Shown here: piece after piece, positions 1 to 62,417 of the stretch
Position numbering within the stretch: the stretch's first letter is position 1
Layout of the letters: the number at the start of each line of letters is the position of its first letter
IMG/VR virus record: IMGVR_UViG_3300022871_000020
Span: 1-62,417 of that record
Direction: 5' to 3' (one strand)
DNA length: 62,417 nt
From: a virus
Notes under the pieces: generated by a model
Seen by the model: the letters and a program-made list of their open reading frames with translations, nothing else
What the model was told of the DNA's origin: nothing
Database searches by the model: none
Made by a program: the position numbers and the translations under genes

Positions 1-450
1 TTTACGTCTGTTGTACGCTAGACACTTCTTATACCCAGGAGTATAATATTTACGGTCTTCATGTCTCTGTACATGATTTCTAACATGTCTCCTGTATTGT
101 TTGAAGTTTACCATTGTACTTACATCTGTGTAACTATATTCAGAAATATCCTGGAAACTTAGACTATCGCTGAACGCAATTACATGAGCGTCGTTAGCAT
201 GTGTTTTCTCCATATTAAATTGTCGTCTAGCTACTTTAGTAATATAACCAAAAGTATCTTGAATATAAATGTCTGGAGTAGATTCAAACATATTGAACAT
301 ATACTTCATACAACTATTCAATACTCCAGATGCTCTAAGTGTTTTACTTGTGCCAACTTTCGGACACTTAGATTTCCCTTTGTGAATCTTATCATGACAA
401 GGTTTACAAAGTAATAGTAGATTGTCTGGACTATCTGAGCCTCCTCGACT
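1..450 (-). pseudogene. IscB-like HNH/RuvC nuclease, C-terminal fragment
   Basis: Minus-strand reading from 450 is open to the window edge (150 codons). It begins with an HNH core (SRGGSDSPDNL, then CKPCHDKIH) and continues to a RuvC-III-like KTHANDAHVIA and a basic tail rich in Arg and His. This order matches the C-terminal half of IscB-type RNA-guided nucleases (HNH followed by RuvC-III). No RuvC-I, bridge helix or RuvC-II precedes it: a TAA lies two codons upstream of the HNH core and there is no start codon, so this looks like a 5'-truncated gene. A short frame at about 598-650 (KHPRKPL) faintly resembles the start of an RRXRR domain. The 3' end lies outside the window. A free-standing HNH endonuclease is the alternative. 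Confidence 0.62.
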
Positions 451-644
451 TAATTAAGAGTAATACTGATTTTCGTTACCTACTGGTCAGCAATGAGGAC
501 TTCAATAATATAAATATTATCGGTACCTCCAGAGTCACGGACTGGGAGTGGCATCCGTAAGTGAACTCTTAATTAGATCCTGATTGACTAATTACTTAGC
601 TACTCGTGTCTGTTCAAGCCCCAGAGGTTTCCTGGGGTGCTTGA
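451..644 (-). ncRNA. Structured RNA candidate next to the IscB-like fragment
   Basis: Non-coding stretch between queE and the IscB-like fragment. A 10-bp perfect stem pairs 566-575 with 451-460 and encloses about 105 nt holding ACGGA/TCCGT and CTCC/GGAG pairings that could form a pseudoknot. A second hairpin (614-644, about 12 bp, one bulge) follows the queE stop. IscB genes are known to carry an omega RNA (HEARO) just upstream of the ORF, and the position fits. The assignment is inference from position and foldability; I did not match a covariance model. Confidence 0.38.
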
Positions 645-653
645 CAAATTCTC

Positions 654-1403
654 CTATTTAATATTTAGAGTAATATGTTCTCTGGGAGAATATCTAAATC
701 CATGTTTCAAACAGAATTCAATTGATTGTTTAGCACTATCATTAAATGCATCAAGAAAATTTCTTGGGTGATCAAAATTATTTTGATTTGGAGTAAATGG
801 CATGACACATACTTTTTCTTTTGGAATATTATTCATTATTATAAATGAAAGAATTATATTATCACAATTATTCAAATAGTCTCCATATACAAATTTAACT
901 GTATAATTATTAAATTTTTCGAATTTCATTATTAAGAACTGATCTTTATATATTGAATAAATTTCTTCGATGGATTCAATATTTTCGAGGGATTCAATAT
1001 TTTTATGTGCATCTACATTGAATTTAGGGCTAATATTTAATTGAATTTCATCTAAATCACATTTATTTCGCATATTCCAAAACAAACTACCAAGTGACGT
1101 TCCATTGGTTTCAATCTCAAAATTCATGTTTGATTGAGTTGCAAGAATATCAGTAACCATTTTAATATTTTCATCATATATTGGTTCCCCACCAGTGATT
1201 AATAAAGTGTCTATGTTGGGATATTTATTTCTTAGATCGTTAATTTGATTGGATATTACTTCGTATGATGTTTTCTCTTTCGATAGTGATGCACACTTAG
1301 TATCACAAAATCCACAACACAAATTACATCCATCAAATCGAACTAGTATAACAGGTTTACCAACATTAATTCCTTCACCCTGTATAGTTTGAATGAATTC
1401 CAT
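654..1403 (-). CDS. queE: 7-carboxy-7-deazaguanine synthase (radical SAM)
   Basis: Converts 6-carboxytetrahydropterin to 7-carboxy-7-deazaguanine (CDG), the ring-forming step of 7-deazaguanine synthesis. The 249-aa protein opens with IQGEG, has the radical-SAM cluster motif as C26-x3-C30-x2-C33 and the SAM-binding TGGEP at 70-74, all typical of QueE, at normal family length. ATG start with AAGGAAAA upstream. It lies downstream of the TGT/DpdA-like gene and, with folE2 at 35.4 kb, suggests a DNA base-modification pathway rather than tRNA queuosine. No queD or queC was recognised in the window. Its first 20 nt recur at 1754, upstream of the preceding small gene. Confidence 0.9.
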   Translation of the reverse strand: MEFIQTIQGEGINVGKPVILVRFDGCNLCCGFCDTKCASLSKEKTSYEVISNQINDLRNKYPNIDTLLITGGEPIYDENIKMVTDILATQSNMNFEIETNGTSLGSLFWNMRNKCDLDEIQLNISPKFNVDAHKNIESLENIESIEEIYSIYKDQFLIMKFEKFNNYTVKFVYGDYLNNCDNIILSFIIMNNIPKEKVCVMPFTPNQNNFDHPRNFLDAFNDSAKQSIEFCLKHGFRYSPREHITLNIK

Positions 1404-1428
1404 TATTAATTTTCCTTTTTAGTATTTA

Positions 1429-1696
1429 TTATCTATTTTTAATCTGTTGTTTTTCATATCCGGGTACAGGGACAAATCGTCTATCGACAACATAAATATT
1501 TACATATTTACCTTTAGTCTTTAATGCAAATTTTTTAGCAAGTCCCCCATGCAATTTTTTCGTTTTCTATAAGTTCTTCGTTGTCGTCAGGAAAATAACC
1601 TGGATATAAAAGTCCTTCTTTTGAAATTTCAAAATGAACTCTAAATCCTGGAGTATCAATATTGTTTATGATTTTCATCGCTTCATTGAGTTTCAT
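1429..1696 (-). pseudogene. Small unknown gene interrupted by a frameshift in an A-run
   Basis: Starts at ATG 1696 with AAGAAGG upstream. The first frame reads MKLNEAMKIINNIDTPGF onward and stops after a run of six A residues. The frame offset by one continues from that run (LHGGLAKKFALKTKGKYVNI onward) to a TAA at 1429-1431. Five A residues instead of six would give one intact protein of about 88 aa. This could be a real frameshift mutation, a homopolymer sequencing error, or +1 recoding. No recognised domain. It sits between the TGT/DpdA-like gene and queE, and is preceded by a short copy of the queE start. Confidence 0.6.
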
Positions 1697-1754
1697 GATT
1701 ACCTTCTTTAATTATTGTTTCTATCAGTGTATAATATTTTTGAATAAATTCCAT
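1683..1754 (-). repeat. Truncated copy of the queE gene start (23-codon ORF)
   Basis: ATG at 1754 follows GGAGAAAAATA and opens a 23-codon ORF starting MEFIQ. The first 20 nt around this start (AATAATGGAATTTATTCAAA) match the queE start in 19 of 20 positions; the sequence then diverges and stops overlapping the next small gene. Best explained as a remnant of the original queE start left when the small gene at 1429-1696 was inserted; it may also act as a translated leader. Confidence 0.45.
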
Positions 1755-1766
1755 TATTTTTCTCCG

Positions 1767-3086
1767 TTAATCGTCAAGATCCATTGGAAAGTTAATATGT
1801 TTAATAAACACTTCAATTCCTTTATCAATACGTTCAAGCGACGCTCCATCGGTATAAGCAATATGAAAATTACTTAACCAATAAAAATTACTCATTATCT
1901 GTGTTTCCATATTTTTAAACACTACTGGATATCGTTTTCTGCCTTTATCAAGTATTGGTAGTAATTTATTTTTTAATTGGTTATAATTTGGATATTTTAT
2001 AAATAGTTCGACTAAGTTTTCATCTTCAATGAATTTTAACATTAATTGATCTATTATATGACTAAAAATAATATACGTTGTACTCAACACTATAGTATCT
2101 GTAATTTGTTTTCCATTCTTAAGATTGTAATATTCTTTAATTATACTTTCGCAAATATTTGGATTCGGAATATATACATGTAATAATCGTTCAATATCTT
2201 TGTCTGTCTTAGCTCCAAATTGATCCCTGAATAATTGAACCAGTGGAAAATCTCTGATTTTAAATAAACCACTAATCGTGTAATTAATTGTATCGAAGGT
2301 AATGTCAATAGACTTCTTACTATCTTTCAAATAATATTTGTTGATTAATATATCCATGAATTGTAAACAGAATCTATCATGTTTTCCGTATACTCCAAGA
2401 ATATGTATGATAGAGTTGTCATCAGCTTGATCTTGTTCAACTAGTTTTATGAGTCGATATACTGGAGCAATGAATGGAGAAAACTTAATTCCAGTTATCC
2501 CTCTAAGACTAACCAGCCCACCAATCGCATGATGTTTAACTTTTTTGTCCTCGGCAAATAGTTCACCATACATCTCCCGCCAAATATCAAATTGTTTCTT
2601 CAATTTAAAGTGCCAAACAAATATGAATTTTTCATATAATTCAGGTTGTTTTTCAAGAATTTCTTTAGTTTTAATACATGATTTAAAATTATTACTTTTA
2701 ATTGTTTTAACATTATTGAACGTTGGATATTTTAAGAATATTGGAATATCAAGTGACATAATATAATCATACACATCTTGATGGTGTTCCATAAAATAAC
2801 AATAACATTCCATAAACTTTGTTATATCTCTGGGATTAATTTGTCCTTGAATAATACTAAATCCACCAGAATCAATTATTAGTTTTTCACCATCTTCAGG
2901 ATACAATCCATTATAATATTTTTCAATCTTTTTTGACAGTTTATCTAAGGAATCATATCCAAACTCAGTATTAGAGAATCCATTATACAAAGAATATAAA
3001 TATCGTTTTACATATGGTCTTAATATTTGTTTATTCCACCCACGTTCAAGAACATTACTTGTTGTATGAACATATCTGTATGTCAC
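1767..3086 (-). CDS. TGT/DpdA-like 7-deazaguanine DNA transglycosylase
   Basis: Predicted to exchange guanine in DNA for a 7-deazaguanine base. It shows the TIM-barrel landmarks of the tRNA-guanine transglycosylase superfamily: DSGGF at 72-76, an Asp in MSLDIPIF near 113, HAIGGLVSLRG near 187-198 and a later HILGV block. It lacks an obvious tRNA TGT zinc site, which with the phage setting favours the DpdA branch. The start chosen is GTG at 3086, preceded by AAAAAAGGAG at good spacing; a TTG 12 codons upstream has no SD. It lies near queE and follows the SLOG gene, giving a probable modification operon. The exact base made cannot be told. Confidence 0.75.
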   Translation of the reverse strand: MTYRYVHTTSNVLERGWNKQILRPYVKRYLYSLYNGFSNTEFGYDSLDKLSKKIEKYYNGLYPEDGEKLIIDSGGFSIIQGQINPRDITKFMECYCYFMEHHQDVYDYIMSLDIPIFLKYPTFNNVKTIKSNNFKSCIKTKEILEKQPELYEKFIFVWHFKLKKQFDIWREMYGELFAEDKKVKHHAIGGLVSLRGITGIKFSPFIAPVYRLIKLVEQDQADDNSIIHILGVYGKHDRFCLQFMDILINKYYLKDSKKSIDITFDTINYTISGLFKIRDFPLVQLFRDQFGAKTDKDIERLLHVYIPNPNICESIIKEYYNLKNGKQITDTIVLSTTYIIFSHIIDQLMLKFIEDENLVELFIKYPNYNQLKNKLLPILDKGRKRYPVVFKNMETQIMSNFYWLSNFHIAYTDGASLERIDKGIEVFIKHINFPMDLDD

Positions 3087-3127
3087 ACGTAATTCTCCTT
3101 TTTTAAGAATATTTATTTTCAATTGTT

Positions 3128-3150
3128 GAAATTTGCCGAGGCCAAAAATA
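3128..3150 (+). repeat. Dispersed GCCGAGGCCAAAAA repeat, copy 1
   Basis: Copy GAAATTTGCCGAGGCCAAAA in the gap between the SLOG gene and the TGT/DpdA-like gene. Read along transcription it is TTTTTGGCCTCGGC followed by a TTTCA half-site. Confidence 0.6.
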
Positions 3151-3155
3151 ATTAT

Positions 3156-3716
3156 TTACTCAAACAATTTGTTGATATTAATTAAACTATTTCTACTAAG
3201 ATTTCGACTACCAATACAAGTAATACTAGATGGAAATTTACTAAATTCTGGAAGACGATTTAATTTTTGAAACCCAAATCCATGTAAAGAATAATACCAT
3301 ACATCGTCAACTAAATTATATACTAACATAGGAATATTCAGTAACTGACCATACTTAATAGCGTATCCAGTCCCACCATCAACAACACACATTGAACGAT
3401 CAGTAATAGGGCCTATAGCTATAACTAATAAAGAATCTTTAATTTGAAAAATATTTCTCAACAATAATTTTTTTATATAATCTTTAGAAGGGAGTTTTCT
3501 ATTTAAACTTCCACAAATAGTTTTTAATGTATTGTTCCATGAATATAACTCATCATCTGAATGAATATACTGACGACCAGTTGTTGAATATAATTTATGA
3601 CCAGTGAATGAATGATGAATAATATCTATATGGGGAAACGTACAATTAATTAAGTGGGAAAACAAAGTGTCTGCACCTTTGGCTCCACCAGAGTGAGCAA
3701 CTTTAACAGGCTGCAA
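3156..3716 (-). CDS. SLOG-superfamily (DprA/LOG-like) protein
   Basis: 186 aa with the nucleotide-binding signature SGGAKGADT near the N terminus and a second Gly-rich turn (DGGTGYAIKYG), the Rossmann-like pattern of SLOG proteins that bind or cleave nucleotide derivatives. Start is TTG at 3716, within the end of the preceding zinc-ribbon gene, suggesting coupled translation. It lies directly upstream of the TGT/DpdA-like gene, so a part in making or handling the modified base is plausible but unproven. A DprA-like recombination role is the alternative; the protein is shorter than DprA. Confidence 0.6.
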   Translation of the reverse strand: MQPVKVAHSGGAKGADTLFSHLINCTFPHIDIIHHSFTGHKLYSTTGRQYIHSDDELYSWNNTLKTICGSLNRKLPSKDYIKKLLLRNIFQIKDSLLVIAIGPITDRSMCVVDGGTGYAIKYGQLLNIPMLVYNLVDDVWYYSLHGFGFQKLNRLPEFSKFPSSITCIGSRNLSRNSLININKLFE

Positions 3717-3879
3717 TTTCGTTCTCTTCTAATAGACAATATTCAGTTTGACACATCAGACAGTAAATATCAACTATATCTAGTGGATGATCATCAAAGA
3801 GTATTACTTTTCCACAATGATGACAGATTAGTTTGTATTGACTAATAATATCAAAATCTTGAATCGATATTCTGATCAT
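3703..3879 (-). CDS. Small zinc-ribbon protein
   Basis: 58 aa from ATG 3879, with AAGGAG seven bases upstream; its start overlaps the stop of the preceding gene (ATGA) and its end overlaps the SLOG start. Two Cys pairs (CHHC and CLMC, about 27 residues apart) form a zinc-ribbon-like site. No further function is readable; the overlaps place it in the same transcript as the spike and SLOG genes. Confidence 0.6.
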   Translation of the reverse strand: MIRISIQDFDIISQYKLICHHCGKVILFDDHPLDIVDIYCLMCQTEYCLLEENEIAAC

Positions 3880-4247
3880 GAAGTCTCCTTATGTTTAGTA
3901 CATTCACAAATTTCTTTAACTCCATTTAAATCAACACCAATGTCAATAAAATCATTATTACTTTCAATATCCTCAATTATTGTATTTATTGTATTTGACA
4001 CTCCATATAAATCAATGTTTTTGACTATGTTTATATCAGGATTCATATGAAGTGTTTTACATTTAAACACAATATTTCTATCGGAATTCAATATAATGTT
4101 CTGATTTGATTTTACGAGTATGTTTTTATTTAATTTGATTGTAACTAAATCATTAGTAATATCAATATCTTCAACACAATCTAATATAGTATTAATTTTT
4201 CTTTTTGTAATGAATTTATTTTTAAATTTTTGAATTAATTTAAACAA
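3876..4247 (-). CDS. Beta-repeat protein beside the tail spike tip
   Basis: 123 aa from TTG 4247; its GGAGG ribosome site lies within the last codons of the PAAR gene. The middle is a run of short alternating strands (ILVKSNQNIILNSDRNIVFK) like the beta-helical shaft of gp5/VgrG spikes. With the PAAR gene immediately upstream, a shaft or adaptor part of the central tail spike is likely. No catalytic motif is visible. Confidence 0.4.
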   Translation of the reverse strand: MFKLIQKFKNKFITKRKINTILDCVEDIDITNDLVTIKLNKNILVKSNQNIILNSDRNIVFKCKTLHMNPDINIVKNIDLYGVSNTINTIIEDIESNNDFIDIGVDLNGVKEICECTKHKETS

Positions 4248-4529
4248 CTATCCTCCAATTTTAACATCTGGTGAATGTTCATCTGCTAAACTTCCACAAT
4301 TAACCGGATCTCCTTGTCGTCCAGCAGGAAGACCATTAACAAATACAGTTCCAGATCCTCCAACTAAAATTCCTGGATGGTTACAATGGGGCACATAACA
4401 ATCACTTAACCTCATTTGATTTAACCCATTAGTAAATACATTTGGAGAACCAGAACACGATGGTCTAGGAGGACATCCTGGATGACCAGTACAATTGTCT
4501 GTTAATCTTGTTGCCCAAGGGCATCCCAT
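4248..4529 (-). CDS. PAAR-repeat tail spike tip protein
   Basis: 93 aa, rich in Gly, Pro, Cys and His, with the PAAR-like arrangement of short repeats (RLTDNCTGH, VFTNGLNQMRLSD, VFVNGLPAGRQGDP). PAAR proteins cap the membrane-piercing spike of contractile tails (T4 gp5.4) and bind one metal ion with His and Cys. Normal family length. SD GGGAG precedes ATG. It sits with the beta-repeat gene below, supporting a contractile-tail virion. Confidence 0.8.
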   Translation of the reverse strand: MGCPWATRLTDNCTGHPGCPPRPSCSGSPNVFTNGLNQMRLSDCYVPHCNHPGILVGGSGTVFVNGLPAGRQGDPVNCGSLADEHSPDVKIGG

Positions 4530-4550
4530 TTAATAACTCTCCCTGTAAGT

Positions 4551-4865
4551 TTACAAAATTGGATCAGTTGGTGATATGACTTCACTAAGAAAATCTGCCC
4601 ATAATACTTTCTTTTCAGGAAACCCCCATTCGGGATTATTTTCAATTGCAATAAGTAGAGGAGGTTTTCCTTCACCGTCAATCATAAAATCTGTACCATA
4701 TATTTCTCCGTTATTATCCATATCTGCATTACCTAAAAATTCAGACATTAAAATCTGTGCAGCAGTTGCAGGTGTAGGGAGCATAGTACATTTTTCATCG
4801 GGTATACTCCAAAAACTACAATCTACTGTGGTACATGGTCCGCCCACTGTTGGACAATCAGCCAT
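4551..4865 (-). CDS. Unknown Cys-rich protein with an EF-hand-like loop
   Basis: 104 aa, start ATG 4865 after AAAGGAG. It contains a calcium-loop-like DMDNNGEIYGTDF (D-x-D-x-N-G-x-I-x-x-x-D) and several Cys in the first 27 residues. Its place in front of the PAAR gene suggests a virion or tail-tip role; no family recognised. Confidence 0.5.
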   Translation of the reverse strand: MADCPTVGGPCTTVDCSFWSIPDEKCTMLPTPATAAQILMSEFLGNADMDNNGEIYGTDFMIDGEGKPPLLIAIENNPEWGFPEKKVLWADFLSEVISPTDPIL

Positions 4866-4890
4866 TTTTTAAACTCCTTTCTGAATACGT

Positions 4891-5442
4891 TTAACTAACA
4901 CTTCGAGCAAATTCTTTAGCCATTCGTTCTGCTTCAACTTCAGTTTTAATTGTCCACACTTCTTTTTTCCAATTACCACAAGTATCTAGAGTGATTTTTT
5001 TACCAATCTTAAAACCAGCGACAGCACGATGTGACCATCCATAAACTTCACCACTTGGTGATCGACCCCAACTACAATCGTCGTGTTTGGAATATAGTTT
5101 AGGAGATTTTTTTAACATCAACCAATCTTGAAAACGTACTTTAGGTTTCTTGTCAGCATACACTGGAAGATTTTTTAAAGTTCGGTCTTCTGGTTTAATA
5201 TTAGTTACTTCATAATTTTTTACATTATGTTTTTTGAGTCTGCCCGTTTTTATATTTATTTTTTTGACTTTGGATTTATTCTTTTGCGGTACCGCATACT
5301 CATCTTCTTCGAGTTTAATGTTCGGTCGTTGAACATCTTTGTCCATTAACTTATTCTTCTTAGCCCATCTGACTAAATCCGGAACGATAGTAAACTTCTT
5401 ATCAGGAAGTTTAACGTTTTTAAATAATTCATTTGAAATCAT
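4891..5442 (-). CDS. Unknown basic protein, possible virion protein
   Basis: 183 aa, start ATG 5442 after TGGAG. A Lys-rich first half is followed by a compact C-terminal region with YGWSHRAVAGFKIGKK and GNWKKEVWTI, which looks like a small folded domain. No family recognised. It is in line with probable structural genes on both sides. Confidence 0.5.
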   Translation of the reverse strand: MISNELFKNVKLPDKKFTIVPDLVRWAKKNKLMDKDVQRPNIKLEEDEYAVPQKNKSKVKKINIKTGRLKKHNVKNYEVTNIKPEDRTLKNLPVYADKKPKVRFQDWLMLKKSPKLYSKHDDCSWGRSPSGEVYGWSHRAVAGFKIGKKITLDTCGNWKKEVWTIKTEVEAERMAKEFARSVS

Positions 5443-5459
5443 AAAAAATCTCCAGGTAG

Positions 5460-6032
5460 TTATTTCTCTTTCTCTTCCTTAGTCCAGTTTTTCTCAAGAA
5501 TATTAAAAAACTTTTTCTTATCATCTTTAGATAATTCAATAATAGATTCAACTTTAAATCTTTTAAGAGTATCATCAAACAATTTTTGATATTCGTCTTG
5601 ATTTTCAAATATACGCACACTATCGAAATCAAAAGTTTCAAATAACTCATCGTAAGTAAATTCTACTCCATCTTCTTGTCCTTCTTTAAGAATTATTTTT
5701 AACTCTTCCTTGCATCCATGTTTCTCATATAACGATTTAGCTTTGTGTTCAACTTCTGGATACTTATGTTGTTTGCTTCTGATTATAGCAGCTTGTATTA
5801 ATCTACAATCAAAATCTTTTGTAAAAGGATTAACTACAGGAAATTTTAATTCTTTGGGCATCAAAAATGCTTTTTCACCAATTTCTTCAAATAACTTCTG
5901 TCGATTTTCTTTCTTCTGAAAATATTGTCGAACAGTAATTGGTATTGTAGTCACTACAACTTCAGCTAGTGCATTATAGAAAAAAATGTCTCCTAGTTCC
6001 TGACCTTCTGTGTCAAAAATTAAGTCTTGCAT
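5460..6032 (-). CDS. Unknown protein in the structural gene run
   Basis: 190 aa from ATG 6032 (AAGGACAATATT upstream); an ATG 12 codons further up lacks an SD. Mostly helical, acidic C-terminal half ending in a Lys/Glu tail. No recognised motif. It lies between the SSB-like gene and probable tail genes, downstream of a hairpin terminator. Confidence 0.5.
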   Translation of the reverse strand: MQDLIFDTEGQELGDIFFYNALAEVVVTTIPITVRQYFQKKENRQKLFEEIGEKAFLMPKELKFPVVNPFTKDFDCRLIQAAIIRSKQHKYPEVEHKAKSLYEKHGCKEELKIILKEGQEDGVEFTYDELFETFDFDSVRIFENQDEYQKLFDDTLKRFKVESIIELSKDDKKKFFNILEKNWTKEEKEK

Positions 6033-6062
6033 AATATTGTCCTTATTTTTTAAAGAATATAA

Positions 6063-6104
6063 AATCAACTAATTACACTATTTCTCTAGTATAATTAGTT
6101 GATT
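6063..6104 (-). terminator. Rho-independent terminator after the SSB-like gene
   Basis: Near-perfect inverted repeat AATCAACTAATTA / TAATTAGTTGATT with a 16-nt spacer, followed on the minus strand by a T-rich stretch. It ends just below the SSB-like gene stop. Confidence 0.65.
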
Positions 6105-6114
6105 ATGTTAATGT

Positions 6115-6906
6115 TTAGAATGGAATGTCATCATCTGGCGGAGGAGCTTGATTAGTCGGCTGCTGTGGAACTCCCATCGCATTACCTACAGAATTACCCT
6201 GAGGCTGTTGTTGATATCCCCCCTGCTGTGGCTGTCCACCACCTTGCTGCTGATACCCTTGATTCTGAGGCTGTTGCTGTTGCTGCTGGTATCCTTGATT
6301 TTGTCCCCCACCCTGGTTCTGTGGTTTATAACTATTATTAGTGTTCTGAACTGTACCTACCGAGTTTTTCTTATCTTTGAATTCTAATTCAAAACCTTTC
6401 ATTGCAATAAAATCAAATATATCCGCCATTGCAATTGCTTCTGGTCTAGACATAAAAATACCAATAGGATTCCCACTAGTTTTTAGTGAAATTACAACTT
6501 TATTTTGAGCTTTTTGATTTGATCCTTCTTTAGCTTGTTGTAAAAAATCACTAACGAAACAAGATTTAAATCCTCCACCCGACCCGCCAAAACTCGATTT
6601 ACTACTATCAGAAAAGATAGCGAATTGACCAAATGTTTCACCCTGTCCACGAGCAAACGCTTTTAGACTATTACTAATAGCAAGAACTTTTTCTAGATCG
6701 GCTTTAATTGTGATTCGCCCTTCTTTTTGAAAAGTGCGACCGCCACTATCTGTTTTTGCTCCAGGAGTAACAGATACGAAACAAAAATATCTTGGTTTAT
6801 AAAATGGAAGATCTGGTGCTGCGTCTTTGACCAATGAAATTCCAAATAGATTATTCGCTGGAAAAGATCTGTCAAAAATATTTTGAAGTGAAGATTGTCC
6901 TGCCAT
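6115..6906 (-). CDS. Single-stranded DNA-binding protein with acidic tail
   Basis: 263 aa. Residues 1 to about 185 are a folded domain unlike the canonical SSB OB sequence; then a Gln/Gly-rich linker of about 65 residues leads to the acidic tip DDDIPF, the hallmark tail by which SSBs recruit replication partners. This is likely the main phage replicative ssDNA-binding protein (gp32-like role). SD AAGGAATT upstream. A second, canonical SSB lies at 17.9 kb. The linker's Gln codons create long spurious frames on the other strand. Confidence 0.7.
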   Translation of the reverse strand: MAGQSSLQNIFDRSFPANNLFGISLVKDAAPDLPFYKPRYFCFVSVTPGAKTDSGGRTFQKEGRITIKADLEKVLAISNSLKAFARGQGETFGQFAIFSDSSKSSFGGSGGGFKSCFVSDFLQQAKEGSNQKAQNKVVISLKTSGNPIGIFMSRPEAIAMADIFDFIAMKGFELEFKDKKNSVGTVQNTNNSYKPQNQGGGQNQGYQQQQQQPQNQGYQQQGGGQPQQGGYQQQPQGNSVGNAMGVPQQPTNQAPPPDDDIPF

Positions 6907-6926
6907 GTTGTTAATTCCTTTTTTAT

Positions 6927-7688
6927 TTAAACGATTTCAAGAAAATGATCTGGTACAATGTTTTCCATTTTCTCATTTGCTTCCATAATTAGTTTTTCTG
7001 AATCTTGTTCTAGTTTACTCCAATTGATTCTAATTTCACCCATTGGAGATGCTAATGTTTCGTATTTAGATCTAATTGCTGAAATCCATTTCAATACATA
7101 TCCGAGTGAAAGTGGTTTAAATATTATATTGTAAAAATCAGGACTAATTGTATTTAAGTCTTCATGGTTTGTACAATATACAACAACTGCTGTGTTTACT
7201 TCTCCATCTACTCGAATAGTTTTAGGTGGAGTAAATTCCCAAGTAATCTGTTTACCAAGTGAATTTAACATATTGAGAAATTCATTATTAACAACAGTAT
7301 CTATCATTCCTCCACCATAAACTCCAGTAGACCCTCCACCATAATTTGATAAGCTACTACTGGTATTCCCATTGCTGTATTTTGTATTATAAAATGGATC
7401 GTCAGTTGCTCCAGTGTCAATGTACACAGCATCAATATCAATCACATATTCATTTATAGTAATAGGTAATTCATATTTCCATTGATTGTCTCCACTGTTT
7501 GTTGTAAAAGGCATCAAACAATCACCATTTATAATACAGTATTTCTTGAATGATGAATATTGAGAAAATAGGGGAAGTACGTCTTCAGTGATTCCTTCTA
7601 TAATTTCATCATCGTCCATCTCAAGTAAATTTAATTTAGCTCCTGTATTTCTTTTAATATAGTTTAATAAATTCGTCCATGTTTGCAT
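6927..7688 (-). CDS. Probable neck/head-completion protein (T4 gp13-like)
   Basis: 253 aa. N terminus (WTNLLNYIKRNTGAKLNLLE, then DDDEIIEGITEDVL) resembles the helical start of T4 gp13-type neck proteins, followed by beta-rich sequence, a Gly/Ser/Tyr-rich loop and a helical C terminus. The assignment rests on pattern and on the structural neighbours; it could be another connector protein. Confidence 0.35.
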   Translation of the reverse strand: MQTWTNLLNYIKRNTGAKLNLLEMDDDEIIEGITEDVLPLFSQYSSFKKYCIINGDCLMPFTTNSGDNQWKYELPITINEYVIDIDAVYIDTGATDDPFYNTKYSNGNTSSSLSNYGGGSTGVYGGGMIDTVVNNEFLNMLNSLGKQITWEFTPPKTIRVDGEVNTAVVVYCTNHEDLNTISPDFYNIIFKPLSLGYVLKWISAIRSKYETLASPMGEIRINWSKLEQDSEKLIMEANEKMENIVPDHFLEIV

Positions 7689-7707
7689 AATAAATAATAC
7701 TCCAAGT

Positions 7708-8091
7708 CTAATCTAACCCATTTAATAAATCATCGACTATATCCTCATACAATTTATTGGTTTTTCCTTTTTTCACTTCAGGACAGTTCTCAATATGATC
7801 GATCAAATCATTTTTTGAAGTAGCTAAAAAACTAGTGAATTGATCTTCCATTAATTTTTTAAATTCATTATTGTCCGATTTAACTGGAACTAGATGTAAA
7901 TCAAATCCTAGCCCATTAACCATTCTAGTTAACGGATTAAGTCCTAAATCGACATCTTCAAGAAATTTATTAAACTGTGGAGAAAAAGATTTTCCAAGTG
8001 TAACTTCTGCCATTGGAAATTTTTTAAATCCACTTTCAATTAATTCATTAAACATCAGCCTAAGTACGGTATTCACTTCGTTGATGAGCAT
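7708..8091 (-). CDS. Small protein with HTH-like C-terminal pattern
   Basis: 127 aa, ATG start after GGGAGATGTAA. The stretch NPLTRMVNGLGFDLHLVPV is like the end of XRE-type helix-turn-helix proteins (a Leu-rich helix, then LGFDLxLVPV). The protein could be a DNA-binding regulator, or merely share this segment. It lies between the putative neck gene and the 5' nuclease, with stop/start spacing of only a few bases. Confidence 0.4.
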   Translation of the reverse strand: MLINEVNTVLRLMFNELIESGFKKFPMAEVTLGKSFSPQFNKFLEDVDLGLNPLTRMVNGLGFDLHLVPVKSDNNEFKKLMEDQFTSFLATSKNDLIDHIENCPEVKKGKTNKLYEDIVDDLLNGLD

Positions 8092-9072
8092 TTACATCTC
8101 CCTTTTTGTAATTTTAATCCGTTTTAGTTGTTCTTCAAATGATATCATTTTAATATTTTCAACAATTGTTGTTATATTGGTTTTGATGATATCTGGCATA
8201 TTTTGTAATTCGTTCTTTAATATTAACGGATCAATAGGAATATTATAATTCAATATTAAGTCTATTGCTTTTTTAGGACCTACATTTTTAATACCATTGA
8301 TTCCATCTGCCTTATCCCCAGCCAATGCTAATATCAATACTATGTGTTTTGATGTCAATGCTCCTCTTTTAAATTTTTTATATATATACTCAATAGCTGA
8401 ATTATTGTCCCAACAATCGATTGCTAATCGTTTGTTCCCTGTTTGACTAGGCATAAATCGATTAGTGAATTGTATTGTGTTTGTAAATTGACAACATTGC
8501 AATAAGTCTTTATCATTAGATATAACAACATTCAACGTGTGTTCTTCTCCACTTTCATAAAAGTTATTCTTAATTACATAATATGGAATCAAGTCACTTT
8601 CATATTCATGAAGATTATATACAACACCATGTCCTTTTATACTGCATTTCTGTTCAATTTCTTCCCAATATCTTTTCTTTAATTGTTTAAACAAGTATAA
8701 GTCTTCATCTTTATCAATGATATCAGCTAAACTTGATCGTCCACTCTTATACGAACTTTGGATAGATAAGTTTTGACTATTTTGTCCATCATCAAAAAAA
8801 GTTACAAATTTGGGATTGAATCCCCTAAATCTTTTATGAAGAAGATTTAGATAATCTCGGTATTCATTAACTAACTGGTCACTTGGACGTTTATTTTCAA
8901 TATAATAGTTTATTTCATTAAATACATTGTTCTTATTATACAACCCTTTACATACCGATGCTAAATCAATATAAAAAATAATATTTGTTTTGTGTAGAGT
9001 ATTTAATATGTTTTTAACTAATTCATACGTTATACTTGATTTAACATAAATATTTCTATTAGCATTATGCAC
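8092..9072 (-). CDS. 5'-3' exonuclease / FEN-like nuclease (T4 RNase H type)
   Basis: 326 aa with the PIN/FEN landmarks: N-terminal Asp in FYIDLAS, a mid-protein Asp cluster in VVISNDKDLLQ, and the helix-hairpin-helix block LALAGDKADGINGIKNVGPKKA that binds DNA behind a junction. Expected to remove RNA primers and flaps at Okazaki fragments. Start GTG 9072 with GGAG seven bases upstream; an overlapping ATG two bases earlier is in another frame. Directly downstream of a promoter-like site at 9141-9178. Confidence 0.75.
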   Translation of the reverse strand: MHNANRNIYVKSSITYELVKNILNTLHKTNIIFYIDLASVCKGLYNKNNVFNEINYYIENKRPSDQLVNEYRDYLNLLHKRFRGFNPKFVTFFDDGQNSQNLSIQSSYKSGRSSLADIIDKDEDLYLFKQLKKRYWEEIEQKCSIKGHGVVYNLHEYESDLIPYYVIKNNFYESGEEHTLNVVISNDKDLLQCCQFTNTIQFTNRFMPSQTGNKRLAIDCWDNNSAIEYIYKKFKRGALTSKHIVLILALAGDKADGINGIKNVGPKKAIDLILNYNIPIDPLILKNELQNMPDIIKTNITTIVENIKMISFEEQLKRIKITKREM

Positions 9073-9140
9073 ATGATTTCTCCAGTCAAGATTTATAAAA
9101 AGAAATTAAAAAATTATTAAAAAATAATTTGTATATATTT

Positions 9141-9178
9141 TAATAATTTATATATGAAAACTGACAATATTAAAAATC
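9141..9178 (-). promoter_or_regulatory. Bipartite phage promoter-like motif
   Basis: On the minus strand TTTTTAATATTGTCA, about 7 nt, then TATATAAATTATTA. It lies in the gap upstream of the 5' nuclease. The same two blocks recur at five or more operon fronts in this window; the downstream block resembles T4 late promoters (TATAAATA). Confidence 0.6.
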
Positions 9179-10441
9179 TTAATCATTTTTATAACGCAAC
9201 ATAACAGTCTTTGCAAGATGATATAAATAATGTTCTCTTTGATTTTTTCTATAAAAAACATTAACGATATTTAATGGAGATAAAACAAAATTAGATTCAT
9301 TGTGTTCTTCTAAATTATATATTTCTCCAAATTGTGGAAAATCTGGTAAACAGTTTGACATTTCATAATATTGAAAACCCATGATTTTATCACTAACTAG
9401 TTGAATTGCATTATCAAATCTTGCTTGACCATTTCCTGGTTCATCAGGACAATATATTATTGTCGTTGCTGAACTTCCACCATATACTATTCCAACTACT
9501 CCTTGTTCGATTACGGATTTAATTTTACGTTCTTCAACCATTTTAAAATCCGTTGATATTGGTGTTAGTTTTTTATCAAGTGACGTAATTTTAGGTTCTT
9601 TTTCATGTGAATATTTAATTTCCTGATGTTTGAATATATACCTATTTCCTCGTTTACCTATCAAAGTTTGGTCTGTGTCTGAAAGATTTTTCATTAAAAT
9701 TTTATTACTAGTTACTTGTCGATCGAAATATTCAAACACATCGACTTTTTTAAATTTAGTTTTGTCAAATAAGTTAATATAGTAATTAGCTATTTCCATA
9801 TCGTCACTTTCCGATATTGCAAACGAATCGAAAAAATAATAACTAAATGTATTATTCACTTTGTAGTTGTTAATTAGATATGACGGCACATTTAAATCGT
9901 TTTTTGCTCGAGTTAATATTTCTTCATATATATATTCATTTTTCTGAACATCTGCCCCAATATGATTAAATTTAAAAATTTCTCCAAAATTAGTACTCAA
10001 GAACCCTTCAAACCCTCCTAATACATCTCCAGCTTTTTTATCAAATTGAATATTATTATATGTGTTATTGTTTCCAAGATAATATAAAGTTGGATGAACT
10101 AATACAAGCGTTGTAAACATTTTATCTTCTTGAAATCTAATCGCTCCTTCAGGAGTTACTTTAATACATAAAAACGTTTTAACAAAAACAACATTTGTAT
10201 TTCCTTTTGTTTTACCTTCATCTTTTGAGTATATTGTCATTGTAATGCTGGGAAATTTATTTCTATCTATATCACTTATCATTTGTCGCAAAACTGGTTG
10301 AGAAAAAAATAATTTAACTAAGCAAAATGAACTTTGCTTGAGTATAGGTGATCGTATAAATGCACAAAATGAGATATCAGAGTACGATATCCCGTTTATT
10401 GTTAGTAATATTTCAAAACTTAATTGTGATTGGGCTCCCAT
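9179..10441 (-). CDS. Probable baseplate/tail structural protein
   Basis: 420 aa, beta-rich, without catalytic motifs. Size, strand pattern and location near spike and neck genes fit a baseplate hub or other large tail protein (gp27-like fold is possible). No clear family seen. ATG start with a weak SD; an inverted CCTCGG/CCGAGG repeat lies just upstream. Confidence 0.35.
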   Translation of the reverse strand: MGAQSQLSFEILLTINGISYSDISFCAFIRSPILKQSSFCLVKLFFSQPVLRQMISDIDRNKFPSITMTIYSKDEGKTKGNTNVVFVKTFLCIKVTPEGAIRFQEDKMFTTLVLVHPTLYYLGNNNTYNNIQFDKKAGDVLGGFEGFLSTNFGEIFKFNHIGADVQKNEYIYEEILTRAKNDLNVPSYLINNYKVNNTFSYYFFDSFAISESDDMEIANYYINLFDKTKFKKVDVFEYFDRQVTSNKILMKNLSDTDQTLIGKRGNRYIFKHQEIKYSHEKEPKITSLDKKLTPISTDFKMVEERKIKSVIEQGVVGIVYGGSSATTIIYCPDEPGNGQARFDNAIQLVSDKIMGFQYYEMSNCLPDFPQFGEIYNLEEHNESNFVLSPLNIVNVFYRKNQREHYLYHLAKTVMLRYKND

Positions 10442-10464
10442 AATATTTGTCTCGTATGTTTTGT

Positions 10465-10486
10465 CCTCGGAAGATTATCCCGAGGC
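10465..10486. repeat. Dispersed repeat, copy 2 (inverted pair)
   Basis: TCCTCGG and CCGAGGCCA face each other across about nine bases, forming a short hairpin upstream of the 9179-10441 gene. Together with copy 3 it flanks a 21-codon ORF (about 10496-10561) that I do not call as a gene. Confidence 0.5.
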
Positions 10487-10580
10487 CAATGGTTAATTAT
10501 TAAATCTTTTCGAACCTTTTTATCCCATCTTTGTATCCATAAAATTCAAGCATAGCTTTTTCCATTTTAACCCCGGAAAA

Positions 10581-10611
10581 CTTCAACTTCTGAAATTCGC
10601 CGAGGCCAAAA
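10581..10611 (+). repeat. Dispersed repeat, copy 3
   Basis: Full-length copy: CTTCAACTTCTGAAATTC followed by GCCGAGGCCAAAAAT, directly after the helicase stop on the transcribed strand. Confidence 0.65.
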
Positions 10612-10616
10612 ATATA

Positions 10617-12380
10617 TTAAATTTGAATATTATATGATCTTACACTCTCTTTAAACCACTCAGGAAATAATTCATTATCGTATTGCATTAGTCTATTAAA
10701 GTTTCCGTCAAGAATAAAGGTTTCTGCCCAGTCTTTATCTGATCGAATTGATCTACCACATCCCTGAACTATTTTAATAATAGCCATTCTTGAATACCAT
10801 TTACTATTCATATTCATTTTAGTTTTAACCCATATATCACCAATGAATTGATATGGAACTTTCAAAAATATTTGAAATCTACTTAAATCATCAACTAAAT
10901 CAACTCCCTCAATTATTGACGGCGAAACAATAACATTTGCTTTACCTTCTGTAATGACTTTGTCTAAATTAAGCAAATCTTTCTTATTTGGGATTAGCAT
11001 GTTAGACGCATATTGGCTTGCTGCTAATATTCTTTCAGCATTGTCGTATGAAACTGTATGAATTATTCCGTTTATTTTCTTACCGTCGTTCTTTTCGTAC
11101 AAATATTTAAGTATTCGATCAATAGTAATAATAAACTTTGGCATCATTTCATCTTTATTCTTATATGTCAATTTACCAAGATTATTTACAACATGAACTG
11201 TTCTGTTCTCTACTGGGATTGTTGAACCTGTTTGTTTAAAATCATATTCAGGTATTCCTAATTCCTGACAAAACTGATTTACTCCACAAATTGATGCTGA
11301 CATAAATAAGCTTTTCTTAACTCTATCACCAATAAGTGATTTAAAATACTCATGAACTTCAAGTGGTTTAACTTCAATAGTTTTAGATTCTTCTCCATTC
11401 TTCTTTGTGAACTTTACTAAATTGTAAACCCATTGAGTAGTACTAGACAGAAACATGTCATATTTATCATAAATATCAGTAAGATTTTCTTTTACTCGAT
11501 TTAATTTACTAACATGAGTTTTATACTTTTTTATCCTTTTCAGTTTCATTATTAATATTTCAAGTTTTTTAATAATTGGATTAATTTCGTTATATGCTTC
11601 GTCAATATAATCAGAAATCAATGATAATACTTCTGGATTTTGGAATGATGCATTTTTAATATGTTTATTATTCGTTAACTTATTAACTTTCTGTATTAGA
11701 TTTTTAAAATCCACACATAATTCACCACCAGATTGTTTTGTAATTTGATATGCCATGAAAGCTAATTGATCTTCTGATAATGATAATGTTGCGTAATCAC
11801 AAAGAATCTTTTGAAGATTATGTGCTTCATCACAAACTAATATCTTAGGTTTTAATGCACAAGAATTCATAAAATAAGCATAATTTGTTACCCCAACTTG
11901 ACCAGACATAAATTTTTCTTTTTGTAATAGATATTCACAACGATACTCTTTTGCCGCTATACACTTTTTTGCACCCATACATAACGGACTACCAAAATGC
12001 ACATCAAATTCAATATTCTCCTTTGATGTTAATGGAAACTCTGCACACTCATAATTCTTTGCGCTCCAGATATGATTAAAGTCAGAACGGTTATTAAAAG
12101 ATTCAATATATTGTACTTGAAGTTGTCTGGTTGAAGATAGGATCAAAATAGGTGGTCCAGTTTCATTACTTTTAATATTTAAATTGTCATTTAATTTTGC
12201 AAGAGCTTTACCTACTGTAAAACATATAGCCGATTTACCCACACCGGTTGGACTTTCTAACACAAAGTGGTCAGTTATTTGATCGAAGGATTCAACAATA
12301 TCATGAATAATTTCTTCTTGATTAATTCTAAACTCTGGGAATGGGAAGGCATTTTGAATTGCTTGTTTGTATTTTGACAA
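10617..12380 (-). CDS. Rad3/XPD/DinG-type SF2 helicase with Fe-S cysteines
   Basis: 587 aa ATP-dependent 5'-3' helicase. Walker A ESPTGVGKSA (Lys49), four Cys between Walker A and the DEAH box (the Fe-S cluster arrangement of XPD/DinG), VCDEAHNL, and C-terminal motifs SPSIIEGVDL and QGCGRSIRSDKD. Size fits phage DinG-like helicases. Start is TTG with AAGGAG nine bases upstream. Probably helps replication, recombination or repair; it follows RNAP beta-N on the same strand. Confidence 0.82.
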   Translation of the reverse strand: MSKYKQAIQNAFPFPEFRINQEEIIHDIVESFDQITDHFVLESPTGVGKSAICFTVGKALAKLNDNLNIKSNETGPPILILSSTRQLQVQYIESFNNRSDFNHIWSAKNYECAEFPLTSKENIEFDVHFGSPLCMGAKKCIAAKEYRCEYLLQKEKFMSGQVGVTNYAYFMNSCALKPKILVCDEAHNLQKILCDYATLSLSEDQLAFMAYQITKQSGGELCVDFKNLIQKVNKLTNNKHIKNASFQNPEVLSLISDYIDEAYNEINPIIKKLEILIMKLKRIKKYKTHVSKLNRVKENLTDIYDKYDMFLSSTTQWVYNLVKFTKKNGEESKTIEVKPLEVHEYFKSLIGDRVKKSLFMSASICGVNQFCQELGIPEYDFKQTGSTIPVENRTVHVVNNLGKLTYKNKDEMMPKFIITIDRILKYLYEKNDGKKINGIIHTVSYDNAERILAASQYASNMLIPNKKDLLNLDKVITEGKANVIVSPSIIEGVDLVDDLSRFQIFLKVPYQFIGDIWVKTKMNMNSKWYSRMAIIKIVQGCGRSIRSDKDWAETFILDGNFNRLMQYDNELFPEWFKESVRSYNIQI

Positions 12381-12400
12381 GTAGTTGTTCTCCTTTTATT

Positions 12401-12430
12401 GTGAACGACTATATTTATATAATCGTTCAC
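12401..12430 (-). terminator. Hairpin between RNAP beta-N and helicase
   Basis: GTGAACGA / TCGTTCAC stem around an AT-rich loop that itself reads TTATATAAATATAG. No clear T-tract follows, so it may be a weak terminator, a processing site or a promoter-bearing hairpin. Confidence 0.4.
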
Positions 12431-12439
12431 ATGTAGTTG

Positions 12440-13612
12440 TTATTGAAACATGCCAAACTCATCAAGGTGAACTGTTGGTATTAGTGAAACAGTTTCCCCT
12501 GGCGACTGTGCTGATACACTAATTGGACACACCTTACCAAAATGACTCGGATGGACATGTTTCACTTCTGTTGGGGGCATTGACATATTTGGTGGGATAA
12601 AACTACACTTGTTGACTAATATTCCTGAATATAAATTCTTAGTATCATACAAATAATTTCCCGATAAACCAACACTCGAATTAGTCATATTTGTGTTTTT
12701 AGCTTTCAAGAAGTACTTAATAATAAACAACTGATCAACCTTCATTTCATTTTTATAGTTGCCTTTGGCCACTTCTGTACATAACCCAGATATTCTTGTT
12801 AAGAATGGTTGAAGGAGCATTTCAAGAAAAACTACTCTTTTATTATTCAAATCAGTAAACGCTTTAGGTTCACCTAGACTATTAATTAAAGTCTGACGAA
12901 TTACATCAACTAATGTGAATGGTGCTTCAAAGCCATAACATTTATGATACAATGCTCTTGAATAATCATCAAAAAATAGAGTATCTAATTTATCAATTAC
13001 TGCTTGTTGAGTTTTCTCTTTGACGGAGAAACGTTTGCTTATAACTTCTACAACATTTACCATCTCCTGCTTCGTGTGAGCAAGTTTGTACTTTTTCATA
13101 TATTTTTGATAAATTGGATCTTCAAAATCTACAAATAATTGTAAGAAAAATTCCAATGACATATGATTACGAACAAAGATTGCAATGTCATTCTCTGCAT
13201 AGAGAGTGATTGAATTAAACAAACTAAATATCTTACAACTTTGTTTTTTAATTGTAATCGGATAATCTATTGCATACATCATACATGTGTAGTAATTCGC
13301 GTTTAGATAAAAATGTTCGTGATCCATCAAAGTAGGAATAAAAAACTCTGTAAAATGATGAATTTCATCAGTTACGTTATTTTTAACATCAATCGATACT
13401 TTTGAATATGCAGAATTATTGACTCCCAGATAATTAATTCGTTTTGTTATTTTAATTTCGTGTACCGAGAGATAGTTGTTTCGTTGAGCTGAAAGAAAAT
13501 TAATTGCATTTGCACAGAATGATTCTATGAAATTGTATTGGTATTGTCTTATTGATATTGGATTAACGTATGAAAAAAAATCATTATTTTTTCTATATTT
13601 TAGTAGATTCAT
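12440..13612 (-). CDS. Phage RNA polymerase beta subunit, N-terminal half
   Basis: 390 aa. The C-terminal end (VHPSHFGKVCPI, then HLDEFGMF) matches the conserved bacterial beta segment R-x-VHPxHYGRxCPI followed by NEYGF; the protein stops right there. The next part of beta (IPFLEHDDANRA-like) begins the separate upstream gene 14507-17342, so beta is encoded as two polypeptides, as in other phage multisubunit polymerases. The first 300 residues are divergent. ATG start overlaps the stop of the HNH gene (ATGA). Confidence 0.78.
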   Translation of the reverse strand: MNLLKYRKNNDFFSYVNPISIRQYQYNFIESFCANAINFLSAQRNNYLSVHEIKITKRINYLGVNNSAYSKVSIDVKNNVTDEIHHFTEFFIPTLMDHEHFYLNANYYTCMMYAIDYPITIKKQSCKIFSLFNSITLYAENDIAIFVRNHMSLEFFLQLFVDFEDPIYQKYMKKYKLAHTKQEMVNVVEVISKRFSVKEKTQQAVIDKLDTLFFDDYSRALYHKCYGFEAPFTLVDVIRQTLINSLGEPKAFTDLNNKRVVFLEMLLQPFLTRISGLCTEVAKGNYKNEMKVDQLFIIKYFLKAKNTNMTNSSVGLSGNYLYDTKNLYSGILVNKCSFIPPNMSMPPTEVKHVHPSHFGKVCPISVSAQSPGETVSLIPTVHLDEFGMFQ

Positions 13613-14385
13613 ATATTATTCCTTTTGGATGAATATTTATGTTTATAATTACGTATTTTTGACATAGTATGGATAGTTAAGTTATGTTTTTTAGCTAGAT
13701 CAACATTAGTTATACTAGTAGTTAAAATTTCATATTCTATATATTTAACTAAATATTCAGTCATATATCCATTCAATGTATCTGTTATATGATTCCATTG
13801 TTCTTCATTAAATATATTAGTAACATGACCCCAATTTTGTTTTGTTAAAATATTTTTAATAATTCGAAGTGTAAATTTATTATTATAATCTATAATATCT
13901 TGTTTTGTTTGAAGTTTATTTAATAATACTAAGTTTAAACATTCTATAATTTCATTTTCTTTAAACTTAGTATTGACATTATCTGAACCTAAACTAATTC
14001 TACTTCTTTTTTTATCTACCATGTCATTCATATTTCTTAAATGTGTACCACTAAATAAGTGTAATGGATTTTGACAAGACGGGTTATCATGGGAATGACA
14101 AACACATTCATTATCACAAAGTGGACCATTATATAATTCATAAACATATCTATGGGATTTTGTACTTGTATTGTCATGATAAAAAGTGCCATATCCATCT
14201 TTATCTCTGTACTTTTTCCATTCCCAACAAACATTGTAATTTATTGACCCATCAGTATTTAAGGGGACATGTACTTTTTTCCAAAATCGACGTAGTTCAT
14301 ATTCTGATAAATTATTTCGGTTCCATGAATCTAACAATTCGTTACTTAATAAATTTGTTTTATTTAATAATTTTTCATCCAACAT
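13609..14385 (-). CDS. Free-standing HNH homing endonuclease
   Basis: 258 aa from ATG 14385 (TAGGAGAACAATT upstream). HNH core: CWEWKKYRDKDGYGTFY, SHRYVYELYNGPL, VCHSHDNPSCQNPLHL and GTHLRNMNDM, the zinc-stabilised HNH_3-like type, followed by a helical DNA-binding C terminus. It sits between the two beta-subunit genes and overlaps the beta-N start by four bases. A 14-bp hairpin upstream could restrain its expression. Likely cleaves a nearby RNAP site in relatives lacking it. Confidence 0.8.
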   Translation of the reverse strand: MLDEKLLNKTNLLSNELLDSWNRNNLSEYELRRFWKKVHVPLNTDGSINYNVCWEWKKYRDKDGYGTFYHDNTSTKSHRYVYELYNGPLCDNECVCHSHDNPSCQNPLHLFSGTHLRNMNDMVDKKRSRISLGSDNVNTKFKENEIIECLNLVLLNKLQTKQDIIDYNNKFTLRIIKNILTKQNWGHVTNIFNEEQWNHITDTLNGYMTEYLVKYIEYEILTTSITNVDLAKKHNLTIHTMSKIRNYKHKYSSKRNNI

Positions 14386-14409
14386 AATTGTTCTCCTATA
14401 AGAAAAATA

Positions 14410-14486
14410 TGAAGCATTAAGAGTTAGAAAAAAATGTATAGGCATTTCATTTCAAAGAAGCTATCTTTAGTCCTCTTAATACTTCA
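14410..14486 (-). promoter_or_regulatory. Long hairpin in front of the HNH gene
   Basis: A 14-bp stem (14473-14486 with 14410-14423, one G-U pair) closes a loop of about 49 nt, followed by a T-rich tract and the HNH ribosome site. It may end the RNAP beta-C transcript or limit HNH translation. Confidence 0.5.
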
Positions 14487-14506
14487 CAGTTAATATTATT
14501 AACGAA

Positions 14507-17342
14507 TTAATCGTTAATAAATTTAATTAATGTATCTACAACTTTTTTAGTTTCTCCATCATGACTAACTGAAGTATCCATATGATACTCCCCGTCTGTT
14601 ATGATATCTTTCAACATTTTCTTTTTAGCATCTGCACAATCAGATTTAACAGTCAATAATTCGTGGAGGGACTTCATAGTTCCATGAGCTATAATTCCTT
14701 CGCTTTAATATTCGAAAAAGATCGCGACTCATTTTCCGGGAAATCGTTCACCCTGCTGCATGTTATCCATGCAGAGTAGACTATATCTTTATCCTATAAG
14801 TTATAGGATACTCTCTGTTTCCCTGGCTCGCATTTCCAGGTACTCCCTTACGGGATAGTCGTTACACCTTCAATATATGTCGTTAAAACATATAGAGCTT
14901 GGCTCGGTATTGACCTCAGCATTATCTGTTAGGAAGTCCACCGAGTTAAAAGAGTTTTTTATACACATATTACTATGTGTAGGAGACCGATTCGGTTAAT
15001 CTCCATCTGACCCAAACGTTTTCCTCCGTCGTTCGATTTACCACGCAAAGGTTGCTTCGTTATAAAACGACATTTACCAAGGTCACGAGCAGCAACAATT
15101 TCAGAAACCATCTTATAGAGTTTAAAAGTGTAAATTGGTACCACAAACTTATTCTTAATAATAACATCATTATTGATTGTAAATGGTAATTCAAACTTTA
15201 ACTTATCTTTCATATAATTTAAAGTCTCTTTTTTAATCTTAATATGTTCAACATGTGATCGGTTTTGTTTGATTAATTTTTTAATATTTAATACACTGAA
15301 GCTTGGTGCTTCAATGAAAAATCCATTAGTCTTAACATCTTTAATAAATTCTTTAACAACTTGAGGATCTTCATTCATTCGAGAAATTAAATTACTAACA
15401 TCTGTATAATAATCAGTAGTATTTAGATTACTAATTATATTTTCGTTAATTTTAGTCAACTCAGAAATACAACAGTTTGGGTCGTTTAACATTTGTTCTT
15501 CACTTAGCATTACTTCTTTTGAAACCACTCCTTCAATCAACTGACTGATGTTCATTCTGCTGTAACAGCCAAAGGAATTGAATATACAATCAATAGGTCG
15601 ATTGCAACTCATAGCAATTGGTCTTAACTCATCTGGTAATGGATCACTTGCTATTCCTTTTCCTGCATACGCTTGTGTTACGAAGAGATTCGTTATTTCT
15701 CTCCTTCTATACATTTCTATATAGGCCAGACTATATCACGATCCAATCAAATTGGACCCGCCCCGTTTCCACTCCACTAAGAGTGTACTCTACTTTCTTC
15801 CATCTATTATAAAATAATAAATGTGATTTCGATAGTCGTTGCACCTTCAATAATAATATTTAATATATTATTAAAGCTTGGCTCAGGATTATCTTCAGCA
15901 TTATCTGTTTAGAGTTTCCCTGATAAAGAGGCGTTATTCGATTAAAATTACTTTTAAAAGTCGCTATTTTACAAACGATTTGCAAACTTATCTCCCTTTT
16001 GACTACCACTCTCACGAGTAATTTCTAGTTCGATTAAATATTTAGCATTTTTAAGCATACTAGCATTCGCAGAAATAGTATCTGGAATATACATCATATA
16101 ATTTTTAATTATTTGTTTTGCATAATCGCGATTAATCTTATATTGTAAATCATTAAACGGAGCAATAATACTTTCATCTGTTTGCATATTGACAAGTTTA
16201 TCTAGACACTTTTGAAGTTTTCCATCTATTAATTGAGGAACTTCTTTCTTATAGAGTTTATGAACACTTATTCCGGTAACTTTACCACCTTTAATTTTTG
16301 AAGTAATACCATCAACTTTAATCGCTTGAGTGCTCTCGTTATTCAAATTCAATAAATCTGAAAGTGTTAGTGAATTATAAAAACGAGTCATCTTAGTTTT
16401 AATAGTTGAAAGTGATTCAAATGCTCGCATTGAACTTGGTTTAAGTACAGAACAAACAACATTACCATGTATTTTTTGTCCAACATTTGGAAAGTATTTT
16501 AATGATCCTTCTACATCATTATATGAAGGCAACAAAATAGTATATTCAAATACAGGAATATACACTTTCTCACTTAATCTAACTTTGGCTCTTTCTAAAA
16601 AACTTTCACTCAATAGTAGAGAATCTTCGTGGTTAACCTTTATGTTCGAGATAAATCGCTACGGTTCTCCCCGGAATAAATCCCGCTGTATATTTCTATA
16701 CAGAGCAGACTATATCATCATCGACATTAATCGATGTTTTGTGCTTCCACTCACTTGAGTGTACTCCCCAAAGGGATAGTCGTTGCACCTTCCTCTCTAG
16801 CACAAGAGGCTTGGCTCAGGATTACCATTTAGACTTAGGCTTCCCCTGAATTCACAAAATTTGCATTTATTATTACTAATAAATGGGGCTTAATATTTTA
16901 ACCCAAAACCATTTATATAAGCTGTTAGTGTATTATAACCAAATGCTGGAATACCATTCTTAAAATTATCATAACTATATATAATATCACCCTTTTTAAA
17001 AGGTTGATCTTTCGATAGCATATAAGTTAATTTAGAACAATAATATCCTGTAGTCTTCTGATACAGGGGAATCTTATACTCTTTAAGTTCGTTTAAATTA
17101 GTGTAAAAAATAATAATTAGTTCATTGCTATTAAATACAACATAGCCATCATCTTTTGCAATACATAACCCAAGAAAGCTTGTTTCAGATAAATTACGAT
17201 ATTCATTTGAAATAACATAAGGTATTTGACAATTTTCATGAGTTATTGCTTGTGCTGCTTGTTTGGATGCCATTTGAGCTCTAGTTGAATCACAAGCCCC
17301 TAAAAATGGTAATGTACTAAGATTAACACTGGTTATTTGCAT
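14507..17342 (-). CDS. Phage RNA polymerase beta subunit, C-terminal half, four exons
   Basis: Exons 17342-16901, 16636-15975, 15669-14999 and 14702-14507 total 1971 nt, exactly 657 codons (656 aa). Splices restore beta motifs: AYINGFGFNHEDS (E. coli AFMPWNGYNFEDS), GDKFANRYAGKG (GDKFAGRHGNKG) and QMEIEGIIAHG. Exon 1 has LPFLGACDSTRAQMAS (IPFLEHDDANRALM); exon 3 has CYSRMNISQLIEG and GGKRLGQME; exon 4 has LLTVKSD. Start ATG 17342 with AAGGAG. It forms the polymerase with beta-N and the two beta-prime halves. A promoter-like site lies upstream. Confidence 0.88.
14703..14998 (-). mobile_element. Group I intron C in RNAP beta-C
   Basis: 296 nt. P1 is clear: exon end GGAGAT pairs with intron GTCTCC, placing a U-G at the splice site; the intron ends in G before CGAAGG. 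Core strings include CCGAGCCAAGC, GGTGTAACGACTATCCC and ATATAGTCTACTC (GACTAT/ATAGTC as P7). No ORF. Inserted after GGKRLGQME. Confidence 0.88.
15670..15974 (-). mobile_element. Group I intron B in RNAP beta-C
   Basis: 305 nt, inserted inside the catalytic-loop motif GDKFANR/YAGKG. P1 pairs exon TCGT with intron GCGA (U-G at the site); the intron ends in G. Core: AATCCTGAGCCAAGC, GGTGCAACGACTATCG, GATATAGTCTGG. No ORF. Confidence 0.88.
16637..16900 (-). mobile_element. Group I intron A in RNAP beta-C
   Basis: 264 nt, inserted inside the NGYNFEDS-like motif. P1 pairs exon GGGT with intron GCCC (U-G at the site); the intron ends in GG. Core: AATCCTGAGCCAAGCC, GGTGCAACGACTATCCC, GATATAGTCTGC. 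No ORF. Confidence 0.86.
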
Positions 17343-17403
17343 AAACTCTCCTTGTTAAGTGTGTTCTTAAATCAAATATAAAAATAAAATAGTATATATT
17401 TAT

Positions 17404-17422
17404 GTTATTTATATATCAAATC
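17404..17422 (-). promoter_or_regulatory. Promoter-like motif upstream of RNAP beta-C
   Basis: Minus strand GATTTGATATATAAATAAC, about 60 nt before the beta-C start. Only the downstream TATATAAATA block is well conserved; the upstream block is weak. Confidence 0.45.
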
Positions 17423-17431
17423 AAAGAAAAC

Positions 17432-17463
17432 AATCACACGATCAATTTAATGATCGTGTGATT
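17432..17463 (-). terminator. Hairpin terminator between 17473 gene and RNAP beta-C
   Basis: Perfect stem AATCACACGATCA / TGATCGTGTGATT with a 6-nt loop, T-rich on both flanks; it probably works in both directions. Confidence 0.75.
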
Positions 17464-17472
17464 TTTATATAT

Positions 17473-17922
17473 TTATTCTGTTGATGTCATTTGTTTCTCG
17501 TTGTCTTTAATTAAATTGTTGAGTAATATTAAATGACTATATAGTTTTAAATCCTCCTCGTAGGAATGTGTCCAATATGTTGACAATTCTTCATGTTTTT
17601 TAGGTGGTGATTTTATAAATTTAGCATGACTAACTGAAATAACATTAATATTATCTAAATGGTCTTGTCCAGCTTTTGCAAGTTTAAAAAACGCATCCGG
17701 ATCAATACACTCAAATACTCTACGTCCCCAAAAATGTAATTGAAACCCCCACAATTCATCAAGTACCCACTTAGCAATAACGTGAGCAGTTTTTCCGTTA
17801 CCATCTTCGTTAGTAATGTGAGCAGTTTGGTCGTTTTGTTTTTTAATATTATCCATATCTAAATAGAATGGACATGTTCTAACTGTAAGATTGCCAATTC
17901 GACGACTAAAATGTTCAATCAT
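17473..17922 (-). CDS. Unknown protein
   Basis: 149 aa, start ATG 17922 after AAGAAGA. Contains NEDGNGKTAHVIAKWVLDE, which resembles a shortened P-loop but lacks a full Walker A, then an aromatic patch (LWGFQLHFWGRRVF). No family recognised. Last gene of an operon that starts with the ligase or further upstream, ended by a hairpin. Confidence 0.5.
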   Translation of the reverse strand: MIEHFSRRIGNLTVRTCPFYLDMDNIKKQNDQTAHITNEDGNGKTAHVIAKWVLDELWGFQLHFWGRRVFECIDPDAFFKLAKAGQDHLDNINVISVSHAKFIKSPPKKHEELSTYWTHSYEEDLKLYSHLILLNNLIKDNEKQMTSTE

Positions 17923-17933
17923 AAAAATCTTCT

Positions 17934-18377
17934 TTAAGTTAATTGATTAACTAATTCTGTTAAGTCTTCTAGTTGTTTACTTGAAAGATCTGATTTTGTG
18001 TCTTCTAAATGTTTAGTTATATTATTTATGCCAATTAACATCTTATCTTTTTCTTTATTTAATTTCAATATACTTGTTGTTATAATTTCAGGTATAATAT
18101 GCTGTTTATTATCAATTTTAAATTTATGATAATGAAGTTCTCCTAACACTCGAACATAATCTCCTTTTACTATATTATTTCTAGTATATTCAGCATTTTG
18201 TTTCCAAGCTTTAACTAAATGTTTTTCAGTTGATTGGATAAATTTTTTCTGCTTATTGCTATAATAAGATTTGTTAGTAAATAAGAAAAATTTAACACTA
18301 ACTACATTATCATTTAAATCTTCAGGTTCACTTCCTACATGTCCAATTAGTGAAATCATATTTTCGCAAGAACTCAT
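17934..18377 (-). CDS. ssb: Single-stranded DNA-binding protein (OB-fold SSB)
   Basis: 147 aa. The SSB OB-fold pattern is readable: MISLIGHVGSEPE at the first strand, VVSVKFFLFTNKSY, HLVKAWKQNAEY and KGDYVRVLGELHYHK. The C terminus is a short helical tail without a DDDIPF-type tip, unlike the larger SSB at 6.1 kb. Perhaps it has a specialised repair or recombination role. SD AAAGGATAC. Confidence 0.72.
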   Translation of the reverse strand: MSSCENMISLIGHVGSEPEDLNDNVVSVKFFLFTNKSYYSNKQKKFIQSTEKHLVKAWKQNAEYTRNNIVKGDYVRVLGELHYHKFKIDNKQHIIPEIITTSILKLNKEKDKMLIGINNITKHLEDTKSDLSSKQLEDLTELVNQLT

Positions 18378-18397
18378 GTAGTATCCTTTTTTTTGTT

Positions 18398-19072
18398 TTA
18401 CTGAGTTATAAGTGTCATTGGATTAACATATGGTATATATTTATTCAGTCTTGATATTTTTGAACATGAATAAATTTTAGTATCATGTTTTTCAGTCAAT
18501 TCCCCAATTATTTTGCCAATATTTGTATAATGATTACTAATATTAGCATTTGTTAATGGTATTGATTTAGATTTACTTTTATATTCGTTATGAAAGTTTT
18601 TATTATTTTCTTTATCTAAACACATATCAAAACCGAATAAATATATCTTTTTTAGTCCAATATAATTTGCAAACGATAAAGCTGCTGACCCTGTATTGTT
18701 GCATTTATTTTTCCCGTCGATTAATGGATAAAATACACCCTTCCTTTGTATCCTAACAATGTCAGAACTTAATGGTCTTTTTAATTTACCACCATATTCT
18801 TTTTCTAACTGAGTTAATTTAATAGTACATTTCAATTCATCAATATCTTTATAAAATGTATGCCAGAAATAACGATCCATAAATAATAAATAATCAGTAT
18901 CGACAATAGTATATGACATATTTGTACCGATAGTTGTATATAACTTATTTAATTCACTAAATTGAAATTTTGAATCAATTAGTTGTTTAATCGATGGTCC
19001 TCCACCAATTATTATTCCTGTTTTGTCTTTATGTTTATCTTTAAAATTGAACAATCTAGGTTGTTGTTTCAC
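18398..19072 (-). CDS. DUF115/6-HMPK-like Rossmann protein
   Basis: 224 aa with a Gly-rich loop IIIGGGPS, TIGTNMSY and NTGSAALSFANYIGLKKIYLFGFD, the pattern of the DUF115/MAF and sialyltransferase-like superfamily. This could be a glycosyl- or phosphotransferase acting on a sugar or pterin. GTG start overlaps the pyrophosphatase stop (GTGA); the GAGG of the dispersed repeat serves as its SD. Confidence 0.5.
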   Translation of the reverse strand: MKQQPRLFNFKDKHKDKTGIIIGGGPSIKQLIDSKFQFSELNKLYTTIGTNMSYTIVDTDYLLFMDRYFWHTFYKDIDELKCTIKLTQLEKEYGGKLKRPLSSDIVRIQRKGVFYPLIDGKNKCNNTGSAALSFANYIGLKKIYLFGFDMCLDKENNKNFHNEYKSKSKSIPLTNANISNHYTNIGKIIGELTEKHDTKIYSCSKISRLNKYIPYVNPMTLITQ

Positions 19073-19449
19073 TTTTGGCCTCGGACAATTCTTGATTTAA
19101 AATACTGTTCTTGAAATTGAGTAAACTCTCGTATTTCAGTATCCGAATAGTTTTGTCCAGGTTTGACAACAATTAATTTGTCATCATCATCATCTAATCG
19201 ATGTATTATTGCAATACATGACCCTGTGAATTTCTTGACTGGTGTACTAACGCCTAATACATATGCATCTAATTCTTCGCCATCGGGAGCTTTTGTGTTA
19301 GGTATATATCCATAGTTAACAGGATATGTATATCCATGTTTAGGATGTTTAGTACCTAACATTCTGTCCATCACTACAGATACTTCAGTATTGAGATATT
19401 GTTTTGAATAACTCATGTTCTTATTTTCAAATATAGGATTACTAATCAT
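19069..19449 (-). CDS. Inorganic pyrophosphatase-like protein (short family I)
   Basis: 126 aa. Clear family I signature: KHPKHGYTYPVNYGYIPN followed by DGEELDAYVLG, with the paired acidic residues that bind metal. Shorter than the E. coli enzyme (about 175 aa) but close to short phage and Firmicutes forms. It would remove the pyrophosphate made by the phage DNA and RNA polymerases. SD AGGAG. Sits between RyR and DUF115 genes, downstream of the ligase. Confidence 0.75.
   Translation of the reverse strand: MISNPIFENKNMSYSKQYLNTEVSVVMDRMLGTKHPKHGYTYPVNYGYIPNTKAPDGEELDAYVLGVSTPVKKFTGSCIAIIHRLDDDDDKLIVVKPGQNYSDTEIREFTQFQEQYFKSRIVRGQK
19073..19085 (-). repeat. Dispersed repeat, copy 4 (short, coding)
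   Basis: On the minus strand TCCGAGGCCAAAA, overlapping the last codons of the pyrophosphatase and supplying the GAGG used to start the next gene. Confidence 0.4.
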
Positions 19450-19457
19450 TTAATTAA

Positions 19458-19829
19458 TTACTCCTGTTTAAATTCAGCGATTTTGTGAGTAGTCAAGAAT
19501 TTAGTATTAATATAACCAACAGTCCAGATCATTTTTTGTTCATCAGTTAATTTACTATATGGAACACACCATGGATCAAGTTGTCTTTTGAAATCTCTAT
19601 GTTCTCCATATTTCCAACCGTCATTTTGTATTTTTTCTAAGAAATATTCATGAACATCAGGAGATTGTGCATCAGGGTTATTAACAATATAATTGAAGTT
19701 GTCGACTAAATTATTAAAACAATGAATGTCTAAATCTTTAAATTCTCGAAGTTCTGAACTGTATTTTCCCATTTTTTGAGCTTGAATTAAGTCGTATATT
19801 TTTCTGATATTGAAATATCTGTCTTTCAT
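19458..19829 (-). CDS. RyR-domain protein
   Basis: 123 aa. HEYFLEKIQNDGWKYGEHRD, then DPWCVPYSKLTDEQK, is the core of the RyR domain first seen in ryanodine receptors and common in phage and bacterial proteins; its ligand in phages is unknown. AAGGAG precedes the ATG. Operon partner of ligase and pyrophosphatase. Confidence 0.65.
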   Translation of the reverse strand: MKDRYFNIRKIYDLIQAQKMGKYSSELREFKDLDIHCFNNLVDNFNYIVNNPDAQSPDVHEYFLEKIQNDGWKYGEHRDFKRQLDPWCVPYSKLTDEQKMIWTVGYINTKFLTTHKIAEFKQE

Positions 19830-19850
19830 AAAAAATTCTCCTTATTAATA

Positions 19851-20021
19851 TTATTGATTTTTTCCAAGTATAAATCCAAATCCAAATGGAAAAACGAAAA
19901 AACTTAACATACCTTTGAATATTGTCCAATATTCTGTAGAATCAAAATTAATTGATTGACACATAATGAACATAATCACACAACCGTATATAATACTTAT
20001 GCTTATAAGAACATTTTTCAA
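19851..20021 (-). CDS. Small membrane protein
   Basis: 56 aa from TTG 20021 (AAGGTGG upstream), with two hydrophobic segments (VLISISIIYGCVIMFIMC and MLSFFVFPFGFGFIL). A longer reading would start inside the dispersed repeat and is less likely. Function unknown. Confidence 0.5.
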   Translation of the reverse strand: MKNVLISISIIYGCVIMFIMCQSINFDSTEYWTIFKGMLSFFVFPFGFGFILGKNQ

Positions 20022-20032
20022 AAAACACCACC

Positions 20033-20075
20033 TTTTTGACCTCAGCAAGACTCGAAAATCCGCCGAGGCCAAAAA
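20033..20075. repeat. Dispersed repeat, copy 5 (paired, 14-bp RNA hairpin)
   Basis: TTTTTGGCCTCGGC and GCTGAGGTCAAAAA face each other over a 15-nt loop in the gap after the ligase stop. As RNA all 14 positions pair (two G-U). This is the only copy with both arms complete. Confidence 0.65.
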
Positions 20076-20081
20076 TGTTAA

Positions 20082-21944
20082 CTATAAATTATTAAGAAAT
20101 TCAACAAACTGCTCGTAAGTAATAATCTTACAACCATACTTCTTAGCAGTCTTAATCTTATTTGAAGTTGAATTAACATCATTAGTTACCAAAATATTAA
20201 CTTCTTTAGTAACACTCTTAATAAACTCTAATCCGTTCTGTTTAGACAATTCAACCCAATAATTTCTAGGTTTACTATTCTTACCAGTAAAACAAACATT
20301 GATTTTTTTAACTTCCTTAATATATTTACTATCAATCATTTCATTTAATTCATTACTCACTTCTAATAATGGTCCTAAATCATCTAAAAATTCATATAAT
20401 AATATTGCTCTTTCTGGACCGACACCATCAATTTTCATTAATTCATTAACACTCATTTCACTCAATTCAAAAAGATCGAATTGTTTTAATATTTTTTTAC
20501 TCATTCTAGTACCAACACCAGAGATATTAAAAGACGATAAAATATTGTAATCATATATGGGTTTAGATTTAACTTTTTGTATTTCACAGATTAAATTATT
20601 AGCCGACAACTCAGCAAATCCACTCAATGTGATAACATCAGAATAAGTCAGATCAAGTATTTGTTTTAATGAAGTTATCCCCTTTTCAAGAACTAATTTT
20701 TTAATTGTTCCTGGGCCAAGTTCTTCAATACCAATTCTAACAACACTATCAGTTAGTACTTTAACGATTCTCCCTGCACATTGTCTATTAGGACATATTA
20801 AATTAGGCTCATCATAAACCAAAGAACTTTGACAATCAGGACATTTAAAGGTACTGATTACTGTTCTATTAGGATCAGTAGATTTTTCAACTATTCGTTT
20901 AAATTGAGGAATAATTTCACCACACCTCTCTATTTCAATAGTATCTCCAACACAAATATCATTATCTATAACATATTTAAAATTATGAAATGACATTTTT
21001 CTATTATCAATGCCTTCAATAACAACTTTCTCAACTATTCCAACGGGAGTAATTGTGTGTTTCCCACTTTGTAATTGAATATCAAGCAATTTAGTAATTC
21101 CAGTAGGATTACCAAATTTCAATGACATATTTCCAAGGTAATGATGAGAAGTTTCACCAAGACTATCGAAATATTCTTGATCTTTTAATTTCAAAACAAG
21201 ACCATCTAATGGATATTCCCATCCTTTTAACTGTTGTATATATTTATCCCAATCAATTAATTTTAATTGGGATACAGTATACTCGTTTGAATATTTTCTA
21301 TAATCAATAAATGTTAATATTTTATCAAACTTTGGATCACTAACCTCTTCTGTTGCTAGGAGACCAATTACGGCACTTCTGGGTATTTTATATTCTTTTC
21401 CATTCTTTCTTAATAATTCGTGTTTGTGTTGTTCAAATACATTCTTAAGAAGAATTATTTCACCAAGAACTTCTATTCTAGTATCTACACCCGTATACAT
21501 TTCAAAATTAATAAGAGGAAGTTTGTGTGTGATATTTTCACCAACTTCACCTGTGTCCCCTGAAGTAGATAATGTGCCAGTGTCTCTATCTATTTTACCA
21601 GCAATACCATCAAATTTAGGTTCAAGTTTAAATACTTCGTTTTTATCTCTACTTACAGATTCAGCCCATTTAATTAATTCTGTTGAGTAATAAAATTTAG
21701 CAAGAGAAAGCATTTTTCTTTTGTGAACAACTTTATCTAATTTATTATTCTTTGCAATTAGTGAATAGCTACCTTTAAAATCTAATATGGGATTATTTGG
21801 ATCACGAGTTTTTAATTGTTCAATTATAGTATCATAACCGTAATCGCTAATTTGGGGGTCATTCATATTCCAGTATTGAAAGTTAAAATATTTGATTTGT
21901 GCAACTAATCGATTTATTTCTGCAACATTAGATTCGTTAGACAT
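20082..21944 (-). CDS. ligA: NAD-dependent DNA ligase
   Basis: 620 aa; joins nicks using NAD. Adenylation Lys110 in KFDG, downstream GEVGENITH, OB region, a four-Cys zinc finger (CPDC...CPNRQC), helix-hairpin-helix repeats (VGPERAILL) and a C-terminal BRCT domain with KINVCFTGK. Near the bacterial LigA length (about 670) and domain order. SD AAAGGAAAA. RNase HI lies upstream in the same operon, fitting Okazaki fragment processing. Confidence 0.92.
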   Translation of the reverse strand: MSNESNVAEINRLVAQIKYFNFQYWNMNDPQISDYGYDTIIEQLKTRDPNNPILDFKGSYSLIAKNNKLDKVVHKRKMLSLAKFYYSTELIKWAESVSRDKNEVFKLEPKFDGIAGKIDRDTGTLSTSGDTGEVGENITHKLPLINFEMYTGVDTRIEVLGEIILLKNVFEQHKHELLRKNGKEYKIPRSAVIGLLATEEVSDPKFDKILTFIDYRKYSNEYTVSQLKLIDWDKYIQQLKGWEYPLDGLVLKLKDQEYFDSLGETSHHYLGNMSLKFGNPTGITKLLDIQLQSGKHTITPVGIVEKVVIEGIDNRKMSFHNFKYVIDNDICVGDTIEIERCGEIIPQFKRIVEKSTDPNRTVISTFKCPDCQSSLVYDEPNLICPNRQCAGRIVKVLTDSVVRIGIEELGPGTIKKLVLEKGITSLKQILDLTYSDVITLSGFAELSANNLICEIQKVKSKPIYDYNILSSFNISGVGTRMSKKILKQFDLFELSEMSVNELMKIDGVGPERAILLYEFLDDLGPLLEVSNELNEMIDSKYIKEVKKINVCFTGKNSKPRNYWVELSKQNGLEFIKSVTKEVNILVTNDVNSTSNKIKTAKKYGCKIITYEQFVEFLNNL

Positions 21945-21976
21945 AGTAATTTTCCTTTTTTTTAGTTAATAGTTGC

Positions 21977-22408
21977 TTACAAGTAACTTTTTATTTTATG
22001 GTTTCGTACAGCATCATTCGCAAGTTGATCAGCAAGATTATTATATCTATCTGTTGCATGAGCTTTAACTTTAAAAAATTCAACATCGTCAAATTTAGCT
22101 AACTCATCTTTAGTTTTCTGTATTAACTCTTTATTTTTAATTGCTTTATTCTTTGTTAATGCTCCGATTGAATATTGACTATCTGAATAAATTTCAATCC
22201 TTATTGAACCATCAACATTCTTTAATGATTGAACTGAAAGTAATATTGCATTCAATTCAGCTATATTGTTTGTTAGATTATCTCCGAGATATTGGGATAG
22301 GTGAAATTCTCTTCCATCTGGATATAATATTACTGCTCCAGCTCCCGAAGGACCTGGGTTTTTTGGCATCGTACTTCCATCAGTGTATATTCTAATTGTC
22401 TCGTTCAT
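21977..22408 (-). CDS. rnhA: Ribonuclease HI
   Basis: 143 aa. Removes RNA from RNA-DNA hybrids. Catalytic set visible: D10 in YTDGS, E51 in NIAELNAIL, D76 in YSDSQY and D127 in NNLADQLA, with the HATDR loop. Start chosen at ATG 22408, which overlaps the upstream TGA (ATGA) and is well spaced from GAGGA; an ATG three codons earlier is too close to the SD. Confidence 0.9.
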   Translation of the reverse strand: MNETIRIYTDGSTMPKNPGPSGAGAVILYPDGREFHLSQYLGDNLTNNIAELNAILLSVQSLKNVDGSIRIEIYSDSQYSIGALTKNKAIKNKELIQKTKDELAKFDDVEFFKVKAHATDRYNNLADQLANDAVRNHKIKSYL

Positions 22409-22785
22409 GCCGTCCATTCCTCATCTTCTTTAATAATTTGCCAACAATGGTCTTTTGTATGTATTGGAAATTCAATACAATTATCGCCATCACAATCACA
22501 ATTAACTGCCCAAAATGCACCCTCCAAGAATTGAACTATTCCTCGAAATGAAGATGTTGTTTCCCCACTATGAACTTGTTGTACTATGTCGTTTTCAAAT
22601 ATTGGAATATTATTAATATCCCTTTCGCCAGTGCATTGATCAATACTTTTAATATTATTGAAACTAAGATAATTAGCATCTAACCAAGGTCTTAATTTGA
22701 TTGGGATTTCTTTAAGAGTAAATGTTTCAACAAATACAGAATCGATATTTTTTGTTACTGTGTATCTAAATAGATTTTTATCCAT
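22405..22785 (-). CDS. YopX-like protein, copy A
   Basis: 126 aa. Central QCTGERDINNIPIFENDIVQ matches the YopX pattern (QxTGxKDxNGxxIxExDIV), then a beta strand GIVQFLEGAFWAV and a WxI tail. YopX proteins are small phage proteins of unknown role. Start at ATG 22785 is supported by alignment with the adjacent paralog (MDKNLFRYTV with MCKNTFKYTV). Confidence 0.65.
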   Translation of the reverse strand: MDKNLFRYTVTKNIDSVFVETFTLKEIPIKLRPWLDANYLSFNNIKSIDQCTGERDINNIPIFENDIVQQVHSGETTSSFRGIVQFLEGAFWAVNCDCDGDNCIEFPIHTKDHCWQIIKEDEEWTA

Positions 22786-22786
22786 A

Positions 22787-23140
22787 TCAATCTTTGTCTC
22801 CATCTAGTATTTCCCATTGCCGAGTTTCACTAAATACTGAAAAAGCAAATTCATCATTAATTACCCAAAAAGTACCTTCAAGAAATTTAACTGTTCCACA
22901 GAATAGATCACTGTCTTGATCATCATTAATTCTCTGTACACAATCATTTTCAAAAATAGGTTTTTCATGAGCATCATTTTCACCAGTGTATTGATGAATA
23001 CTTACAATATCATTAACACTACAATAATTAGCCTCTAACCAAGGTCGTAATCTATCGGAAATGTCTTCTATTCTGAATATTCTAATAAATTTAATATTGT
23101 CACGATTTCTAACAGTGTACTTAAATGTATTTTTACACAT
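22787..23140 (-). CDS. YopX-like protein, copy B
   Basis: 117 aa, tandem paralog of the gene below, with HQYTGENDAHEKPIFENDCV and FCGTVKFLEGTFWVI. GGAGG precedes ATG. The pair probably arose by duplication; function unknown. Confidence 0.65.
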   Translation of the reverse strand: MCKNTFKYTVRNRDNIKFIRIFRIEDISDRLRPWLEANYCSVNDIVSIHQYTGENDAHEKPIFENDCVQRINDDQDSDLFCGTVKFLEGTFWVINDEFAFSVFSETRQWEILDGDKD

Positions 23141-23152
23141 GATTGTCCTCCG

Positions 23153-23344
23153 TTAATCAAATTTAACTCCAAAAATTGTAAAGCATGGACTAACTGTTTT
23201 TACACTCCCACCAGTACTTGTTTTAGTTCTAGCAAGCCTCCACCCAAACACATTAGTTACTACATCATACGTTTTAAGATATTCGTTCCATAACCATTTA
23301 CGATAAACAAAACTAAACATTTTACATTTGATTTGATTTATCAT
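23153..23344 (-). CDS. Small unknown protein
   Basis: 63 aa, basic, Trp-rich. Its ATG overlaps the end of the phosphoesterase gene and has no clear SD, so translation may be coupled. No domain seen. Confidence 0.4.
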   Translation of the reverse strand: MINQIKCKMFSFVYRKWLWNEYLKTYDVVTNVFGWRLARTKTSTGGSVKTVSPCFTIFGVKFD

Positions 23345-23876
23345 GATTTATCACATATGTTTGATTAATATTGAGGGGTTTACTCATCATGATCTCAACA
23401 ACTTGGACAAAACTAACTGGTTTAAAATCATTACAATCAACACCAACATCCATTGATTTTCCTAACCCTTCTGTTTTACCATGAGCATGACCATACAAAT
23501 GCCATGAACCATAATTACTTGCAGGCCATGTCATCATTGGATAATGACAACAAATGACTTGCTGTTTATCAAATACTGTTTGCCAAATATGGGATCTCTT
23601 AGGTTCAGTACTCTTCTTTAACCAATAATCGTGTGATCCAGGAATGAAAATATGATTGCCATTGAGTTTTTTAATATAGTTTTTTAACACATATAAATAT
23701 TCTCTACTTGCTAAACAAAAATCTCCAACATGTATTGTCATATCCTGTCGAGTAACAATATTATTATGGTTTTGAATAATTGTTTTATCCATCTCTTCTA
23801 TGTCTGAAAATGGTCTATTACAATATTCAATAATTTTTTTATGGCCATAGTGTTCATCAGAAGTGAAATAATACAT
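23322..23876 (-). CDS. Metallophosphoesterase
   Basis: 184 aa with the calcineurin-like motifs in order: SDEHYGH, HVGDFCL, IPGSHDY, CCHYPMM and YGHAHGK, i.e. a two-metal phosphoesterase. Substrate unknown; phage members have been linked to nucleotide or RNA processing. ATG start overlaps the previous stop. Confidence 0.8.
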   Translation of the reverse strand: MYYFTSDEHYGHKKIIEYCNRPFSDIEEMDKTIIQNHNNIVTRQDMTIHVGDFCLASREYLYVLKNYIKKLNGNHIFIPGSHDYWLKKSTEPKRSHIWQTVFDKQQVICCHYPMMTWPASNYGSWHLYGHAHGKTEGLGKSMDVGVDCNDFKPVSFVQVVEIMMSKPLNINQTYVINHDKSNQM

Positions 23877-24193
23877 TACATACCATCTCTTTGTGTATTA
23901 GTAAAATATACCATATCATTAATCCCATGTTGTGATTTTAAATATTTTTTAAAACATAATTCACAAACTAATTCTTGCCCATGATCGTCAGTTGAATAAA
24001 AGTCATTTTCTGGTGTACATTGACTTACTTTTTTACATACACAGCAAAGACAATCTTTATACCCACGATCTTCATGGATTGTTCTAATGGGATCATTTAA
24101 TGAAATTTTACTGTCACAATTTTTCATTAATTCATTAACTCTTTTTTGTGCATCCGTCAATTTAATTGGTTTTTTCTTTTTGAGTTTTTTCAT
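23876..24193 (-). CDS. Small zinc-finger protein
   Basis: 105 aa: Lys-rich N terminus, then CLCCVCKKVSQC and CELCFKKYL, a probable zinc-binding pair of knuckles. Its ends overlap both neighbours, fixing it in the operon. Function unknown. Confidence 0.55.
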   Translation of the reverse strand: MKKLKKKKPIKLTDAQKRVNELMKNCDSKISLNDPIRTIHEDRGYKDCLCCVCKKVSQCTPENDFYSTDDHGQELVCELCFKKYLKSQHGINDMVYFTNTQRDGM

Positions 24194-24393
24194 AAATTTT
24201 CTCCTTTATTCTCAAGCAGATCTATTGTACTCAACAATGATTGATGCCAACCAAGCATGAAGAATTTGCCAGCAATTTCAAGTTCATGTTTTGTCAGTTC
24301 AATGTCATCAATATGATATCTCATGATTTTATTAAATCTTCTTTCTCCTTCGCTTAATTCAGTTACTGTGTTTTTAGTTTTATATTTTGGCAT
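24190..24393 (-). CDS. Small unknown protein
   Basis: 67 aa, helical, with AAGGAACCTAAGCA before ATG. First coding gene after the structured RNA at 24440-24641. No domain seen. Confidence 0.5.
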   Translation of the reverse strand: MPKYKTKNTVTELSEGERRFNKIMRYHIDDIELTKHELEIAGKFFMLGWHQSLLSTIDLLENKGENL

Positions 24394-24439
24394 TGCTTAG
24401 GTTCCTTTTTAATTTTAGTTTTTAAACGACTATTTTACA

Positions 24440-24641
24440 CCCAAGGAAAGTCGTCAACCTTTCGTATAGCACGAGTTTCAGCTAGTGTTCCCTAGTAGAA
24501 TGGTGAGGTTAGTGGATTTCCATCCGTCGACTTTCCCACGCCACGTCATCGGATAACCGATCATCCTACAAATTCAGTTATAGGAGTTGAACCTATCTCG
24601 GATCGATCCTGTAAAGCGTCACCGGTCGCTTTCGAACTGAA
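24440..24641 (-). ncRNA. Structured RNA with a tRNA-like 5' domain
   Basis: 252-bp gene-free gap. 5' part (24573-24641): 7-bp acceptor-like stem TTCAGTT/AACTGAA, a D-arm-like hairpin (AAAGCG/CGCTTT), and a T-arm ATAGG-TTCAACT-CCTAT with correct T-loop, but no normal anticodon arm and no CCA. 3' part: 9-bp stem pairing 24528-24536 with 24445-24453, enclosing GGAT-GGAA-ATCC and CTAG hairpins. Base composition is clearly more GC than the flanks. It may be a tRNA-like regulatory RNA; not identified. Confidence 0.5.
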
Positions 24642-24645
24642 TATT

Positions 24646-24777
24646 TTAAAACAAATCTATCCTTTTTTGAAGAATGTCAGCATACTTTGACATAAATTGA
24701 AACTGTCTACGGAGTAAATATCTTTCTTTTTGAGGTAAATTCAAAAAATTCGGGTTATTCGAGATAAAAGAAGTCAT
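24646..24777 (-). CDS. Small helical protein
   Basis: 43 aa from ATG 24777: the pattern LPQKERYLLRRQFQFMSKYA, then an acidic/basic helix, is like small phage proteins that are mostly one or two helices. Overlaps the end of the gene above. Function unknown. Confidence 0.4.
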   Translation of the reverse strand: MTSFISNNPNFLNLPQKERYLLRRQFQFMSKYADILQKRIDLF

Positions 24778-25087
24778 AATAACTACCGTCAATTTTATTG
24801 ATACCATATTCAAGATATTTAACACTGTCATATATCTTACTTGCACAAATAAGTGCATCTTCAATAGTATAATAAACTGTAGATTGTCCCCAATTATCTT
24901 TCATATATTCATGTAAATCAGTTAAATTCTCTTCATATTCCAATTGACTAAAATTATCAATTGCAGAAACATGTGCTACTCGATATGCTATTCGTTTATC
25001 TTCAATAGAAACTTTAACTTTAGTTTCTTTTTCAATGATATAACTATCTGACGTCTTAAGGATATAAATTCCGTTGTCTTTGCTCAT
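24755..25087 (-). CDS. Unknown protein
   Basis: 110 aa from ATG 25087 (AGAGAGAATAAC upstream). The same frame is open up to an ATG at 25216, which has a very close GGGAG and would add 43 residues, so the start is uncertain. No domain seen. Directly downstream of the RNAP beta-prime C-half gene. Confidence 0.5.
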   Translation of the reverse strand: MSKDNGIYILKTSDSYIIEKETKVKVSIEDKRIAYRVAHVSAIDNFSQLEYEENLTDLHEYMKDNWGQSTVYYTIEDALICASKIYDSVKYLEYGINKIDGSYYDFFYLE

Positions 25088-25212
25088 GTTATTCTCTCTT
25101 CTTTTTAGTGTTTTTATTTGTTCATTGAAAGACGGAGGGTCGCATAATTGAAATTCTAGAGGGACAGCCATTTGTGGTGCTGACAACAATTCTGATAATA
25201 TACATGTGATTG

Positions 25213-28109
25213 TCATATCTCTCCCTTTTCAATTTTGTCAACTTGACCAGTTTGCCAATGACCCATCCAAATACGTTCATGAATAGATAATTTTTCAATA
25301 TCGACATCAGAAAACGAATTAATGTTTCCTAGCGTTGTTTTATTCGGTTGATATAACGCTCCAAGAGTCGGGCTCAGGTTCATTGCAAGTGTCTTTTCAC
25401 CAAACTTTTTTACTGCTGGTTGATCTGGATCATATCTCCAAAATCTTTTATTGTCTTTATTTTTATTAATAACAAACATATTACATAATAGAATTTCAAT
25501 AAAACTACTATACGGAGTTCCAACAGTCAGAAGATGTGACATGATGTCTTCATAATAAATCACAGGGGATTTTTTGACTTTATTATTAGTTTTTAATATC
25601 TCCTTTACATTGTTCATAATTTCAATTGCATCAATGTTTTTTACTTCCCCAGTGAAATAATCAAAATATGATTTATTATTAATTGATTCTTTAAATCCTT
25701 GAATTTTATCAATATTATTTGGAATCTCTTCTGTATTGAATTCAATTATATATTGTTTTAATTCTGGGTTGTGAATAATATTTGTTAGATGGTTTTGAAT
25801 GAAATCTTTTACTGATTGGTTAATTTCTAGATTGGCTGAACCACTGTGATGGAACGCTTAATGTTCAAAAAGAATCGCTAATTCTTTTCCGGAACTATTT
25901 TTTTGTTCCTGCTCTATATTTCTATAAAGAACGGACTATATTACCATCCTTTTCAAAGGATGTTCTCTACTTCCACTCGCTTGAGTGTACTCCCCATGAC
26001 GGGATAGTCTCTGCACCTTTAATATAAATATTAGCAATATTTATAAAACTTGGCTCAGTATTGTCTTCGTCTTTACACGCTAAGAGATCTACTGAATTCA
26101 AAGAATTTTTCGACTAGGATTACTCCTAGAAGCGACCATTTTCATTAATCGCATTATTAGCTGAGTCAATCTTTCCGAAACAACTTGACCAGAAACAACT
26201 CCAACACACTCTGTAGGTAATTTTCTTGTACCGAAACATTTTCGACATAATTTAAAATTCGGTGTTTGACATGTCATTGGTGATCGTATTAATATTTTCA
26301 AATTAATAAGTGATCTTGCTGTAGGTAGATTAAGAATCTCCCAATCCATTGCTGAATCTTGTGGATCTTTATAATATTTACCAACAAGTGATTTTGCATG
26401 TTTCTCACTGAATATGATAAATTCAATACCATGTTCTGTTCCACAATCTTCTTCGATAATCTCAACTATTCCAAGTGCCATTGTTAACGTTCTTTCGAGA
26501 TAACCACTGAGAGGAGTTTCTGATGCTTTATCAACAAGCAGTTGATTCAATTATATTTCTATAACTGTTGGACTCTATCTTGTAAGAAATAGTGTAATTT
26601 ATTAATTACCCGTCGTAATTCTTTTTCAGTTAATCCTTTTTCTTTTTCAACAATAAGTTTTTCATATAAATATGAAAATTTATAAAATTCAACAGATTTT
26701 TTTATTGATTGTAATTTATTAGTATAAAAAAATGGTAGGACTAATTCTAATTGTTTATCAAAAATCAATACATATTTATTGTCTGTTAATTGTTTAACTT
26801 TACCAATATTTTTAAATCGTTTCTTAATTTTATATAATACTTGAATACTTTGACTGTATATCACTATCCGAAATTTATAACATTTGTGATATTGTTTAAC
26901 TTCAAATATTCCTTTTTCAGAATCAAATAAACCTAATATGTACTGAGGATGCATTTCTTCTTACCTTATCGTATAGTCTCTGAGATTTCTTACTAATGTT
27001 ATATTAATAAGCCTTATCTGCTGATTGCCCAATTCTTTAAATTTTAACATTATAAACCTGTTATAATGTATTAAAGACTCTAAGGGGATTCCAGCATATA
27101 GATAAATTTTAAAAGAGCCTTGTTGTTAACCCTTACGAGAACCTGGAGAACCAAGAAAATAATCCTCGATACTTAAACCTTTCATTAAGTGAGTACAAGT
27201 TGGAGTAGGAACGACAATATTTTCAGTATCTGCAACATAACCTATATTTATACAGGATCGTGCAAGTTGTTGTTTCGACATCCTACTGCCACTTTTATAA
27301 AGACGAAACAAATTTGATTTTGGATCCATTGAAGTAACACAATAATCAGTCAATGTTTCGTTCAAATAGAAACCCAAATACGGATTAAAATGTGGAAGTT
27401 TTTGAAATAATTTTTCAGTTTTATCATCAACAACATTAGCCATTTCACCAACATCTATAGTTGGGTTATGATTAGTTGAAGATATAAAAAAGAACAAACG
27501 TTTACTAAAATCAGTTAATTGGTCATAGAAATTATCTGGATCATATTGATAGAGGATCTCACTAATTTCATTAGATTCATTCTTTGCAACAGTTTTATTA
27601 ATAAGAACTGTATCGAAACCTAACCATTTATTCAATAGACACACACCATAAGTATAATGATTGTCTTTGAATTTAACTGGTTGTTGAAGATGATCGTTCC
27701 AATAATCGAAATCTTCTGGTAATTTTTCTAATTCGTCTAACTCAATTATATCATTTTTCCAACTATCAAAGTCTGGATTAATGTCTTCTGTTAGAATATA
27801 ACAACAATATAATGCTTCATGTCTAACTGTACTAAGCATTTCATTATTTGAATCGTATCTAAATGTGTTCTTTAAGAATGCCTTTTCTTTCATTTCTTTT
27901 AGAGCTTCGACACTATTTATTATATAGATCGCAAGCTCGTCACCATCAAAATCGGCATTAAGGGGAGCTAACATCAATGGTGATAATCCAATTGACAAAT
28001 CATCATCATCAGAAGGTATTATTTCAACACATGGTATTGAATGGCGCCATAGCGAAGGTTGACGGTTAAGATAAGCAAGTTTACTAAGTCGTTTAATTTC
28101 TGGTTTCAT
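25213..28109 (-). CDS. Phage RNA polymerase beta-prime subunit, C-terminal half, three exons
   Basis: Exons 28109-27129, 26538-26148 and 25856-25213 sum to 2016 nt, exactly 672 codons (671 aa). It begins with LAYLNRQPSLWRH (LVNRAPTLHRL) and carries the Mg-binding NADFDGD at 51-57, SGSRMSKQQLA, and the zinc site CQTPNFKLCRKCFG. Splices restore GSRKGLVDKASETPLSGYL (GARKGLADTA..SGYL) and TQLIMRSFHHSG (TQLTMRTFHxGG). ATG with AAAGGAAA. This is the catalytic half; partner of beta-prime N. Confidence 0.9.
25857..26147 (-). mobile_element. Group I intron E in RNAP beta-prime C
   Basis: 291 nt inside TQLIMR/SFHH. P1 pairs exon GCGAT with intron GTCGC (U-G at site); the intron ends in G before CGTTCC. 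Core: ACTGAGCCAAG, GGTGCAGAGACTATCCC, AATATAGTCCG. No ORF. Confidence 0.88.
26539..27128 (-). mobile_element. Group I intron D in RNAP beta-prime C, with LAGLIDADG ORF
   Basis: 590 nt after GSPGSRKG. P1 pairs exon AAGGGT with intron GCTCTT (two wobble pairs); the intron ends in G before CTTGTTGAT. P7 can form from GAGACTAT near 26980 and GATAGAGTC near 26575. It contains the ORF 26559-26954. Confidence 0.85.
26559..26954 (-). CDS. LAGLIDADG homing endonuclease inside intron D
   Basis: 131 aa. One LAGLIDADG motif (YILGLFDSEKGIF) near the N terminus, followed by the alternating basic strands of the family; a single motif implies a homodimer. The ORF fills the intron and its last codons (DRVQQL) overlap the 3' strand of P7, so coding and ribozyme function share sequence. 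It should cut intron-less RNAP alleles at SRKG/LVDK. Confidence 0.75.
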   Translation of the reverse strand: MHPQYILGLFDSEKGIFEVKQYHKCYKFRIVIYSQSIQVLYKIKKRFKNIGKVKQLTDNKYVLIFDKQLELVLPFFYTNKLQSIKKSVEFYKFSYLYEKLIVEKEKGLTEKELRRVINKLHYFLQDRVQQL

Positions 28110-28130
28110 AAATTTCCTTTCTCGAATTAA

Positions 28131-28880
28131 TTATACCAATAATAATGACCCTCCATTATTATAAATAATACTTGCATCTTCGTATGATATATCTAATGGG
28201 ATTACATCCCAATGAGTTTTACCAGTTTTAATATTAGATATAGTCATTGGACAAACATCAAACAGTTCTGATATTCTGAGTTGAGTTAATTTATTTTCTT
28301 TTAATAGTATTTTAATTAAACAAACTTGATTACGAAATAGTTTTAATGGTTTACGTTCAATATCTAATTTAGATAAATCTTCACCAACAGTTGACCATAA
28401 TTCTCCTCTTTTTATATTTGACATTAAAGCTTTACTCATACCATGTTTTTTAGCCACATCTTCTAAGAATACTCCATCTTTAATATCTTGTTTAATTGCA
28501 AGTATTTTTTTATCCGAAAGTTTAATCTTTTCGCTACCCGTTTCTAAATTATCATGATTATTAACAGCATGAGTTGCCCAAGAAATATTACCAATGTAAT
28601 TATCTGCAGGATCTTGATTTGGATAATGACGACATTCATGTCCTTTTGGACGTAAACTAACAAATATTTCTAACATTAAATTATGAATAAAAATCGTTCG
28701 TCTTCCTAAATAATTATACAATGTAACTGCTAAATATCCATCATGATTAACTGCTGGTTTTAACAATTTTTGATTCTTGTATGTATATACTTTTCCATAG
28801 GTACTAACTGTGTACATTGGAAAGTCTGGGTGTATTGCCCATAGTTCAGGTTCTCGTTCTCGTTTAATTTCTGGTTTCAC
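28131..28880 (-). CDS. NUMOD4/HNH homing endonuclease
   Basis: 249 aa. After a first MKPEIKR copied from the RNAP beta-prime C start, it has the NUMOD4 pattern (ELWAIHPDFPMYTVSTYGKV), the HNH pair (FIHNLMLEIFV, ECRHYPNQDPADNYIGNISW) and HTH-like C-terminal repeats. GTG start after AGGAGAG. Lies immediately upstream of beta-prime C, and probably is or was the mobile agent behind the rearranged junction. Confidence 0.78.
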   Translation of the reverse strand: MKPEIKREREPELWAIHPDFPMYTVSTYGKVYTYKNQKLLKPAVNHDGYLAVTLYNYLGRRTIFIHNLMLEIFVSLRPKGHECRHYPNQDPADNYIGNISWATHAVNNHDNLETGSEKIKLSDKKILAIKQDIKDGVFLEDVAKKHGMSKALMSNIKRGELWSTVGEDLSKLDIERKPLKLFRNQVCLIKILLKENKLTQLRISELFDVCPMTISNIKTGKTHWDVIPLDISYEDASIIYNNGGSLLLV

Positions 28881-28892
28881 AAAACTCTCCTA

Positions 28893-29144
28893 TTAAATAC
28901 CAAGTTTTTCCTTAACATCATCAACAGACTTTTTAGTTCCAGCATAAAATCCAAGACCACTTATTGGACCGAACATTCCACCATCAGCAAACAAAATGGA
29001 TCTTTCAATAATAACAGCATTTATCTGTTCGCCATTAAAAATTTTATGATATTGAAGTCCATCCCACACATCAACATAAACCCGTCCACCTTTATTTAAT
29101 TTAATATCAAGGTCATTGTCTTCCGCAATTAATTCTATAGCCAT
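28893..29144 (-). CDS. Small paralog X3
   Basis: 83 aa from ATG 29144 (TAGGAGAAACGATC upstream), one of three homologs here, sharing LIAEDNDLDIKLNKGGR, FNGEQINAVIIE and FYAGTKKSVDDVKEKL. Likely a small beta-sandwich; function unknown. It is set between copies of the RNAP beta-prime gene ends. Confidence 0.6.
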   Translation of the reverse strand: MAIELIAEDNDLDIKLNKGGRVYVDVWDGLQYHKIFNGEQINAVIIERSILFADGGMFGPISGLGFYAGTKKSVDDVKEKLGI

Positions 29145-29164
29145 GATCGTTTCTCCTATTTTAT

Positions 29165-29190
29165 TCTTCACTATAATCATAAAACCATAC
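29165..29190 (-). repeat. Copy of the RNAP beta-prime N 3' end (tail copy)
   Basis: Minus strand GTATGGTTTTATGATTATA repeats the codons VWFYDY that end the beta-prime N gene at about 29815-29835. It stands before paralog X3. Confidence 0.65.
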
Positions 29191-29197
29191 CAAACAT

Positions 29198-29245
29198 TTA
29201 ATTGAGATAAGCAAGCTCACTAAGTCGTTTAATTTCTGGTTTCAC
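29198..29245 (-). repeat. Copy of the RNAP beta-prime C 5' end (head copy)
   Basis: GTG at 29245 with GAGGAGAGTTT upstream opens a 15-codon ORF MKPEIKRLSELAYLN that then stops; the real gene at 28109 starts MKPEIKRLSKLAYLN. A remnant gene start. Confidence 0.7.
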
Positions 29246-29254
29246 AAACTCTCC

Positions 29255-29515
29255 TCATTGTAGTTCAAGTTTTTTCTTAACATCATCAACAGATTTTTTT
29301 GTTCCCATATACACCCCTGCACCAGCCCAAGGACTACCTTTTCCACTCCAAGGATCTCCTATTTGAACATCGCCAAACAAAATAGTATTTTCAATAGCCA
29401 TTGGATTAACTTTTTCATGAAATATAACTTCGTCATTAATTTCAATAGTTACCCAACTATTTTCAGGTACAATGATGTTTGTTCCAGGATCTTCAGCAAT
29501 TAAATTCATTCCCAT
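29255..29515 (-). CDS. Small paralog X2
   Basis: 86 aa, the most diverged of the three X proteins: NLIAEDPGTNIIVPENSWV and ending in VYMGTKKSVDDVKKKL. ATG after GGAGAATTAT. Function unknown. Confidence 0.6.
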   Translation of the reverse strand: MGMNLIAEDPGTNIIVPENSWVTIEINDEVIFHEKVNPMAIENTILFGDVQIGDPWSGKGSPWAGAGVYMGTKKSVDDVKKKLELQ

Positions 29516-29537
29516 AATAATTCTCCATTAAAAACTG

Positions 29538-29789
29538 TTAAATGTCAAGTTTTTTCTTAACACCATCAACAGACTTTTTAGTTCCAGCATAAAACCCAAA
29601 TCCACTTATTGGACCGAACATTCCATTATCAGCAAACAAAATAGAACTTTCAATAATAACAGCGTTTATCTGTTCGCCATTAAAAATTTTATGATTTTGA
29701 TGTCCATCTGACACATCGACATAAATCCGTCCACCTTTATTTAATTTAATATCAAGGTCATTATCTTCAGCAAGTAAATTAAAACTCAT
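29538..29789 (-). CDS. Small paralog X1
   Basis: 83 aa from ATG 29789 (ATAGGAGAATTAAAA upstream), close relative of X3 (NLLAEDNDLDIKLNKGGR). An earlier in-frame ATG lies inside the RNAP tail and lacks an SD. Directly downstream of RNAP beta-prime N. Confidence 0.6.
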   Translation of the reverse strand: MSFNLLAEDNDLDIKLNKGGRIYVDVSDGHQNHKIFNGEQINAVIIESSILFADNGMFGPISGFGFYAGTKKSVDGVKKKLDI

Positions 29790-29808
29790 TTTTAATTCTC
29801 CTATATTA

Positions 29809-30957
29809 TTATGTATAATCATAAAACCATACTAAAAAACTGTCAAATAACTCATCAACTTCATCTGTATTATCAATCTCATTTAACATGTACGTTTCGA
29901 AACATTTAGTTGCTTCATATCCTTTCACTTCAATCAGGTAGTGAAGAAACATAGGTTGCCAAAGCACTTTTAACATCTTCTTACTGACTTTAATTTGATA
30001 GGGTTTTAATGAAGGGTCAACAGTAATAACAGTTCGTCCACTAAATTCTAAAGTTTTACCTAATACACTATTGCGAATTAACCCTGGTTTACCTGACAAA
30101 CTAGTATAAACATACTCATAAATCTGATTAACAAATGACTGATAGTGTGCAGTTTTTGCATCATACTCAGTTAACTGTGTTGGAAATATTTCTTGATCGA
30201 TTAAATTATCTTCAAAACTAATCTTAATTTGTTCTAACCAATCTTGTTCGTCCGTTTTAATATATTGAAGAATTGGAGCATTAATCATTTTAGCATTTAA
30301 TATAGATGTGTATGCTTTATTAATTGGAGGAGTCATAACTTGATCTTTATCGGGATCAAACGAATACATTCTTAAATCTGGAGGAAGTACGGACACAATA
30401 TCAGTAATCCAACCATCGTCAAAAAAGTTAATTGCTTTATCTACTTTTAAATATTCAGCAGCAAATTTCAAACAAATGTAAAGACTATAAATTCCAACAA
30501 CACGAAAAGGAATAATACTATAATTATTCATTCGACTAAGGGTATTTACAATCTTCATAGCTGACGCATCATCTTTAACTGCAAGATATCTTTTAGTATC
30601 TAAATTAACATCTAGTCGGATAGGATTAACAATGTTGTTAGATAGTTTACCAAGATATTTAATGATGTTTTTTTGTTTAGTTGGTTTAATGAATGGAAAC
30701 TCCGTCCTTATCTTTCCAAATTGAGTAGACCTGATACTTGCATCTGTACACATAACTCCACATTTTTCGCATATCTCATCAGTATGAATGACACCAGTTA
30801 ATTCTCCACATATGCATCGATAATTTTGTTTAGGACCAAAAATCTGTTCACTAAACAAACCATTTGGATTTTCTTTTCTTGTTTTGATTGCTCCTATGAA
30901 ATCTCTGTTATGAGTAACAAATCCACCTAGACTTGGATAATCAATAGCATTAGTCAT
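29809..30957 (-). CDS. Phage RNA polymerase beta-prime subunit, N-terminal half
   Basis: 382 aa. GLFSEQIFGPKQNYRCICG and ICEKCGVMC form the beta-prime N-terminal zinc site (C48, C50, C63, C66); later LGKTLEFSGRTVITVDPSL equals the bacterial LGKRVDYSGRSVIVVGP and is followed by the KKM helix. It ends at SFLVWFYDYT, just before the LNRAPTLHR segment that opens the separate C-half gene. ATG start, SD AAGG. Upstream gene is HU-like. Confidence 0.88.
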   Translation of the reverse strand: MTNAIDYPSLGGFVTHNRDFIGAIKTRKENPNGLFSEQIFGPKQNYRCICGELTGVIHTDEICEKCGVMCTDASIRSTQFGKIRTEFPFIKPTKQKNIIKYLGKLSNNIVNPIRLDVNLDTKRYLAVKDDASAMKIVNTLSRMNNYSIIPFRVVGIYSLYICLKFAAEYLKVDKAINFFDDGWITDIVSVLPPDLRMYSFDPDKDQVMTPPINKAYTSILNAKMINAPILQYIKTDEQDWLEQIKISFEDNLIDQEIFPTQLTEYDAKTAHYQSFVNQIYEYVYTSLSGKPGLIRNSVLGKTLEFSGRTVITVDPSLKPYQIKVSKKMLKVLWQPMFLHYLIEVKGYEATKCFETYMLNEIDNTDEVDELFDSFLVWFYDYT

Positions 30958-30967
30958 AAAAACCTTT

Positions 30968-31405
30968 TTAATCTTCTTGAAGTATTTTCATAATTTCTAA
31001 TTTACCCAGATTACTCTTTGTTACTGCTAATTCATTAGCATTCAGTTCTGTTACTTTTTGATAATTCAATTTCCTATGTTGAACTCCACTACATTTAGCT
31101 TCGTGACTTTCATTAAATTCAGCTTTCATTTTCATTGGAAGATTCTTCATTAACAATTCATCAAATTTTATTTTATTTAAAAATGATGGAGAAAATTTAA
31201 ATTTGAAACGTATTATATTTCGAGCTATTCTTGTTGAAAATGTTTGAAACGCTATAAACTTTCCAAATTCTCGAATACTACATGCCCCACTCTGTAGTGT
31301 TTTGTCAACTATTTTACTAATCAATTGATGAAGAAATAACTCCATGTCTATATCAGGATACAACATCTGCAATTCATTTTCAATATCTTCAGTTAATTTA
31401 AACAT
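30968..31405 (-). CDS. HU/IHF-like DNA-binding protein
   Basis: 145 aa. SGACSIREFGKFIAFQTFSTRIARNIIR resembles the HU core (G-x-V-x-L-x-x-FGxF, then Arg-rich arm) followed by FSPSFLNKI. The C-terminal 50 residues are extra. Could compact DNA or bend promoters. AAGGAG upstream. Shares an operon with RNAP beta-prime. Confidence 0.5.
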   Translation of the reverse strand: MFKLTEDIENELQMLYPDIDMELFLHQLISKIVDKTLQSGACSIREFGKFIAFQTFSTRIARNIIRFKFKFSPSFLNKIKFDELLMKNLPMKMKAEFNESHEAKCSGVQHRKLNYQKVTELNANELAVTKSNLGKLEIMKILQED

Positions 31406-31431
31406 ATAACATTTTCTCCTTTTTAAGTAAT

Positions 31432-31470
31432 TGTATTACTGTCACAATCAATATGAGTGACAGTAATACA
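31432..31470 (-). terminator. Hairpin terminator
   Basis: Perfect 14-bp stem TGTATTACTGTCAC / GTGACAGTAATACA between the 31499 gene and the HU-like gene. Confidence 0.7.
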
Positions 31471-31498
31471 TTAATATAATAATATAATAATACAACAC

Positions 31499-32095
31499 TT
31501 AGAACAACATAGCAATAACCATATCCTGTCTAATTTTAAAATTATGCTTTAACGGCATAATACATGCAAATCCATTTTTTACATACTTCACATCGATCGC
31601 AGCAGCATATTCTGAGTAAACTTTAATTACTGAATACTTATCACTGTCTATACTTTCATCACAATCTACTGGAATAAAATAAAATCTATTTTGTAACAAC
31701 GCCAATTGTTTATTTGCAGCAACAATTTTATCAGAGCAATTTGTTGTTGCAGAAACACAGTCCACAGGTGTCGCAGACTTAGGAAAATTAACTTTAATAG
31801 CTATATTTGTAGGTTGAACGAATTCAGTTGCAACAGCAATTTCTTCTTGAATAGGCAAGGTTTCTTCCATAATAACTTCTTCTTGTGTAATTTCATTTAC
31901 TGGTTGACTACCAATTACTTCTTGATTTGATAGTGTGTCTTCGACAATAACTTCTTCAGGTACATCAATTGGTTGGATAACATCTTGATGATGTACTTCA
32001 TCTATTACTTGATTGTAGGTCGTTTCAACAGGTGGAATATATACTCCAGGCTGTTCTTGATCTCCCCAACCATTAGGTTCTTCAATATTCGTCAT
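31499..32095 (-). CDS. Unknown acidic protein
   Basis: 198 aa; about 90 residues of acidic, Val/Ile/Glu-rich low-complexity sequence, then a compact C-terminal domain with two Cys. GAGGAG precedes ATG. Its first 16 nt are duplicated at about 32496-32511, part of a 71-bp repeat. Confidence 0.55.
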   Translation of the reverse strand: MTNIEEPNGWGDQEQPGVYIPPVETTYNQVIDEVHHQDVIQPIDVPEEVIVEDTLSNQEVIGSQPVNEITQEEVIMEETLPIQEEIAVATEFVQPTNIAIKVNFPKSATPVDCVSATTNCSDKIVAANKQLALLQNRFYFIPVDCDESIDSDKYSVIKVYSEYAAAIDVKYVKNGFACIMPLKHNFKIRQDMVIAMLF

Positions 32096-32150
32096 AATTG
32101 TCTCCTCAATCTAGTTTGTAATAAATCAAACTTGTTAAATGTTAATCGGC
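32080..32150. repeat. 71-bp direct repeat, left copy
   Basis: Matches 32496-32566 at 67 of 71 positions (eye alignment). Contains the start of the 31499-32095 gene and a remnant of the last 16 codons of the 32514-32921 gene (reads RLTFNKFDLLQTRL). Confidence 0.85.
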
Positions 32151-32501
32151 ATTACAAGATAATTCTTTTTGAAAACGATTAATTTGATTCGCAGTTTTAC
32201 TAATTTGATTCGTGTAAAACATTTCTGTCCAGGCGTTATCAAAAACGGTACGACCTTTACATTGATTAAGTCTAAACAACTCATCGGTTTTTTTAGGATC
32301 TATACCTATACATTCAATATTCTTTTCTGTTTTTTTACATTTTTTAACCCAATATCTTGCTTGATCGCTATTGATGAATATAATTCTATCTCCGTCATTT
32401 AAACTATCTATAAGTTGACTTGTTCTTCCTGTTTGCCTAGCTGCACTAAAATAAACTTCACAAAACGCCCTTAATTGCTGAACCGATCTCAAATGCTTCA
32501 A
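32142..32501 (-). CDS. Unknown protein with P-loop-like N terminus (cassette gene)
   Basis: 119 aa from TTG 32501. SAARQTGRTSQLIDSL followed by RIIFINSDQARYW looks like a variant nucleotide-binding loop. The copied ATG of the downstream gene (GGGGAGATAATCATGACG) lies just upstream and reads a 17-codon ORF in another frame, so the true start is unsure. The gene lies exactly between the two 71-bp repeats. Confidence 0.5.
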   Translation of the reverse strand: MKHLRSVQQLRAFCEVYFSAARQTGRTSQLIDSLNDGDRIIFINSDQARYWVKKCKKTEKNIECIGIDPKKTDELFRLNQCKGRTVFDNAWTEMFYTNQISKTANQINRFQKELSCNAD

Positions 32502-32566
32502 TATTCGTCATGATTATCTCCCCAATCTAGTTTGTAATAAATCAAACTTATTAAATGTTAATCGGC
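32496..32566. repeat. 71-bp direct repeat, right copy
   Basis: Holds the genuine 3' end of the 32514-32921 gene and a copy of the start (ATGACGAATATTGAAG) of the 31499-32095 gene; offset from the left copy is 416 bp. Confidence 0.85.
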
Positions 32567-32921
32567 CACAAGCAATACAATGTTTACACCCGCCAATTAA
32601 ATTGTGTTTATTCTTTTTAGTTGGTGTACTATTAATTGCTTTTTTAAATGATTCAGGATACAATAACGATTCGTTATCATTCAAAATATGGGCAAATTCA
32701 AAATTAAAACTTGGACAAGAACAATAGATTTTCAAATTGTTATCTATTTTTAATGTCTCTCCGATGAATTGAAATTCAACTGTATAGTTTCCACAATTGT
32801 ATTTAATTAAAAAATTAGTAATATGATTACTCGAACTATTAATCGTCGGGTAAATATTATAACTATCTTTTAGTCTATTTCTATACATTGTTGGAGGTGT
32901 AATCAAATCTTTGAGTTTCAA
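32514..32921 (-). CDS. SWIM-like zinc-finger phage protein
   Basis: 135 aa from TTG 32921 (AAGGGGGAATTTATT upstream). CSCPSFNFEFAHIL followed about 45 residues later by GCKHCIACG gives a C-x-C...C-x-x-C SWIM-like site, seen in conserved phage proteins of unknown function. A promoter-like motif lies directly upstream. Confidence 0.55.
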   Translation of the reverse strand: MKLKDLITPPTMYRNRLKDSYNIYPTINSSSNHITNFLIKYNCGNYTVEFQFIGETLKIDNNLKIYCSCPSFNFEFAHILNDNESLLYPESFKKAINSTPTKKNKHNLIGGCKHCIACGRLTFNKFDLLQTRLGR

Positions 32922-32940
32922 AATAAATTCCCCCTTATAC

Positions 32941-32980
32941 ATTAATAATTTATATATAAAATGTGATAATATTAAAAAAT
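32941..32980 (-). promoter_or_regulatory. Bipartite promoter-like motif
   Basis: Minus strand TTTTTTAATATTATCA, short spacer, TATATAAATTATTAAT; 20 nt before the SWIM-like gene. It slightly overlaps the end of the 33219 gene. Confidence 0.6.
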
Positions 32981-33219
32981 CACTCACACAAGTATAACGA
33001 GCCATCTGGTTTAAAATGTGGAGAAAAAATAAATTTAGATGATCGTCCCCAACCAGTAAAATATTGAACCCCGTCAATACATTCAATATTATAATTTACA
33101 GTGTCGTATTGTATTATTTTTGGTTTTTTGTCTATTTCTGTTTTGATTATAAAAATTGTTGATATTACACCAATACTAATTAATATTAATATTAATATTA
33201 ATATTTGTGTCTTTGACAT
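32980..33219 (-). CDS. Small membrane-anchored protein
   Basis: 79 aa with one N-terminal transmembrane helix (ILILILILISIGVISTIFII) and a short outside or periplasmic domain with two Cys. AAAAGGAGAG before ATG. Could be part of a lysis or superinfection module; unproven. Confidence 0.5.
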   Translation of the reverse strand: MSKTQILILILILISIGVISTIFIIKTEIDKKPKIIQYDTVNYNIECIDGVQYFTGWGRSSKFIFSPHFKPDGSLYLCE

Positions 33220-33250
33220 ATCTCTCCTTTTAAAAATAAAAACATAAAAT

Positions 33251-33316
33251 CTCCCCTACCACATATTGTGATAGGGGAGAAAACTTTTTAGTTGTGACCC
33301 TTTAGCAGGTCACAAC
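33251..33316. terminator. Two adjacent hairpins
   Basis: CTCCCCTA/TAGGGGAG (33251-33279) and GTTGTGACC/GGTCACAAC (33291-33316) in the gap after the lysozyme gene. The first is flanked by A/T runs and could work in both directions. Confidence 0.65.
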
Positions 33317-33390
33317 TATTTCTATTGAACTTAACAAAACAACCACCTCCAAAAATTTTTTAAAGATTAACTATTTAATAACTCTATTTC

Positions 33391-33440
33391 TAATATTTAT
33401 AATATTTATATATCAAAAATGAGAATAACATATTAATCTT
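33391..33440 (-). promoter_or_regulatory. Promoter-like motif after the lysozyme gene
   Basis: Minus strand ends TTTTTGATATATAAATATTAT; TATATAAATA block conserved, upstream block less so. The two hairpins at 33251-33316 lie between it and the next gene. Confidence 0.4.
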
Positions 33441-33464
33441 TAACATTTTTAGAAGGTGTAATTA

Positions 33465-34148
33465 TTATTTACCAACATAAGAAAGTTTCTTTTGACTTAA
33501 CTTATGTGGTTTTTGGGGGATATTGATCTGGGAATCAACATACCGTGCTAAAATGTCTAGCACATATTTTGTCTCATTTCCCCCAATGTAACGCTTCAAT
33601 GCTTTTCGGATAGAATGAGTTTTATCATAGTATTCACGCAGAATACTACACCCAACTTCGATGTTGGGGCCAATTTTAAACATATCTTCTCGATTGAATC
33701 CTAAACGTTCAATCAATAAAATATGAACGTTAGTATTAATCTGCATCAGTCCATCCCCATGATTGGTTGGACTAATAGCAGTTGGAATACAACTGCTCTC
33801 TATGTAGATAAGAGAGCATATTAACTCCGGTGGGAAACCTTTCAATTTCGCCTGTTTGATAACCTTCGTTGCTATTTCATCCGCAACATGGTCACTTAGA
33901 CGAGGTTGAAGATGTTTGAGGAACTTGAACACCCTATTGTGTTTAAGTTCCTCTTCACTGATCATTTGATCAACATTATTGATCATTTGATCAATGATGT
34001 TGATTGTTTGGTCATCAACATGAATTGATGCTTCTACTTCTACAGCACCAATTGAATCCTTGAAATTTTTTAAACTCCAATTATTGATATAAAAAAATCC
34101 ACCGATAACCAATACAATACTCAAAATAACACTCAGTTTGATTTTCAT
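33465..34148 (-). CDS. Membrane-anchored lytic transglycosylase (SLT/lysozyme-like)
   Basis: 227 aa. N-terminal hydrophobic anchor (residues 4-22), a linker, then an SLT-type catalytic domain: LICSLIYIESSCIP with the catalytic Glu in IES, HGDGLMQIN, NIEVGCSILREYY and ALKRYIGG. Cleaves peptidoglycan; may be the endolysin with a signal-anchor-release N terminus, or a virion-associated enzyme. Overlaps the gene above by four bases. Confidence 0.75.
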   Translation of the reverse strand: MKIKLSVILSIVLVIGGFFYINNWSLKNFKDSIGAVEVEASIHVDDQTINIIDQMINNVDQMISEEELKHNRVFKFLKHLQPRLSDHVADEIATKVIKQAKLKGFPPELICSLIYIESSCIPTAISPTNHGDGLMQINTNVHILLIERLGFNREDMFKIGPNIEVGCSILREYYDKTHSIRKALKRYIGGNETKYVLDILARYVDSQINIPQKPHKLSQKKLSYVGK

Positions 34149-34333
34149 TTCTTCCTTTTGTTGAAATCCTTACGTAAATCAATTAGGATTTCTTTTTTAA
34201 TCTCATCTTTGAATTGAATCAAAATAGTTTCGATTCGTTCTTCAAGGACAAGATTAGATGGTTTATTTAAGATTACTTTATTAATCAATCGAGTAATCTT
34301 ATGAGTGACATCTTTCAGGTTGAAAGTCATCAT
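34145..34333 (-). CDS. Small basic protein
   Basis: 62 aa, helical, ending KKEILIDLRKDFNKRKK; ATG after AGGAGATAAT. Shares the lysozyme transcript, so possibly an accessory lysis gene. No domain. Confidence 0.45.
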   Translation of the reverse strand: MMTFNLKDVTHKITRLINKVILNKPSNLVLEERIETILIQFKDEIKKEILIDLRKDFNKRKK

Positions 34334-34350
34334 ATTATCTCCTAAGTGTA

Positions 34351-34372
34351 GTATTTATATATAAAATCAGTA
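34351..34372 (-). promoter_or_regulatory. Promoter-like motif of the lysozyme operon
   Basis: Minus strand TGATTTTATATATAAATACT just before the SD of the 34333 gene and just after a strong hairpin. Confidence 0.5.
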
Positions 34373-34383
34373 AAAATAAAATA

Positions 34384-34422
34384 ATTATCGACTACATATT
34401 AATATAATATGTAGTCGATAAT
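34384..34422. terminator. Strong hairpin terminator
   Basis: 16-bp perfect stem ATTATCGACTACATAT / ATATGTAGTCGATAAT, followed on the minus strand by a T-rich tract; ends the operon above. Confidence 0.75.
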
Positions 34423-34430
34423 GTCCCTAT

Positions 34431-34637
34431 TTATCTGTTCATTCTTCTTGATTTCCGTGCATTTTTATTCTTTTTTCTATTAACTATTTTCTTTTTTGCT
34501 TGACAAATTATAGTCTGTTTAAGTGCAGCATCCTCACCAAACTTTGTCTTTACTTGACTGAGTTTAGCAAGAGTATCTGCATCAATTCCCATTTCTTTTA
34601 ATTGTGCTTTAATTTCTTCTGGTTGTTTTTCTTGCAT
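34431..34637 (-). CDS. Small basic protein
   Basis: 68 aa; acidic N-terminal helix then a strongly basic tail (KKIVNRKKNKNARKSRRMNR). May bind nucleic acid. Last gene before the terminator. Confidence 0.45.
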   Translation of the reverse strand: MQEKQPEEIKAQLKEMGIDADTLAKLSQVKTKFGEDAALKQTIICQAKKKIVNRKKNKNARKSRRMNR

Positions 34638-34675
34638 ATAGTTTTCCTTTTAATCTGCAATATGATTCCCAAACT

Positions 34676-34707
34676 TTCAACTTCTGAAATCTGCCGAGGC
34701 CAAAAAT
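34676..34707 (+). repeat. Dispersed repeat, copy 6
   Basis: Full copy: TTCAACTTCTGAAATCT then GCCGAGGCCAAAAAT in the gap after the 34708 gene stop. Confidence 0.65.
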
Positions 34708-35340
34708 TTAAAAAGTATCTTCAAATGTTCTAAATAACTCATCGTTTTTAATCCAATAAATATCATTGACTTCATTAACATGATCAACACTACCAACATA
34801 ACACATAGGATTAAAAGACATAGTAAATAACGACATATCAAATTTAATTAAATAAGTAGGATTGGTCTTTAAAAACTGTTTAATATCAATATAAATATCA
34901 AATTCCATACGATCATAAATTAAACGATCATTGATATTACTTTTATGATGTTTTCTAAATTCTGTGTTGAAGTTTGAATAGATAGTGTTAGTGTAATTGT
35001 TGTTAGGATTTTCTATATTTAATTCAATACCCTTTGGGACCATCACTTTAATCTTCGGTACACAATTAAATTTTTTAAGATATTCATTAACTGAAGCACA
35101 AGTCGATAAATTAATATCTTGACTAGCAAGGACATCTAATTTACCAAATCTATTTCGTCTAATAAAATTATATTGATTTGGACTACTAATTATAATACTA
35201 TGCCCAAGATCAATTTCATTAATCAATTCGGGATAAAACTCTTTTTCAATAATATAATACATATCTTTAAACCGTCGATATTGTCTGTAAGTTTTATTAA
35301 TATCTACGTTGTTCTCATAATCATATCCTGTATTAAACAA
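34708..35340 (-). CDS. Unknown protein next to folE2
   Basis: 210 aa, no motif recognised. Ten bases separate it from folE2, so it may belong to the same pathway; it lacks the His pattern of QueD. Confidence 0.5.
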   Translation of the reverse strand: MFNTGYDYENNVDINKTYRQYRRFKDMYYIIEKEFYPELINEIDLGHSIIISSPNQYNFIRRNRFGKLDVLASQDINLSTCASVNEYLKKFNCVPKIKVMVPKGIELNIENPNNNYTNTIYSNFNTEFRKHHKSNINDRLIYDRMEFDIYIDIKQFLKTNPTYLIKFDMSLFTMSFNPMCYVGSVDHVNEVNDIYWIKNDELFRTFEDTF

Positions 35341-35349
35341 TGTATTTTA

Positions 35350-36159
35350 TCACTCCTCTTTAGAAGTTAATCTACAATACGCATTGTGTTGATGAATACT
35401 TTCTTCATTATTTACTTGAATATCAAAATTTTCAATATTATTTAATTTTTCAAATTTATAAGCTAACTCTCTCCCCATATCTTCAACAAACTTAGGATTA
35501 TTATATGCCTCCATAGTAACATGTTTTTCATCAGGTCTCTTTAATATACTATAAACCTGACAACTATAACAACTTTCAATAATATCGACAATATCTTCAA
35601 TCCATAAATACTCTTTTTTAAATTTAACTTCACATTTAACTAATACTTTAGATCGTTGATTATGTGCTCCCTGTTTTTCACTAATCTCCTTTGAACACGG
35701 ACACAAACTAGTACCAGTACTTTCAACACTAATACAAAACTCAACAGAGTCTTTAGTGTTAGTTAAATCAAATACGACATTATAATGAATCAATCCATCT
35801 AATTTACTAACTGGAGATTTCTTATTAATGAAGTAGGGGAAACTATATACAATTTGGCATCGTGTTGCTTCAGATGATATTCGTATATCTTCAGCTATTT
35901 TACAAATTACAGCAGAATTTAAAGGAGCTTCAATATAAGATTGTAAACCAATAGGTAAACGACTCATATTAATACCTTTATTATCACTATTCAAATCAAC
36001 AAAAATATCAATATCTGAAATTGTATGTTGAAATTTATTATCTTTTTGAATAATAAATATTGGTAATTTAAAATTTGTAATTCCTACTCTTTTAATTGGT
36101 ATATTGAACTGTGACTTTGAATTCTGCATATCTGGTAGACCTTGTTTAATATCTTTCAA
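35350..36159 (-). CDS. folE2: GTP cyclohydrolase IB
   Basis: 269 aa. Opens GTP to 7,8-dihydroneopterin triphosphate, first step to folate and 7-deazaguanines. FolE2 hallmark: TSLCPCSKEISE followed by GAHNQRS, with metal-ligand Cys and His, plus SRLPIGLQSYIE upstream. Normal FolE2 length. With queE and the DpdA-like gene it supplies the DNA-modification pathway. Its location 32 kb from those genes is unusual. Confidence 0.9.
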   Translation of the reverse strand: MKDIKQGLPDMQNSKSQFNIPIKRVGITNFKLPIFIIQKDNKFQHTISDIDIFVDLNSDNKGINMSRLPIGLQSYIEAPLNSAVICKIAEDIRISSEATRCQIVYSFPYFINKKSPVSKLDGLIHYNVVFDLTNTKDSVEFCISVESTGTSLCPCSKEISEKQGAHNQRSKVLVKCEVKFKKEYLWIEDIVDIIESCYSCQVYSILKRPDEKHVTMEAYNNPKFVEDMGRELAYKFEKLNNIENFDIQVNNEESIHQHNAYCRLTSKEE

Positions 36160-36237
36160 GTATTTGTTTCTCCTATTATTATTTGTTTTTCCAAATTATG
36201 TTCTTTAACAAAATGTCGATTCGTCTATTTATGTCTT

Positions 36238-36381
36238 TTATATCAGATCAAGACAAACCCCACATTTGACACAATGTCTAATTTTCCCCATCCCACATTC
36301 TCTCATGCGCCATTCTCCTGGAATATGAGAACATTGTGGAACTTCAAAATAATACCATTTAATCCATTTTACAAAACTCAT
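36238..36381 (-). CDS. Small zinc-finger protein
   Basis: 47 aa from ATG 36381, whose start overlaps the stop of the previous gene (ATGA). QCSHIPGEWRMREC and HCVKCGVC give four to five Cys/His ligands. No function recognised. Confidence 0.55.
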   Translation of the reverse strand: MSFVKWIKWYYFEVPQCSHIPGEWRMRECGMGKIRHCVKCGVCLDLI

Positions 36382-37211
36382 TTTCTAGTCCCCACTCCGT
36401 CTCCATAACAATATTCAAGACAGTATTTAAATGCTTTACTTTGCCATCCAGCAAAATGATAAACATATTGTGTGTCTTCCTTTGTAACATCAGTTATCCA
36501 AACATAAAATTCACCATTTTCTAATTGTTGAATGGCAATAACAGGTCTTTCTTTTTCCCACTTTTCTCCAGTTTTATTAATCAACACTTCCGTACAATTA
36601 AATCCTTCAAAAGTATTTAATGCTTTGAATGCTGAAGTCGGATAGATTGTTGCTGCAATTAATAACTTCATTTTTTGAGAAAACAAAACGTTATTATACT
36701 TTGCTACTTCAGGAACTTGATTGAATGTGATTCTCAGATTTCCAAAATCTTGATTGTACGAAACTTTAACTGCATCTACTTTAATTGGATTTGCCTCGGC
36801 AGATTCTGGTTCTCCTTCATATTCAAATGTAAATATATCAACTATATTATATTTCTTCTTGGAAAAATATGTTTGAATTGCAGGATTAGATTGTGGATTA
36901 TTTACTAACTGATTTGAAAAATCGGGCTTTTTTATTTGTTCAATAATCTGTGGTTCACCTCTAATAACTTCACTATCATTAACAGGTTCGGGAGGAACAA
37001 TACTACTAAAGTCTTGTTGTATTTGATCGATGTTGTTTTCTAAGTCTTGAAGAAAATCTGGAGCAATAATTATATTCTGATCGAATTCGTCCATAGGATC
37101 TCCTGTAGGGGTTGGTTCAGAGCCAGGTAATATAGTGTTGTTCATATTTCTAACAGGACCAGTTCCCGTTTGGATGAAATTAAACGCGGGAGTATCAGGC
37201 TTCAAAGGCAT
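36378..37211 (-). CDS. Unknown protein downstream of DNA polymerase N-half
   Basis: 277 aa; first 100 residues Pro/Asn-rich and flexible, then a beta-rich domain (VDAVKVSYNQDFGNLRITF). SD GGAGGACAAT. Position next to the polymerase suggests a replication accessory role; no motif to confirm. Confidence 0.5.
   Translation of the reverse strand: MPLKPDTPAFNFIQTGTGPVRNMNNTILPGSEPTPTGDPMDEFDQNIIIAPDFLQDLENNIDQIQQDFSSIVPPEPVNDSEVIRGEPQIIEQIKKPDFSNQLVNNPQSNPAIQTYFSKKKYNIVDIFTFEYEGEPESAEANPIKVDAVKVSYNQDFGNLRITFNQVPEVAKYNNVLFSQKMKLLIAATIYPTSAFKALNTFEGFNCTEVLINKTGEKWEKERPVIAIQQLENGEFYVWITDVTKEDTQYVYHFAGWQSKAFKYCLEYCYGDGVGTRK
36790..36806 (+). repeat. Dispersed-repeat core within a coding region
   Basis: On the minus strand AGAATCTGCCGAGGCAAA, encoding ESAEAN. 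Similar to copies 7 and 10; could be chance or codon-driven. Confidence 0.3.
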
Positions 37212-37220
37212 ATTGTCCTC

Positions 37221-39767
37221 CTACATCAGTTCCTTTTCTAAATTGTTTAAGTATAACTCTCCACAAGCTTGTGAGATTTTCAAACATAATCTCCCTGATA
37301 ATGTTGTAGACATTGCTAATTGTCGATTTGAAAATAAGAAACTTGCCATGCCTGTCAAACCATAACTTGAATTAGCATTAATTTTCATAGATAACTGTCT
37401 ACGATCAAAGAACTGATATTCATTTGATCCGTGAGGAAAAGTATCTCTTTTAGTTTTATACTCACTTCTTAAAGCAAGACGTTCAGTTAAGAAATGGTTT
37501 AATATTCCTTTATGTTTTTCATGTGTTGCAAAAATTGCTCCAGATAAATTAAAACTCAATTGTTTATCAACCAAATATTTTCCAAAATTTACTGAATCAA
37601 CTTTTTTAACACAACAATTATAATCATTTTCATTTTCAACAATAAGTACCCATGGATTTGTTGTTTCATCAAAATTCAATATATAATTATATGCAAATGT
37701 ATGATACTCTGGAACTTTCATTATCTCTGTCAATATATCTAATAATGGGAGTAAATAACTTTTTAATAACAAATATTCATGTTGAGTTGTTGGTGTAAGT
37801 AATTGCTTAATTGGTACTTTAGCATTAAGAATATCTTTTAATAATTTCATAAAGATAATATAAATATACTGTTTATGATTGTTTTTGTTTTGTGGATCAA
37901 GACGTTCAACAGATTTTTTAATTTCGTTAAATATCATTGTTTTTAGTTGTGGAATAATATCTTGATTGTGCTCGATTGCATTACTAACTGTGTTAATAAA
38001 TTTATATGCAACAGGATCAATCACTCGACCAAAATATGAATCGAATGATATGTTCGACTGACGCATCATTGAGGGATACAAGGCAGTATTATGAACTCCA
38101 ATTCCAGAACCAGCAAAGAAACGTTCAGTTTCTTCTACTGTTAAGTCATAGACTTTACCTGTATAATCTATAACTTCTATTGATTTAATTTTTTCTAATA
38201 TAATTTGATTGTTTATCTTAGATCTAACAACAATATAATTGCCAATTTTTAATTCTCCAGCGTTGACCAATTTAATATCATTGATATTATTAGTCAACGA
38301 ACTGAATATACTATGATTGTCAGTTACCGTCACAGCTTCATAACAGTTAGTTAGTAATTTAATTAATTTACCATTCCAATCATGTTCAGTTTTTCCTTTA
38401 ACTCTTTTCCAACACACCTCATTATTTTTATTCCAAGTTAAAGTTTCATCATTTTCTTCCCATTCATAATCACCAACATTTAAAGAATATTTAATATTAT
38501 TTTTACGAATAAATATCTTTTCTTCTGGAGGTAAACTTGCATCCATATCGACTAATATACCATCATTAATAGTAAGAGTCTTGCCGAGTCCTTCTTTGAC
38601 ATAAGCTCCAACAAATCTGCTCATTATTTTACGATATGTCTTCTGGTCTATACTAGTGATATTCCATTTAACGGATTTCTCTTTAGGGCGTTCAATCATG
38701 TCTATTTCTTCTTGACCAATTGAATGTGCCTGTTCCTGTAATAAACCAAACCTCATTCCAAGTGATTTCTTTTTCAATTCATAATTAAACATCGTTGAAA
38801 AGAATGAAGACGACCCAATTAAACTTGCTGTGAATGAAGTCTTCATATCCCGTCTCAATAAGTTATGTAACTCAATATGTTTGAGTTTATCATTTAATTG
38901 CACACAAACAGATACATCTGCAATATTATATTTAAAAAATTCTACTGGTTCTCTTGTATAGAATTGATCGAACGATAGATCTTGATGTTCAATCTTCTTT
39001 ATTCCAAGTTCTTCCTCAGCAATAAAATTAAGGGAGTACTTAGATAAAGACTTGCCGTAATTCAACCCGTTCTCCGAGCGAGGAATATATAATTGTCGAA
39101 TGTCCGCCACAGGATATTCAGCAATTTCAATGTTATTATTAAAACCAAATGATCGAGCTTTAACCACACCAAATTTACTAAGAGTATTAGCAACTTTATC
39201 AATATCATCATTATATAAATATTTCAATCTATAATATATGTACGGTAGATCAAAATTATTAAAATTAAATCCAGACAACACAGTAGGGTCAATTTGATGA
39301 ATCAATCTCCATATATCTTCAAGCATCTTTAATTCTTCATCAACATAAAAAAAGACACGAAGTTTATCGCTCGCTTTCAAATATTTTTCAGCAACTAATT
39401 CTTCTTTGAATTGTTTTTCATATTTACCAGGGTCATTAGTATCGACTAATGAATAATTCTGTGTCATCATAAGCAAACTAAACAAATAATATGTTTGTGA
39501 GTGACTGTCATAAACACAAACTGAATTAATAATTCCTGTCGCTTGCTTGTTACGTAATTTATCAAGTTCGCATTTAAACACCTCGAGATCAATAAACACA
39601 ACTTTTAATTCTTGATCAACATCCAAATTATCGCGTTCACCATAACGAGTATAATGATCGATTGAATAATGATGATCGCTATTTATTTCAGCATTATAGA
39701 ATTGATAATAATTTAATTCACCCTGTTCTAATTTATCAATAACATCGGGTAACTCTAGTTCTACCAT
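37221..39767 (-). CDS. Family B DNA polymerase, N-terminal half, with intein
   Basis: 848 aa precursor. Exonuclease landmarks VFIDLEVF (about 57-64), SGFNFNNFDLPY (about 165-176) and YNIADVSVC (about 280-288). Palm motif A appears as DMDA joined to TALYPSMM once the intein (S411-N560) is removed; motif B is KINANSSYGLTG. The protein stops soon after motif B, and motif C is on the separate upstream gene 41378-42790. So the active enzyme needs two protein-splicing events and assembly of two chains. Confidence 0.88.
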   Translation of the reverse strand: MVELELPDVIDKLEQGELNYYQFYNAEINSDHHYSIDHYTRYGERDNLDVDQELKVVFIDLEVFKCELDKLRNKQATGIINSVCVYDSHSQTYYLFSLLMMTQNYSLVDTNDPGKYEKQFKEELVAEKYLKASDKLRVFFYVDEELKMLEDIWRLIHQIDPTVLSGFNFNNFDLPYIYYRLKYLYNDDIDKVANTLSKFGVVKARSFGFNNNIEIAEYPVADIRQLYIPRSENGLNYGKSLSKYSLNFIAEEELGIKKIEHQDLSFDQFYTREPVEFFKYNIADVSVCVQLNDKLKHIELHNLLRRDMKTSFTASLIGSSSFFSTMFNYELKKKSLGMRFGLLQEQAHSIGQEEIDMIERPKEKSVKWNITSIDQKTYRKIMSRFVGAYVKEGLGKTLTINDGILVDMDASLPPEEKIFIRKNNIKYSLNVGDYEWEENDETLTWNKNNEVCWKRVKGKTEHDWNGKLIKLLTNCYEAVTVTDNHSIFSSLTNNINDIKLVNAGELKIGNYIVVRSKINNQIILEKIKSIEVIDYTGKVYDLTVEETERFFAGSGIGVHNTALYPSMMRQSNISFDSYFGRVIDPVAYKFINTVSNAIEHNQDIIPQLKTMIFNEIKKSVERLDPQNKNNHKQYIYIIFMKLLKDILNAKVPIKQLLTPTTQHEYLLLKSYLLPLLDILTEIMKVPEYHTFAYNYILNFDETTNPWVLIVENENDYNCCVKKVDSVNFGKYLVDKQLSFNLSGAIFATHEKHKGILNHFLTERLALRSEYKTKRDTFPHGSNEYQFFDRRQLSMKINANSSYGLTGMASFLFSNRQLAMSTTLSGRLCLKISQACGELYLNNLEKELM
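38088..38537 (-). mobile_element. Mini-intein in DNA polymerase motif A
   Basis: 150 aa from Ser (SLPPEEKIF) to Asn (GIGVHN) with Thr as +1 residue. Block B TVTDNHSIF and block F-like VYDLTVEETERFFAG are present; no homing endonuclease. Removal joins DMDA to TALYPS, the catalytic DxTALYPS motif. Confidence 0.88.
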
Positions 39768-39811
39768 TTTTTAAATGAACCCTTTGATTAATGTTAAATG
39801 TTAAAATAAAT

Positions 39812-39862
39812 AGGCATCGCCAACAATACATGTGTTCAATATAATGTATTGTGACAATGCCT
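39812..39862 (-). terminator. Hairpin after the HU gene
   Basis: Long imperfect stem AGGCAT...CAATACAT / ATGTATTG...ATGCCT, then AT-rich sequence before the polymerase gene. Confidence 0.6.
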
Positions 39863-39879
39863 TTAATAATCTTTAATCG

Positions 39880-40257
39880 CTATTCATCTTCAACAAGTTC
39901 ATCTTCATCTTCATCGTCGTTATCATTATCAGATACTTCGTCGTTAATATACTTCTTAAATAATTTAGATGGTTTAAATCGAAGAGTCTTTTTCTCAGCT
40001 ACTTCAATAGACTCACCTGTGCTGGGATTTCTACCAGTGAAAGCTTTTTGAATTGCAGGAATAAAACTACCGAACTTTCTAATCTGAACTTCTTTTTCGT
40101 TCTTTACACTATCTTTAATAATTGACAGTACACATTCAATAGCTCTTGTTGATTCTGATTTAGTGAAATTACCTTTTTCGCAAACTAGTTCAATTAGATC
40201 TAGTTTGCCTATAATTTTATTATCAATTTTTTCAATAACAGTACTCTCTTCAGTCAT
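39880..40257 (-). CDS. HU-family DNA-binding protein with acidic tail
   Basis: 125 aa. HU core visible: LIELVCEKGNFTKSESTRAIE, KEVQIRKFGSFIPA, TGRNPSTGESIEVA and TLRFKPSKLFKKYIN, then a 20-residue Asp/Glu tail not found in host HU. May wrap phage DNA or guide topoisomerase. It follows a 388-nt leader full of hairpins. Confidence 0.82.
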   Translation of the reverse strand: MTEESTVIEKIDNKIIGKLDLIELVCEKGNFTKSESTRAIECVLSIIKDSVKNEKEVQIRKFGSFIPAIQKAFTGRNPSTGESIEVAEKKTLRFKPSKLFKKYINDEVSDNDNDDEDEDELVEDE

Positions 40258-40645
40258 TTTTTGGTTTCCTTTTTTTTAAGACTATTTATAAAATTGTTAA
40301 GATAGTAAGCATACCAGCCTCGTTCGATTTACAGGATCAGACAAACTTTTTTAATTACTCAAGGATTTTATAAAATTTTAGATTTGACTTTTAAGATTTG
40401 ATGGTTTAACCTTTAAGTTTTAATCGTTGAATTTTAATCTTTGAAATTTAAACTTTAAATGTCAGGCGCTATAATAGCTCCTTGTAATTAGACTTTATGG
40501 GTCTAATACTAGTAATAATCTAATGATTATTACACCATTTAAGTGTTTTCCAAGTATGAGTTGGAAACTGAAGGGCATTTTTTTGGTCAGCCCTTGAAAG
40601 ACCAGTCTGAATTTTAATCCTCGGTATACTCACTATATTATTTTT
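40258..40645 (-). other. 388-nt non-coding leader with hairpins and AT repeats
   Basis: No gene on either strand. At 40386-40460 a degenerate 13-15 nt unit (TTTGAAATTTAAAC-like) repeats about five times. At 40488-40604 four hairpins follow each other: 40488-40506, 40512-40533 (9-bp perfect), 40545-40568 and 40584-40604. The last competes with AAGGGC (40571-40576) pairing GCCCTT (40590-40595), an attenuator-like choice. Could be a regulatory leader of the HU gene or a replication origin. Confidence 0.45.
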
Positions 40646-41272
40646 TTAATCAGCAATATTTATCAAAGTCCGGGAGTTTGACTCTGAAAGAATAAAATCT
40701 ATGTTTAATTTAAATTCGTTAATTTTGTGTTCAAGGTCGTTGATTTTACCGGTAATGTCAATAGGGTCAATAATTTTTGGAGCATTACGTTTCAAAAATG
40801 GAGCTGAAATGCTTTCCATTTCGTCAGGCTTGATTTTTGATTTATCTTTATTCAGATTCGCCATCAGTAATGTATCTAGTCTTTCATTAACTGATTCCAT
40901 CAAATATTCGTATTTTTCAGTAATCGATGCTTTTTCTCTTCTCAATCGAACAAATAACTGTTCCCACAATATAATAATATTTTTGAAATCAATTGCTTCT
41001 GTCACTGACATTTCTTCTTCATTAATAGTAATTTTAGTCTGTGTGTTCGACAAAATAATCGCTCTTTTAATAACCATTCGTCGATTAGTCAAATCAATAA
41101 TAGACAAGTGTTCTGCCAATGAATATTTTTTAAACTTGTCAACTTCACCAAATCCTGGAATACTGTCTTCCCCTTTCTGGATGATAATCGGTGTATATTC
41201 GTTAGTTTTTTTTGTGATTCGTTTTTCAAGAAGTTTGCATTCGGCGAGTGCTCGGGTAATTGATATTTCCAT
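40646..41272 (-). CDS. DIP1984/septicolysin-like helical protein
   Basis: 208 aa. ITRALAECKLLEKRITKK at the N terminus and long heptad-like helices match small phage proteins of the DUF6847/DIP1984 type, of unknown role. GGAAATTTAAAA before ATG; a promoter-like motif lies 60 nt upstream. Confidence 0.45.
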   Translation of the reverse strand: MEISITRALAECKLLEKRITKKTNEYTPIIIQKGEDSIPGFGEVDKFKKYSLAEHLSIIDLTNRRMVIKRAIILSNTQTKITINEEEMSVTEAIDFKNIIILWEQLFVRLRREKASITEKYEYLMESVNERLDTLLMANLNKDKSKIKPDEMESISAPFLKRNAPKIIDPIDITGKINDLEHKINEFKLNIDFILSESNSRTLINIAD

Positions 41273-41333
41273 TTTTAAATTTCCTTTTTTTTGCTAAATT
41301 TTGAATTTTGAAATTTGAAAATAAAGTGTTATA

Positions 41334-41372
41334 CATTAATAATTTATATATAAAAGTTGATATTATTAAAAA
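41334..41372 (-). promoter_or_regulatory. Bipartite promoter-like motif
   Basis: Minus strand TTTTTAATAATATCA, short spacer, TATATAAATTATTAATG; between the DNA polymerase C-half stop and the 41272 gene. Confidence 0.62.
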
Positions 41373-41377
41373 CCTAT

Positions 41378-42790
41378 TCAACTTTTTTTAAGGAGATCAA
41401 CAACTCTTTCACAAGTCTTATTATAAACTTTACTCCAATGAAGTTTACGATCAATTTTAATTTTAAATATGTTAAATTTTTCTTTTACAAGTTCTGTATT
41501 AAATTCATACGGGAGACATATTCCATTTACATTTTTAAATTCACCAATTGTTACTGGGTGAATATAAACAAATTTAGCAGATGAACTAGGTTCAAATATA
41601 GGTTCATTCATTATATGATTATATAATTTCATTCCACTGATCATATTTTTTAACCGAGCCCATTTCCCTGGAATCCCCACATAATCAGTTTCAAGATTAT
41701 CTACACATTGATTAAATTTAGTATAGAATTTTCCGATTGTGTCGATTAACACTTGTCGTTTATTTTCTGGAAGAATTTCTGCATTCAAAGCAATATTTTC
41801 AATTATTTCTTTTAATAAATCTTGAGTTAATTTTGCAACATTTGATTTGATTACATCTATACCTGTATAGAAAACTTTAGGTTTTTTTAATGGGTTCCCC
41901 TCCTTAATTAACAGTTTGAAAGCGTATCTTTTTTTGGTATCAAGGAACATAATCGATTCCATTAACAACTCTGTTTTAAAGAAAGTTTGATTGTGTTCAG
42001 GTTTAATATTACATCTTGGTAATAAAACATCTTTAGTATAATCAATAATTAAATCATTGATTCCATTCGAAGCTTCAATTGCTTTGTTCCAGAGTTCATC
42101 TGGAGCTAATTGACTTGCATCTTCTTTTGTTGGAATTGTGATGAAGATACTGTCAGTGTTATGAACTACACAAAAATTAGCAATAAAAGTTTGAGTCTGT
42201 GGAATACATAAATCGTACACATAATCATCATAGTCAATTTTGTTAATAATACTTGTTTTCAACGACTTAATATTTTTAAGATTGTCAATTGGTTCTCCCA
42301 AAATTAATAATTCTTTATTATCGTCAATATTAATTATAGGGAGATATTCACATTCTATAGGTTTAATTATATCAAAATCTTTTGTTTTGTTATTGTATTT
42401 TAACAAAGAATGATTATTAGTAATGTCGAGAGTTTTTGTTGGACTTAATGATAATTGAACTAATTTAGTATCTACTTTATGTCTCATAATATATTCAGGA
42501 ACATCAAGAACCATTTTATCAGTTTTAATATCATAAGTTAATATCTTAATTTTATCATCAATAATAAAAATATATTCTTTACCATCTTGATATGTTATTA
42601 TATTACCATAAGATAATAATTCGTCCCACAATTTATCAAATGTTATTGTACAACAACGATTACGATTACTTCTTTTAATAATAGTTTCCGTATATTTAGC
42701 AACACTATCTGAGTACAGCACTTTCTTTAAACGACCTTTAATTTCAACGGTCTTATAAAAGTCTTTTTCTAGAAAATTCTTACTTTGCAT
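41378..42790 (-). CDS. Family B DNA polymerase, C-terminal half, with intein
   Basis: 470 aa precursor. After 28 residues (VLYSD) an intein runs from S29 to N211, and the extein resumes TDSIFITIP; splicing restores the catalytic YSDTDS of motif C. Downstream DTKKRYAFKLL and FYTGIDVIKS are the palm/thumb motifs. It completes the N-half encoded at 37221-39767, four genes downstream. Overlap-free spacing of four bases from the SF2 helicase gene. Confidence 0.87.
   Translation of the reverse strand: MQSKNFLEKDFYKTVEIKGRLKKVLYSDSVAKYTETIIKRSNRNRCCTITFDKLWDELLSYGNIITYQDGKEYIFIIDDKIKILTYDIKTDKMVLDVPEYIMRHKVDTKLVQLSLSPTKTLDITNNHSLLKYNNKTKDFDIIKPIECEYLPIINIDDNKELLILGEPIDNLKNIKSLKTSIINKIDYDDYVYDLCIPQTQTFIANFCVVHNTDSIFITIPTKEDASQLAPDELWNKAIEASNGINDLIIDYTKDVLLPRCNIKPEHNQTFFKTELLMESIMFLDTKKRYAFKLLIKEGNPLKKPKVFYTGIDVIKSNVAKLTQDLLKEIIENIALNAEILPENKRQVLIDTIGKFYTKFNQCVDNLETDYVGIPGKWARLKNMISGMKLYNHIMNEPIFEPSSSAKFVYIHPVTIGEFKNVNGICLPYEFNTELVKEKFNIFKIKIDRKLHWSKVYNKTCERVVDLLKKS
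42158..42706 (-). mobile_element. Mini-intein in DNA polymerase motif C
   Basis: 183 aa: SVAKYTETIIK start, block B DITNNHSLL, block F/G YVYDLCIPQTQTFIANFCVVHN, Thr +1. No endonuclease domain. It interrupts YSD/TDS, the two catalytic Asp. Confidence 0.9.
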
Positions 42791-42794
42791 ATAG

Positions 42795-44153
42795 TTAATT
42801 TCCTATTTGATCCTGTGATTTAGTTATATCAAATTCTCGAATTTTGCATCCAGGAAATTCTTCAGTGATAATTTTCTTCTTTCTACGAATTTCTGGTATG
42901 GTGAACATGGGGAACGCACCATCTATTAAATCATAGATTGCTGGTTTGAGTTTACCTGGTTCAGAACGAAGTACACGACCACAAATTTGAATTAATGATT
43001 TCTTTCCAGAAAACAGTGATGCAAGAATCAACCCGCTTAGACGTGACATGTCAAATCCCTTGCCCACCATTTGATAAGTACACACGAGAAGAGTATCATT
43101 TTCTTTATCAATCTCTCGATCAGTACCAGTGAATTTTCTATTTTCAAGTCCTGCATCTGTAAGGCGATCAGAAATCAAATTAACCTGTTTCTTTGTCATA
43201 CATATGATAATTATATTATGACCTTCCGTCCTCATCTTTTGAGAAAGTCTAGCAATCAGATCAAGATAAGCTTCACTCTGTACAAGTATCTTATTATAAT
43301 ATGATTTCTTCTGAATATAATCAGTCATTTTATTCATGACGAAAGTATATTTTTGAAGCCCACTATTATAAAACACAAGATTGTAATTAGGAGTCATTTC
43401 ATATTCTTTTGACTCATATTCAATATTACCAATTGTGTTTTTCATTAGCACTTCAGCACAACCATTATGAAATGGTGTTGCAGATAATCCTAGAACATTA
43501 CGAGTTCGAAAGAAAACACTTACCTTTGCAAACATTTCAGATGATGATGTACAATGTACTTCGTCATAGATAACTAACCCAAATTGAGCTTTATCTATCT
43601 TCTTCATAAATGGATTAAAATTTCTTTTTAATTGAGACCCAAGTGATTGTGTCATAGCAATCGTAAATGGTTTGTCAACATTATAAATCTTTCCACGGAT
43701 TAATCCAATATCATTTTCGGTCAAATTGCCGAACGACATAATTGCAACAATCCATTGCTTTAACAATTCACTATTATCAATAACTATACAAGTTTTTAAT
43801 TTTAATTTAATTGCAAGATAAACAGCTAGAACAGTTTTTCCAGAACCTGGAGGAAGTTTTAAGATTGCGTTAACATATTGTTGTTTAAAGAATAGATCTT
43901 CAACAACTTTAGCAGCTTCTTTTTGAGCAGGACGTAATTTACCACTAAACTTTAAATCAATATGTCCCATAGGAACTTTAACTTTCCCAAAATATTGAAC
44001 CAATTCTGTAGCTGGATAATTATAATAAAACAATCTTGGTAAAAAATAAGTTTTTTCAGTTTTCAATATAATTAGTTCTGACCAATACTCTTGAAATTTG
44101 GGATATTTTCTAAGGTATTGTTCTTCGTGTTCGATTGATAAGTAGCACCACAT
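42795..44153 (-). CDS. SF2 helicase (UvsW/XPB-like)
   Basis: 452 aa. Q-like RPAQKEA, Walker A LPPGSGKT (about 100-107), DEVH, SATPF, and C-terminal CTYQMVGKGFD and QICGRVLRS. Length and order fit T4 UvsW-type branch-migration or XPB-like helicases. Probably rescues forks or unwinds R-loops. Sits with the DNA polymerase C-half. Confidence 0.82.
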   Translation of the reverse strand: MWCYLSIEHEEQYLRKYPKFQEYWSELIILKTEKTYFLPRLFYYNYPATELVQYFGKVKVPMGHIDLKFSGKLRPAQKEAAKVVEDLFFKQQYVNAILKLPPGSGKTVLAVYLAIKLKLKTCIVIDNSELLKQWIVAIMSFGNLTENDIGLIRGKIYNVDKPFTIAMTQSLGSQLKRNFNPFMKKIDKAQFGLVIYDEVHCTSSSEMFAKVSVFFRTRNVLGLSATPFHNGCAEVLMKNTIGNIEYESKEYEMTPNYNLVFYNSGLQKYTFVMNKMTDYIQKKSYYNKILVQSEAYLDLIARLSQKMRTEGHNIIIICMTKKQVNLISDRLTDAGLENRKFTGTDREIDKENDTLLVCTYQMVGKGFDMSRLSGLILASLFSGKKSLIQICGRVLRSEPGKLKPAIYDLIDGAFPMFTIPEIRRKKKIITEEFPGCKIREFDITKSQDQIGN

Positions 44154-44159
44154 AATTAA

Positions 44160-45764
44160 TTATCCTTTTTGACTCAATGCAGCATATTGATGTTTGATTA
44201 AATTATCTTTCAGGGCTTTCGACAACTTGTATTTATTCCAACCATTGACATAAGTAACAGATTCAAATCCTTGATTTAACATATTACATTCTTTATAATC
44301 TGTAATATTTTTAATAAATATAGGTACTTTATATTCAACAATCCGATAAAATTTCGTACAAGTTTTGTTTTGAATAAAAATATTCAATATTTCATTTCCA
44401 TCTAAATTAACACTATCAAAATATGTCATATCTTCTGGGATAATATCTACTGTAATTAATTTTGAATCATCAATATTATACTTATTTGTAGAAACTTTAA
44501 TTTCTGGTTGTGTCTGTTTATTAATTGCAGAATCAATTTGTTTATTATTGTCAGCTTGTGAATTTGTTAATTTATTTGCAATTTGATAGATTGCTTGCCA
44601 AGATTTATCATAAACAGGTCTGTTATTATCGTTTCTGATAAGAGAACTAGGATGAATCAATGGAATTACAACGTTATTATTTACAGTTTGGATTGATCCA
44701 CTTTTTTGTGTAATTGAACCTTTTATTCCAAATGATTCCATAGAATGTTTTCCAACTAAAACATAATATTTTGCAGGAAACTTTTTAATAATTTCATCTA
44801 AGAATGGTTTACATTTATTTGCAACAAGTTTAATAGCTTTCTCTGTCTTACCAATATCTTTTTGAGTTGCAGCATTACATTGGATTACATTAGTAATCAC
44901 CCAAGATATTTTTGAATTTAATTGAAACATATTACTTCTGAGTAATTTTCCACTTTTACCAACACACAATTTTTTATACGTCACTTCTTCATTACCAGGA
45001 TTTAACATTATAAACATAAAATCAACAGGTTGAAAGTCTGGAACATTAGTGTCTAATGATATCATAGTTTTACTAAACAATGGACATTTTTCACAAAGTT
45101 GATTCTTCTTCTCTTGCAGTTCAGTTATAAAAGAATAAATATTATCTGGTAGTAATTTACTAATGTGATAATTAATATACTCTTCAATTTTAGCTGTGTC
45201 TACTTGAGGTTTATTCGAATCAATAGTTGATGATAAAGTATTTTCAGAAATACTAAACTTAGTCTTTTCTCCATTTAAAATTTGGTTCATTTTTTGAAGA
45301 TCGTCAATAGTAATTACATTTTTCGAAAACATTAAATATAAATGATTTAATTCTAAATCATTTAAATATTTTCTATTTATTGTTGAATAATATTCTTTTA
45401 ATAGAACTTTAACTTTAGACTTATTTTCGTCTTTAAAATCTTTAGCTTTGAAAAAAAATAATCTATTATGATTATTAGTCTTTAATAAATATTTAACACT
45501 AATTAATATATTTTCAACATCGTATTTATAAAATTCAAACTTACTGTTCATATACTTATTCACATACCATATTATGTATGGATTATTATATGAATATGCA
45601 ATCAATCTCTTAAATAAGAATTGTGGAGAAACATCGTATTTTTCTATCAAGTTTAAAATAATTTTGATATCGTAGTTGTCTTTATTTAAGAATTGAGTTA
45701 ACTCTTTTAAAAATGTTATGAAATTTAATTCAATTTTTTTGATTTGTTTTTTTGGTTTTGCCAT
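44160..45764 (-). CDS. Uracil-DNA-glycosylase-superfamily protein with long N-terminal region
   Basis: 534 aa. Residues about 215-400 carry the family 4/5 UDG pattern: CEKCPLF (Fe-S Cys), MLNPGNEEV, CVGKSGKLLR, NVIQCNAA, VLVGKHSMESFG and PLIHPSSLI. About 210 residues of unknown helical sequence precede it and 130 follow. May excise uracil or another base, or act as a structural reader. Presence of a UDG would argue against uracil-substituted DNA. Confidence 0.65.
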   Translation of the reverse strand: MAKPKKQIKKIELNFITFLKELTQFLNKDNYDIKIILNLIEKYDVSPQFLFKRLIAYSYNNPYIIWYVNKYMNSKFEFYKYDVENILISVKYLLKTNNHNRLFFFKAKDFKDENKSKVKVLLKEYYSTINRKYLNDLELNHLYLMFSKNVITIDDLQKMNQILNGEKTKFSISENTLSSTIDSNKPQVDTAKIEEYINYHISKLLPDNIYSFITELQEKKNQLCEKCPLFSKTMISLDTNVPDFQPVDFMFIMLNPGNEEVTYKKLCVGKSGKLLRSNMFQLNSKISWVITNVIQCNAATQKDIGKTEKAIKLVANKCKPFLDEIIKKFPAKYYVLVGKHSMESFGIKGSITQKSGSIQTVNNNVVIPLIHPSSLIRNDNNRPVYDKSWQAIYQIANKLTNSQADNNKQIDSAINKQTQPEIKVSTNKYNIDDSKLITVDIIPEDMTYFDSVNLDGNEILNIFIQNKTCTKFYRIVEYKVPIFIKNITDYKECNMLNQGFESVTYVNGWNKYKLSKALKDNLIKHQYAALSQKG

Positions 45765-45802
45765 AAAAACCCTATATTAGAATCAATATCCTTTAAATAA
45801 AA

Positions 45803-45838
45803 AATCAGGACTTAGAATATTACTTCTAAATCCTGATT
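45803..45838 (-). terminator. Rho-independent terminator
   Basis: AATCAGGA...TTAGAA / TTCTAA...TCCTGATT stem followed on the minus strand by TTTTTTATTT; just below the 45873 gene. Confidence 0.8.
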
Positions 45839-45872
45839 CGGTTTAACTAACTATGGTTACTTAAAATAGATC

Positions 45873-46487
45873 CTAGAGATCTGCCAACATCGCATCAAGA
45901 GTGCTGTCAAGAGCCTGTTTGGCCTTTCCTCCGCCTTTGGAACCGGGCTGGGAATCACTGGGACGGGAAAGACTTTTTAGAATCTTATTCTCGACCTTTT
46001 GAGCAAAGTCCGTCAACGGACTATTGTAATCCGCCTTGACATCCCCTTTCTTTGTTATCCGCTCACCATATGCCTTTTCATCATCGGCTAAGGCTCCATC
46101 AATGGCACTTTTTCTGAGACCTTCTTTCAAAGTCTGCAGAATTCTATTCACCTGATGCTTTGTCAGTCCAATTTTATCTCCCATTTCTTTGTAGCCCATC
46201 GTAGCTACATTCTGTACTACGAATTTGATCTCATCTTTTCCGATGATTTTAGTTGCCAGTCGAACCTGTTTCTTCTTTTCATCAGGAGCAACTTCGACAG
46301 CAGCAGGAGCATCAATAGGAGCAGGGGGAACAGGAGTTCCAGTCGCTGCTACAGGGGGAACGCCTACAGGTGCTGTCTGAGGGGGAGTAGAAGGAGCAGC
46401 AGGAGCAGCTTTGGGAGCAGCTTTGGGAGCAGCAGAAAGAGCAGTTTTGGGAGCAGTGAATGCCGGGGGTGCAGTAAAATCAGTCAT
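45873..46487 (-). CDS. Ala/Pro-rich HTH protein of unusual composition
   Basis: 204 aa. The first 70 residues are Ala/Pro repeats (AAPKAAPKAAPAAPS), followed by GYKEMGDKIGLTKHQVNRIL, a helix-turn-helix, and a basic C terminus. GC content is clearly above the neighbours, partly from Ala/Pro codons (GCA/GCT, CCT/CCC), but GC-richer codons continue past the repeat. A DNA-binding regulator or nucleoid protein; recent acquisition is possible. Confidence 0.55.
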   Translation of the reverse strand: MTDFTAPPAFTAPKTALSAAPKAAPKAAPAAPSTPPQTAPVGVPPVAATGTPVPPAPIDAPAAVEVAPDEKKKQVRLATKIIGKDEIKFVVQNVATMGYKEMGDKIGLTKHQVNRILQTLKEGLRKSAIDGALADDEKAYGERITKKGDVKADYNSPLTDFAQKVENKILKSLSRPSDSQPGSKGGGKAKQALDSTLDAMLADL

Positions 46488-46498
46488 TTTGTTTTTCC

Positions 46499-48811
46499 TT
46501 ATTTAAGTGGGTTAGGACTTTTATTAGTATCAAGCACCTTGCTCAATACTGTATTGAATGTGAATTTTGGGATTGTCATAATTTGTTTTTTCAATTCCGT
46601 ATTCACAATTACATCTAAAGAATTATTTAATTTTTCTTTTGTGTCAGGCATAGTCACAACATATTCCATGTTGTTCCTAATACATAACTCAAGTTGGTCA
46701 GGATTCATTTCTCCTAACCCTTTAAACCTGGTAATGTGATGACCAGCATATGCTGGTTGTTGAGCTTCTTCGTGTGAATACAATAATTTATATTCATTTT
46801 TTAATTGTACACCAAACAAAGGCGGCAATACTACTGATAAATTTCCGTCTTCGATATAATCTCTTAAGAATCTATAAATTACTAGAATCGCCAAGACACT
46901 AATATGGAGACCATCTGAATTATGTATTATAACTCCGTGTGGACCAATTCCAAAATTATTATTATCTTCAACTTCAAGATCAAACACTTCATCATATTTA
47001 TATGGGATCTGTTCAATCTTTTTAACTTTAACTCCATAAAACCCTGGTAATATATCAATAACAGAAAACTTATTTATTATTCTATCATTGATTTTAGGAA
47101 TCAAAAAGAAATCAGTTCTAATATTAATTGTAGTTGGTGATTTTTCAACTACTCTGTTTTGAATTGAATCAAACACATAAACAACATGGTCATCGGTGAA
47201 TTCTTCCGAATAATTGCCTTCATATGTCATTTTCCATATAGTTTTTTTATCATATGGATGAGAAATTACGTTTAATATCTTTTTAAACTCATGACTGCCA
47301 GTTTTTTTATTCAATGATGATATATAACCAATATTTTTCTTATTCTTAAGATTATAAATATGATCTCTTTGAACTAACCAATTATTATCATAATAATATA
47401 CTAAACTTTCAGCAGATACACTATCAGCATCCGAAATTATCTTGATATGCTTATAACGACGGTTACCGACGGCTCCACAAGCTTCTATCAAATCAGTAAT
47501 TTCTCTATTATTACCAATCTTCTCCATAGTAGCTTTCTGAACGTTTAACACTTTCCCACGAAGGGGGAAAATTGCTTCGTTTTGTACATTTCTAATTTGT
47601 TTCAGTGGACCCAAAGCGGATTCACCTTCAACTATGTACAATGTTTCTCCAGGAGTGTCAATACAGTCCCGAAGTTTGTTTTCTGCCGAAATAATTTTCG
47701 ACTTTTTAAACTTCCCTTTAAATTTCTTTTTTAATAATTTTTCAAGATTACTTTGAATAATATTCAGAGTATCTTGATCTAAAAACCAATCGACCTGGCT
47801 CTGTAATGAATTAATCATTTCAGTAACCCTCAATGTCATCCGTACTTTTGTTTGAGAGTCGAATTTAGGTTCGGGAACAGTCAGACTAATATAACAATTT
47901 AATCCATTTAATAATAGTTTTGGATTAACTCCATTGGTCATCTTACCCAACTTGATTATAATTGATTTTTTTAATAAAGTTAGAAATGTAGTTAGAAATG
48001 TTCCTTCACAATGTCTTAGATTGACATCGCAGAGAATATTTGAATGGTTATCTTCACAATAATTCAAATATAATTCAATTTTTTTATTTTCAGCTTGAAC
48101 AATTTCTAACTTTTTGAAATCTTTTTTAATATTAAGTATATATTTAACATACTCATAAAAAGACCTTTTGGTTAATTGTTTTCCATTGAAATATAAATCA
48201 GATGAATTATATCTAGCTTGAGCTAGCATAAGTCGTTTGACTATACTTTCAAGATTCATTTCAATACTATCGAAATGTTTCTCATAAGGTTGAAATCCTA
48301 TACAGGTAGACCAAGAATCAATATTCTCAGAATCCACATAAGTATTTCTTGATTGTAATACAGCATCGACAAATTGATATTCATGAACAGTATTTCGATC
48401 ATCACGATCTCGTACTTTCACAATCATCCAATTTGATAACGCATTAACCACAACCATTCCAACGCCATGCATACCGATAAGGATTTTGTAATCGTCATTA
48501 TTAAACTTAGACCCAGAATGAGTTTCAGTACATAACAATTCGATAGAATCTCTAATGTTTCCATTAGCATCTTTCATTTGATATGACTTAATTCCTCTTC
48601 CATTGTCTTGCACCCAATACGCACCATCTACAATATTTAATTGAAATAAGTTTGCAAATCCATTACTAACTTCATCAAAGGAGTTATCAATTACTTCTGT
48701 TAGTAATTGTGTTGGTGTGTCTGTGTCTCCAATATACATACCTGGACGAATCCTGATAGCTTCAATTGGAGTTAGAGCTGTGTAAAGCTCTTTTGCACTT
48801 TGATTTGTCAC
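46499..48811 (-). CDS. Type II DNA topoisomerase ATPase subunit (GyrB/gp39-like), with intein
   Basis: 770 aa precursor. GHKL ATPase: EVIDNSFDEV, VQDNGRGI, GMHGVGMVVVNALS; TOPRIM: VEGESALGPL and ISDAD joined to SDGLHIS after the intein leaves, then FKGLGEMNPDQL. Start GTG 48811, with AAAAGGAGAC six bases before; the frame is open further upstream without an SD. Partner of the GyrA-like subunit at 55.3 kb. Promoter-like site upstream. Confidence 0.9.
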   Translation of the reverse strand: MTNQSAKELYTALTPIEAIRIRPGMYIGDTDTPTQLLTEVIDNSFDEVSNGFANLFQLNIVDGAYWVQDNGRGIKSYQMKDANGNIRDSIELLCTETHSGSKFNNDDYKILIGMHGVGMVVVNALSNWMIVKVRDRDDRNTVHEYQFVDAVLQSRNTYVDSENIDSWSTCIGFQPYEKHFDSIEMNLESIVKRLMLAQARYNSSDLYFNGKQLTKRSFYEYVKYILNIKKDFKKLEIVQAENKKIELYLNYCEDNHSNILCDVNLRHCEGTFLTTFLTLLKKSIIIKLGKMTNGVNPKLLLNGLNCYISLTVPEPKFDSQTKVRMTLRVTEMINSLQSQVDWFLDQDTLNIIQSNLEKLLKKKFKGKFKKSKIISAENKLRDCIDTPGETLYIVEGESALGPLKQIRNVQNEAIFPLRGKVLNVQKATMEKIGNNREITDLIEACGAVGNRRYKHIKIISDADSVSAESLVYYYDNNWLVQRDHIYNLKNKKNIGYISSLNKKTGSHEFKKILNVISHPYDKKTIWKMTYEGNYSEEFTDDHVVYVFDSIQNRVVEKSPTTINIRTDFFLIPKINDRIINKFSVIDILPGFYGVKVKKIEQIPYKYDEVFDLEVEDNNNFGIGPHGVIIHNSDGLHISVLAILVIYRFLRDYIEDGNLSVVLPPLFGVQLKNEYKLLYSHEEAQQPAYAGHHITRFKGLGEMNPDQLELCIRNNMEYVVTMPDTKEKLNNSLDVIVNTELKKQIMTIPKFTFNTVLSKVLDTNKSPNPLK
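46919..47422 (-). mobile_element. Mini-intein in GyrB TOPRIM motif
   Basis: 168 aa from SVSAESLVYY to GVIIHN, Ser +1. Block B EFTDDHVVYVF, block F EVFDLEVEDNNNFGIG. No endonuclease. Inserted in the metal-binding DAD/xDG. Confidence 0.9.
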
Positions 48812-48879
48812 ATTTTGTCTCCTTTTTACAAAAAAAAGTAAAAATAAAATTATTTTTTGCAAATACTTTGGTCTATAGT

Positions 48880-48918
48880 TTAATAATTTATATATCAAAT
48901 ATGACAATATTAAAAATC
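48880..48918 (-). promoter_or_regulatory. Bipartite promoter-like motif of gyrB
   Basis: Minus strand TTTTTAATATTGTCA, spacer, TATATAAATTATTAAAC about 70 nt before the gyrB GTG. It lies within the gap to the 48940 gene. One of the best copies. Confidence 0.65.
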
Positions 48919-48939
48919 ACCAATAAATTAAAATTAAAA

Positions 48940-49830
48940 TTAGATAACAGTATTGGATATGATCATAGGAAAAATAAATATCTTTTTATAAAGATCTGGA
49001 TTTACGGAAACGTTTAAGTTGAAATTAACATATTTTCCTTCATAATTCATTATTTTTCTATCGACTATATAATAGTCAGTTAAATATTTTTGTAGATTAT
49101 TGTGTTTGAGTATTTTAAAAAAAGTACTCGAATATATTTTATTAATATGTGTAATATCATACTCATTTTTTAATATGATATTGTACATTATTTTTTTTAA
49201 TTCTTTAGCAATATATTTATGTTGCCCTTTCACTACAAAGCTGTCTATATCTAAATTTTTACCCAATAAGAATGACGTGCGATTACATCGAATATATTTA
49301 GAATAGTAATCAATATGGAAAGAGAAATTGTTTTTCACAATATATTGTGTGAATTTATTTTCTGAATAATATATATTGTTCAATCGGTCTATAGTTTGTT
49401 TAGAGCAACCTATCAGACAACCGTCTTTCTTTAATTCGAAGATATCTATTTGTGATTTTTCAAGTTCATTATCTGTGTCAAATATTATTCCAAGAATAAT
49501 TATTTTACACATCCTATTCAATTGTCTTAATGCTTCTCCTTTTAAAGTTGTTGCTATTATTATGTTCTTCGATTTCTTATTCGAAGCATTATTGACAGCA
49601 TTTATAAATTCTGTATTTGAGTAAAGTACTTGACATAATGTAGGGAATGCACTTTTAATATCAATATCAATAATATAATTAGTATTATTTCCGATTGCAT
49701 TAACTATGTTGTTTTGACTATCTGCCATATACCATGAAATTTTATTTCCTATCGAACAAAGTTCTGAATACGTTGGAGAAGGAGTAATTTCATTAAAATA
49801 TAATTTTGACAACTCATCATAAAAAGACAT
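48940..49830 (-). CDS. Unknown protein with a DIKSAFP motif
   Basis: 296 aa. IIDIDIKSAFPTL resembles the aspartate-containing motif A of DNA or RNA polymerases (DxxSAFP/DxxSLYP), and later FELKKDGCLIG. No second catalytic motif is clear, so a polymerase-like role is only a suggestion. ATG after TGGAGTATATTT. It is divergently transcribed from the plus-strand cluster. Confidence 0.4.
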   Translation of the reverse strand: MSFYDELSKLYFNEITPSPTYSELCSIGNKISWYMADSQNNIVNAIGNNTNYIIDIDIKSAFPTLCQVLYSNTEFINAVNNASNKKSKNIIIATTLKGEALRQLNRMCKIIILGIIFDTDNELEKSQIDIFELKKDGCLIGCSKQTIDRLNNIYYSENKFTQYIVKNNFSFHIDYYSKYIRCNRTSFLLGKNLDIDSFVVKGQHKYIAKELKKIMYNIILKNEYDITHINKIYSSTFFKILKHNNLQKYLTDYYIVDRKIMNYEGKYVNFNLNVSVNPDLYKKIFIFPMIISNTVI

Positions 49831-49866
49831 ATAAATATACTCCAGTTTAAAATTTTAAATTCAACA

Positions 49867-49890
49867 TTTTTATATATAAATATAATAACT
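49867..49890 (+). promoter_or_regulatory. Promoter-like motif, plus strand
   Basis: TTTTTATATATAAATATAAT on the plus strand, about 55 nt before the first plus-strand gene; the TATATAAATA block is conserved, upstream block absent. Confidence 0.5.
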
Positions 49891-49944
49891 AATCAATTGA
49901 CATCAATTTGTTAATTATTATATTTGTATATAAAAGGAGAGAAT

Positions 49945-50301
49945 ATGAAGTGTCTAAGATGTTCATACTGTTGTACGATGTACGACGTAATAATCATTGC
50001 CCCAAATAGGGTAACAGTAAATCTTGATCTAACAGATGAAAGTGTATATATGCATAAACCAACAGGATTCAAATGCCCTCATTTAACTTTCGTTGATGGT
50101 AAAGCACATTGCCGAATACATCAGTTCTCATGGTTTAAAGATTCTCCATGCGATCAATTTACACAAGTTGAAAATGGAGATACTAACTGCCGTATTGGCG
50201 AGTATATGTTAAATAAAAAGAACGCTGACATATATAAAAAAGTCTTAAACAAACCAGAATTTGCCGAGGCCAAAAAAAAAGGAGAAAATATAAATTTATG
50301 A
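49945..50301 (+). CDS. YkgJ-like Cys-cluster protein
   Basis: 118 aa from ATG 49945 (AAAAGGAGAGAAT). CLRCSYCCTMYD, KCPHLTF, HCRIHQF and SPCDQF match the YkgJ/CxxCxxCC metal-binding family. First gene of the plus-strand operon; its last codons include a copy of the dispersed repeat. Overlaps the next gene by four bases. Confidence 0.6.
   Translation: MKCLRCSYCCTMYDVIIIAPNRVTVNLDLTDESVYMHKPTGFKCPHLTFVDGKAHCRIHQFSWFKDSPCDQFTQVENGDTNCRIGEYMLNKKNADIYKKVLNKPEFAEAKKKGENINL
50258..50272 (+). repeat. Dispersed repeat, copy 7 (coding)
   Basis: TTTGCCGAGGCCAAAAAAAA at the 3' end of the YkgJ-like gene, in-frame as FAEAKKK, next to the SD of the next gene. Confidence 0.4.
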
Positions 50302-50645
50302 AAATAATTCAAGACTACTTTATTTCTCAATTAGATCGATATTATTTCGACTTTAGAGAATGTACCTATACAAAAGGGTGGGCACAACTAGATACAGATC
50401 AAGATGCGCACTATTATGGGATGTGGATAAACCCAACAAAGCAACGAATAATGTCATATATGGAGGGAGACATTAAAGAAGTTCAATTTGACAATGTTGA
50501 AGAATTAATTGAATATTTAAAGGATCTAAATTCAGATATTACACAGGGGGAGTATGCTAGGATTGATCCAGGACTAGATTCAAACTTCATTCAAGCATTT
50601 GTTGATCTTAAATTAGATCAATTTTTTCATAAAAAGTTAAAATAA
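50298..50645 (+). CDS. Unknown protein
   Basis: 115 aa, acidic, with YTKGWAQLDTDQDAHYYGMW, resembling small phage proteins that follow YkgJ genes. AAGGAGAAAATATAAATTT precedes ATG. No domain known to me. Confidence 0.5.
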   Translation: MKIIQDYFISQLDRYYFDFRECTYTKGWAQLDTDQDAHYYGMWINPTKQRIMSYMEGDIKEVQFDNVEELIEYLKDLNSDITQGEYARIDPGLDSNFIQAFVDLKLDQFFHKKLK

Positions 50646-50660
50646 CTAAGGAGAAATAAA

Positions 50661-50975
50661 ATGTCAAGTATTTTAGATGATTTGGCCAACATGTATGAAT
50701 TAGGAAAAGAATATTCAATTAACAATTCTACTCATGAAGATGTAGAAACAATAATAGGGAATCATGGACATTTAACTAAAGAAGATATCCAACATATTTG
50801 GATGGGATATAATGATAACCATGAATTAGTTAAACAAGAGGATTATAACATCTATTTTCGTGATTTAAATGAAAAAACACAAAACAAACTTTGTAAACAT
50901 TTTAAAACAACTCCAGAAGAAAGCCTTTGGTATGAATTTCCATTATGTACAATACAACCAGATAACAGACATTAA
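50661..50975 (+). CDS. Tandem-paralog protein P1 (module A + B)
   Basis: 104 aa. N-terminal module A (YELGKEYSINNSTHEDVE, ending in GYND) and C-terminal module B (NIYFRDLNEKTQNKLC, then TTPEESLW). Both recur in the next gene. AAGGAG upstream. Unknown function. Confidence 0.55.
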   Translation: MSSILDDLANMYELGKEYSINNSTHEDVETIIGNHGHLTKEDIQHIWMGYNDNHELVKQEDYNIYFRDLNEKTQNKLCKHFKTTPEESLWYEFPLCTIQPDNRH

Positions 50976-50994
50976 TTAATAAGGAAAAATAAAA

Positions 50995-51507
50995 ATGCAA
51001 ACAAATTTTGATCCAAATTCAACAGATTTTTATTATCAGTGGGGAAAAGAATGTGCATTAAATAATCTAACAACAAACCAATTAGATTATATGATTAAAG
51101 AAATGCCTACAGTAACAGAACAAATTCAATCCGACATTTATCAAGGATATAAAGAGAATATTATGGGTGAACTAAGAACAGATTTTTACCAGTGGGGTAA
51201 AGATTGTGCAGAACAGAACATGTCTTTAACCGATGCGATCAAGACAGTTAAAACAGAACTTACACAAACACAATCTGAAGAATACGATACATTCATTCAT
51301 GGTTATCAACAAACCCCTGAACAGAAAGAAACTGAAAAAGTTGAACCAGAAACCCGAACATTTGAAATTTATTATACTGATTTGAACGAATCTGCTAAAA
51401 AAGAGATTTGTGAAACATTTGACACTTCTCCAGAAGAAGAAAATTGGGATATGAATATTCTCCCTCTTGCAATTTTTGAACGAACTATGGAAGACGAAGA
51501 GGACTAA
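50995..51507 (+). CDS. Tandem-paralog protein P2 (A + A + B)
   Basis: 170 aa. Two module-A copies (FYYQWGKECALNNLTT and FYQWGKDCAEQNMSLT) and one module B (EIYYTDLNESAKKEIC, TSPEEENW). Internal duplication. SD AAGGA. Confidence 0.55.
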   Translation: MQTNFDPNSTDFYYQWGKECALNNLTTNQLDYMIKEMPTVTEQIQSDIYQGYKENIMGELRTDFYQWGKDCAEQNMSLTDAIKTVKTELTQTQSEEYDTFIHGYQQTPEQKETEKVEPETRTFEIYYTDLNESAKKEICETFDTSPEEENWDMNILPLAIFERTMEDEED

Positions 51508-51508
51508 T

Positions 51509-51877
51509 GTGAATAGATTAAAAATTAAATTCAAAAAAGAAACTGGTTTGGACGCAAAAATCAAACTACAAAATTCAAGACATGAGTATAATCCAAAATA
51601 TGTTGAATGGCTTGAAGGACAACAACAAACCCAAAACATAACCAGTGAGTTATTCAAAGCAACAGATATTGATTTTGAAAAATGGGGTAGGGAATGTAGG
51701 ACATTTGAAATCATGTATCCTGATGAAGCTGAAATTTTTTTTGATGCGTTTAATAAGTTAATGACACAATATTCAGGCAAATATAAATTATTTTTTAAAG
51801 GGTACTATAATTCTATAAATGAAGATATTTCAGAAGATTCCCAAAGTATTATTCAAAAAAAGACATTGAACAATTAA
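51509..51877 (+). CDS. Tandem-paralog protein P3
   Basis: 122 aa from GTG 51509 (GAGGACTAAT upstream). Contains a module-A relative (DFEKWGRECRTFEIM...FKGYYNS). It ends within a run of seven A; another frame continues for 45 codons (see next entry). Confidence 0.5.
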   Translation: MNRLKIKFKKETGLDAKIKLQNSRHEYNPKYVEWLEGQQQTQNITSELFKATDIDFEKWGRECRTFEIMYPDEAEIFFDAFNKLMTQYSGKYKLFFKGYYNSINEDISEDSQSIIQKKTLNN

Positions 51878-51999
51878 TTTCAATTATCAATAGTCAAACA
51901 TTTGGCATTGGGTTTACATCTAGACACAGACTATTTAAAGAATTACAAACCATTACCATCAAACTTAACATATCGATAGTGACTACATCACAAGATTAA
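51859..51999 (+). pseudogene. Frame-shifted continuation of P3
   Basis: From the A7 run another frame reads KDIEQLISIINSQTFGIGF and on to TAA at 51997. Either P3 lost its C terminus by a one-base indel or a ribosomal shift joins the two. Confidence 0.4.
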
Positions 52000-52047
52000 A
52001 AACATAATTATGAGATTATTATGAAATGACAATATAAATTACAAACA

Positions 52048-52182
52048 TTTAATCCTAATTATATGTATTTTTACGGTTGGGGAATCAATTGTGGGTTACT
52101 CAAATTAAACAGTGAACCAAGTGTAATAATTATTACACTTGGTTCCAATTTTTTATTTAATAAAATAAAAAATCTGTCGTAG
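52048..52182 (+). pseudogene. Remnant of a P-family module A
   Basis: FNPNYMYFYGWGINCGLLKL, without start codon, matches the start of P2 (FDPNSTDFYYQWGKECALNN). It then runs into the terminator. A decayed paralog. Confidence 0.45.
52115..52144 (+). terminator. Terminator of the plus-strand operon
   Basis: AACCAAGTGTAAT / ATTACACTTGGTT perfect stem, 4-nt loop, then CCAATTTTTT. Confidence 0.85.
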
Positions 52183-52201
52183 ATATTTTCTACGACAGAT
52201 T
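52171..52201 (-). terminator. Terminator of the facing minus-strand operon
   Basis: AATCTGTCGTAGA / TCTACGACAGATT stem followed on the minus strand by TTTTTTATTTTATT. With the hairpin above it separates the convergent operons. Confidence 0.85.
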
Positions 52202-52214
52202 AAGTGTTGTTAAA

Positions 52215-52230
52215 TTGACCTCGGCAAATT
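52215..52230 (-). repeat. Dispersed repeat, copy 8
   Basis: Minus strand AATTTGCCGAGGTCAA, between the convergent terminators and the 52248 gene; orientation opposite to most copies relative to transcription. Confidence 0.5.
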
Positions 52231-52247
52231 ATTGATTCAGTTATAAA

Positions 52248-52496
52248 TTAGAATAAAATCCCATAACAACTTTCAACAAATTCGTCACCAATTTTTCTTT
52301 TCCTAATTACATTTTCAAATTTAACATCTCTGCTACTCTTACTCAATTTAAAAAACTCTTTGTCATCAACTTTAAAAATCATAATATCATTTGGAATTGA
52401 TTCTTCACAAAGACAAATTGCTGCATGAATCATGTCTTTCGAAACTTCAGTATTTGATAAGTTTAAACTCTTTCGAACATATAACTTCAGAATCAT
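52248..52496 (-). CDS. Small unknown protein
   Basis: 82 aa, AAGGAGAAAAA before ATG. No motif. Last gene of the minus-strand operon. Confidence 0.5.
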   Translation of the reverse strand: MILKLYVRKSLNLSNTEVSKDMIHAAICLCEESIPNDIMIFKVDDKEFFKLSKSSRDVKFENVIRKRKIGDEFVESCYGILF

Positions 52497-52508
52497 TTTT
52501 TCTCCTTA

Positions 52509-52727
52509 CTATTTAATAGATTTAATAATCTGTTTTAATTGATTATTAGTATTTAATAAAGGATTTGCACTAACAATTTCAGATAACTTTGTCGTAAGTT
52601 CATCAACATAATTCAATATATCCATATTAATTGATTTTATTAATTCGTCAGTTTCATTTTCAAAATCAATTTTCTCTCCATTAGTATACACTTTAATTAT
52701 TTCTTCTCTTGTTATATTTAGTTTCAT
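52509..52727 (-). CDS. Small unknown protein
   Basis: 72 aa, helical, acidic. AAGGAGACTTT before ATG. No motif recognised. Confidence 0.5.
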   Translation of the reverse strand: MKLNITREEIIKVYTNGEKIDFENETDELIKSINMDILNYVDELTTKLSEIVSANPLLNTNNQLKQIIKSIK

Positions 52728-52736
52728 AAAGTCTCC

Positions 52737-52979
52737 TTAAAAAATAATATATTTAATCATAAACAACCAATACAGAATTGTACTGCTTATCATAAATAAT
52801 ATATTAAGAATTGGTGAATCACAAATATATTTCACATATAGATTAGCAAGAATCAACGGTAAATTGATAAGAACAAATATTACGAACATAATTTTACAAA
52901 TCAAAGTGTATATCACTTTAAAATAATCGCCAATAAACATAAATGTTTCGCTATCTAAAATACTCTTAATCGTCTCCAT
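52737..52979 (-). CDS. Small membrane protein
   Basis: 80 aa from ATG 52979 (GAGGAATGTG upstream). Two hydrophobic segments (LICKIMFVIFVLINLPLILA and ILFMISSTILYWLFMI). Overlaps the zinc gene above. Unknown. Confidence 0.5.
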   Translation of the reverse strand: METIKSILDSETFMFIGDYFKVIYTLICKIMFVIFVLINLPLILANLYVKYICDSPILNILFMISSTILYWLFMIKYIIF

Positions 52980-53109
52980 CACATTCCTCACAATTACAGT
53001 CTTCACATAAAATTTTACCACAAACTTGACATTCAATAGTACTTTCAATATCTACTGTGTATCCACAGTTTCCACAATTGACATATTCAATATCTCTAAT
53101 TTGAGTCAA
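52966..53109 (-). CDS. Small zinc-ribbon protein
   Basis: 47 aa from TTG 53109 (AAAGGACATAAA). CGNCGYTV, CQVCGKILC and CNCEEC: eight Cys, likely two zinc sites. Start overlaps the TGA of the gene above. Confidence 0.55.
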   Translation of the reverse strand: MTQIRDIEYVNCGNCGYTVDIESTIECQVCGKILCEDCNCEECDGDD

Positions 53110-53276
53110 TTTATGTCCTTTAACAGATTATCAATTTCTTTCATCACAGCACTTTTCTCTAATGAAACTCGAGGTGTGATAACAGGTAGGTCATCAAGGT
53201 TATTCAATAGTTCACCAATCACATTACCAAATTCAAAAGTTTCTTCAGTAGTAAAATTTGTTTCTTCAGTATCCAT
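53106..53276 (-). CDS. Small acidic protein
   Basis: 56 aa from ATG 53276 (AAAAGGAACAATTA). Acidic; ends in a short amphipathic helix. No family. Its TGA overlaps the next start. Confidence 0.5.
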   Translation of the reverse strand: MDTEETNFTTEETFEFGNVIGELLNNLDDLPVITPRVSLEKSAVMKEIDNLLKDIN

Positions 53277-53322
53277 TAATTGTTCCTTTTAATAATCTTA
53301 AAATAAAACGACGAATTTCAAA

Positions 53323-53356
53323 ATCTTCAAACTTTGAAATCCGCCGAGGCCAAAAA
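53323..53356 (+). repeat. Dispersed repeat, copy 9
   Basis: Full copy: CTTCAAACTTTGAAATCC then GCCGAGGCCAAAAAT in the gap downstream of the 53391 gene. Confidence 0.65.
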
Positions 53357-53390
53357 TAATTATATATTAATAATTAATCTTGTGTTGTGT

Positions 53391-53645
53391 TTACTCTCCC
53401 CAGTAGATCCATGTTGCGTTTTCTTTAGTGTTTGTTAAACTGAATCCATCAGCTTCAAGTCTTTTCCTAATTGACAAAGATATTGTAATGTCAGGAACAT
53501 TAACACCAACAAATCCTTTATTTGCAGCATCTCTAATAGAACGTACAATATCCGTATATTCAGTAAGTGCTTTAGCAACGAGACCACAAGCTTCATAAGC
53601 TGTAATTTTACTACAAATATTAGTATATCCGTCTAGTTCTGTCAT
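53391..53645 (-). CDS. Small unknown protein
   Basis: 84 aa. DAANKGFVGVNVPDITISLSIRKRLEADGFSL resembles small phage proteins with a helix then a strand. AAGGAGAATA before ATG. Downstream of the clamp loader. Confidence 0.5.
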   Translation of the reverse strand: MTELDGYTNICSKITAYEACGLVAKALTEYTDIVRSIRDAANKGFVGVNVPDITISLSIRKRLEADGFSLTNTKENATWIYWGE

Positions 53646-53660
53646 ATTATTCTCCTTTTT

Positions 53661-54659
53661 TTAAATACGATTAACTTCACAAACAGTCTTAATCAATTCA
53701 TAATAAAATCCCAATAAATTAATATGGGGAAACTTTTTAAATTCAATTCCATCTGCATAACGAGCACACAGAATCTTAATAGGGATAAAATTACTCATTT
53801 GATACAGTCGATTAAATATATAATCATAATTAACATCGTAATTATTGTGTAGAATTACAACCAATTGTTTATACTCTTCATTAATCAAACTATTCTCTGG
53901 ATAATCCAAGCACAATTTTTTATTTTTAGCATCATTACTCATAACAATACCAATAATTTTAGCAATTAACATGATAATATTTTCTTCAATACTACCAGTC
54001 TTACTAATATTTTTAAAATCAATAACACCATTATTTGCCACAAAACTATTCTGTAATTGGTTAATTATCTCTCTAATACCAATCTTAATACTACCAACCA
54101 CAAACTTCTTTAAATCGTCTTCAACATATTGAGCATTTTCACTACCCAATATAAATTTCATTCGTTCAAAGATAGCAGCAGCATTATTTCCTGAAAAAGG
54201 AATCTTATAAGTGAATCTAGTTAATACTGCACCTTCTACTTTTTTAATGTAGTTTGTACATCCGATGAATGCACAATTGTGTTGATACTTCTCCATTAAT
54301 CCAGTTTTTAATAGATTGAATGCATCTGGATGTAATTTATCCATTTCTTCAATATAAACAATTTTCTGCTTTGATTTGACAGGGGTTTTTTTAAGAAATG
54401 GAGTTATCTTTTCTTTAATTTCTTTAACATTACGATCTTTTGCAATAAACAAATCGTTAGAAGCTTTAATGATTTTTGAAATAAGTATTTCAGCAGTTAC
54501 AGTCTTTCCTAGACCATAACTCCCATAAAATAATACATTACCGTCCAATCTTTCGTTGTTGTACCATTTAAGAATTGTTTGTTTGTTCTCTTTATTATCA
54601 AAAATTAAGTTATCAATATCTTTGGGACAATATTTAATGAACCACGATGTTTCTTCCAT
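53661..54659 (-). CDS. AAA+ clamp loader subunit (gp44/RFC-like)
   Basis: 332 aa. WFIKYCPKDIDNLIF start, Walker A GSYGLGKT (46-53), Walker B YIEEMDKL, sensor CTNYIKKVEGAVLTRF. Walker B is EEMD instead of DExD. Loads the sliding clamp for the family B polymerase; no clamp gene was recognised in this window. Confidence 0.75.
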   Translation of the reverse strand: MEETSWFIKYCPKDIDNLIFDNKENKQTILKWYNNERLDGNVLFYGSYGLGKTVTAEILISKIIKASNDLFIAKDRNVKEIKEKITPFLKKTPVKSKQKIVYIEEMDKLHPDAFNLLKTGLMEKYQHNCAFIGCTNYIKKVEGAVLTRFTYKIPFSGNNAAAIFERMKFILGSENAQYVEDDLKKFVVGSIKIGIREIINQLQNSFVANNGVIDFKNISKTGSIEENIIMLIAKIIGIVMSNDAKNKKLCLDYPENSLINEEYKQLVVILHNNYDVNYDYIFNRLYQMSNFIPIKILCARYADGIEFKKFPHINLLGFYYELIKTVCEVNRI

Positions 54660-54685
54660 AATATATTTTTAACTCTCTTTTGTTT

Positions 54686-55102
54686 TTAATGCCACACACA
54701 TTGACTTATTTCTTGTTCACAACGTTTTTGATTGATGTGTTCGTTCATCTCTTCTTTAATAGCTTCATCAACTTCAATAAGAATATTAGAATCAACACTA
54801 TCGATTATATAATCAAAGTATAACATATTTAAATGTAGTTTAAACATATTTTCGTCTTGATGGAAATTGAAATTGTTATTAAACAACATGAACTCAATCG
54901 AATCAACAACATTGTTTCTGATGATATTACGAAGATGTTCTCTTCGTTCTTCAGGCACTTGGTTTGATTCTTTGCTTGGTCGTTTAAACGCTGGAGGACA
55001 ATTATCTTCTTCTGTTTTAGGTTTTGCAAAGTCAGGGACGGTTTCAAATATAGAAGGGTCTTTTGCTAACCATTTTTTAATTTTATCAAATATACTATTC
55101 AC
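54686..55102 (-). CDS. Unknown protein between clamp loader and gyrA
   Basis: 138 aa from GTG 55102, spaced eight bases from GGAG. Charged, with a helical C-terminal half. The position suggests a small clamp-loader partner (gp62-like) but nothing in the sequence proves it. Confidence 0.45.
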   Translation of the reverse strand: MNSIFDKIKKWLAKDPSIFETVPDFAKPKTEEDNCPPAFKRPSKESNQVPEERREHLRNIIRNNVVDSIEFMLFNNNFNFHQDENMFKLHLNMLYFDYIIDSVDSNILIEVDEAIKEEMNEHINQKRCEQEISQCVWH

Positions 55103-55106
55103 AGAT

Positions 55107-55283
55107 TTAATCTCCAACAATCTCATAAGTAATTTTCACTTTAGTATTCTGTCCAACCCATGTTTTGGGTATATAAGCTGTTCGAACAAACGGTGAATCT
55201 CCATCAGGAGTTAATTCACTAAATCTAACCATGTTTTTTGTTTCTTTCTCTTTTTCAAAAATCACTACTTTGGGATCTGCCAT
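55107..55283 (-). CDS. Small beta-rich protein
   Basis: 58 aa from ATG 55283 (AGGAGAACGAAAAC). SPFVRTAYIPKTWVGQNTKV and an adjacent strand suggest a small OB-like or SH3-like fold. Spaced five bases from the next gene. Confidence 0.55.
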   Translation of the reverse strand: MADPKVVIFEKEKETKNMVRFSELTPDGDSPFVRTAYIPKTWVGQNTKVKITYEIVGD

Positions 55284-55342
55284 GTTTTCGTTCTCCTATT
55301 TGATTGTTTTAATTTAGTCTCTAACCTCTTTTGAGATTAGTT

Positions 55343-56797
55343 TTACTTTTGTTTGTTCAATAAATCACACATTTCATAATAACAAGAATTCCCAACGTCT
55401 ATAATTTCTTGTTTAGAAACAATAATTTTCTGACTAATAGTAACAATATTCTGTTTAAATTCAATCAATTGTTTAATTGATTTTGAACTACATACGTCAA
55501 TAATTACTTCCTCAGTTACATTAATTAAATCAGTTGCCCACGTTTGTGAAGGTTCATCAAAACGATCTTTTGCTAATGTTTTTGGCCGTTTAATATTGTC
55601 TTGATTAAAAACATTAACAATATCATCAATTGTTGTTACTGTGTATCTTTGAATTATATCACGAACAATAATTAAAATATTTGTTGTAAATAGAGAATCA
55701 ATCAATTTATTCGTTTGACTGATTTTGTAGGTTTTTACTGTATTGATATAATTAACATAGTTGTTAATTAATATCTGATCAATTCCTAATAATGTTGCTA
55801 CGTGATCTTTTACGAAGTAACACTGATAAGTAAACGACTTAATGAAATACTTTTTAAATATTTCTATATAAAGTTGTTGAATATTAACGGATTTATTTTT
55901 AGGAGTAAATACACCGTTGATGAAAAAAGGGTCTTTCTTACTTGTAGAAAGATCTTTGAATTGTTTTATCCCAGGATTTACTCCCGGTTCTTTAGAATCA
56001 ATATCCTGTTCAATTTTTGTTGAGTTAAAAGTAGGAGCCTTTCCATTCACATGAATTTCGCCATTCTTAATTTCTCCAAAAGGAATAGCTCGACATTTAC
56101 CAACCCCAGATACTAAAATTTTATAAAACGTTCCTGGCGAATCTTCTTTACATTCACAATTACGGAAAGCTGGTTTAATACATGGCCCATACATATCTTC
56201 TGAATATTCATTAGTTGAATCTCCAATAAACGTCGTTGTTATTTTATCTTGATTTTCTAACAACCATTTTAATCTAATTAATAAATCTTTCATACTATAC
56301 TTAGGGGAAAGACATTTATGAAAACCACTTCCAGATAAATTGTCAATACCAATTAGTCCAAGGGGAATGATTGAAGGTAAATATAAAGGCTCGTTTTCGT
56401 ACTCGATATTGAGCCAAGGAACATGATGATAATATTTAAAAGCTAAATTCTTAACCCATTTAGCAATTTTACATTCAGTATATCTTTGTGCTGCTGGCGG
56501 GTCTACTGATTTTAAATCAACTGAACCAAAATTACCCTGTGTGGCTACATATCCTTGTGCAGCAAGTTTAACAATTGTTTGATAACAACTGACATCCCCA
56601 TGGGGATGATAGCTACCTATAACATGACCAACTACCTTGGCACTTTTAACAGTCTTTCCCGATTTAGTCATATCATAAAGTCCAAGAAGACAACGACGTT
56701 GTGATATTTTTAATGCATCATTACATGACGGTATGCCCCGGAATTCGTCTATGTAACGTCCATAGTCAGCGTAAAAACACCCAATAATTCTCTGGAT
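55343..56797 (-). CDS. Type II DNA topoisomerase cleavage subunit (GyrA/gp52-like)
   Basis: 484 aa if it starts at ATC 56797. YADYGRYIDEFRGIPSCNDALKISQRR aligns with the GyrA start (YAxSVIxxRALPDxRDGLKPVQRR); then VVGHVIGSYHPHGDVS, QGNFGS and the catalytic Tyr in AAQRYTE. No ATG, GTG or TTG exists in frame between the AAGGAGG site and this conserved block; ATC 56797 (six bases after the SD) or ATT codons just below are the only starts. The C-terminal wheel domain is absent, as in phage enzymes. Confidence 0.82.
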   Translation of the reverse strand: MQRIIGCFYADYGRYIDEFRGIPSCNDALKISQRRCLLGLYDMTKSGKTVKSAKVVGHVIGSYHPHGDVSCYQTIVKLAAQGYVATQGNFGSVDLKSVDPPAAQRYTECKIAKWVKNLAFKYYHHVPWLNIEYENEPLYLPSIIPLGLIGIDNLSGSGFHKCLSPKYSMKDLLIRLKWLLENQDKITTTFIGDSTNEYSEDMYGPCIKPAFRNCECKEDSPGTFYKILVSGVGKCRAIPFGEIKNGEIHVNGKAPTFNSTKIEQDIDSKEPGVNPGIKQFKDLSTSKKDPFFINGVFTPKNKSVNIQQLYIEIFKKYFIKSFTYQCYFVKDHVATLLGIDQILINNYVNYINTVKTYKISQTNKLIDSLFTTNILIIVRDIIQRYTVTTIDDIVNVFNQDNIKRPKTLAKDRFDEPSQTWATDLINVTEEVIIDVCSSKSIKQLIEFKQNIVTISQKIIVSKQEIIDVGNSCYYEMCDLLNKQK

Positions 56798-56815
56798 AAC
56801 AAACCTCCTTTTTTC

Positions 56816-57589
56816 TTATTCAATACCTTCTTTCAAAAATGAATTAAGTTCTTCAGATCGATACCTGCTAAATATAGCATGACTAGCACTAATAAATTTA
56901 AATTCATACATATTCTGTATTTGATTAATTGGACTATTACTAACTACAACATTACCAAGAACGTCGTGTTTGTTGTTATGTAGATTGCCACTACACAACC
57001 CACAATCAATCAAATTAAATATCTTATAATTGCTCAATTTAAATTTATCAAACAGTTGCAATAACTGTTTGACATGTTTTGAATAAAGTGAAAAGTGTTG
57101 AGAAGGATCATCAAAAGTCATAGCTTTAATTAATGCTAGAATAAGTAGAGTCTCTGTAATTTGATAATTTAACGAATATATTAGTTGATCTCTAACCAAT
57201 TCAGTTGTACTGTTCTTGTATTTACCTATACTAATTGGGTTGACAATTCTAAAAGGGATAGTTTTAATATCATTATGATCAATAAACTTTTTAATAACTG
57301 GAAAATGTTCGTCAATCTTATCCATTAATGAAAAGTTCTCAATAATGTTAAGATCTAAAAAATCGTATCTATATAATTTATGTAGAGTATAATTGAACTT
57401 ATAATGATCGCCAATACATACAGTTTTATTACTATAATCAGTTTCATACGTGCTTTCAATATCATAATATTTACTATCTTTATCGTATTCCCATTTGAGA
57501 ACATTATTTCGATTTAATAATTTATATAATTCTTCATTTTCGCGTTCGCAATTATAATCGATATTGATATTGATATTGATATTTAACAT
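56816..57589 (-). CDS. Unknown protein
   Basis: 257 aa; starts with repeated Asn-Ile (NINININID), then no recognised motif. AAAGGAAAC upstream. Directly upstream of gyrA. Confidence 0.5.
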   Translation of the reverse strand: MLNINININIDYNCERENEELYKLLNRNNVLKWEYDKDSKYYDIESTYETDYSNKTVCIGDHYKFNYTLHKLYRYDFLDLNIIENFSLMDKIDEHFPVIKKFIDHNDIKTIPFRIVNPISIGKYKNSTTELVRDQLIYSLNYQITETLLILALIKAMTFDDPSQHFSLYSKHVKQLLQLFDKFKLSNYKIFNLIDCGLCSGNLHNNKHDVLGNVVVSNSPINQIQNMYEFKFISASHAIFSRYRSEELNSFLKEGIE

Positions 57590-57691
57590 ATTTTGATTGT
57601 TTCCTTTTTTTTAGAATATTTTAACACCAATCAAGATATTTAATATTATTTGAAAAATAATATTAAAAAGTCTTGACATCCATTAAAAGAA

Positions 57692-57719
57692 TTAACTCCA
57701 TTTTTTAGAATGGAGTTAA
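57692..57719 (-). terminator. Hairpin terminator
   Basis: TTAACTCCATT / AATGGAGTTAA stem overlapping the stop codon of the 57716 gene. Confidence 0.7.
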
Positions 57720-58657
57720 AACGTTTTAATTATATGCTTCTGAATTTTAGTAAACATCAAATCATATTTTCCTAATTCTTGTAATGATTTAATAAAAAAC
57801 ATTACTCCAGGATGATCCATATATTTAAACCGCCCAAACATATTCTCATGACAAAGTGTAAATCCATTTAAAATAAGAGTAATTGAATCAATTTCAAATC
57901 GAATTTTGAAAATAGATGTTGAAATATTATAAGTTTTCTTTTCATTCTCTTTCTTTTTAAATATAATTTTATGATATTTCATAATCGAAGTAATAAAATC
58001 AATTTTCTGATCGTCAGATGGTAACGCAATTGCTCCATCTTCACAATCAAAGTTATTAAACAATATATTAAATTTATTTAAATTAATAAGATTAAACTCT
58101 TTTTCTATATTTTCATTCATATGTTTATTAAAAAACAACATAAATGCAATAAACGAGTGTCTATATCGTTTATAAAAAACAATACTTTTCCCAATTGAAG
58201 ATAGTTTCTGTTTAAAATATGGGTCTGTTAATTCGTATGTTGATGAATCTGATGCTTTATTCATAGATATTGTTGATCCCAGATTCAGATGAGTTTTCCA
58301 AAGTTTTCCTGAGTCAGACGAATTGAAATAATTTTTGAATTTATCTATATAATCATCGGCAATGAATATATTTTCATCTTGGATGATATTATTCCAATCA
58401 AGACAGTCTAATTGTTTGCTTCGATTGTAATTAACTTCAATTACTTGTTTAGTTAATATATCGTTTGCTTCATCATTATAAACAAATAACTGTTTGGAAT
58501 CAAATTCATTAGGTTTTTCGAATGTGAATTGAGTGTTATAACTCTTGTACAAACTTGTTAAAATTTTTCCAGTCGACAACTTTTTCATAGTAATCGCTAA
58601 AAATTGATACGAATTTAATTCAGTTTCTACTGTTATTTTGTCATCGGTCAAATCCAT
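57716..58657 (-). CDS. Unknown protein
   Basis: 313 aa, no motif recognised. AAGGAATTGAAAA before ATG. Downstream of the primase, so a replication role is possible. Confidence 0.5.
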   Translation of the reverse strand: MDLTDDKITVETELNSYQFLAITMKKLSTGKILTSLYKSYNTQFTFEKPNEFDSKQLFVYNDEANDILTKQVIEVNYNRSKQLDCLDWNNIIQDENIFIADDYIDKFKNYFNSSDSGKLWKTHLNLGSTISMNKASDSSTYELTDPYFKQKLSSIGKSIVFYKRYRHSFIAFMLFFNKHMNENIEKEFNLINLNKFNILFNNFDCEDGAIALPSDDQKIDFITSIMKYHKIIFKKKENEKKTYNISTSIFKIRFEIDSITLILNGFTLCHENMFGRFKYMDHPGVMFFIKSLQELGKYDLMFTKIQKHIIKTF

Positions 58658-58726
58658 TTTTCAATTCCTTTTTAATTTAGTTTAGTTTAGTCGATTTAGT
58701 TAATTAGTTTTTCGATTGAGTTAACA

Positions 58727-59689
58727 TTAATCAATTTTATGCATCAAAGGATAGTCTCCAAGATCCTTTGAAGGTGAAACTGGAGCGTACATCGAGATTT
58801 TGATGTTTGGATTGTAAAGACTTGCTAATTTTTGCGCTTTGAACTTTGTAAATTTGCTAGATTTGTTATTGTCAGCATCTAGAATAAAATGAATATGAAA
58901 TTCACCTATTAATAAATCTTGAATTATTAATTTTTCTAGAACTGACAAATAATTTTTCCCAGACATTGACATGAAAAATGTATCTTTGTAACTGAAATGA
59001 TTAGTATAAAGATAAATGTTTAATATGTCGAATATGCCTTCTGTTAAAACAATATTGTTGATATTTTCAAAATCGAATTTTTGGAAAAAATACCAAGAAT
59101 TTGGATTGGTTTTATATCTAATTTTTTTAATTTGTTTAATTAATCTTGCTCCAACAAAATCATTATTTGAATTATTGAATCCTATGGCGAGCACATTTTG
59201 TTTAATTTTTTCATTCGGTTGAATCATAGCTGGATAGAGTAAGAACTTTGTGTAATTTACTTCTCCAATTCGAGAATTAAGATAATCGTTGAATATTTCT
59301 AAATTCTCTGGCGACGTATTTTTAATCTTATTTGTTATATTATTTGTTAATAATTTTTGATTAAATTTAATCCTGGGTTTAGATTTAATATAATCTTTGA
59401 CGAAATTATACTTTAAAAATGATTTGATATAGTTTAGAGTTTCTTGATCATCGAAATTGGTTTGTATTAATAATTTTAAAATAGTTCCTGCTGACCCACA
59501 TCTGTGACAGTAGTAGACTGGGAGTGACTTACTCAGATAGCAGTGACCATGTGTAGGATTATGTTTTCGAGTCATATCGTCGCAAAAATGACAGAAAGTC
59601 ATGTAATGTGAGCCCTTATCAACTAACATGTTGTTTGAAACAATTTTTAAGTGATATAGTATTTGTGGAATTTTATTTAATTCATACAT
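58727..59689 (-). CDS. DnaG-type DNA primase
   Basis: 320 aa. Zinc-binding domain FCHFCDDMTRKH...YYCHRCGSAG (about residues 32-66), then a TOPRIM core with VLTEGIFDILN and HFILDADNNKSSK. Short compared with bacterial DnaG (about 580 aa): it lacks the helicase-binding domain, like T4 gp61. Makes RNA primers for lagging strands. Confidence 0.82.
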   Translation of the reverse strand: MYELNKIPQILYHLKIVSNNMLVDKGSHYMTFCHFCDDMTRKHNPTHGHCYLSKSLPVYYCHRCGSAGTILKLLIQTNFDDQETLNYIKSFLKYNFVKDYIKSKPRIKFNQKLLTNNITNKIKNTSPENLEIFNDYLNSRIGEVNYTKFLLYPAMIQPNEKIKQNVLAIGFNNSNNDFVGARLIKQIKKIRYKTNPNSWYFFQKFDFENINNIVLTEGIFDILNIYLYTNHFSYKDTFFMSMSGKNYLSVLEKLIIQDLLIGEFHIHFILDADNNKSSKFTKFKAQKLASLYNPNIKISMYAPVSPSKDLGDYPLMHKID

Positions 59690-59697
59690 TATTTTTC

Positions 59698-59928
59698 CTA
59701 TAAATCAAATATAGTCAACTTAATATAGTCTTCGTCGTCTTTGAATAATTTATGAACAAATAGGGGTTCAACACAATACTTTTTGAAATCTAATCGTTTG
59801 ATGTTATTCTTCTTAATGTATGCATTAATTGGTTCAGATTTCGTAATTTTGCCATTGTTTGTTTTTAGTACTTTATTTACAGATCGATATTTCCAAATTT
59901 CTTCACGATTAACTTCGATTGTTTCCAT
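59698..59928 (-). CDS. Small unknown protein
   Basis: 76 aa, basic N-terminal half; AAAGGAAATCAATAGTTA before ATG. First gene of the primase operon. No domain. Confidence 0.5.
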   Translation of the reverse strand: METIEVNREEIWKYRSVNKVLKTNNGKITKSEPINAYIKKNNIKRLDFKKYCVEPLFVHKLFKDDEDYIKLTIFDL

Positions 59929-59974
59929 TAACTATTGATTTCCTTTAGAATTTAAACTACAATTAATTAAAAAA

Positions 59975-60008
59975 GTCTCCATAGAATTTTTTAAGTTTCT
60001 ATGAAGAC
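59975..60008 (-). terminator. Terminator after the tRNA-like gene
   Basis: GTCTTCATAGAA / TTCTATGGAGAC stem (one G-U), then TTTTTTAATT on the minus strand. Confidence 0.75.
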
Positions 60009-60020
60009 GTTTATATATAG

Positions 60021-60090
60021 TGGTACCAGATATCAGACTCGAACTGATAAGAGCATTAATGCTCTTGTGTAGACATTCCACCAATCTGGC
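60021..60090 (-). tRNA. tRNA-like gene, Leu(UAA)-type, irregular
   Basis: 70 nt with encoded CCA. Acceptor GCCAGAT/ATCTGGT (one G-U), D-arm resembling tRNA-Leu (GTGGAAT...CTACAC), T-arm ATCAG-TTCGAGT-CTGAT. The anticodon arm has stem AAGAG/CTCTT and an 8-nt loop CATTAATG (anticodon UAA possible), or a 6-bp stem with 6-nt loop, and there is no variable loop. It sits in its own unit between a promoter-like site and a terminator. Confidence 0.6.
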
Positions 60091-60095
60091 TTATA

Positions 60096-60121
60096 ATCTT
60101 CTGAATCTGCCGAGGCAAAAA
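60096..60121 (+). repeat. Dispersed repeat, copy 10
   Basis: CTTCTGAATCTGCCGAGGC followed by a run of A, directly upstream of the tRNA-like gene. Confidence 0.5.
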
Positions 60122-60149
60122 AATTAAAAAAAATTTAACACTAAATATA

Positions 60150-60187
60150 TTAATTATTTATATATAATTTATGACAATTTAAAAACT
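60150..60187 (-). promoter_or_regulatory. Bipartite promoter-like motif of the tRNA-like gene
   Basis: Minus strand TTTTTAAATTGTCAT, spacer, TATATAAATAATTAA, 60 nt before the tRNA-like gene. Confidence 0.6.
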
Positions 60188-60197
60188 ATACACGACT

Positions 60198-60225
60198 ATT
60201 GACATTATTTATATACTAAATCACT
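60198..60225 (-). promoter_or_regulatory. Second, weaker TATATAAATA site
   Basis: Minus strand AGTATATAAATAATGTCA; only the downstream block is present. Confidence 0.3.
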
Positions 60226-60260
60226 AAATAACAAGAATATTAACAAGGAGAAATAAAAAC

Positions 60261-60291
60261 CTCCCATACTACAAAAAAAGCAGTATGGGAG
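60261..60291 (-). terminator. Rho-independent terminator
   Basis: CTCCCATACT / AGTATGGGAG stem followed on the minus strand by TTTTTATTTC; ends the 60302-62417 operon. Confidence 0.82.
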
Positions 60292-60301
60292 AATAAAAAA
60301 C

Positions 60302-60922
60302 CTATTTTAACTTAGCCATCATTTCCCAGTAATGTTCTTCACTAATCAATCCTTTAAATTGTTTTAATTGTTCAATACTCTTGATCTCTATCTCCATAAT
60401 CACAGGTTCTTTTTTAATAATAATTCCAAGAGCAATAAAGAACATGATATTTCGTTTGACATAATCGATATTTAAAAATTGGTCAATACCAATAGATTCA
60501 AACATTTTAAATTGTTTAAAATACTCAATAGTAAATTGTGTTAATTCTTTGTTATATACTTCGTTATTCATTTCACTATATACCCCATCGTACGACATGT
60601 TGTCTTCAGCACAATCGAGTTCAAATATCCCCCCCATTCCAGAAAATACTAATAAATTATATGGTATTTTAATTTTTTCATCAAGGTTAATGTCATCAAC
60701 ATTGACAAATACTTCATTGTTACTTTGTTTATACTTTTCAATATCATTGTAATCTAATATTAACGTCAATAAATCTGGATTTCCATCAGGACATTTAGTG
60801 ACAGTTATTTTTCCTTTTTTGAATAATTTAATAAAACAATCATCCACTACAATCAAAGTTACATCATTAGAAGATCTTGTTAATATCTGTAATATAATAT
60901 TTTGTTTCAATGAAGTAGACAT
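60302..60922 (-). CDS. Unknown protein
   Basis: 206 aa, acidic, no motif seen. SD AAAGGAAAACT. Last gene of the operon. Confidence 0.5.
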   Translation of the reverse strand: MSTSLKQNIILQILTRSSNDVTLIVVDDCFIKLFKKGKITVTKCPDGNPDLLTLILDYNDIEKYKQSNNEVFVNVDDINLDEKIKIPYNLLVFSGMGGIFELDCAEDNMSYDGVYSEMNNEVYNKELTQFTIEYFKQFKMFESIGIDQFLNIDYVKRNIMFFIALGIIIKKEPVIMEIEIKSIEQLKQFKGLISEEHYWEMMAKLK

Positions 60923-60933
60923 AGTTTTCCTTT

Positions 60934-61119
60934 TTATTTATCTTCTTTTCCAGTACCAAAACATCTGTGACAAACACCTTCGACAACTCCACTTTGACTA
61001 ATATAAGTTTTAAGAGTAGTCATAAACTCTTGTTTATATTTTTCTGGTATTTGATTATGTTTCCAAGCTGAATTAGCAGATTTAATAATTTGTTCAATTT
61101 GAAAATCGGATAAAAACAT
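60934..61119 (-). CDS. Small protein with a CxxCxGTG tail
   Basis: 61 aa; ends VCHRCFGTGKEDK, half of a DnaJ-like zinc finger. AAGGAGAAAC before ATG. Related in motif to the gene above. Confidence 0.5.
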   Translation of the reverse strand: MFLSDFQIEQIIKSANSAWKHNQIPEKYKQEFMTTLKTYISQSGVVEGVCHRCFGTGKEDK

Positions 61120-61130
61120 TCTGTTTCTCC

Positions 61131-61607
61131 TTATTTAAGTTTATCCCATTGTTTCCAACAATCGTCTTTATTCTTAAAATGGGGACAACTATCAAATCTT
61201 CCAAGACCACTATCCTTGCATTGTTTTAATTTTTGATTGTTATTCGATGTACTTTGTTGCCACCATAGTGGACAGACACAACTTCGCATTTCTGAACCTT
61301 TTGTAAAGTCTTTTCCATTTTTCCAATCTGAATATGAAATTCCTCCAAAATCTTTAAGTTTAAATTTGTCTCCCTCTCCAATAACAAATCCTGGATTAGC
61401 TTCATAGACTCTTTTAATGTTTTTTATAGTTTGTCGTTCTACAAATGGAGTATATGTATGAAAATAACTATAACATCCTGAACCATTACAGTTACTACAC
61501 ACAATTGCTGCACCATCGCGTTCAGTCATTCCAATATATACACCAGTTCCGTTGCAAGATGAACATTCTTCTTTGTGTCTTATGTATTTAATTGTATTAT
61601 TTGACAT
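61131..61607 (-). CDS. DnaJ-type zinc-finger protein
   Basis: 158 aa. ECSSCNGTGVYIG and VCSNCNGSGCY form one full DnaJ-like Cys-rich finger; a Cys/Trp-rich second half follows (SCVCPLWWQQ, CPHF). AAGGAGAAATGTA before ATG. Possibly a phage chaperone or RNA-binding protein. Confidence 0.5.
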   Translation of the reverse strand: MSNNTIKYIRHKEECSSCNGTGVYIGMTERDGAAIVCSNCNGSGCYSYFHTYTPFVERQTIKNIKRVYEANPGFVIGEGDKFKLKDFGGISYSDWKNGKDFTKGSEMRSCVCPLWWQQSTSNNNQKLKQCKDSGLGRFDSCPHFKNKDDCWKQWDKLK

Positions 61608-61618
61608 TACATTTCTCC

Positions 61619-62011
61619 TTATCTAATTAATAAAACATACAGACCATATAAATCTGGCCATTTAACAATATCAATGAATGGAATTGATTTTGGATTTTGA
61701 TAAAGTGCAGCAACACAAACTTCTTTATCTGGATTTTCTATAAATTGTAATGCAAAACCATTTTGATTAACCGCAAGTATTTGGTGCGATTTAATAGGTT
61801 TAATAATACCTTGAAGAAATAACCCATCTCGTTCAAGGATCATTTCTAGAGTTTCGTTCCACTGATTCGGAAGAGAATATCTTGGAATTGTAATTGCAAG
61901 TAAGCTTGAATCATCAATTTTAACAAAGGAAGAAATGATTATAGTTCTATCAATTTTAAATTTTGAATGATAATTAATTAAACTTTTTTTACTCCACACA
62001 TCAAAAGACAT
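61619..62011 (-). CDS. Unknown protein
   Basis: 130 aa from ATG 62011, overlapping the end of the gene above by 11 bases. No motif recognised. Confidence 0.45.
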   Translation of the reverse strand: MSFDVWSKKSLINYHSKFKIDRTIIISSFVKIDDSSLLAITIPRYSLPNQWNETLEMILERDGLFLQGIIKPIKSHQILAVNQNGFALQFIENPDKEVCVAALYQNPKSIPFIDIVKWPDLYGLYVLLIR

Positions 62012-62270
62012 TATAACGCCTATCCCAAGAAACAGAATAGTCATCAACTAATTTCAAAGCAGCTTTCTTTTGTAGGTTAACTATAGTATCAATACTTCCA
62101 CCATATTCTACATAACCATGATTATTTTCCATCCAAATTTTAGAGATTGCTTCCCATTTTTCAATAGGGACATCATTAAAATCTGTTTTATCTTTATTTA
62201 ATCTGTCTGTTAAACTTGCAATTGTCTGGTCAATATATAATGGGCTTTCGTAGTTCCATCTAATAATCAT
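62001..62270 (-). CDS. Small unknown protein
   Basis: 89 aa, start ATG 62270 after AAGGAGAAATTAAA. No motif recognised. Confidence 0.5.
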   Translation of the reverse strand: MIIRWNYESPLYIDQTIASLTDRLNKDKTDFNDVPIEKWEAISKIWMENNHGYVEYGGSIDTIVNLQKKAALKLVDDYSVSWDRRYNVF

Positions 62271-62282
62271 TTTAATTTCTCC

Positions 62283-62417
62283 TTATAAAACTACCTTTAA
62301 ATCTCCATACCAAACTTGATGTAGTCCTTCAGAATATTTATCCCAAAATTCAAGGACATCGAGTTGAATAGTATCTTCTTTTAATTTATGTAAATTATTT
62401 GAAATTAAATTTGCTTT
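62283..62417 (-). CDS. Unknown protein, C-terminal fragment
   Basis: Open from the window edge to TAA at 62283 (44 codons), ending with FWDKYSEGLHQVWYGDLKVV. The start lies outside the window. It is followed by the SD of the next gene, as in an operon. Confidence 0.55.
   Translation of the reverse strand, partial: KANLISNNLHKLKEDTIQLDVLEFWDKYSEGLHQVWYGDLKVVL

What the first reader, a model, noticed from the sequence alone, without database searches (positions are those of the whole stretch)
37221..42790. DNA polymerase split in two genes, each with an intein in an active-site motif
Exonuclease, motif A and motif B are in 37221-39767; motif C and thumb in 41378-42790, encoded upstream with other genes between. 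Motif A (DxTALYPS) and motif C (YSDTDS) are each interrupted by an endonuclease-free intein. Function thus needs two protein-splicing reactions plus assembly of two chains. The split point between motifs B and C may be a relic of a third insertion.
Basis: partly seen in the sequence, partly recalled or inferred. Interest (0 to 1): 0.7.

Follow-up and report, generated by a model that had tools for sequence, protein, structure and literature searches.

The report
Two-piece phage polymerase with two inteins
A virus of bacteria encodes its DNA-copying enzyme as two separate proteins whose genes lie in swapped order, and each protein must first cut a small self-splicing element out of its own active site; two related viruses share the split, one with no element at either site and one with larger, still endonuclease-bearing versions.

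Summary
Confirmed, with one part of the reading rejected. ORFs 37221-39767 and 41378-42790 (minus strand) together make one T4 gp43-type family B polymerase. Exonuclease, motif A and motif B lie in the first; motif C, KKRYA and thumb in the second. The C-terminal gene is transcribed first. Each half carries an endonuclease-free cis mini-intein with a complete splicing centre: 150 aa at DMDA|TALYPS and 183 aa at YSD|TDS. Two independent viral contigs keep the same split and the same swapped order. One (L014, about 45% identity) has neither intein, which shows the exact empty sites. The other (L135, about 52-67%) has full-size inteins (368 and 385 aa) at both sites, plus two probable introns. 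So the split is older than the present mini-inteins, which look like endonuclease-deleted descendants of full inteins: empty, full and mini states of the homing cycle at two sites of one enzyme. Both halves and the inteins show purifying selection. No split-intein fragment or pol relic sits at the break, so the 'third insertion relic' idea is unsupported. Split gp43 and phage PolB inteins are known (44RR/25, MIJ3/PA5oct, SCTP-2). The B-C split, swapped order and motif-A intein look new. Splicing and assembly are inferred.

The parts
37221..39767 (-). polB N-half gene (848 aa precursor): shortened N-terminal domain, 3'-5' exonuclease, palm motif A, fingers with motif B; ends ...SQACGELYLNNLEKELM
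   Evidence: AlphaFold model best matches RB69 gp43, Foldseek E 2e-15
38088..38537 (-). mini-intein 1 (150 aa) in motif A, DMDA|SLPPEEK...GIGVHN|TALYPS
   Evidence: PF14890 over cut-off; limits; empty in L014, full-size 368 aa in L135 at the same site
41378..42790 (-). polB C-half gene (470 aa precursor): short N-terminal segment, motif C, KKRYA, thumb, C-terminal tail; transcribed upstream of the N-half
   Evidence: AlphaFold model best matches RB69 gp43, Foldseek E 4e-8
42158..42706 (-). mini-intein 2 (183 aa) in motif C (pol-c position), YSD|SVAKYTE...CVVHN|TDSIF
   Evidence: PF14890 over cut-off; limits; empty in L014; full-size 385 aa with LAGLIDADG_3 in L135
39880..40257 (-). HU-like DNA-binding protein gene between the halves (also between them in L135, not in L014)
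40646..41272 (-). 208-aa gene (phrog_1491, 'tail fiber') between the halves; absent from this place in L135 and L014
42795..44153 (-). SF2 (phrog_16) helicase gene directly upstream of the C-half; conserved neighbour in L135 and L014 (in L014 a RecJ-like gene lies between it and the C-half)
46919..47422 (-). third mini-intein (168 aa) in the topoisomerase II large subunit, SDAD|SVSAE...VIIHN|SDGLH; empty in L014 and L135

Best explanation
This is the replicative family B (T4 gp43-type) DNA polymerase of an uncultured tailed phage, encoded as two separate subunits by non-collinear genes. The N-subunit brings the exonuclease, catalytic motif A and the fingers. The C-subunit brings the motif C hairpin and the thumb. 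The break falls in the variable palm loop between motifs B and C, so no conserved residue is lost. Each subunit is made as a precursor, cuts out a class-1 mini-intein in cis (Ser1, TxxH, His-Asn at the end, Thr+1), and the two spliced chains then assemble without being joined covalently. The split and swapped order are ancestral in this lineage. They probably arose by tandem duplication with reciprocal loss of halves, or by translocation. Full-size inteins at both sites were probably present in the common ancestor with L135, and in the window's lineage both lost their endonuclease and survive as mini-inteins. Shown: the sequence anatomy, conserved split and order, same insertion sites in three allelic states, purifying selection. 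Inferred: splicing activity, assembly, being the main replicase, the direction of intein change and the rearrangement route.
For: Spliced and joined halves align end to end with intact gp43 and keep the catalytic residues. Modelled separately, each half has RB69 gp43 as top structural match. L014 keeps the same break and C-before-N order with uninterrupted motifs. L135 keeps the same break and order, with HU between, and full inteins at the same two sites (385 aa with LAGLIDADG_3 E 7e-12; 368 aa). pN is well below pS in both halves, as in neighbouring genes. The inteins are about 54% identical between window and L135, close to the exteins (52-67%), with pN below pS, which fits vertical descent under constraint. 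Split gp43 of Aeromonas phage 25 co-purifies and is active (PMC2988022, citing Petrov 2010).
Against: No biochemistry. The AlphaFold models are weak overall (mean pLDDT 57 and 56) and the inteins are not folded with confidence. All three contigs are linear fragments, so a second polymerase cannot be excluded. Only three viruses show this arrangement. Synonymous sites are close to saturation, so selection ratios are rough.
Confidence: 0.85

Rival explanations
1. The halves and their swapped order are an assembly or annotation artefact, or the remains of a broken gene.
For: The contig is metagenomic, and a swapped order can come from misassembly.
Against: Two other contigs from different metagenomes (about 45% and about 60% identity) have the same break and order with different genes between. 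Each half has its own start and stop, and both are under purifying selection.
Confidence: 0.02
2. The two chains are joined covalently by protein trans-splicing, so that the mature enzyme is one chain, as in Nanoarchaeum equitans or as proposed for the MIJ3/PA5oct fractured polymerase.
For: Split inteins at motif C do this in N. equitans (PMC549080, PMC4104785) and are proposed in MIJ3 (PMC6892783).
Against: The N-half ends in polymerase sequence and the C-half begins in polymerase sequence; no intein fragment lies at either end. Each intein is complete within one half. L014, with the same split, has no intein hit at all.
Confidence: 0.03
3. The split is the scar of a third mobile element (intein or intron with homing endonuclease) at the B-C position, later lost.
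For: This lineage is rich in mobile elements: three inteins and three group I introns in the window, inteins and probable introns in L135. Split polymerases elsewhere often have a homing endonuclease at the break.
Against: No remnant at the break in any of three viruses; the order is swapped, which insertion alone does not give; the break is about 12 residues before motif C in gp43 numbering (Muldoon 606 versus 618), not at an insertion site that I know.
Confidence: 0.15
4. The inteins serve the phage as a timing switch: slow splicing delays polymerase activation.
For: Both sit in the two metal-binding motifs and keep a constrained splicing domain after losing the endonuclease.
Against: L014 does without them. 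Persistence in an essential motif is expected anyway, because only exact removal is tolerated.
Confidence: 0.1

Closest known systems
Split gp43 of Aeromonas phages 44RR2.8t and 25 (genes 43A/43B)
   Same: T4-type polymerase in two genes; the phage 25 halves co-purify and are active (PMC2988022)
   Different: Break in the fingers between motifs A and B (510/511 on Muldoon numbering), halves adjacent and in order in 44RR, no intein
MIJ3/PA5oct-type PolB (also Paride, Klebsiella KP13-7)
   Same: Jumbo-phage gp43-type polymerase that is both split and intein-bearing (PMC6892783)
   Different: There the break is inside a split intein at motif C (DTD|S) with a homing endonuclease gene between collinear halves; here both inteins are complete in cis, the break is elsewhere and the order is swapped
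Salicola phage SCTP-2 PolB mini-intein
   Same: Endonuclease-free intein at the same YxD|TDS position
   Different: Single intact gene, one intein; the inteins are only distantly alike
Archaeal and Mimivirus PolB inteins (pol-c allele) and split archaeal PolB
   Same: Motif C insertion YGD|TDS with Ser1, Asn end and Thr+1 (PMC549080); split PolB in Methanobacteriales and N. equitans (PMC4104785)
   Different: Different polymerase lineage; there the splits were explained by inteins
Yersinia phage phiR1-37 g170/g167
   Same: Family B polymerase in separate, non-collinear genes
   Different: Halves on opposite strands, break before motif B; a group I intron match overlaps the 3' end of g167; no intein seen in the pieces read

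Membership tests
T4 gp43-type family B DNA polymerase | Exo I-III residues, motif A DxxxLYPS, motif B KxxxNSxYG, motif C DTDS, KKRY | tested here: met
   Invariant catalytic residues in the alignment with five gp43-type polymerases
T4 gp43-type family B DNA polymerase | Full T4-like N-terminal domain before Exo I | tested here: not met
   59 residues before D60 against about 112 in Muldoon; the same short start in L014 and L135
T4 gp43-type family B DNA polymerase | Polymerase and exonuclease activity | not testable with these tools
   Needs protein
Class-1 cis intein | Ser/Cys1, TxxH block B, block F, His-Asn end, Cys/Ser/Thr+1, exact empty site in a homologue | tested here: met
   Both inteins: S1, TDNH and TNNH, HN|T; empty sites in L014
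Class-1 cis intein | Splicing activity | not testable with these tools
   Only constraint on the splicing domain shown
pol-c intein allele | Insertion at YxD|TDS | tested here: met
   C-half intein; same place as Mimivirus (PMC549080) and SCTP-2
pol-b (motif A) archaeal intein allele | Insertion at the archaeal motif A site | not tested
   From memory the archaeal site is one residue further on; not checked against sequence
Fractured gene with split intein (MIJ3, N. equitans type) | Intein N- and C-fragments at the facing ends of the two halves | tested here: not met
   Both inteins are internal and complete
Split gp43 of the 44RR/25 type | Halves in collinear order with the break in the fingers | tested here: not met
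   C-half first; break in the B-C loop

The most novel reading that the evidence does not exclude
A lineage of phages whose only replicase is a permanent two-subunit gp43 from swapped genes, in which both catalytic metal sites were independently colonised by inteins that passed through the empty, full and mini states of the homing cycle, with motif A in one relative additionally cut by an intron a few codons from the intein.
Probability: 0.55. Interest if true: 0.7.

Novelty: new variant of a known kind. Interest (0 to 1): 0.58.

Why it matters
It gives a natural heterodimeric family B polymerase cut through the palm next to the active site, useful for asking how such an enzyme assembles. It also offers matched empty, endonuclease-bearing and mini alleles at two sites of one essential enzyme, in which the homing-cycle model and the question whether degenerate inteins affect their host can be tested directly.

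Tried and rejected
Single-sequence searches of IMG/VR with either half found nothing; an alignment with two gp43 proteins found L014, and an alignment of the neighbouring UDG gene found L135. A broad six-sequence alignment had no searchable stretch. A bacterial/archaeal genome scan found no relative. A restricted DNA pattern for HN|TALYP in IMG/VR gave 26 hits, none a polymerase; it forces some codons, so it does not prove absence. Polymerase relics between the genes: none significant. Rfam found no group I intron in L135, although both interruptions there have the U|...G| borders typical of group I. Trans-splicing and misassembly were rejected (see rivals).

Full report
OBSERVATION. The window is a 62,417-bp linear IMG/VR virus record, probably a fragment. 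The 848-aa ORF carries the family B exonuclease, the motif A/B part of the polymerase domain and an intein splicing domain; the 470-aa ORF carries an intein splicing domain and the C-terminal part of a phage polymerase. Removing residues 411-560 and 29-211 and joining the halves gives a chain of 985 residues that aligns over its length with the Mel-JY01, XacN1, HATV-2, Muldoon and SCTP-2 polymerases at 21-26% identity, with the catalytic residues invariant. The break falls in the loop between motif B (Muldoon 561) and motif C (618); the L014 N-half ends at about 606. AlphaFold models of each half are only moderate (mean pLDDT 57 and 56), but each has RB69 gp43 as best match in the PDB.

INTEINS. 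Intein 1 (150 aa) sits at DMDA|TALYPS, intein 2 (183 aa) at YSD|TDS. Both have Ser1, TxxH (TDNH, TNNH), block F, terminal His-Asn and Thr+1. Neither shows an endonuclease domain. Their nearest solved relatives differ (MJ0781 intein 2e-13; Pho RadA intein 7e-8), and they share 29% identity over 113 residues, so they are not recent copies of each other. A third mini-intein interrupts the topoisomerase II large subunit.

RELATIVES. L014 (IMGVR_UViG_3300033146_000601, 65.6 kb): C-half 291 aa (HILYSDTDSIF) and N-half 696 aa (VDSDATALYPS), in the order UDG, helicase, RecJ-like, C-half, two genes, N-half; no intein hit in the whole record. L135 (IMGVR_UViG_3300035039_000082, 109 kb): C-half 675 aa with a 385-aa intein at the same motif C site, including LAGLIDADG_3 (E 7e-12), then HU, then an N-half in three pieces with a 368-aa intein at the same motif A site. 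The second intein has the look of a LAGLIDADG endonuclease by eye (GFWLSDGW, GMMFADGT), but no Pfam endonuclease match. Two interruptions of 1065 and 677 nt in the L135 N-half can be joined to give ESG-LNYGKK and TALYP-S-MMMQNN with U|...G| borders. They are probably introns; the first holds an HNH ORF. Rfam does not recognise them.

HISTORY. Identity makes L014 the likely outgroup (44-48% to the window, against 52-67% between window and L135 exteins). The split and the C-before-N order are shared by all three and therefore ancestral. Inteins at both sites are shared by window and L135 at about the extein level of identity, which fits presence in their common ancestor. The alignment shows that the window's copies lack the roughly 200-residue endonuclease region. 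Loss in L014 instead of gain in the other two is possible. How the order became swapped is inference: tandem duplication followed by loss of the first N-half and the second C-half is the simplest route; no relic was found.

SELECTION. Window versus L014: pN 0.38/pS 0.60 (N-half), 0.37/0.65 (C-half), like the neighbouring helicase, UDG and FolE2 genes. Window versus L135: exteins dN/dS 0.13-0.31; intein N-parts 0.38 and 0.56, C-parts 0.19 and 0.10. Synonymous sites are near saturation, so the ratios are rough, but both halves and both splicing domains look constrained.

FUNCTION. Most likely both precursors splice in cis and the two chains assemble non-covalently into the replicase. The precedent is phage 25 gp43A/B, which co-purify and are active (PMC2988022). 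No other family B polymerase was found in the three contigs, but all may be incomplete.

KNOWN AND NEW. Split gp43 genes are recurrent: 44RR, Atu_ph07, SH-Ab 15599 with an HNH-like gene between, phiR1-37 on opposite strands. A split PolB with a split intein is published for MIJ3 (PMC6892783). Pol-c inteins are known in Mimivirus (PMC549080) and SCTP-2. Other phage contigs carry inteins two residues further on, at YSDTD|S or YGDTD|S-type positions (L094, L096). I found no precedent for the B-C break with swapped gene order, for the motif-A intein in a gp43-type polymerase, or for complete inteins in both halves. The literature search was limited to open-access papers and the pattern scan was narrow, so these are statements about what I could see.

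Noticed in passing
window 46919-47422 (-): Third mini-intein, in the topoisomerase II large subunit (SDAD|...|SDGLH); both relatives have the empty site.
   Followed up: partly
L135 15524-20481: N-half of the relative's polymerase has a full intein in motif A and, five to six codons later, a probable intron within the Ser codon of TALYPS, plus another probable intron with an HNH ORF near residue 235.
   Followed up: partly
window 25216-30957 (-): RNA polymerase beta'-like gene in several pieces with an HNH-like ORF (28131-28880) and a possible second endonuclease ORF (26559-26954); in the L014 record the matching part lies in one 1021-aa frame.
   Followed up: partly
window 14756-16916 (-): Three group I introns (Rfam) in a gene whose middle piece matches a single 656-aa frame in the L014 record.
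   Followed up: partly
window 25970-26113 (-): Stretch translating to SWGVHSSEWK, a string also seen (as LWGVHSSEWK) inside the group I intron at 16686-16916: perhaps a further intron that Rfam misses.
   Followed up: no
window 48940-49830 (-): 296-aa protein with polymerase-like strings (DIDIKSAFPT, FDTDN), 60% identical in L135, no significant family hit; function unknown.
   Followed up: partly
window 40258-40645: 388-nt non-coding stretch beside the 208-aa phrog_1491 gene; both absent in L135, where C-half and HU are nearly adjacent.
   Followed up: no
L096 7659-12967: Polymerase gene of a 204-kb contig broken at GDTD|S by intein fragments with an endonuclease-like ORF between: a fractured gene of the MIJ3 type.
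   Followed up: no
L009 2712-5217: Listeria phage LPJP1 polymerase seems interrupted just before motif C, between two ORFs annotated as hypothetical.
   Followed up: no
window 654-1403 and 35350-36159 (-): QueE-like radical SAM ORF and FolE2 gene, which may point to 7-deazaguanine synthesis by the phage.
   Followed up: no
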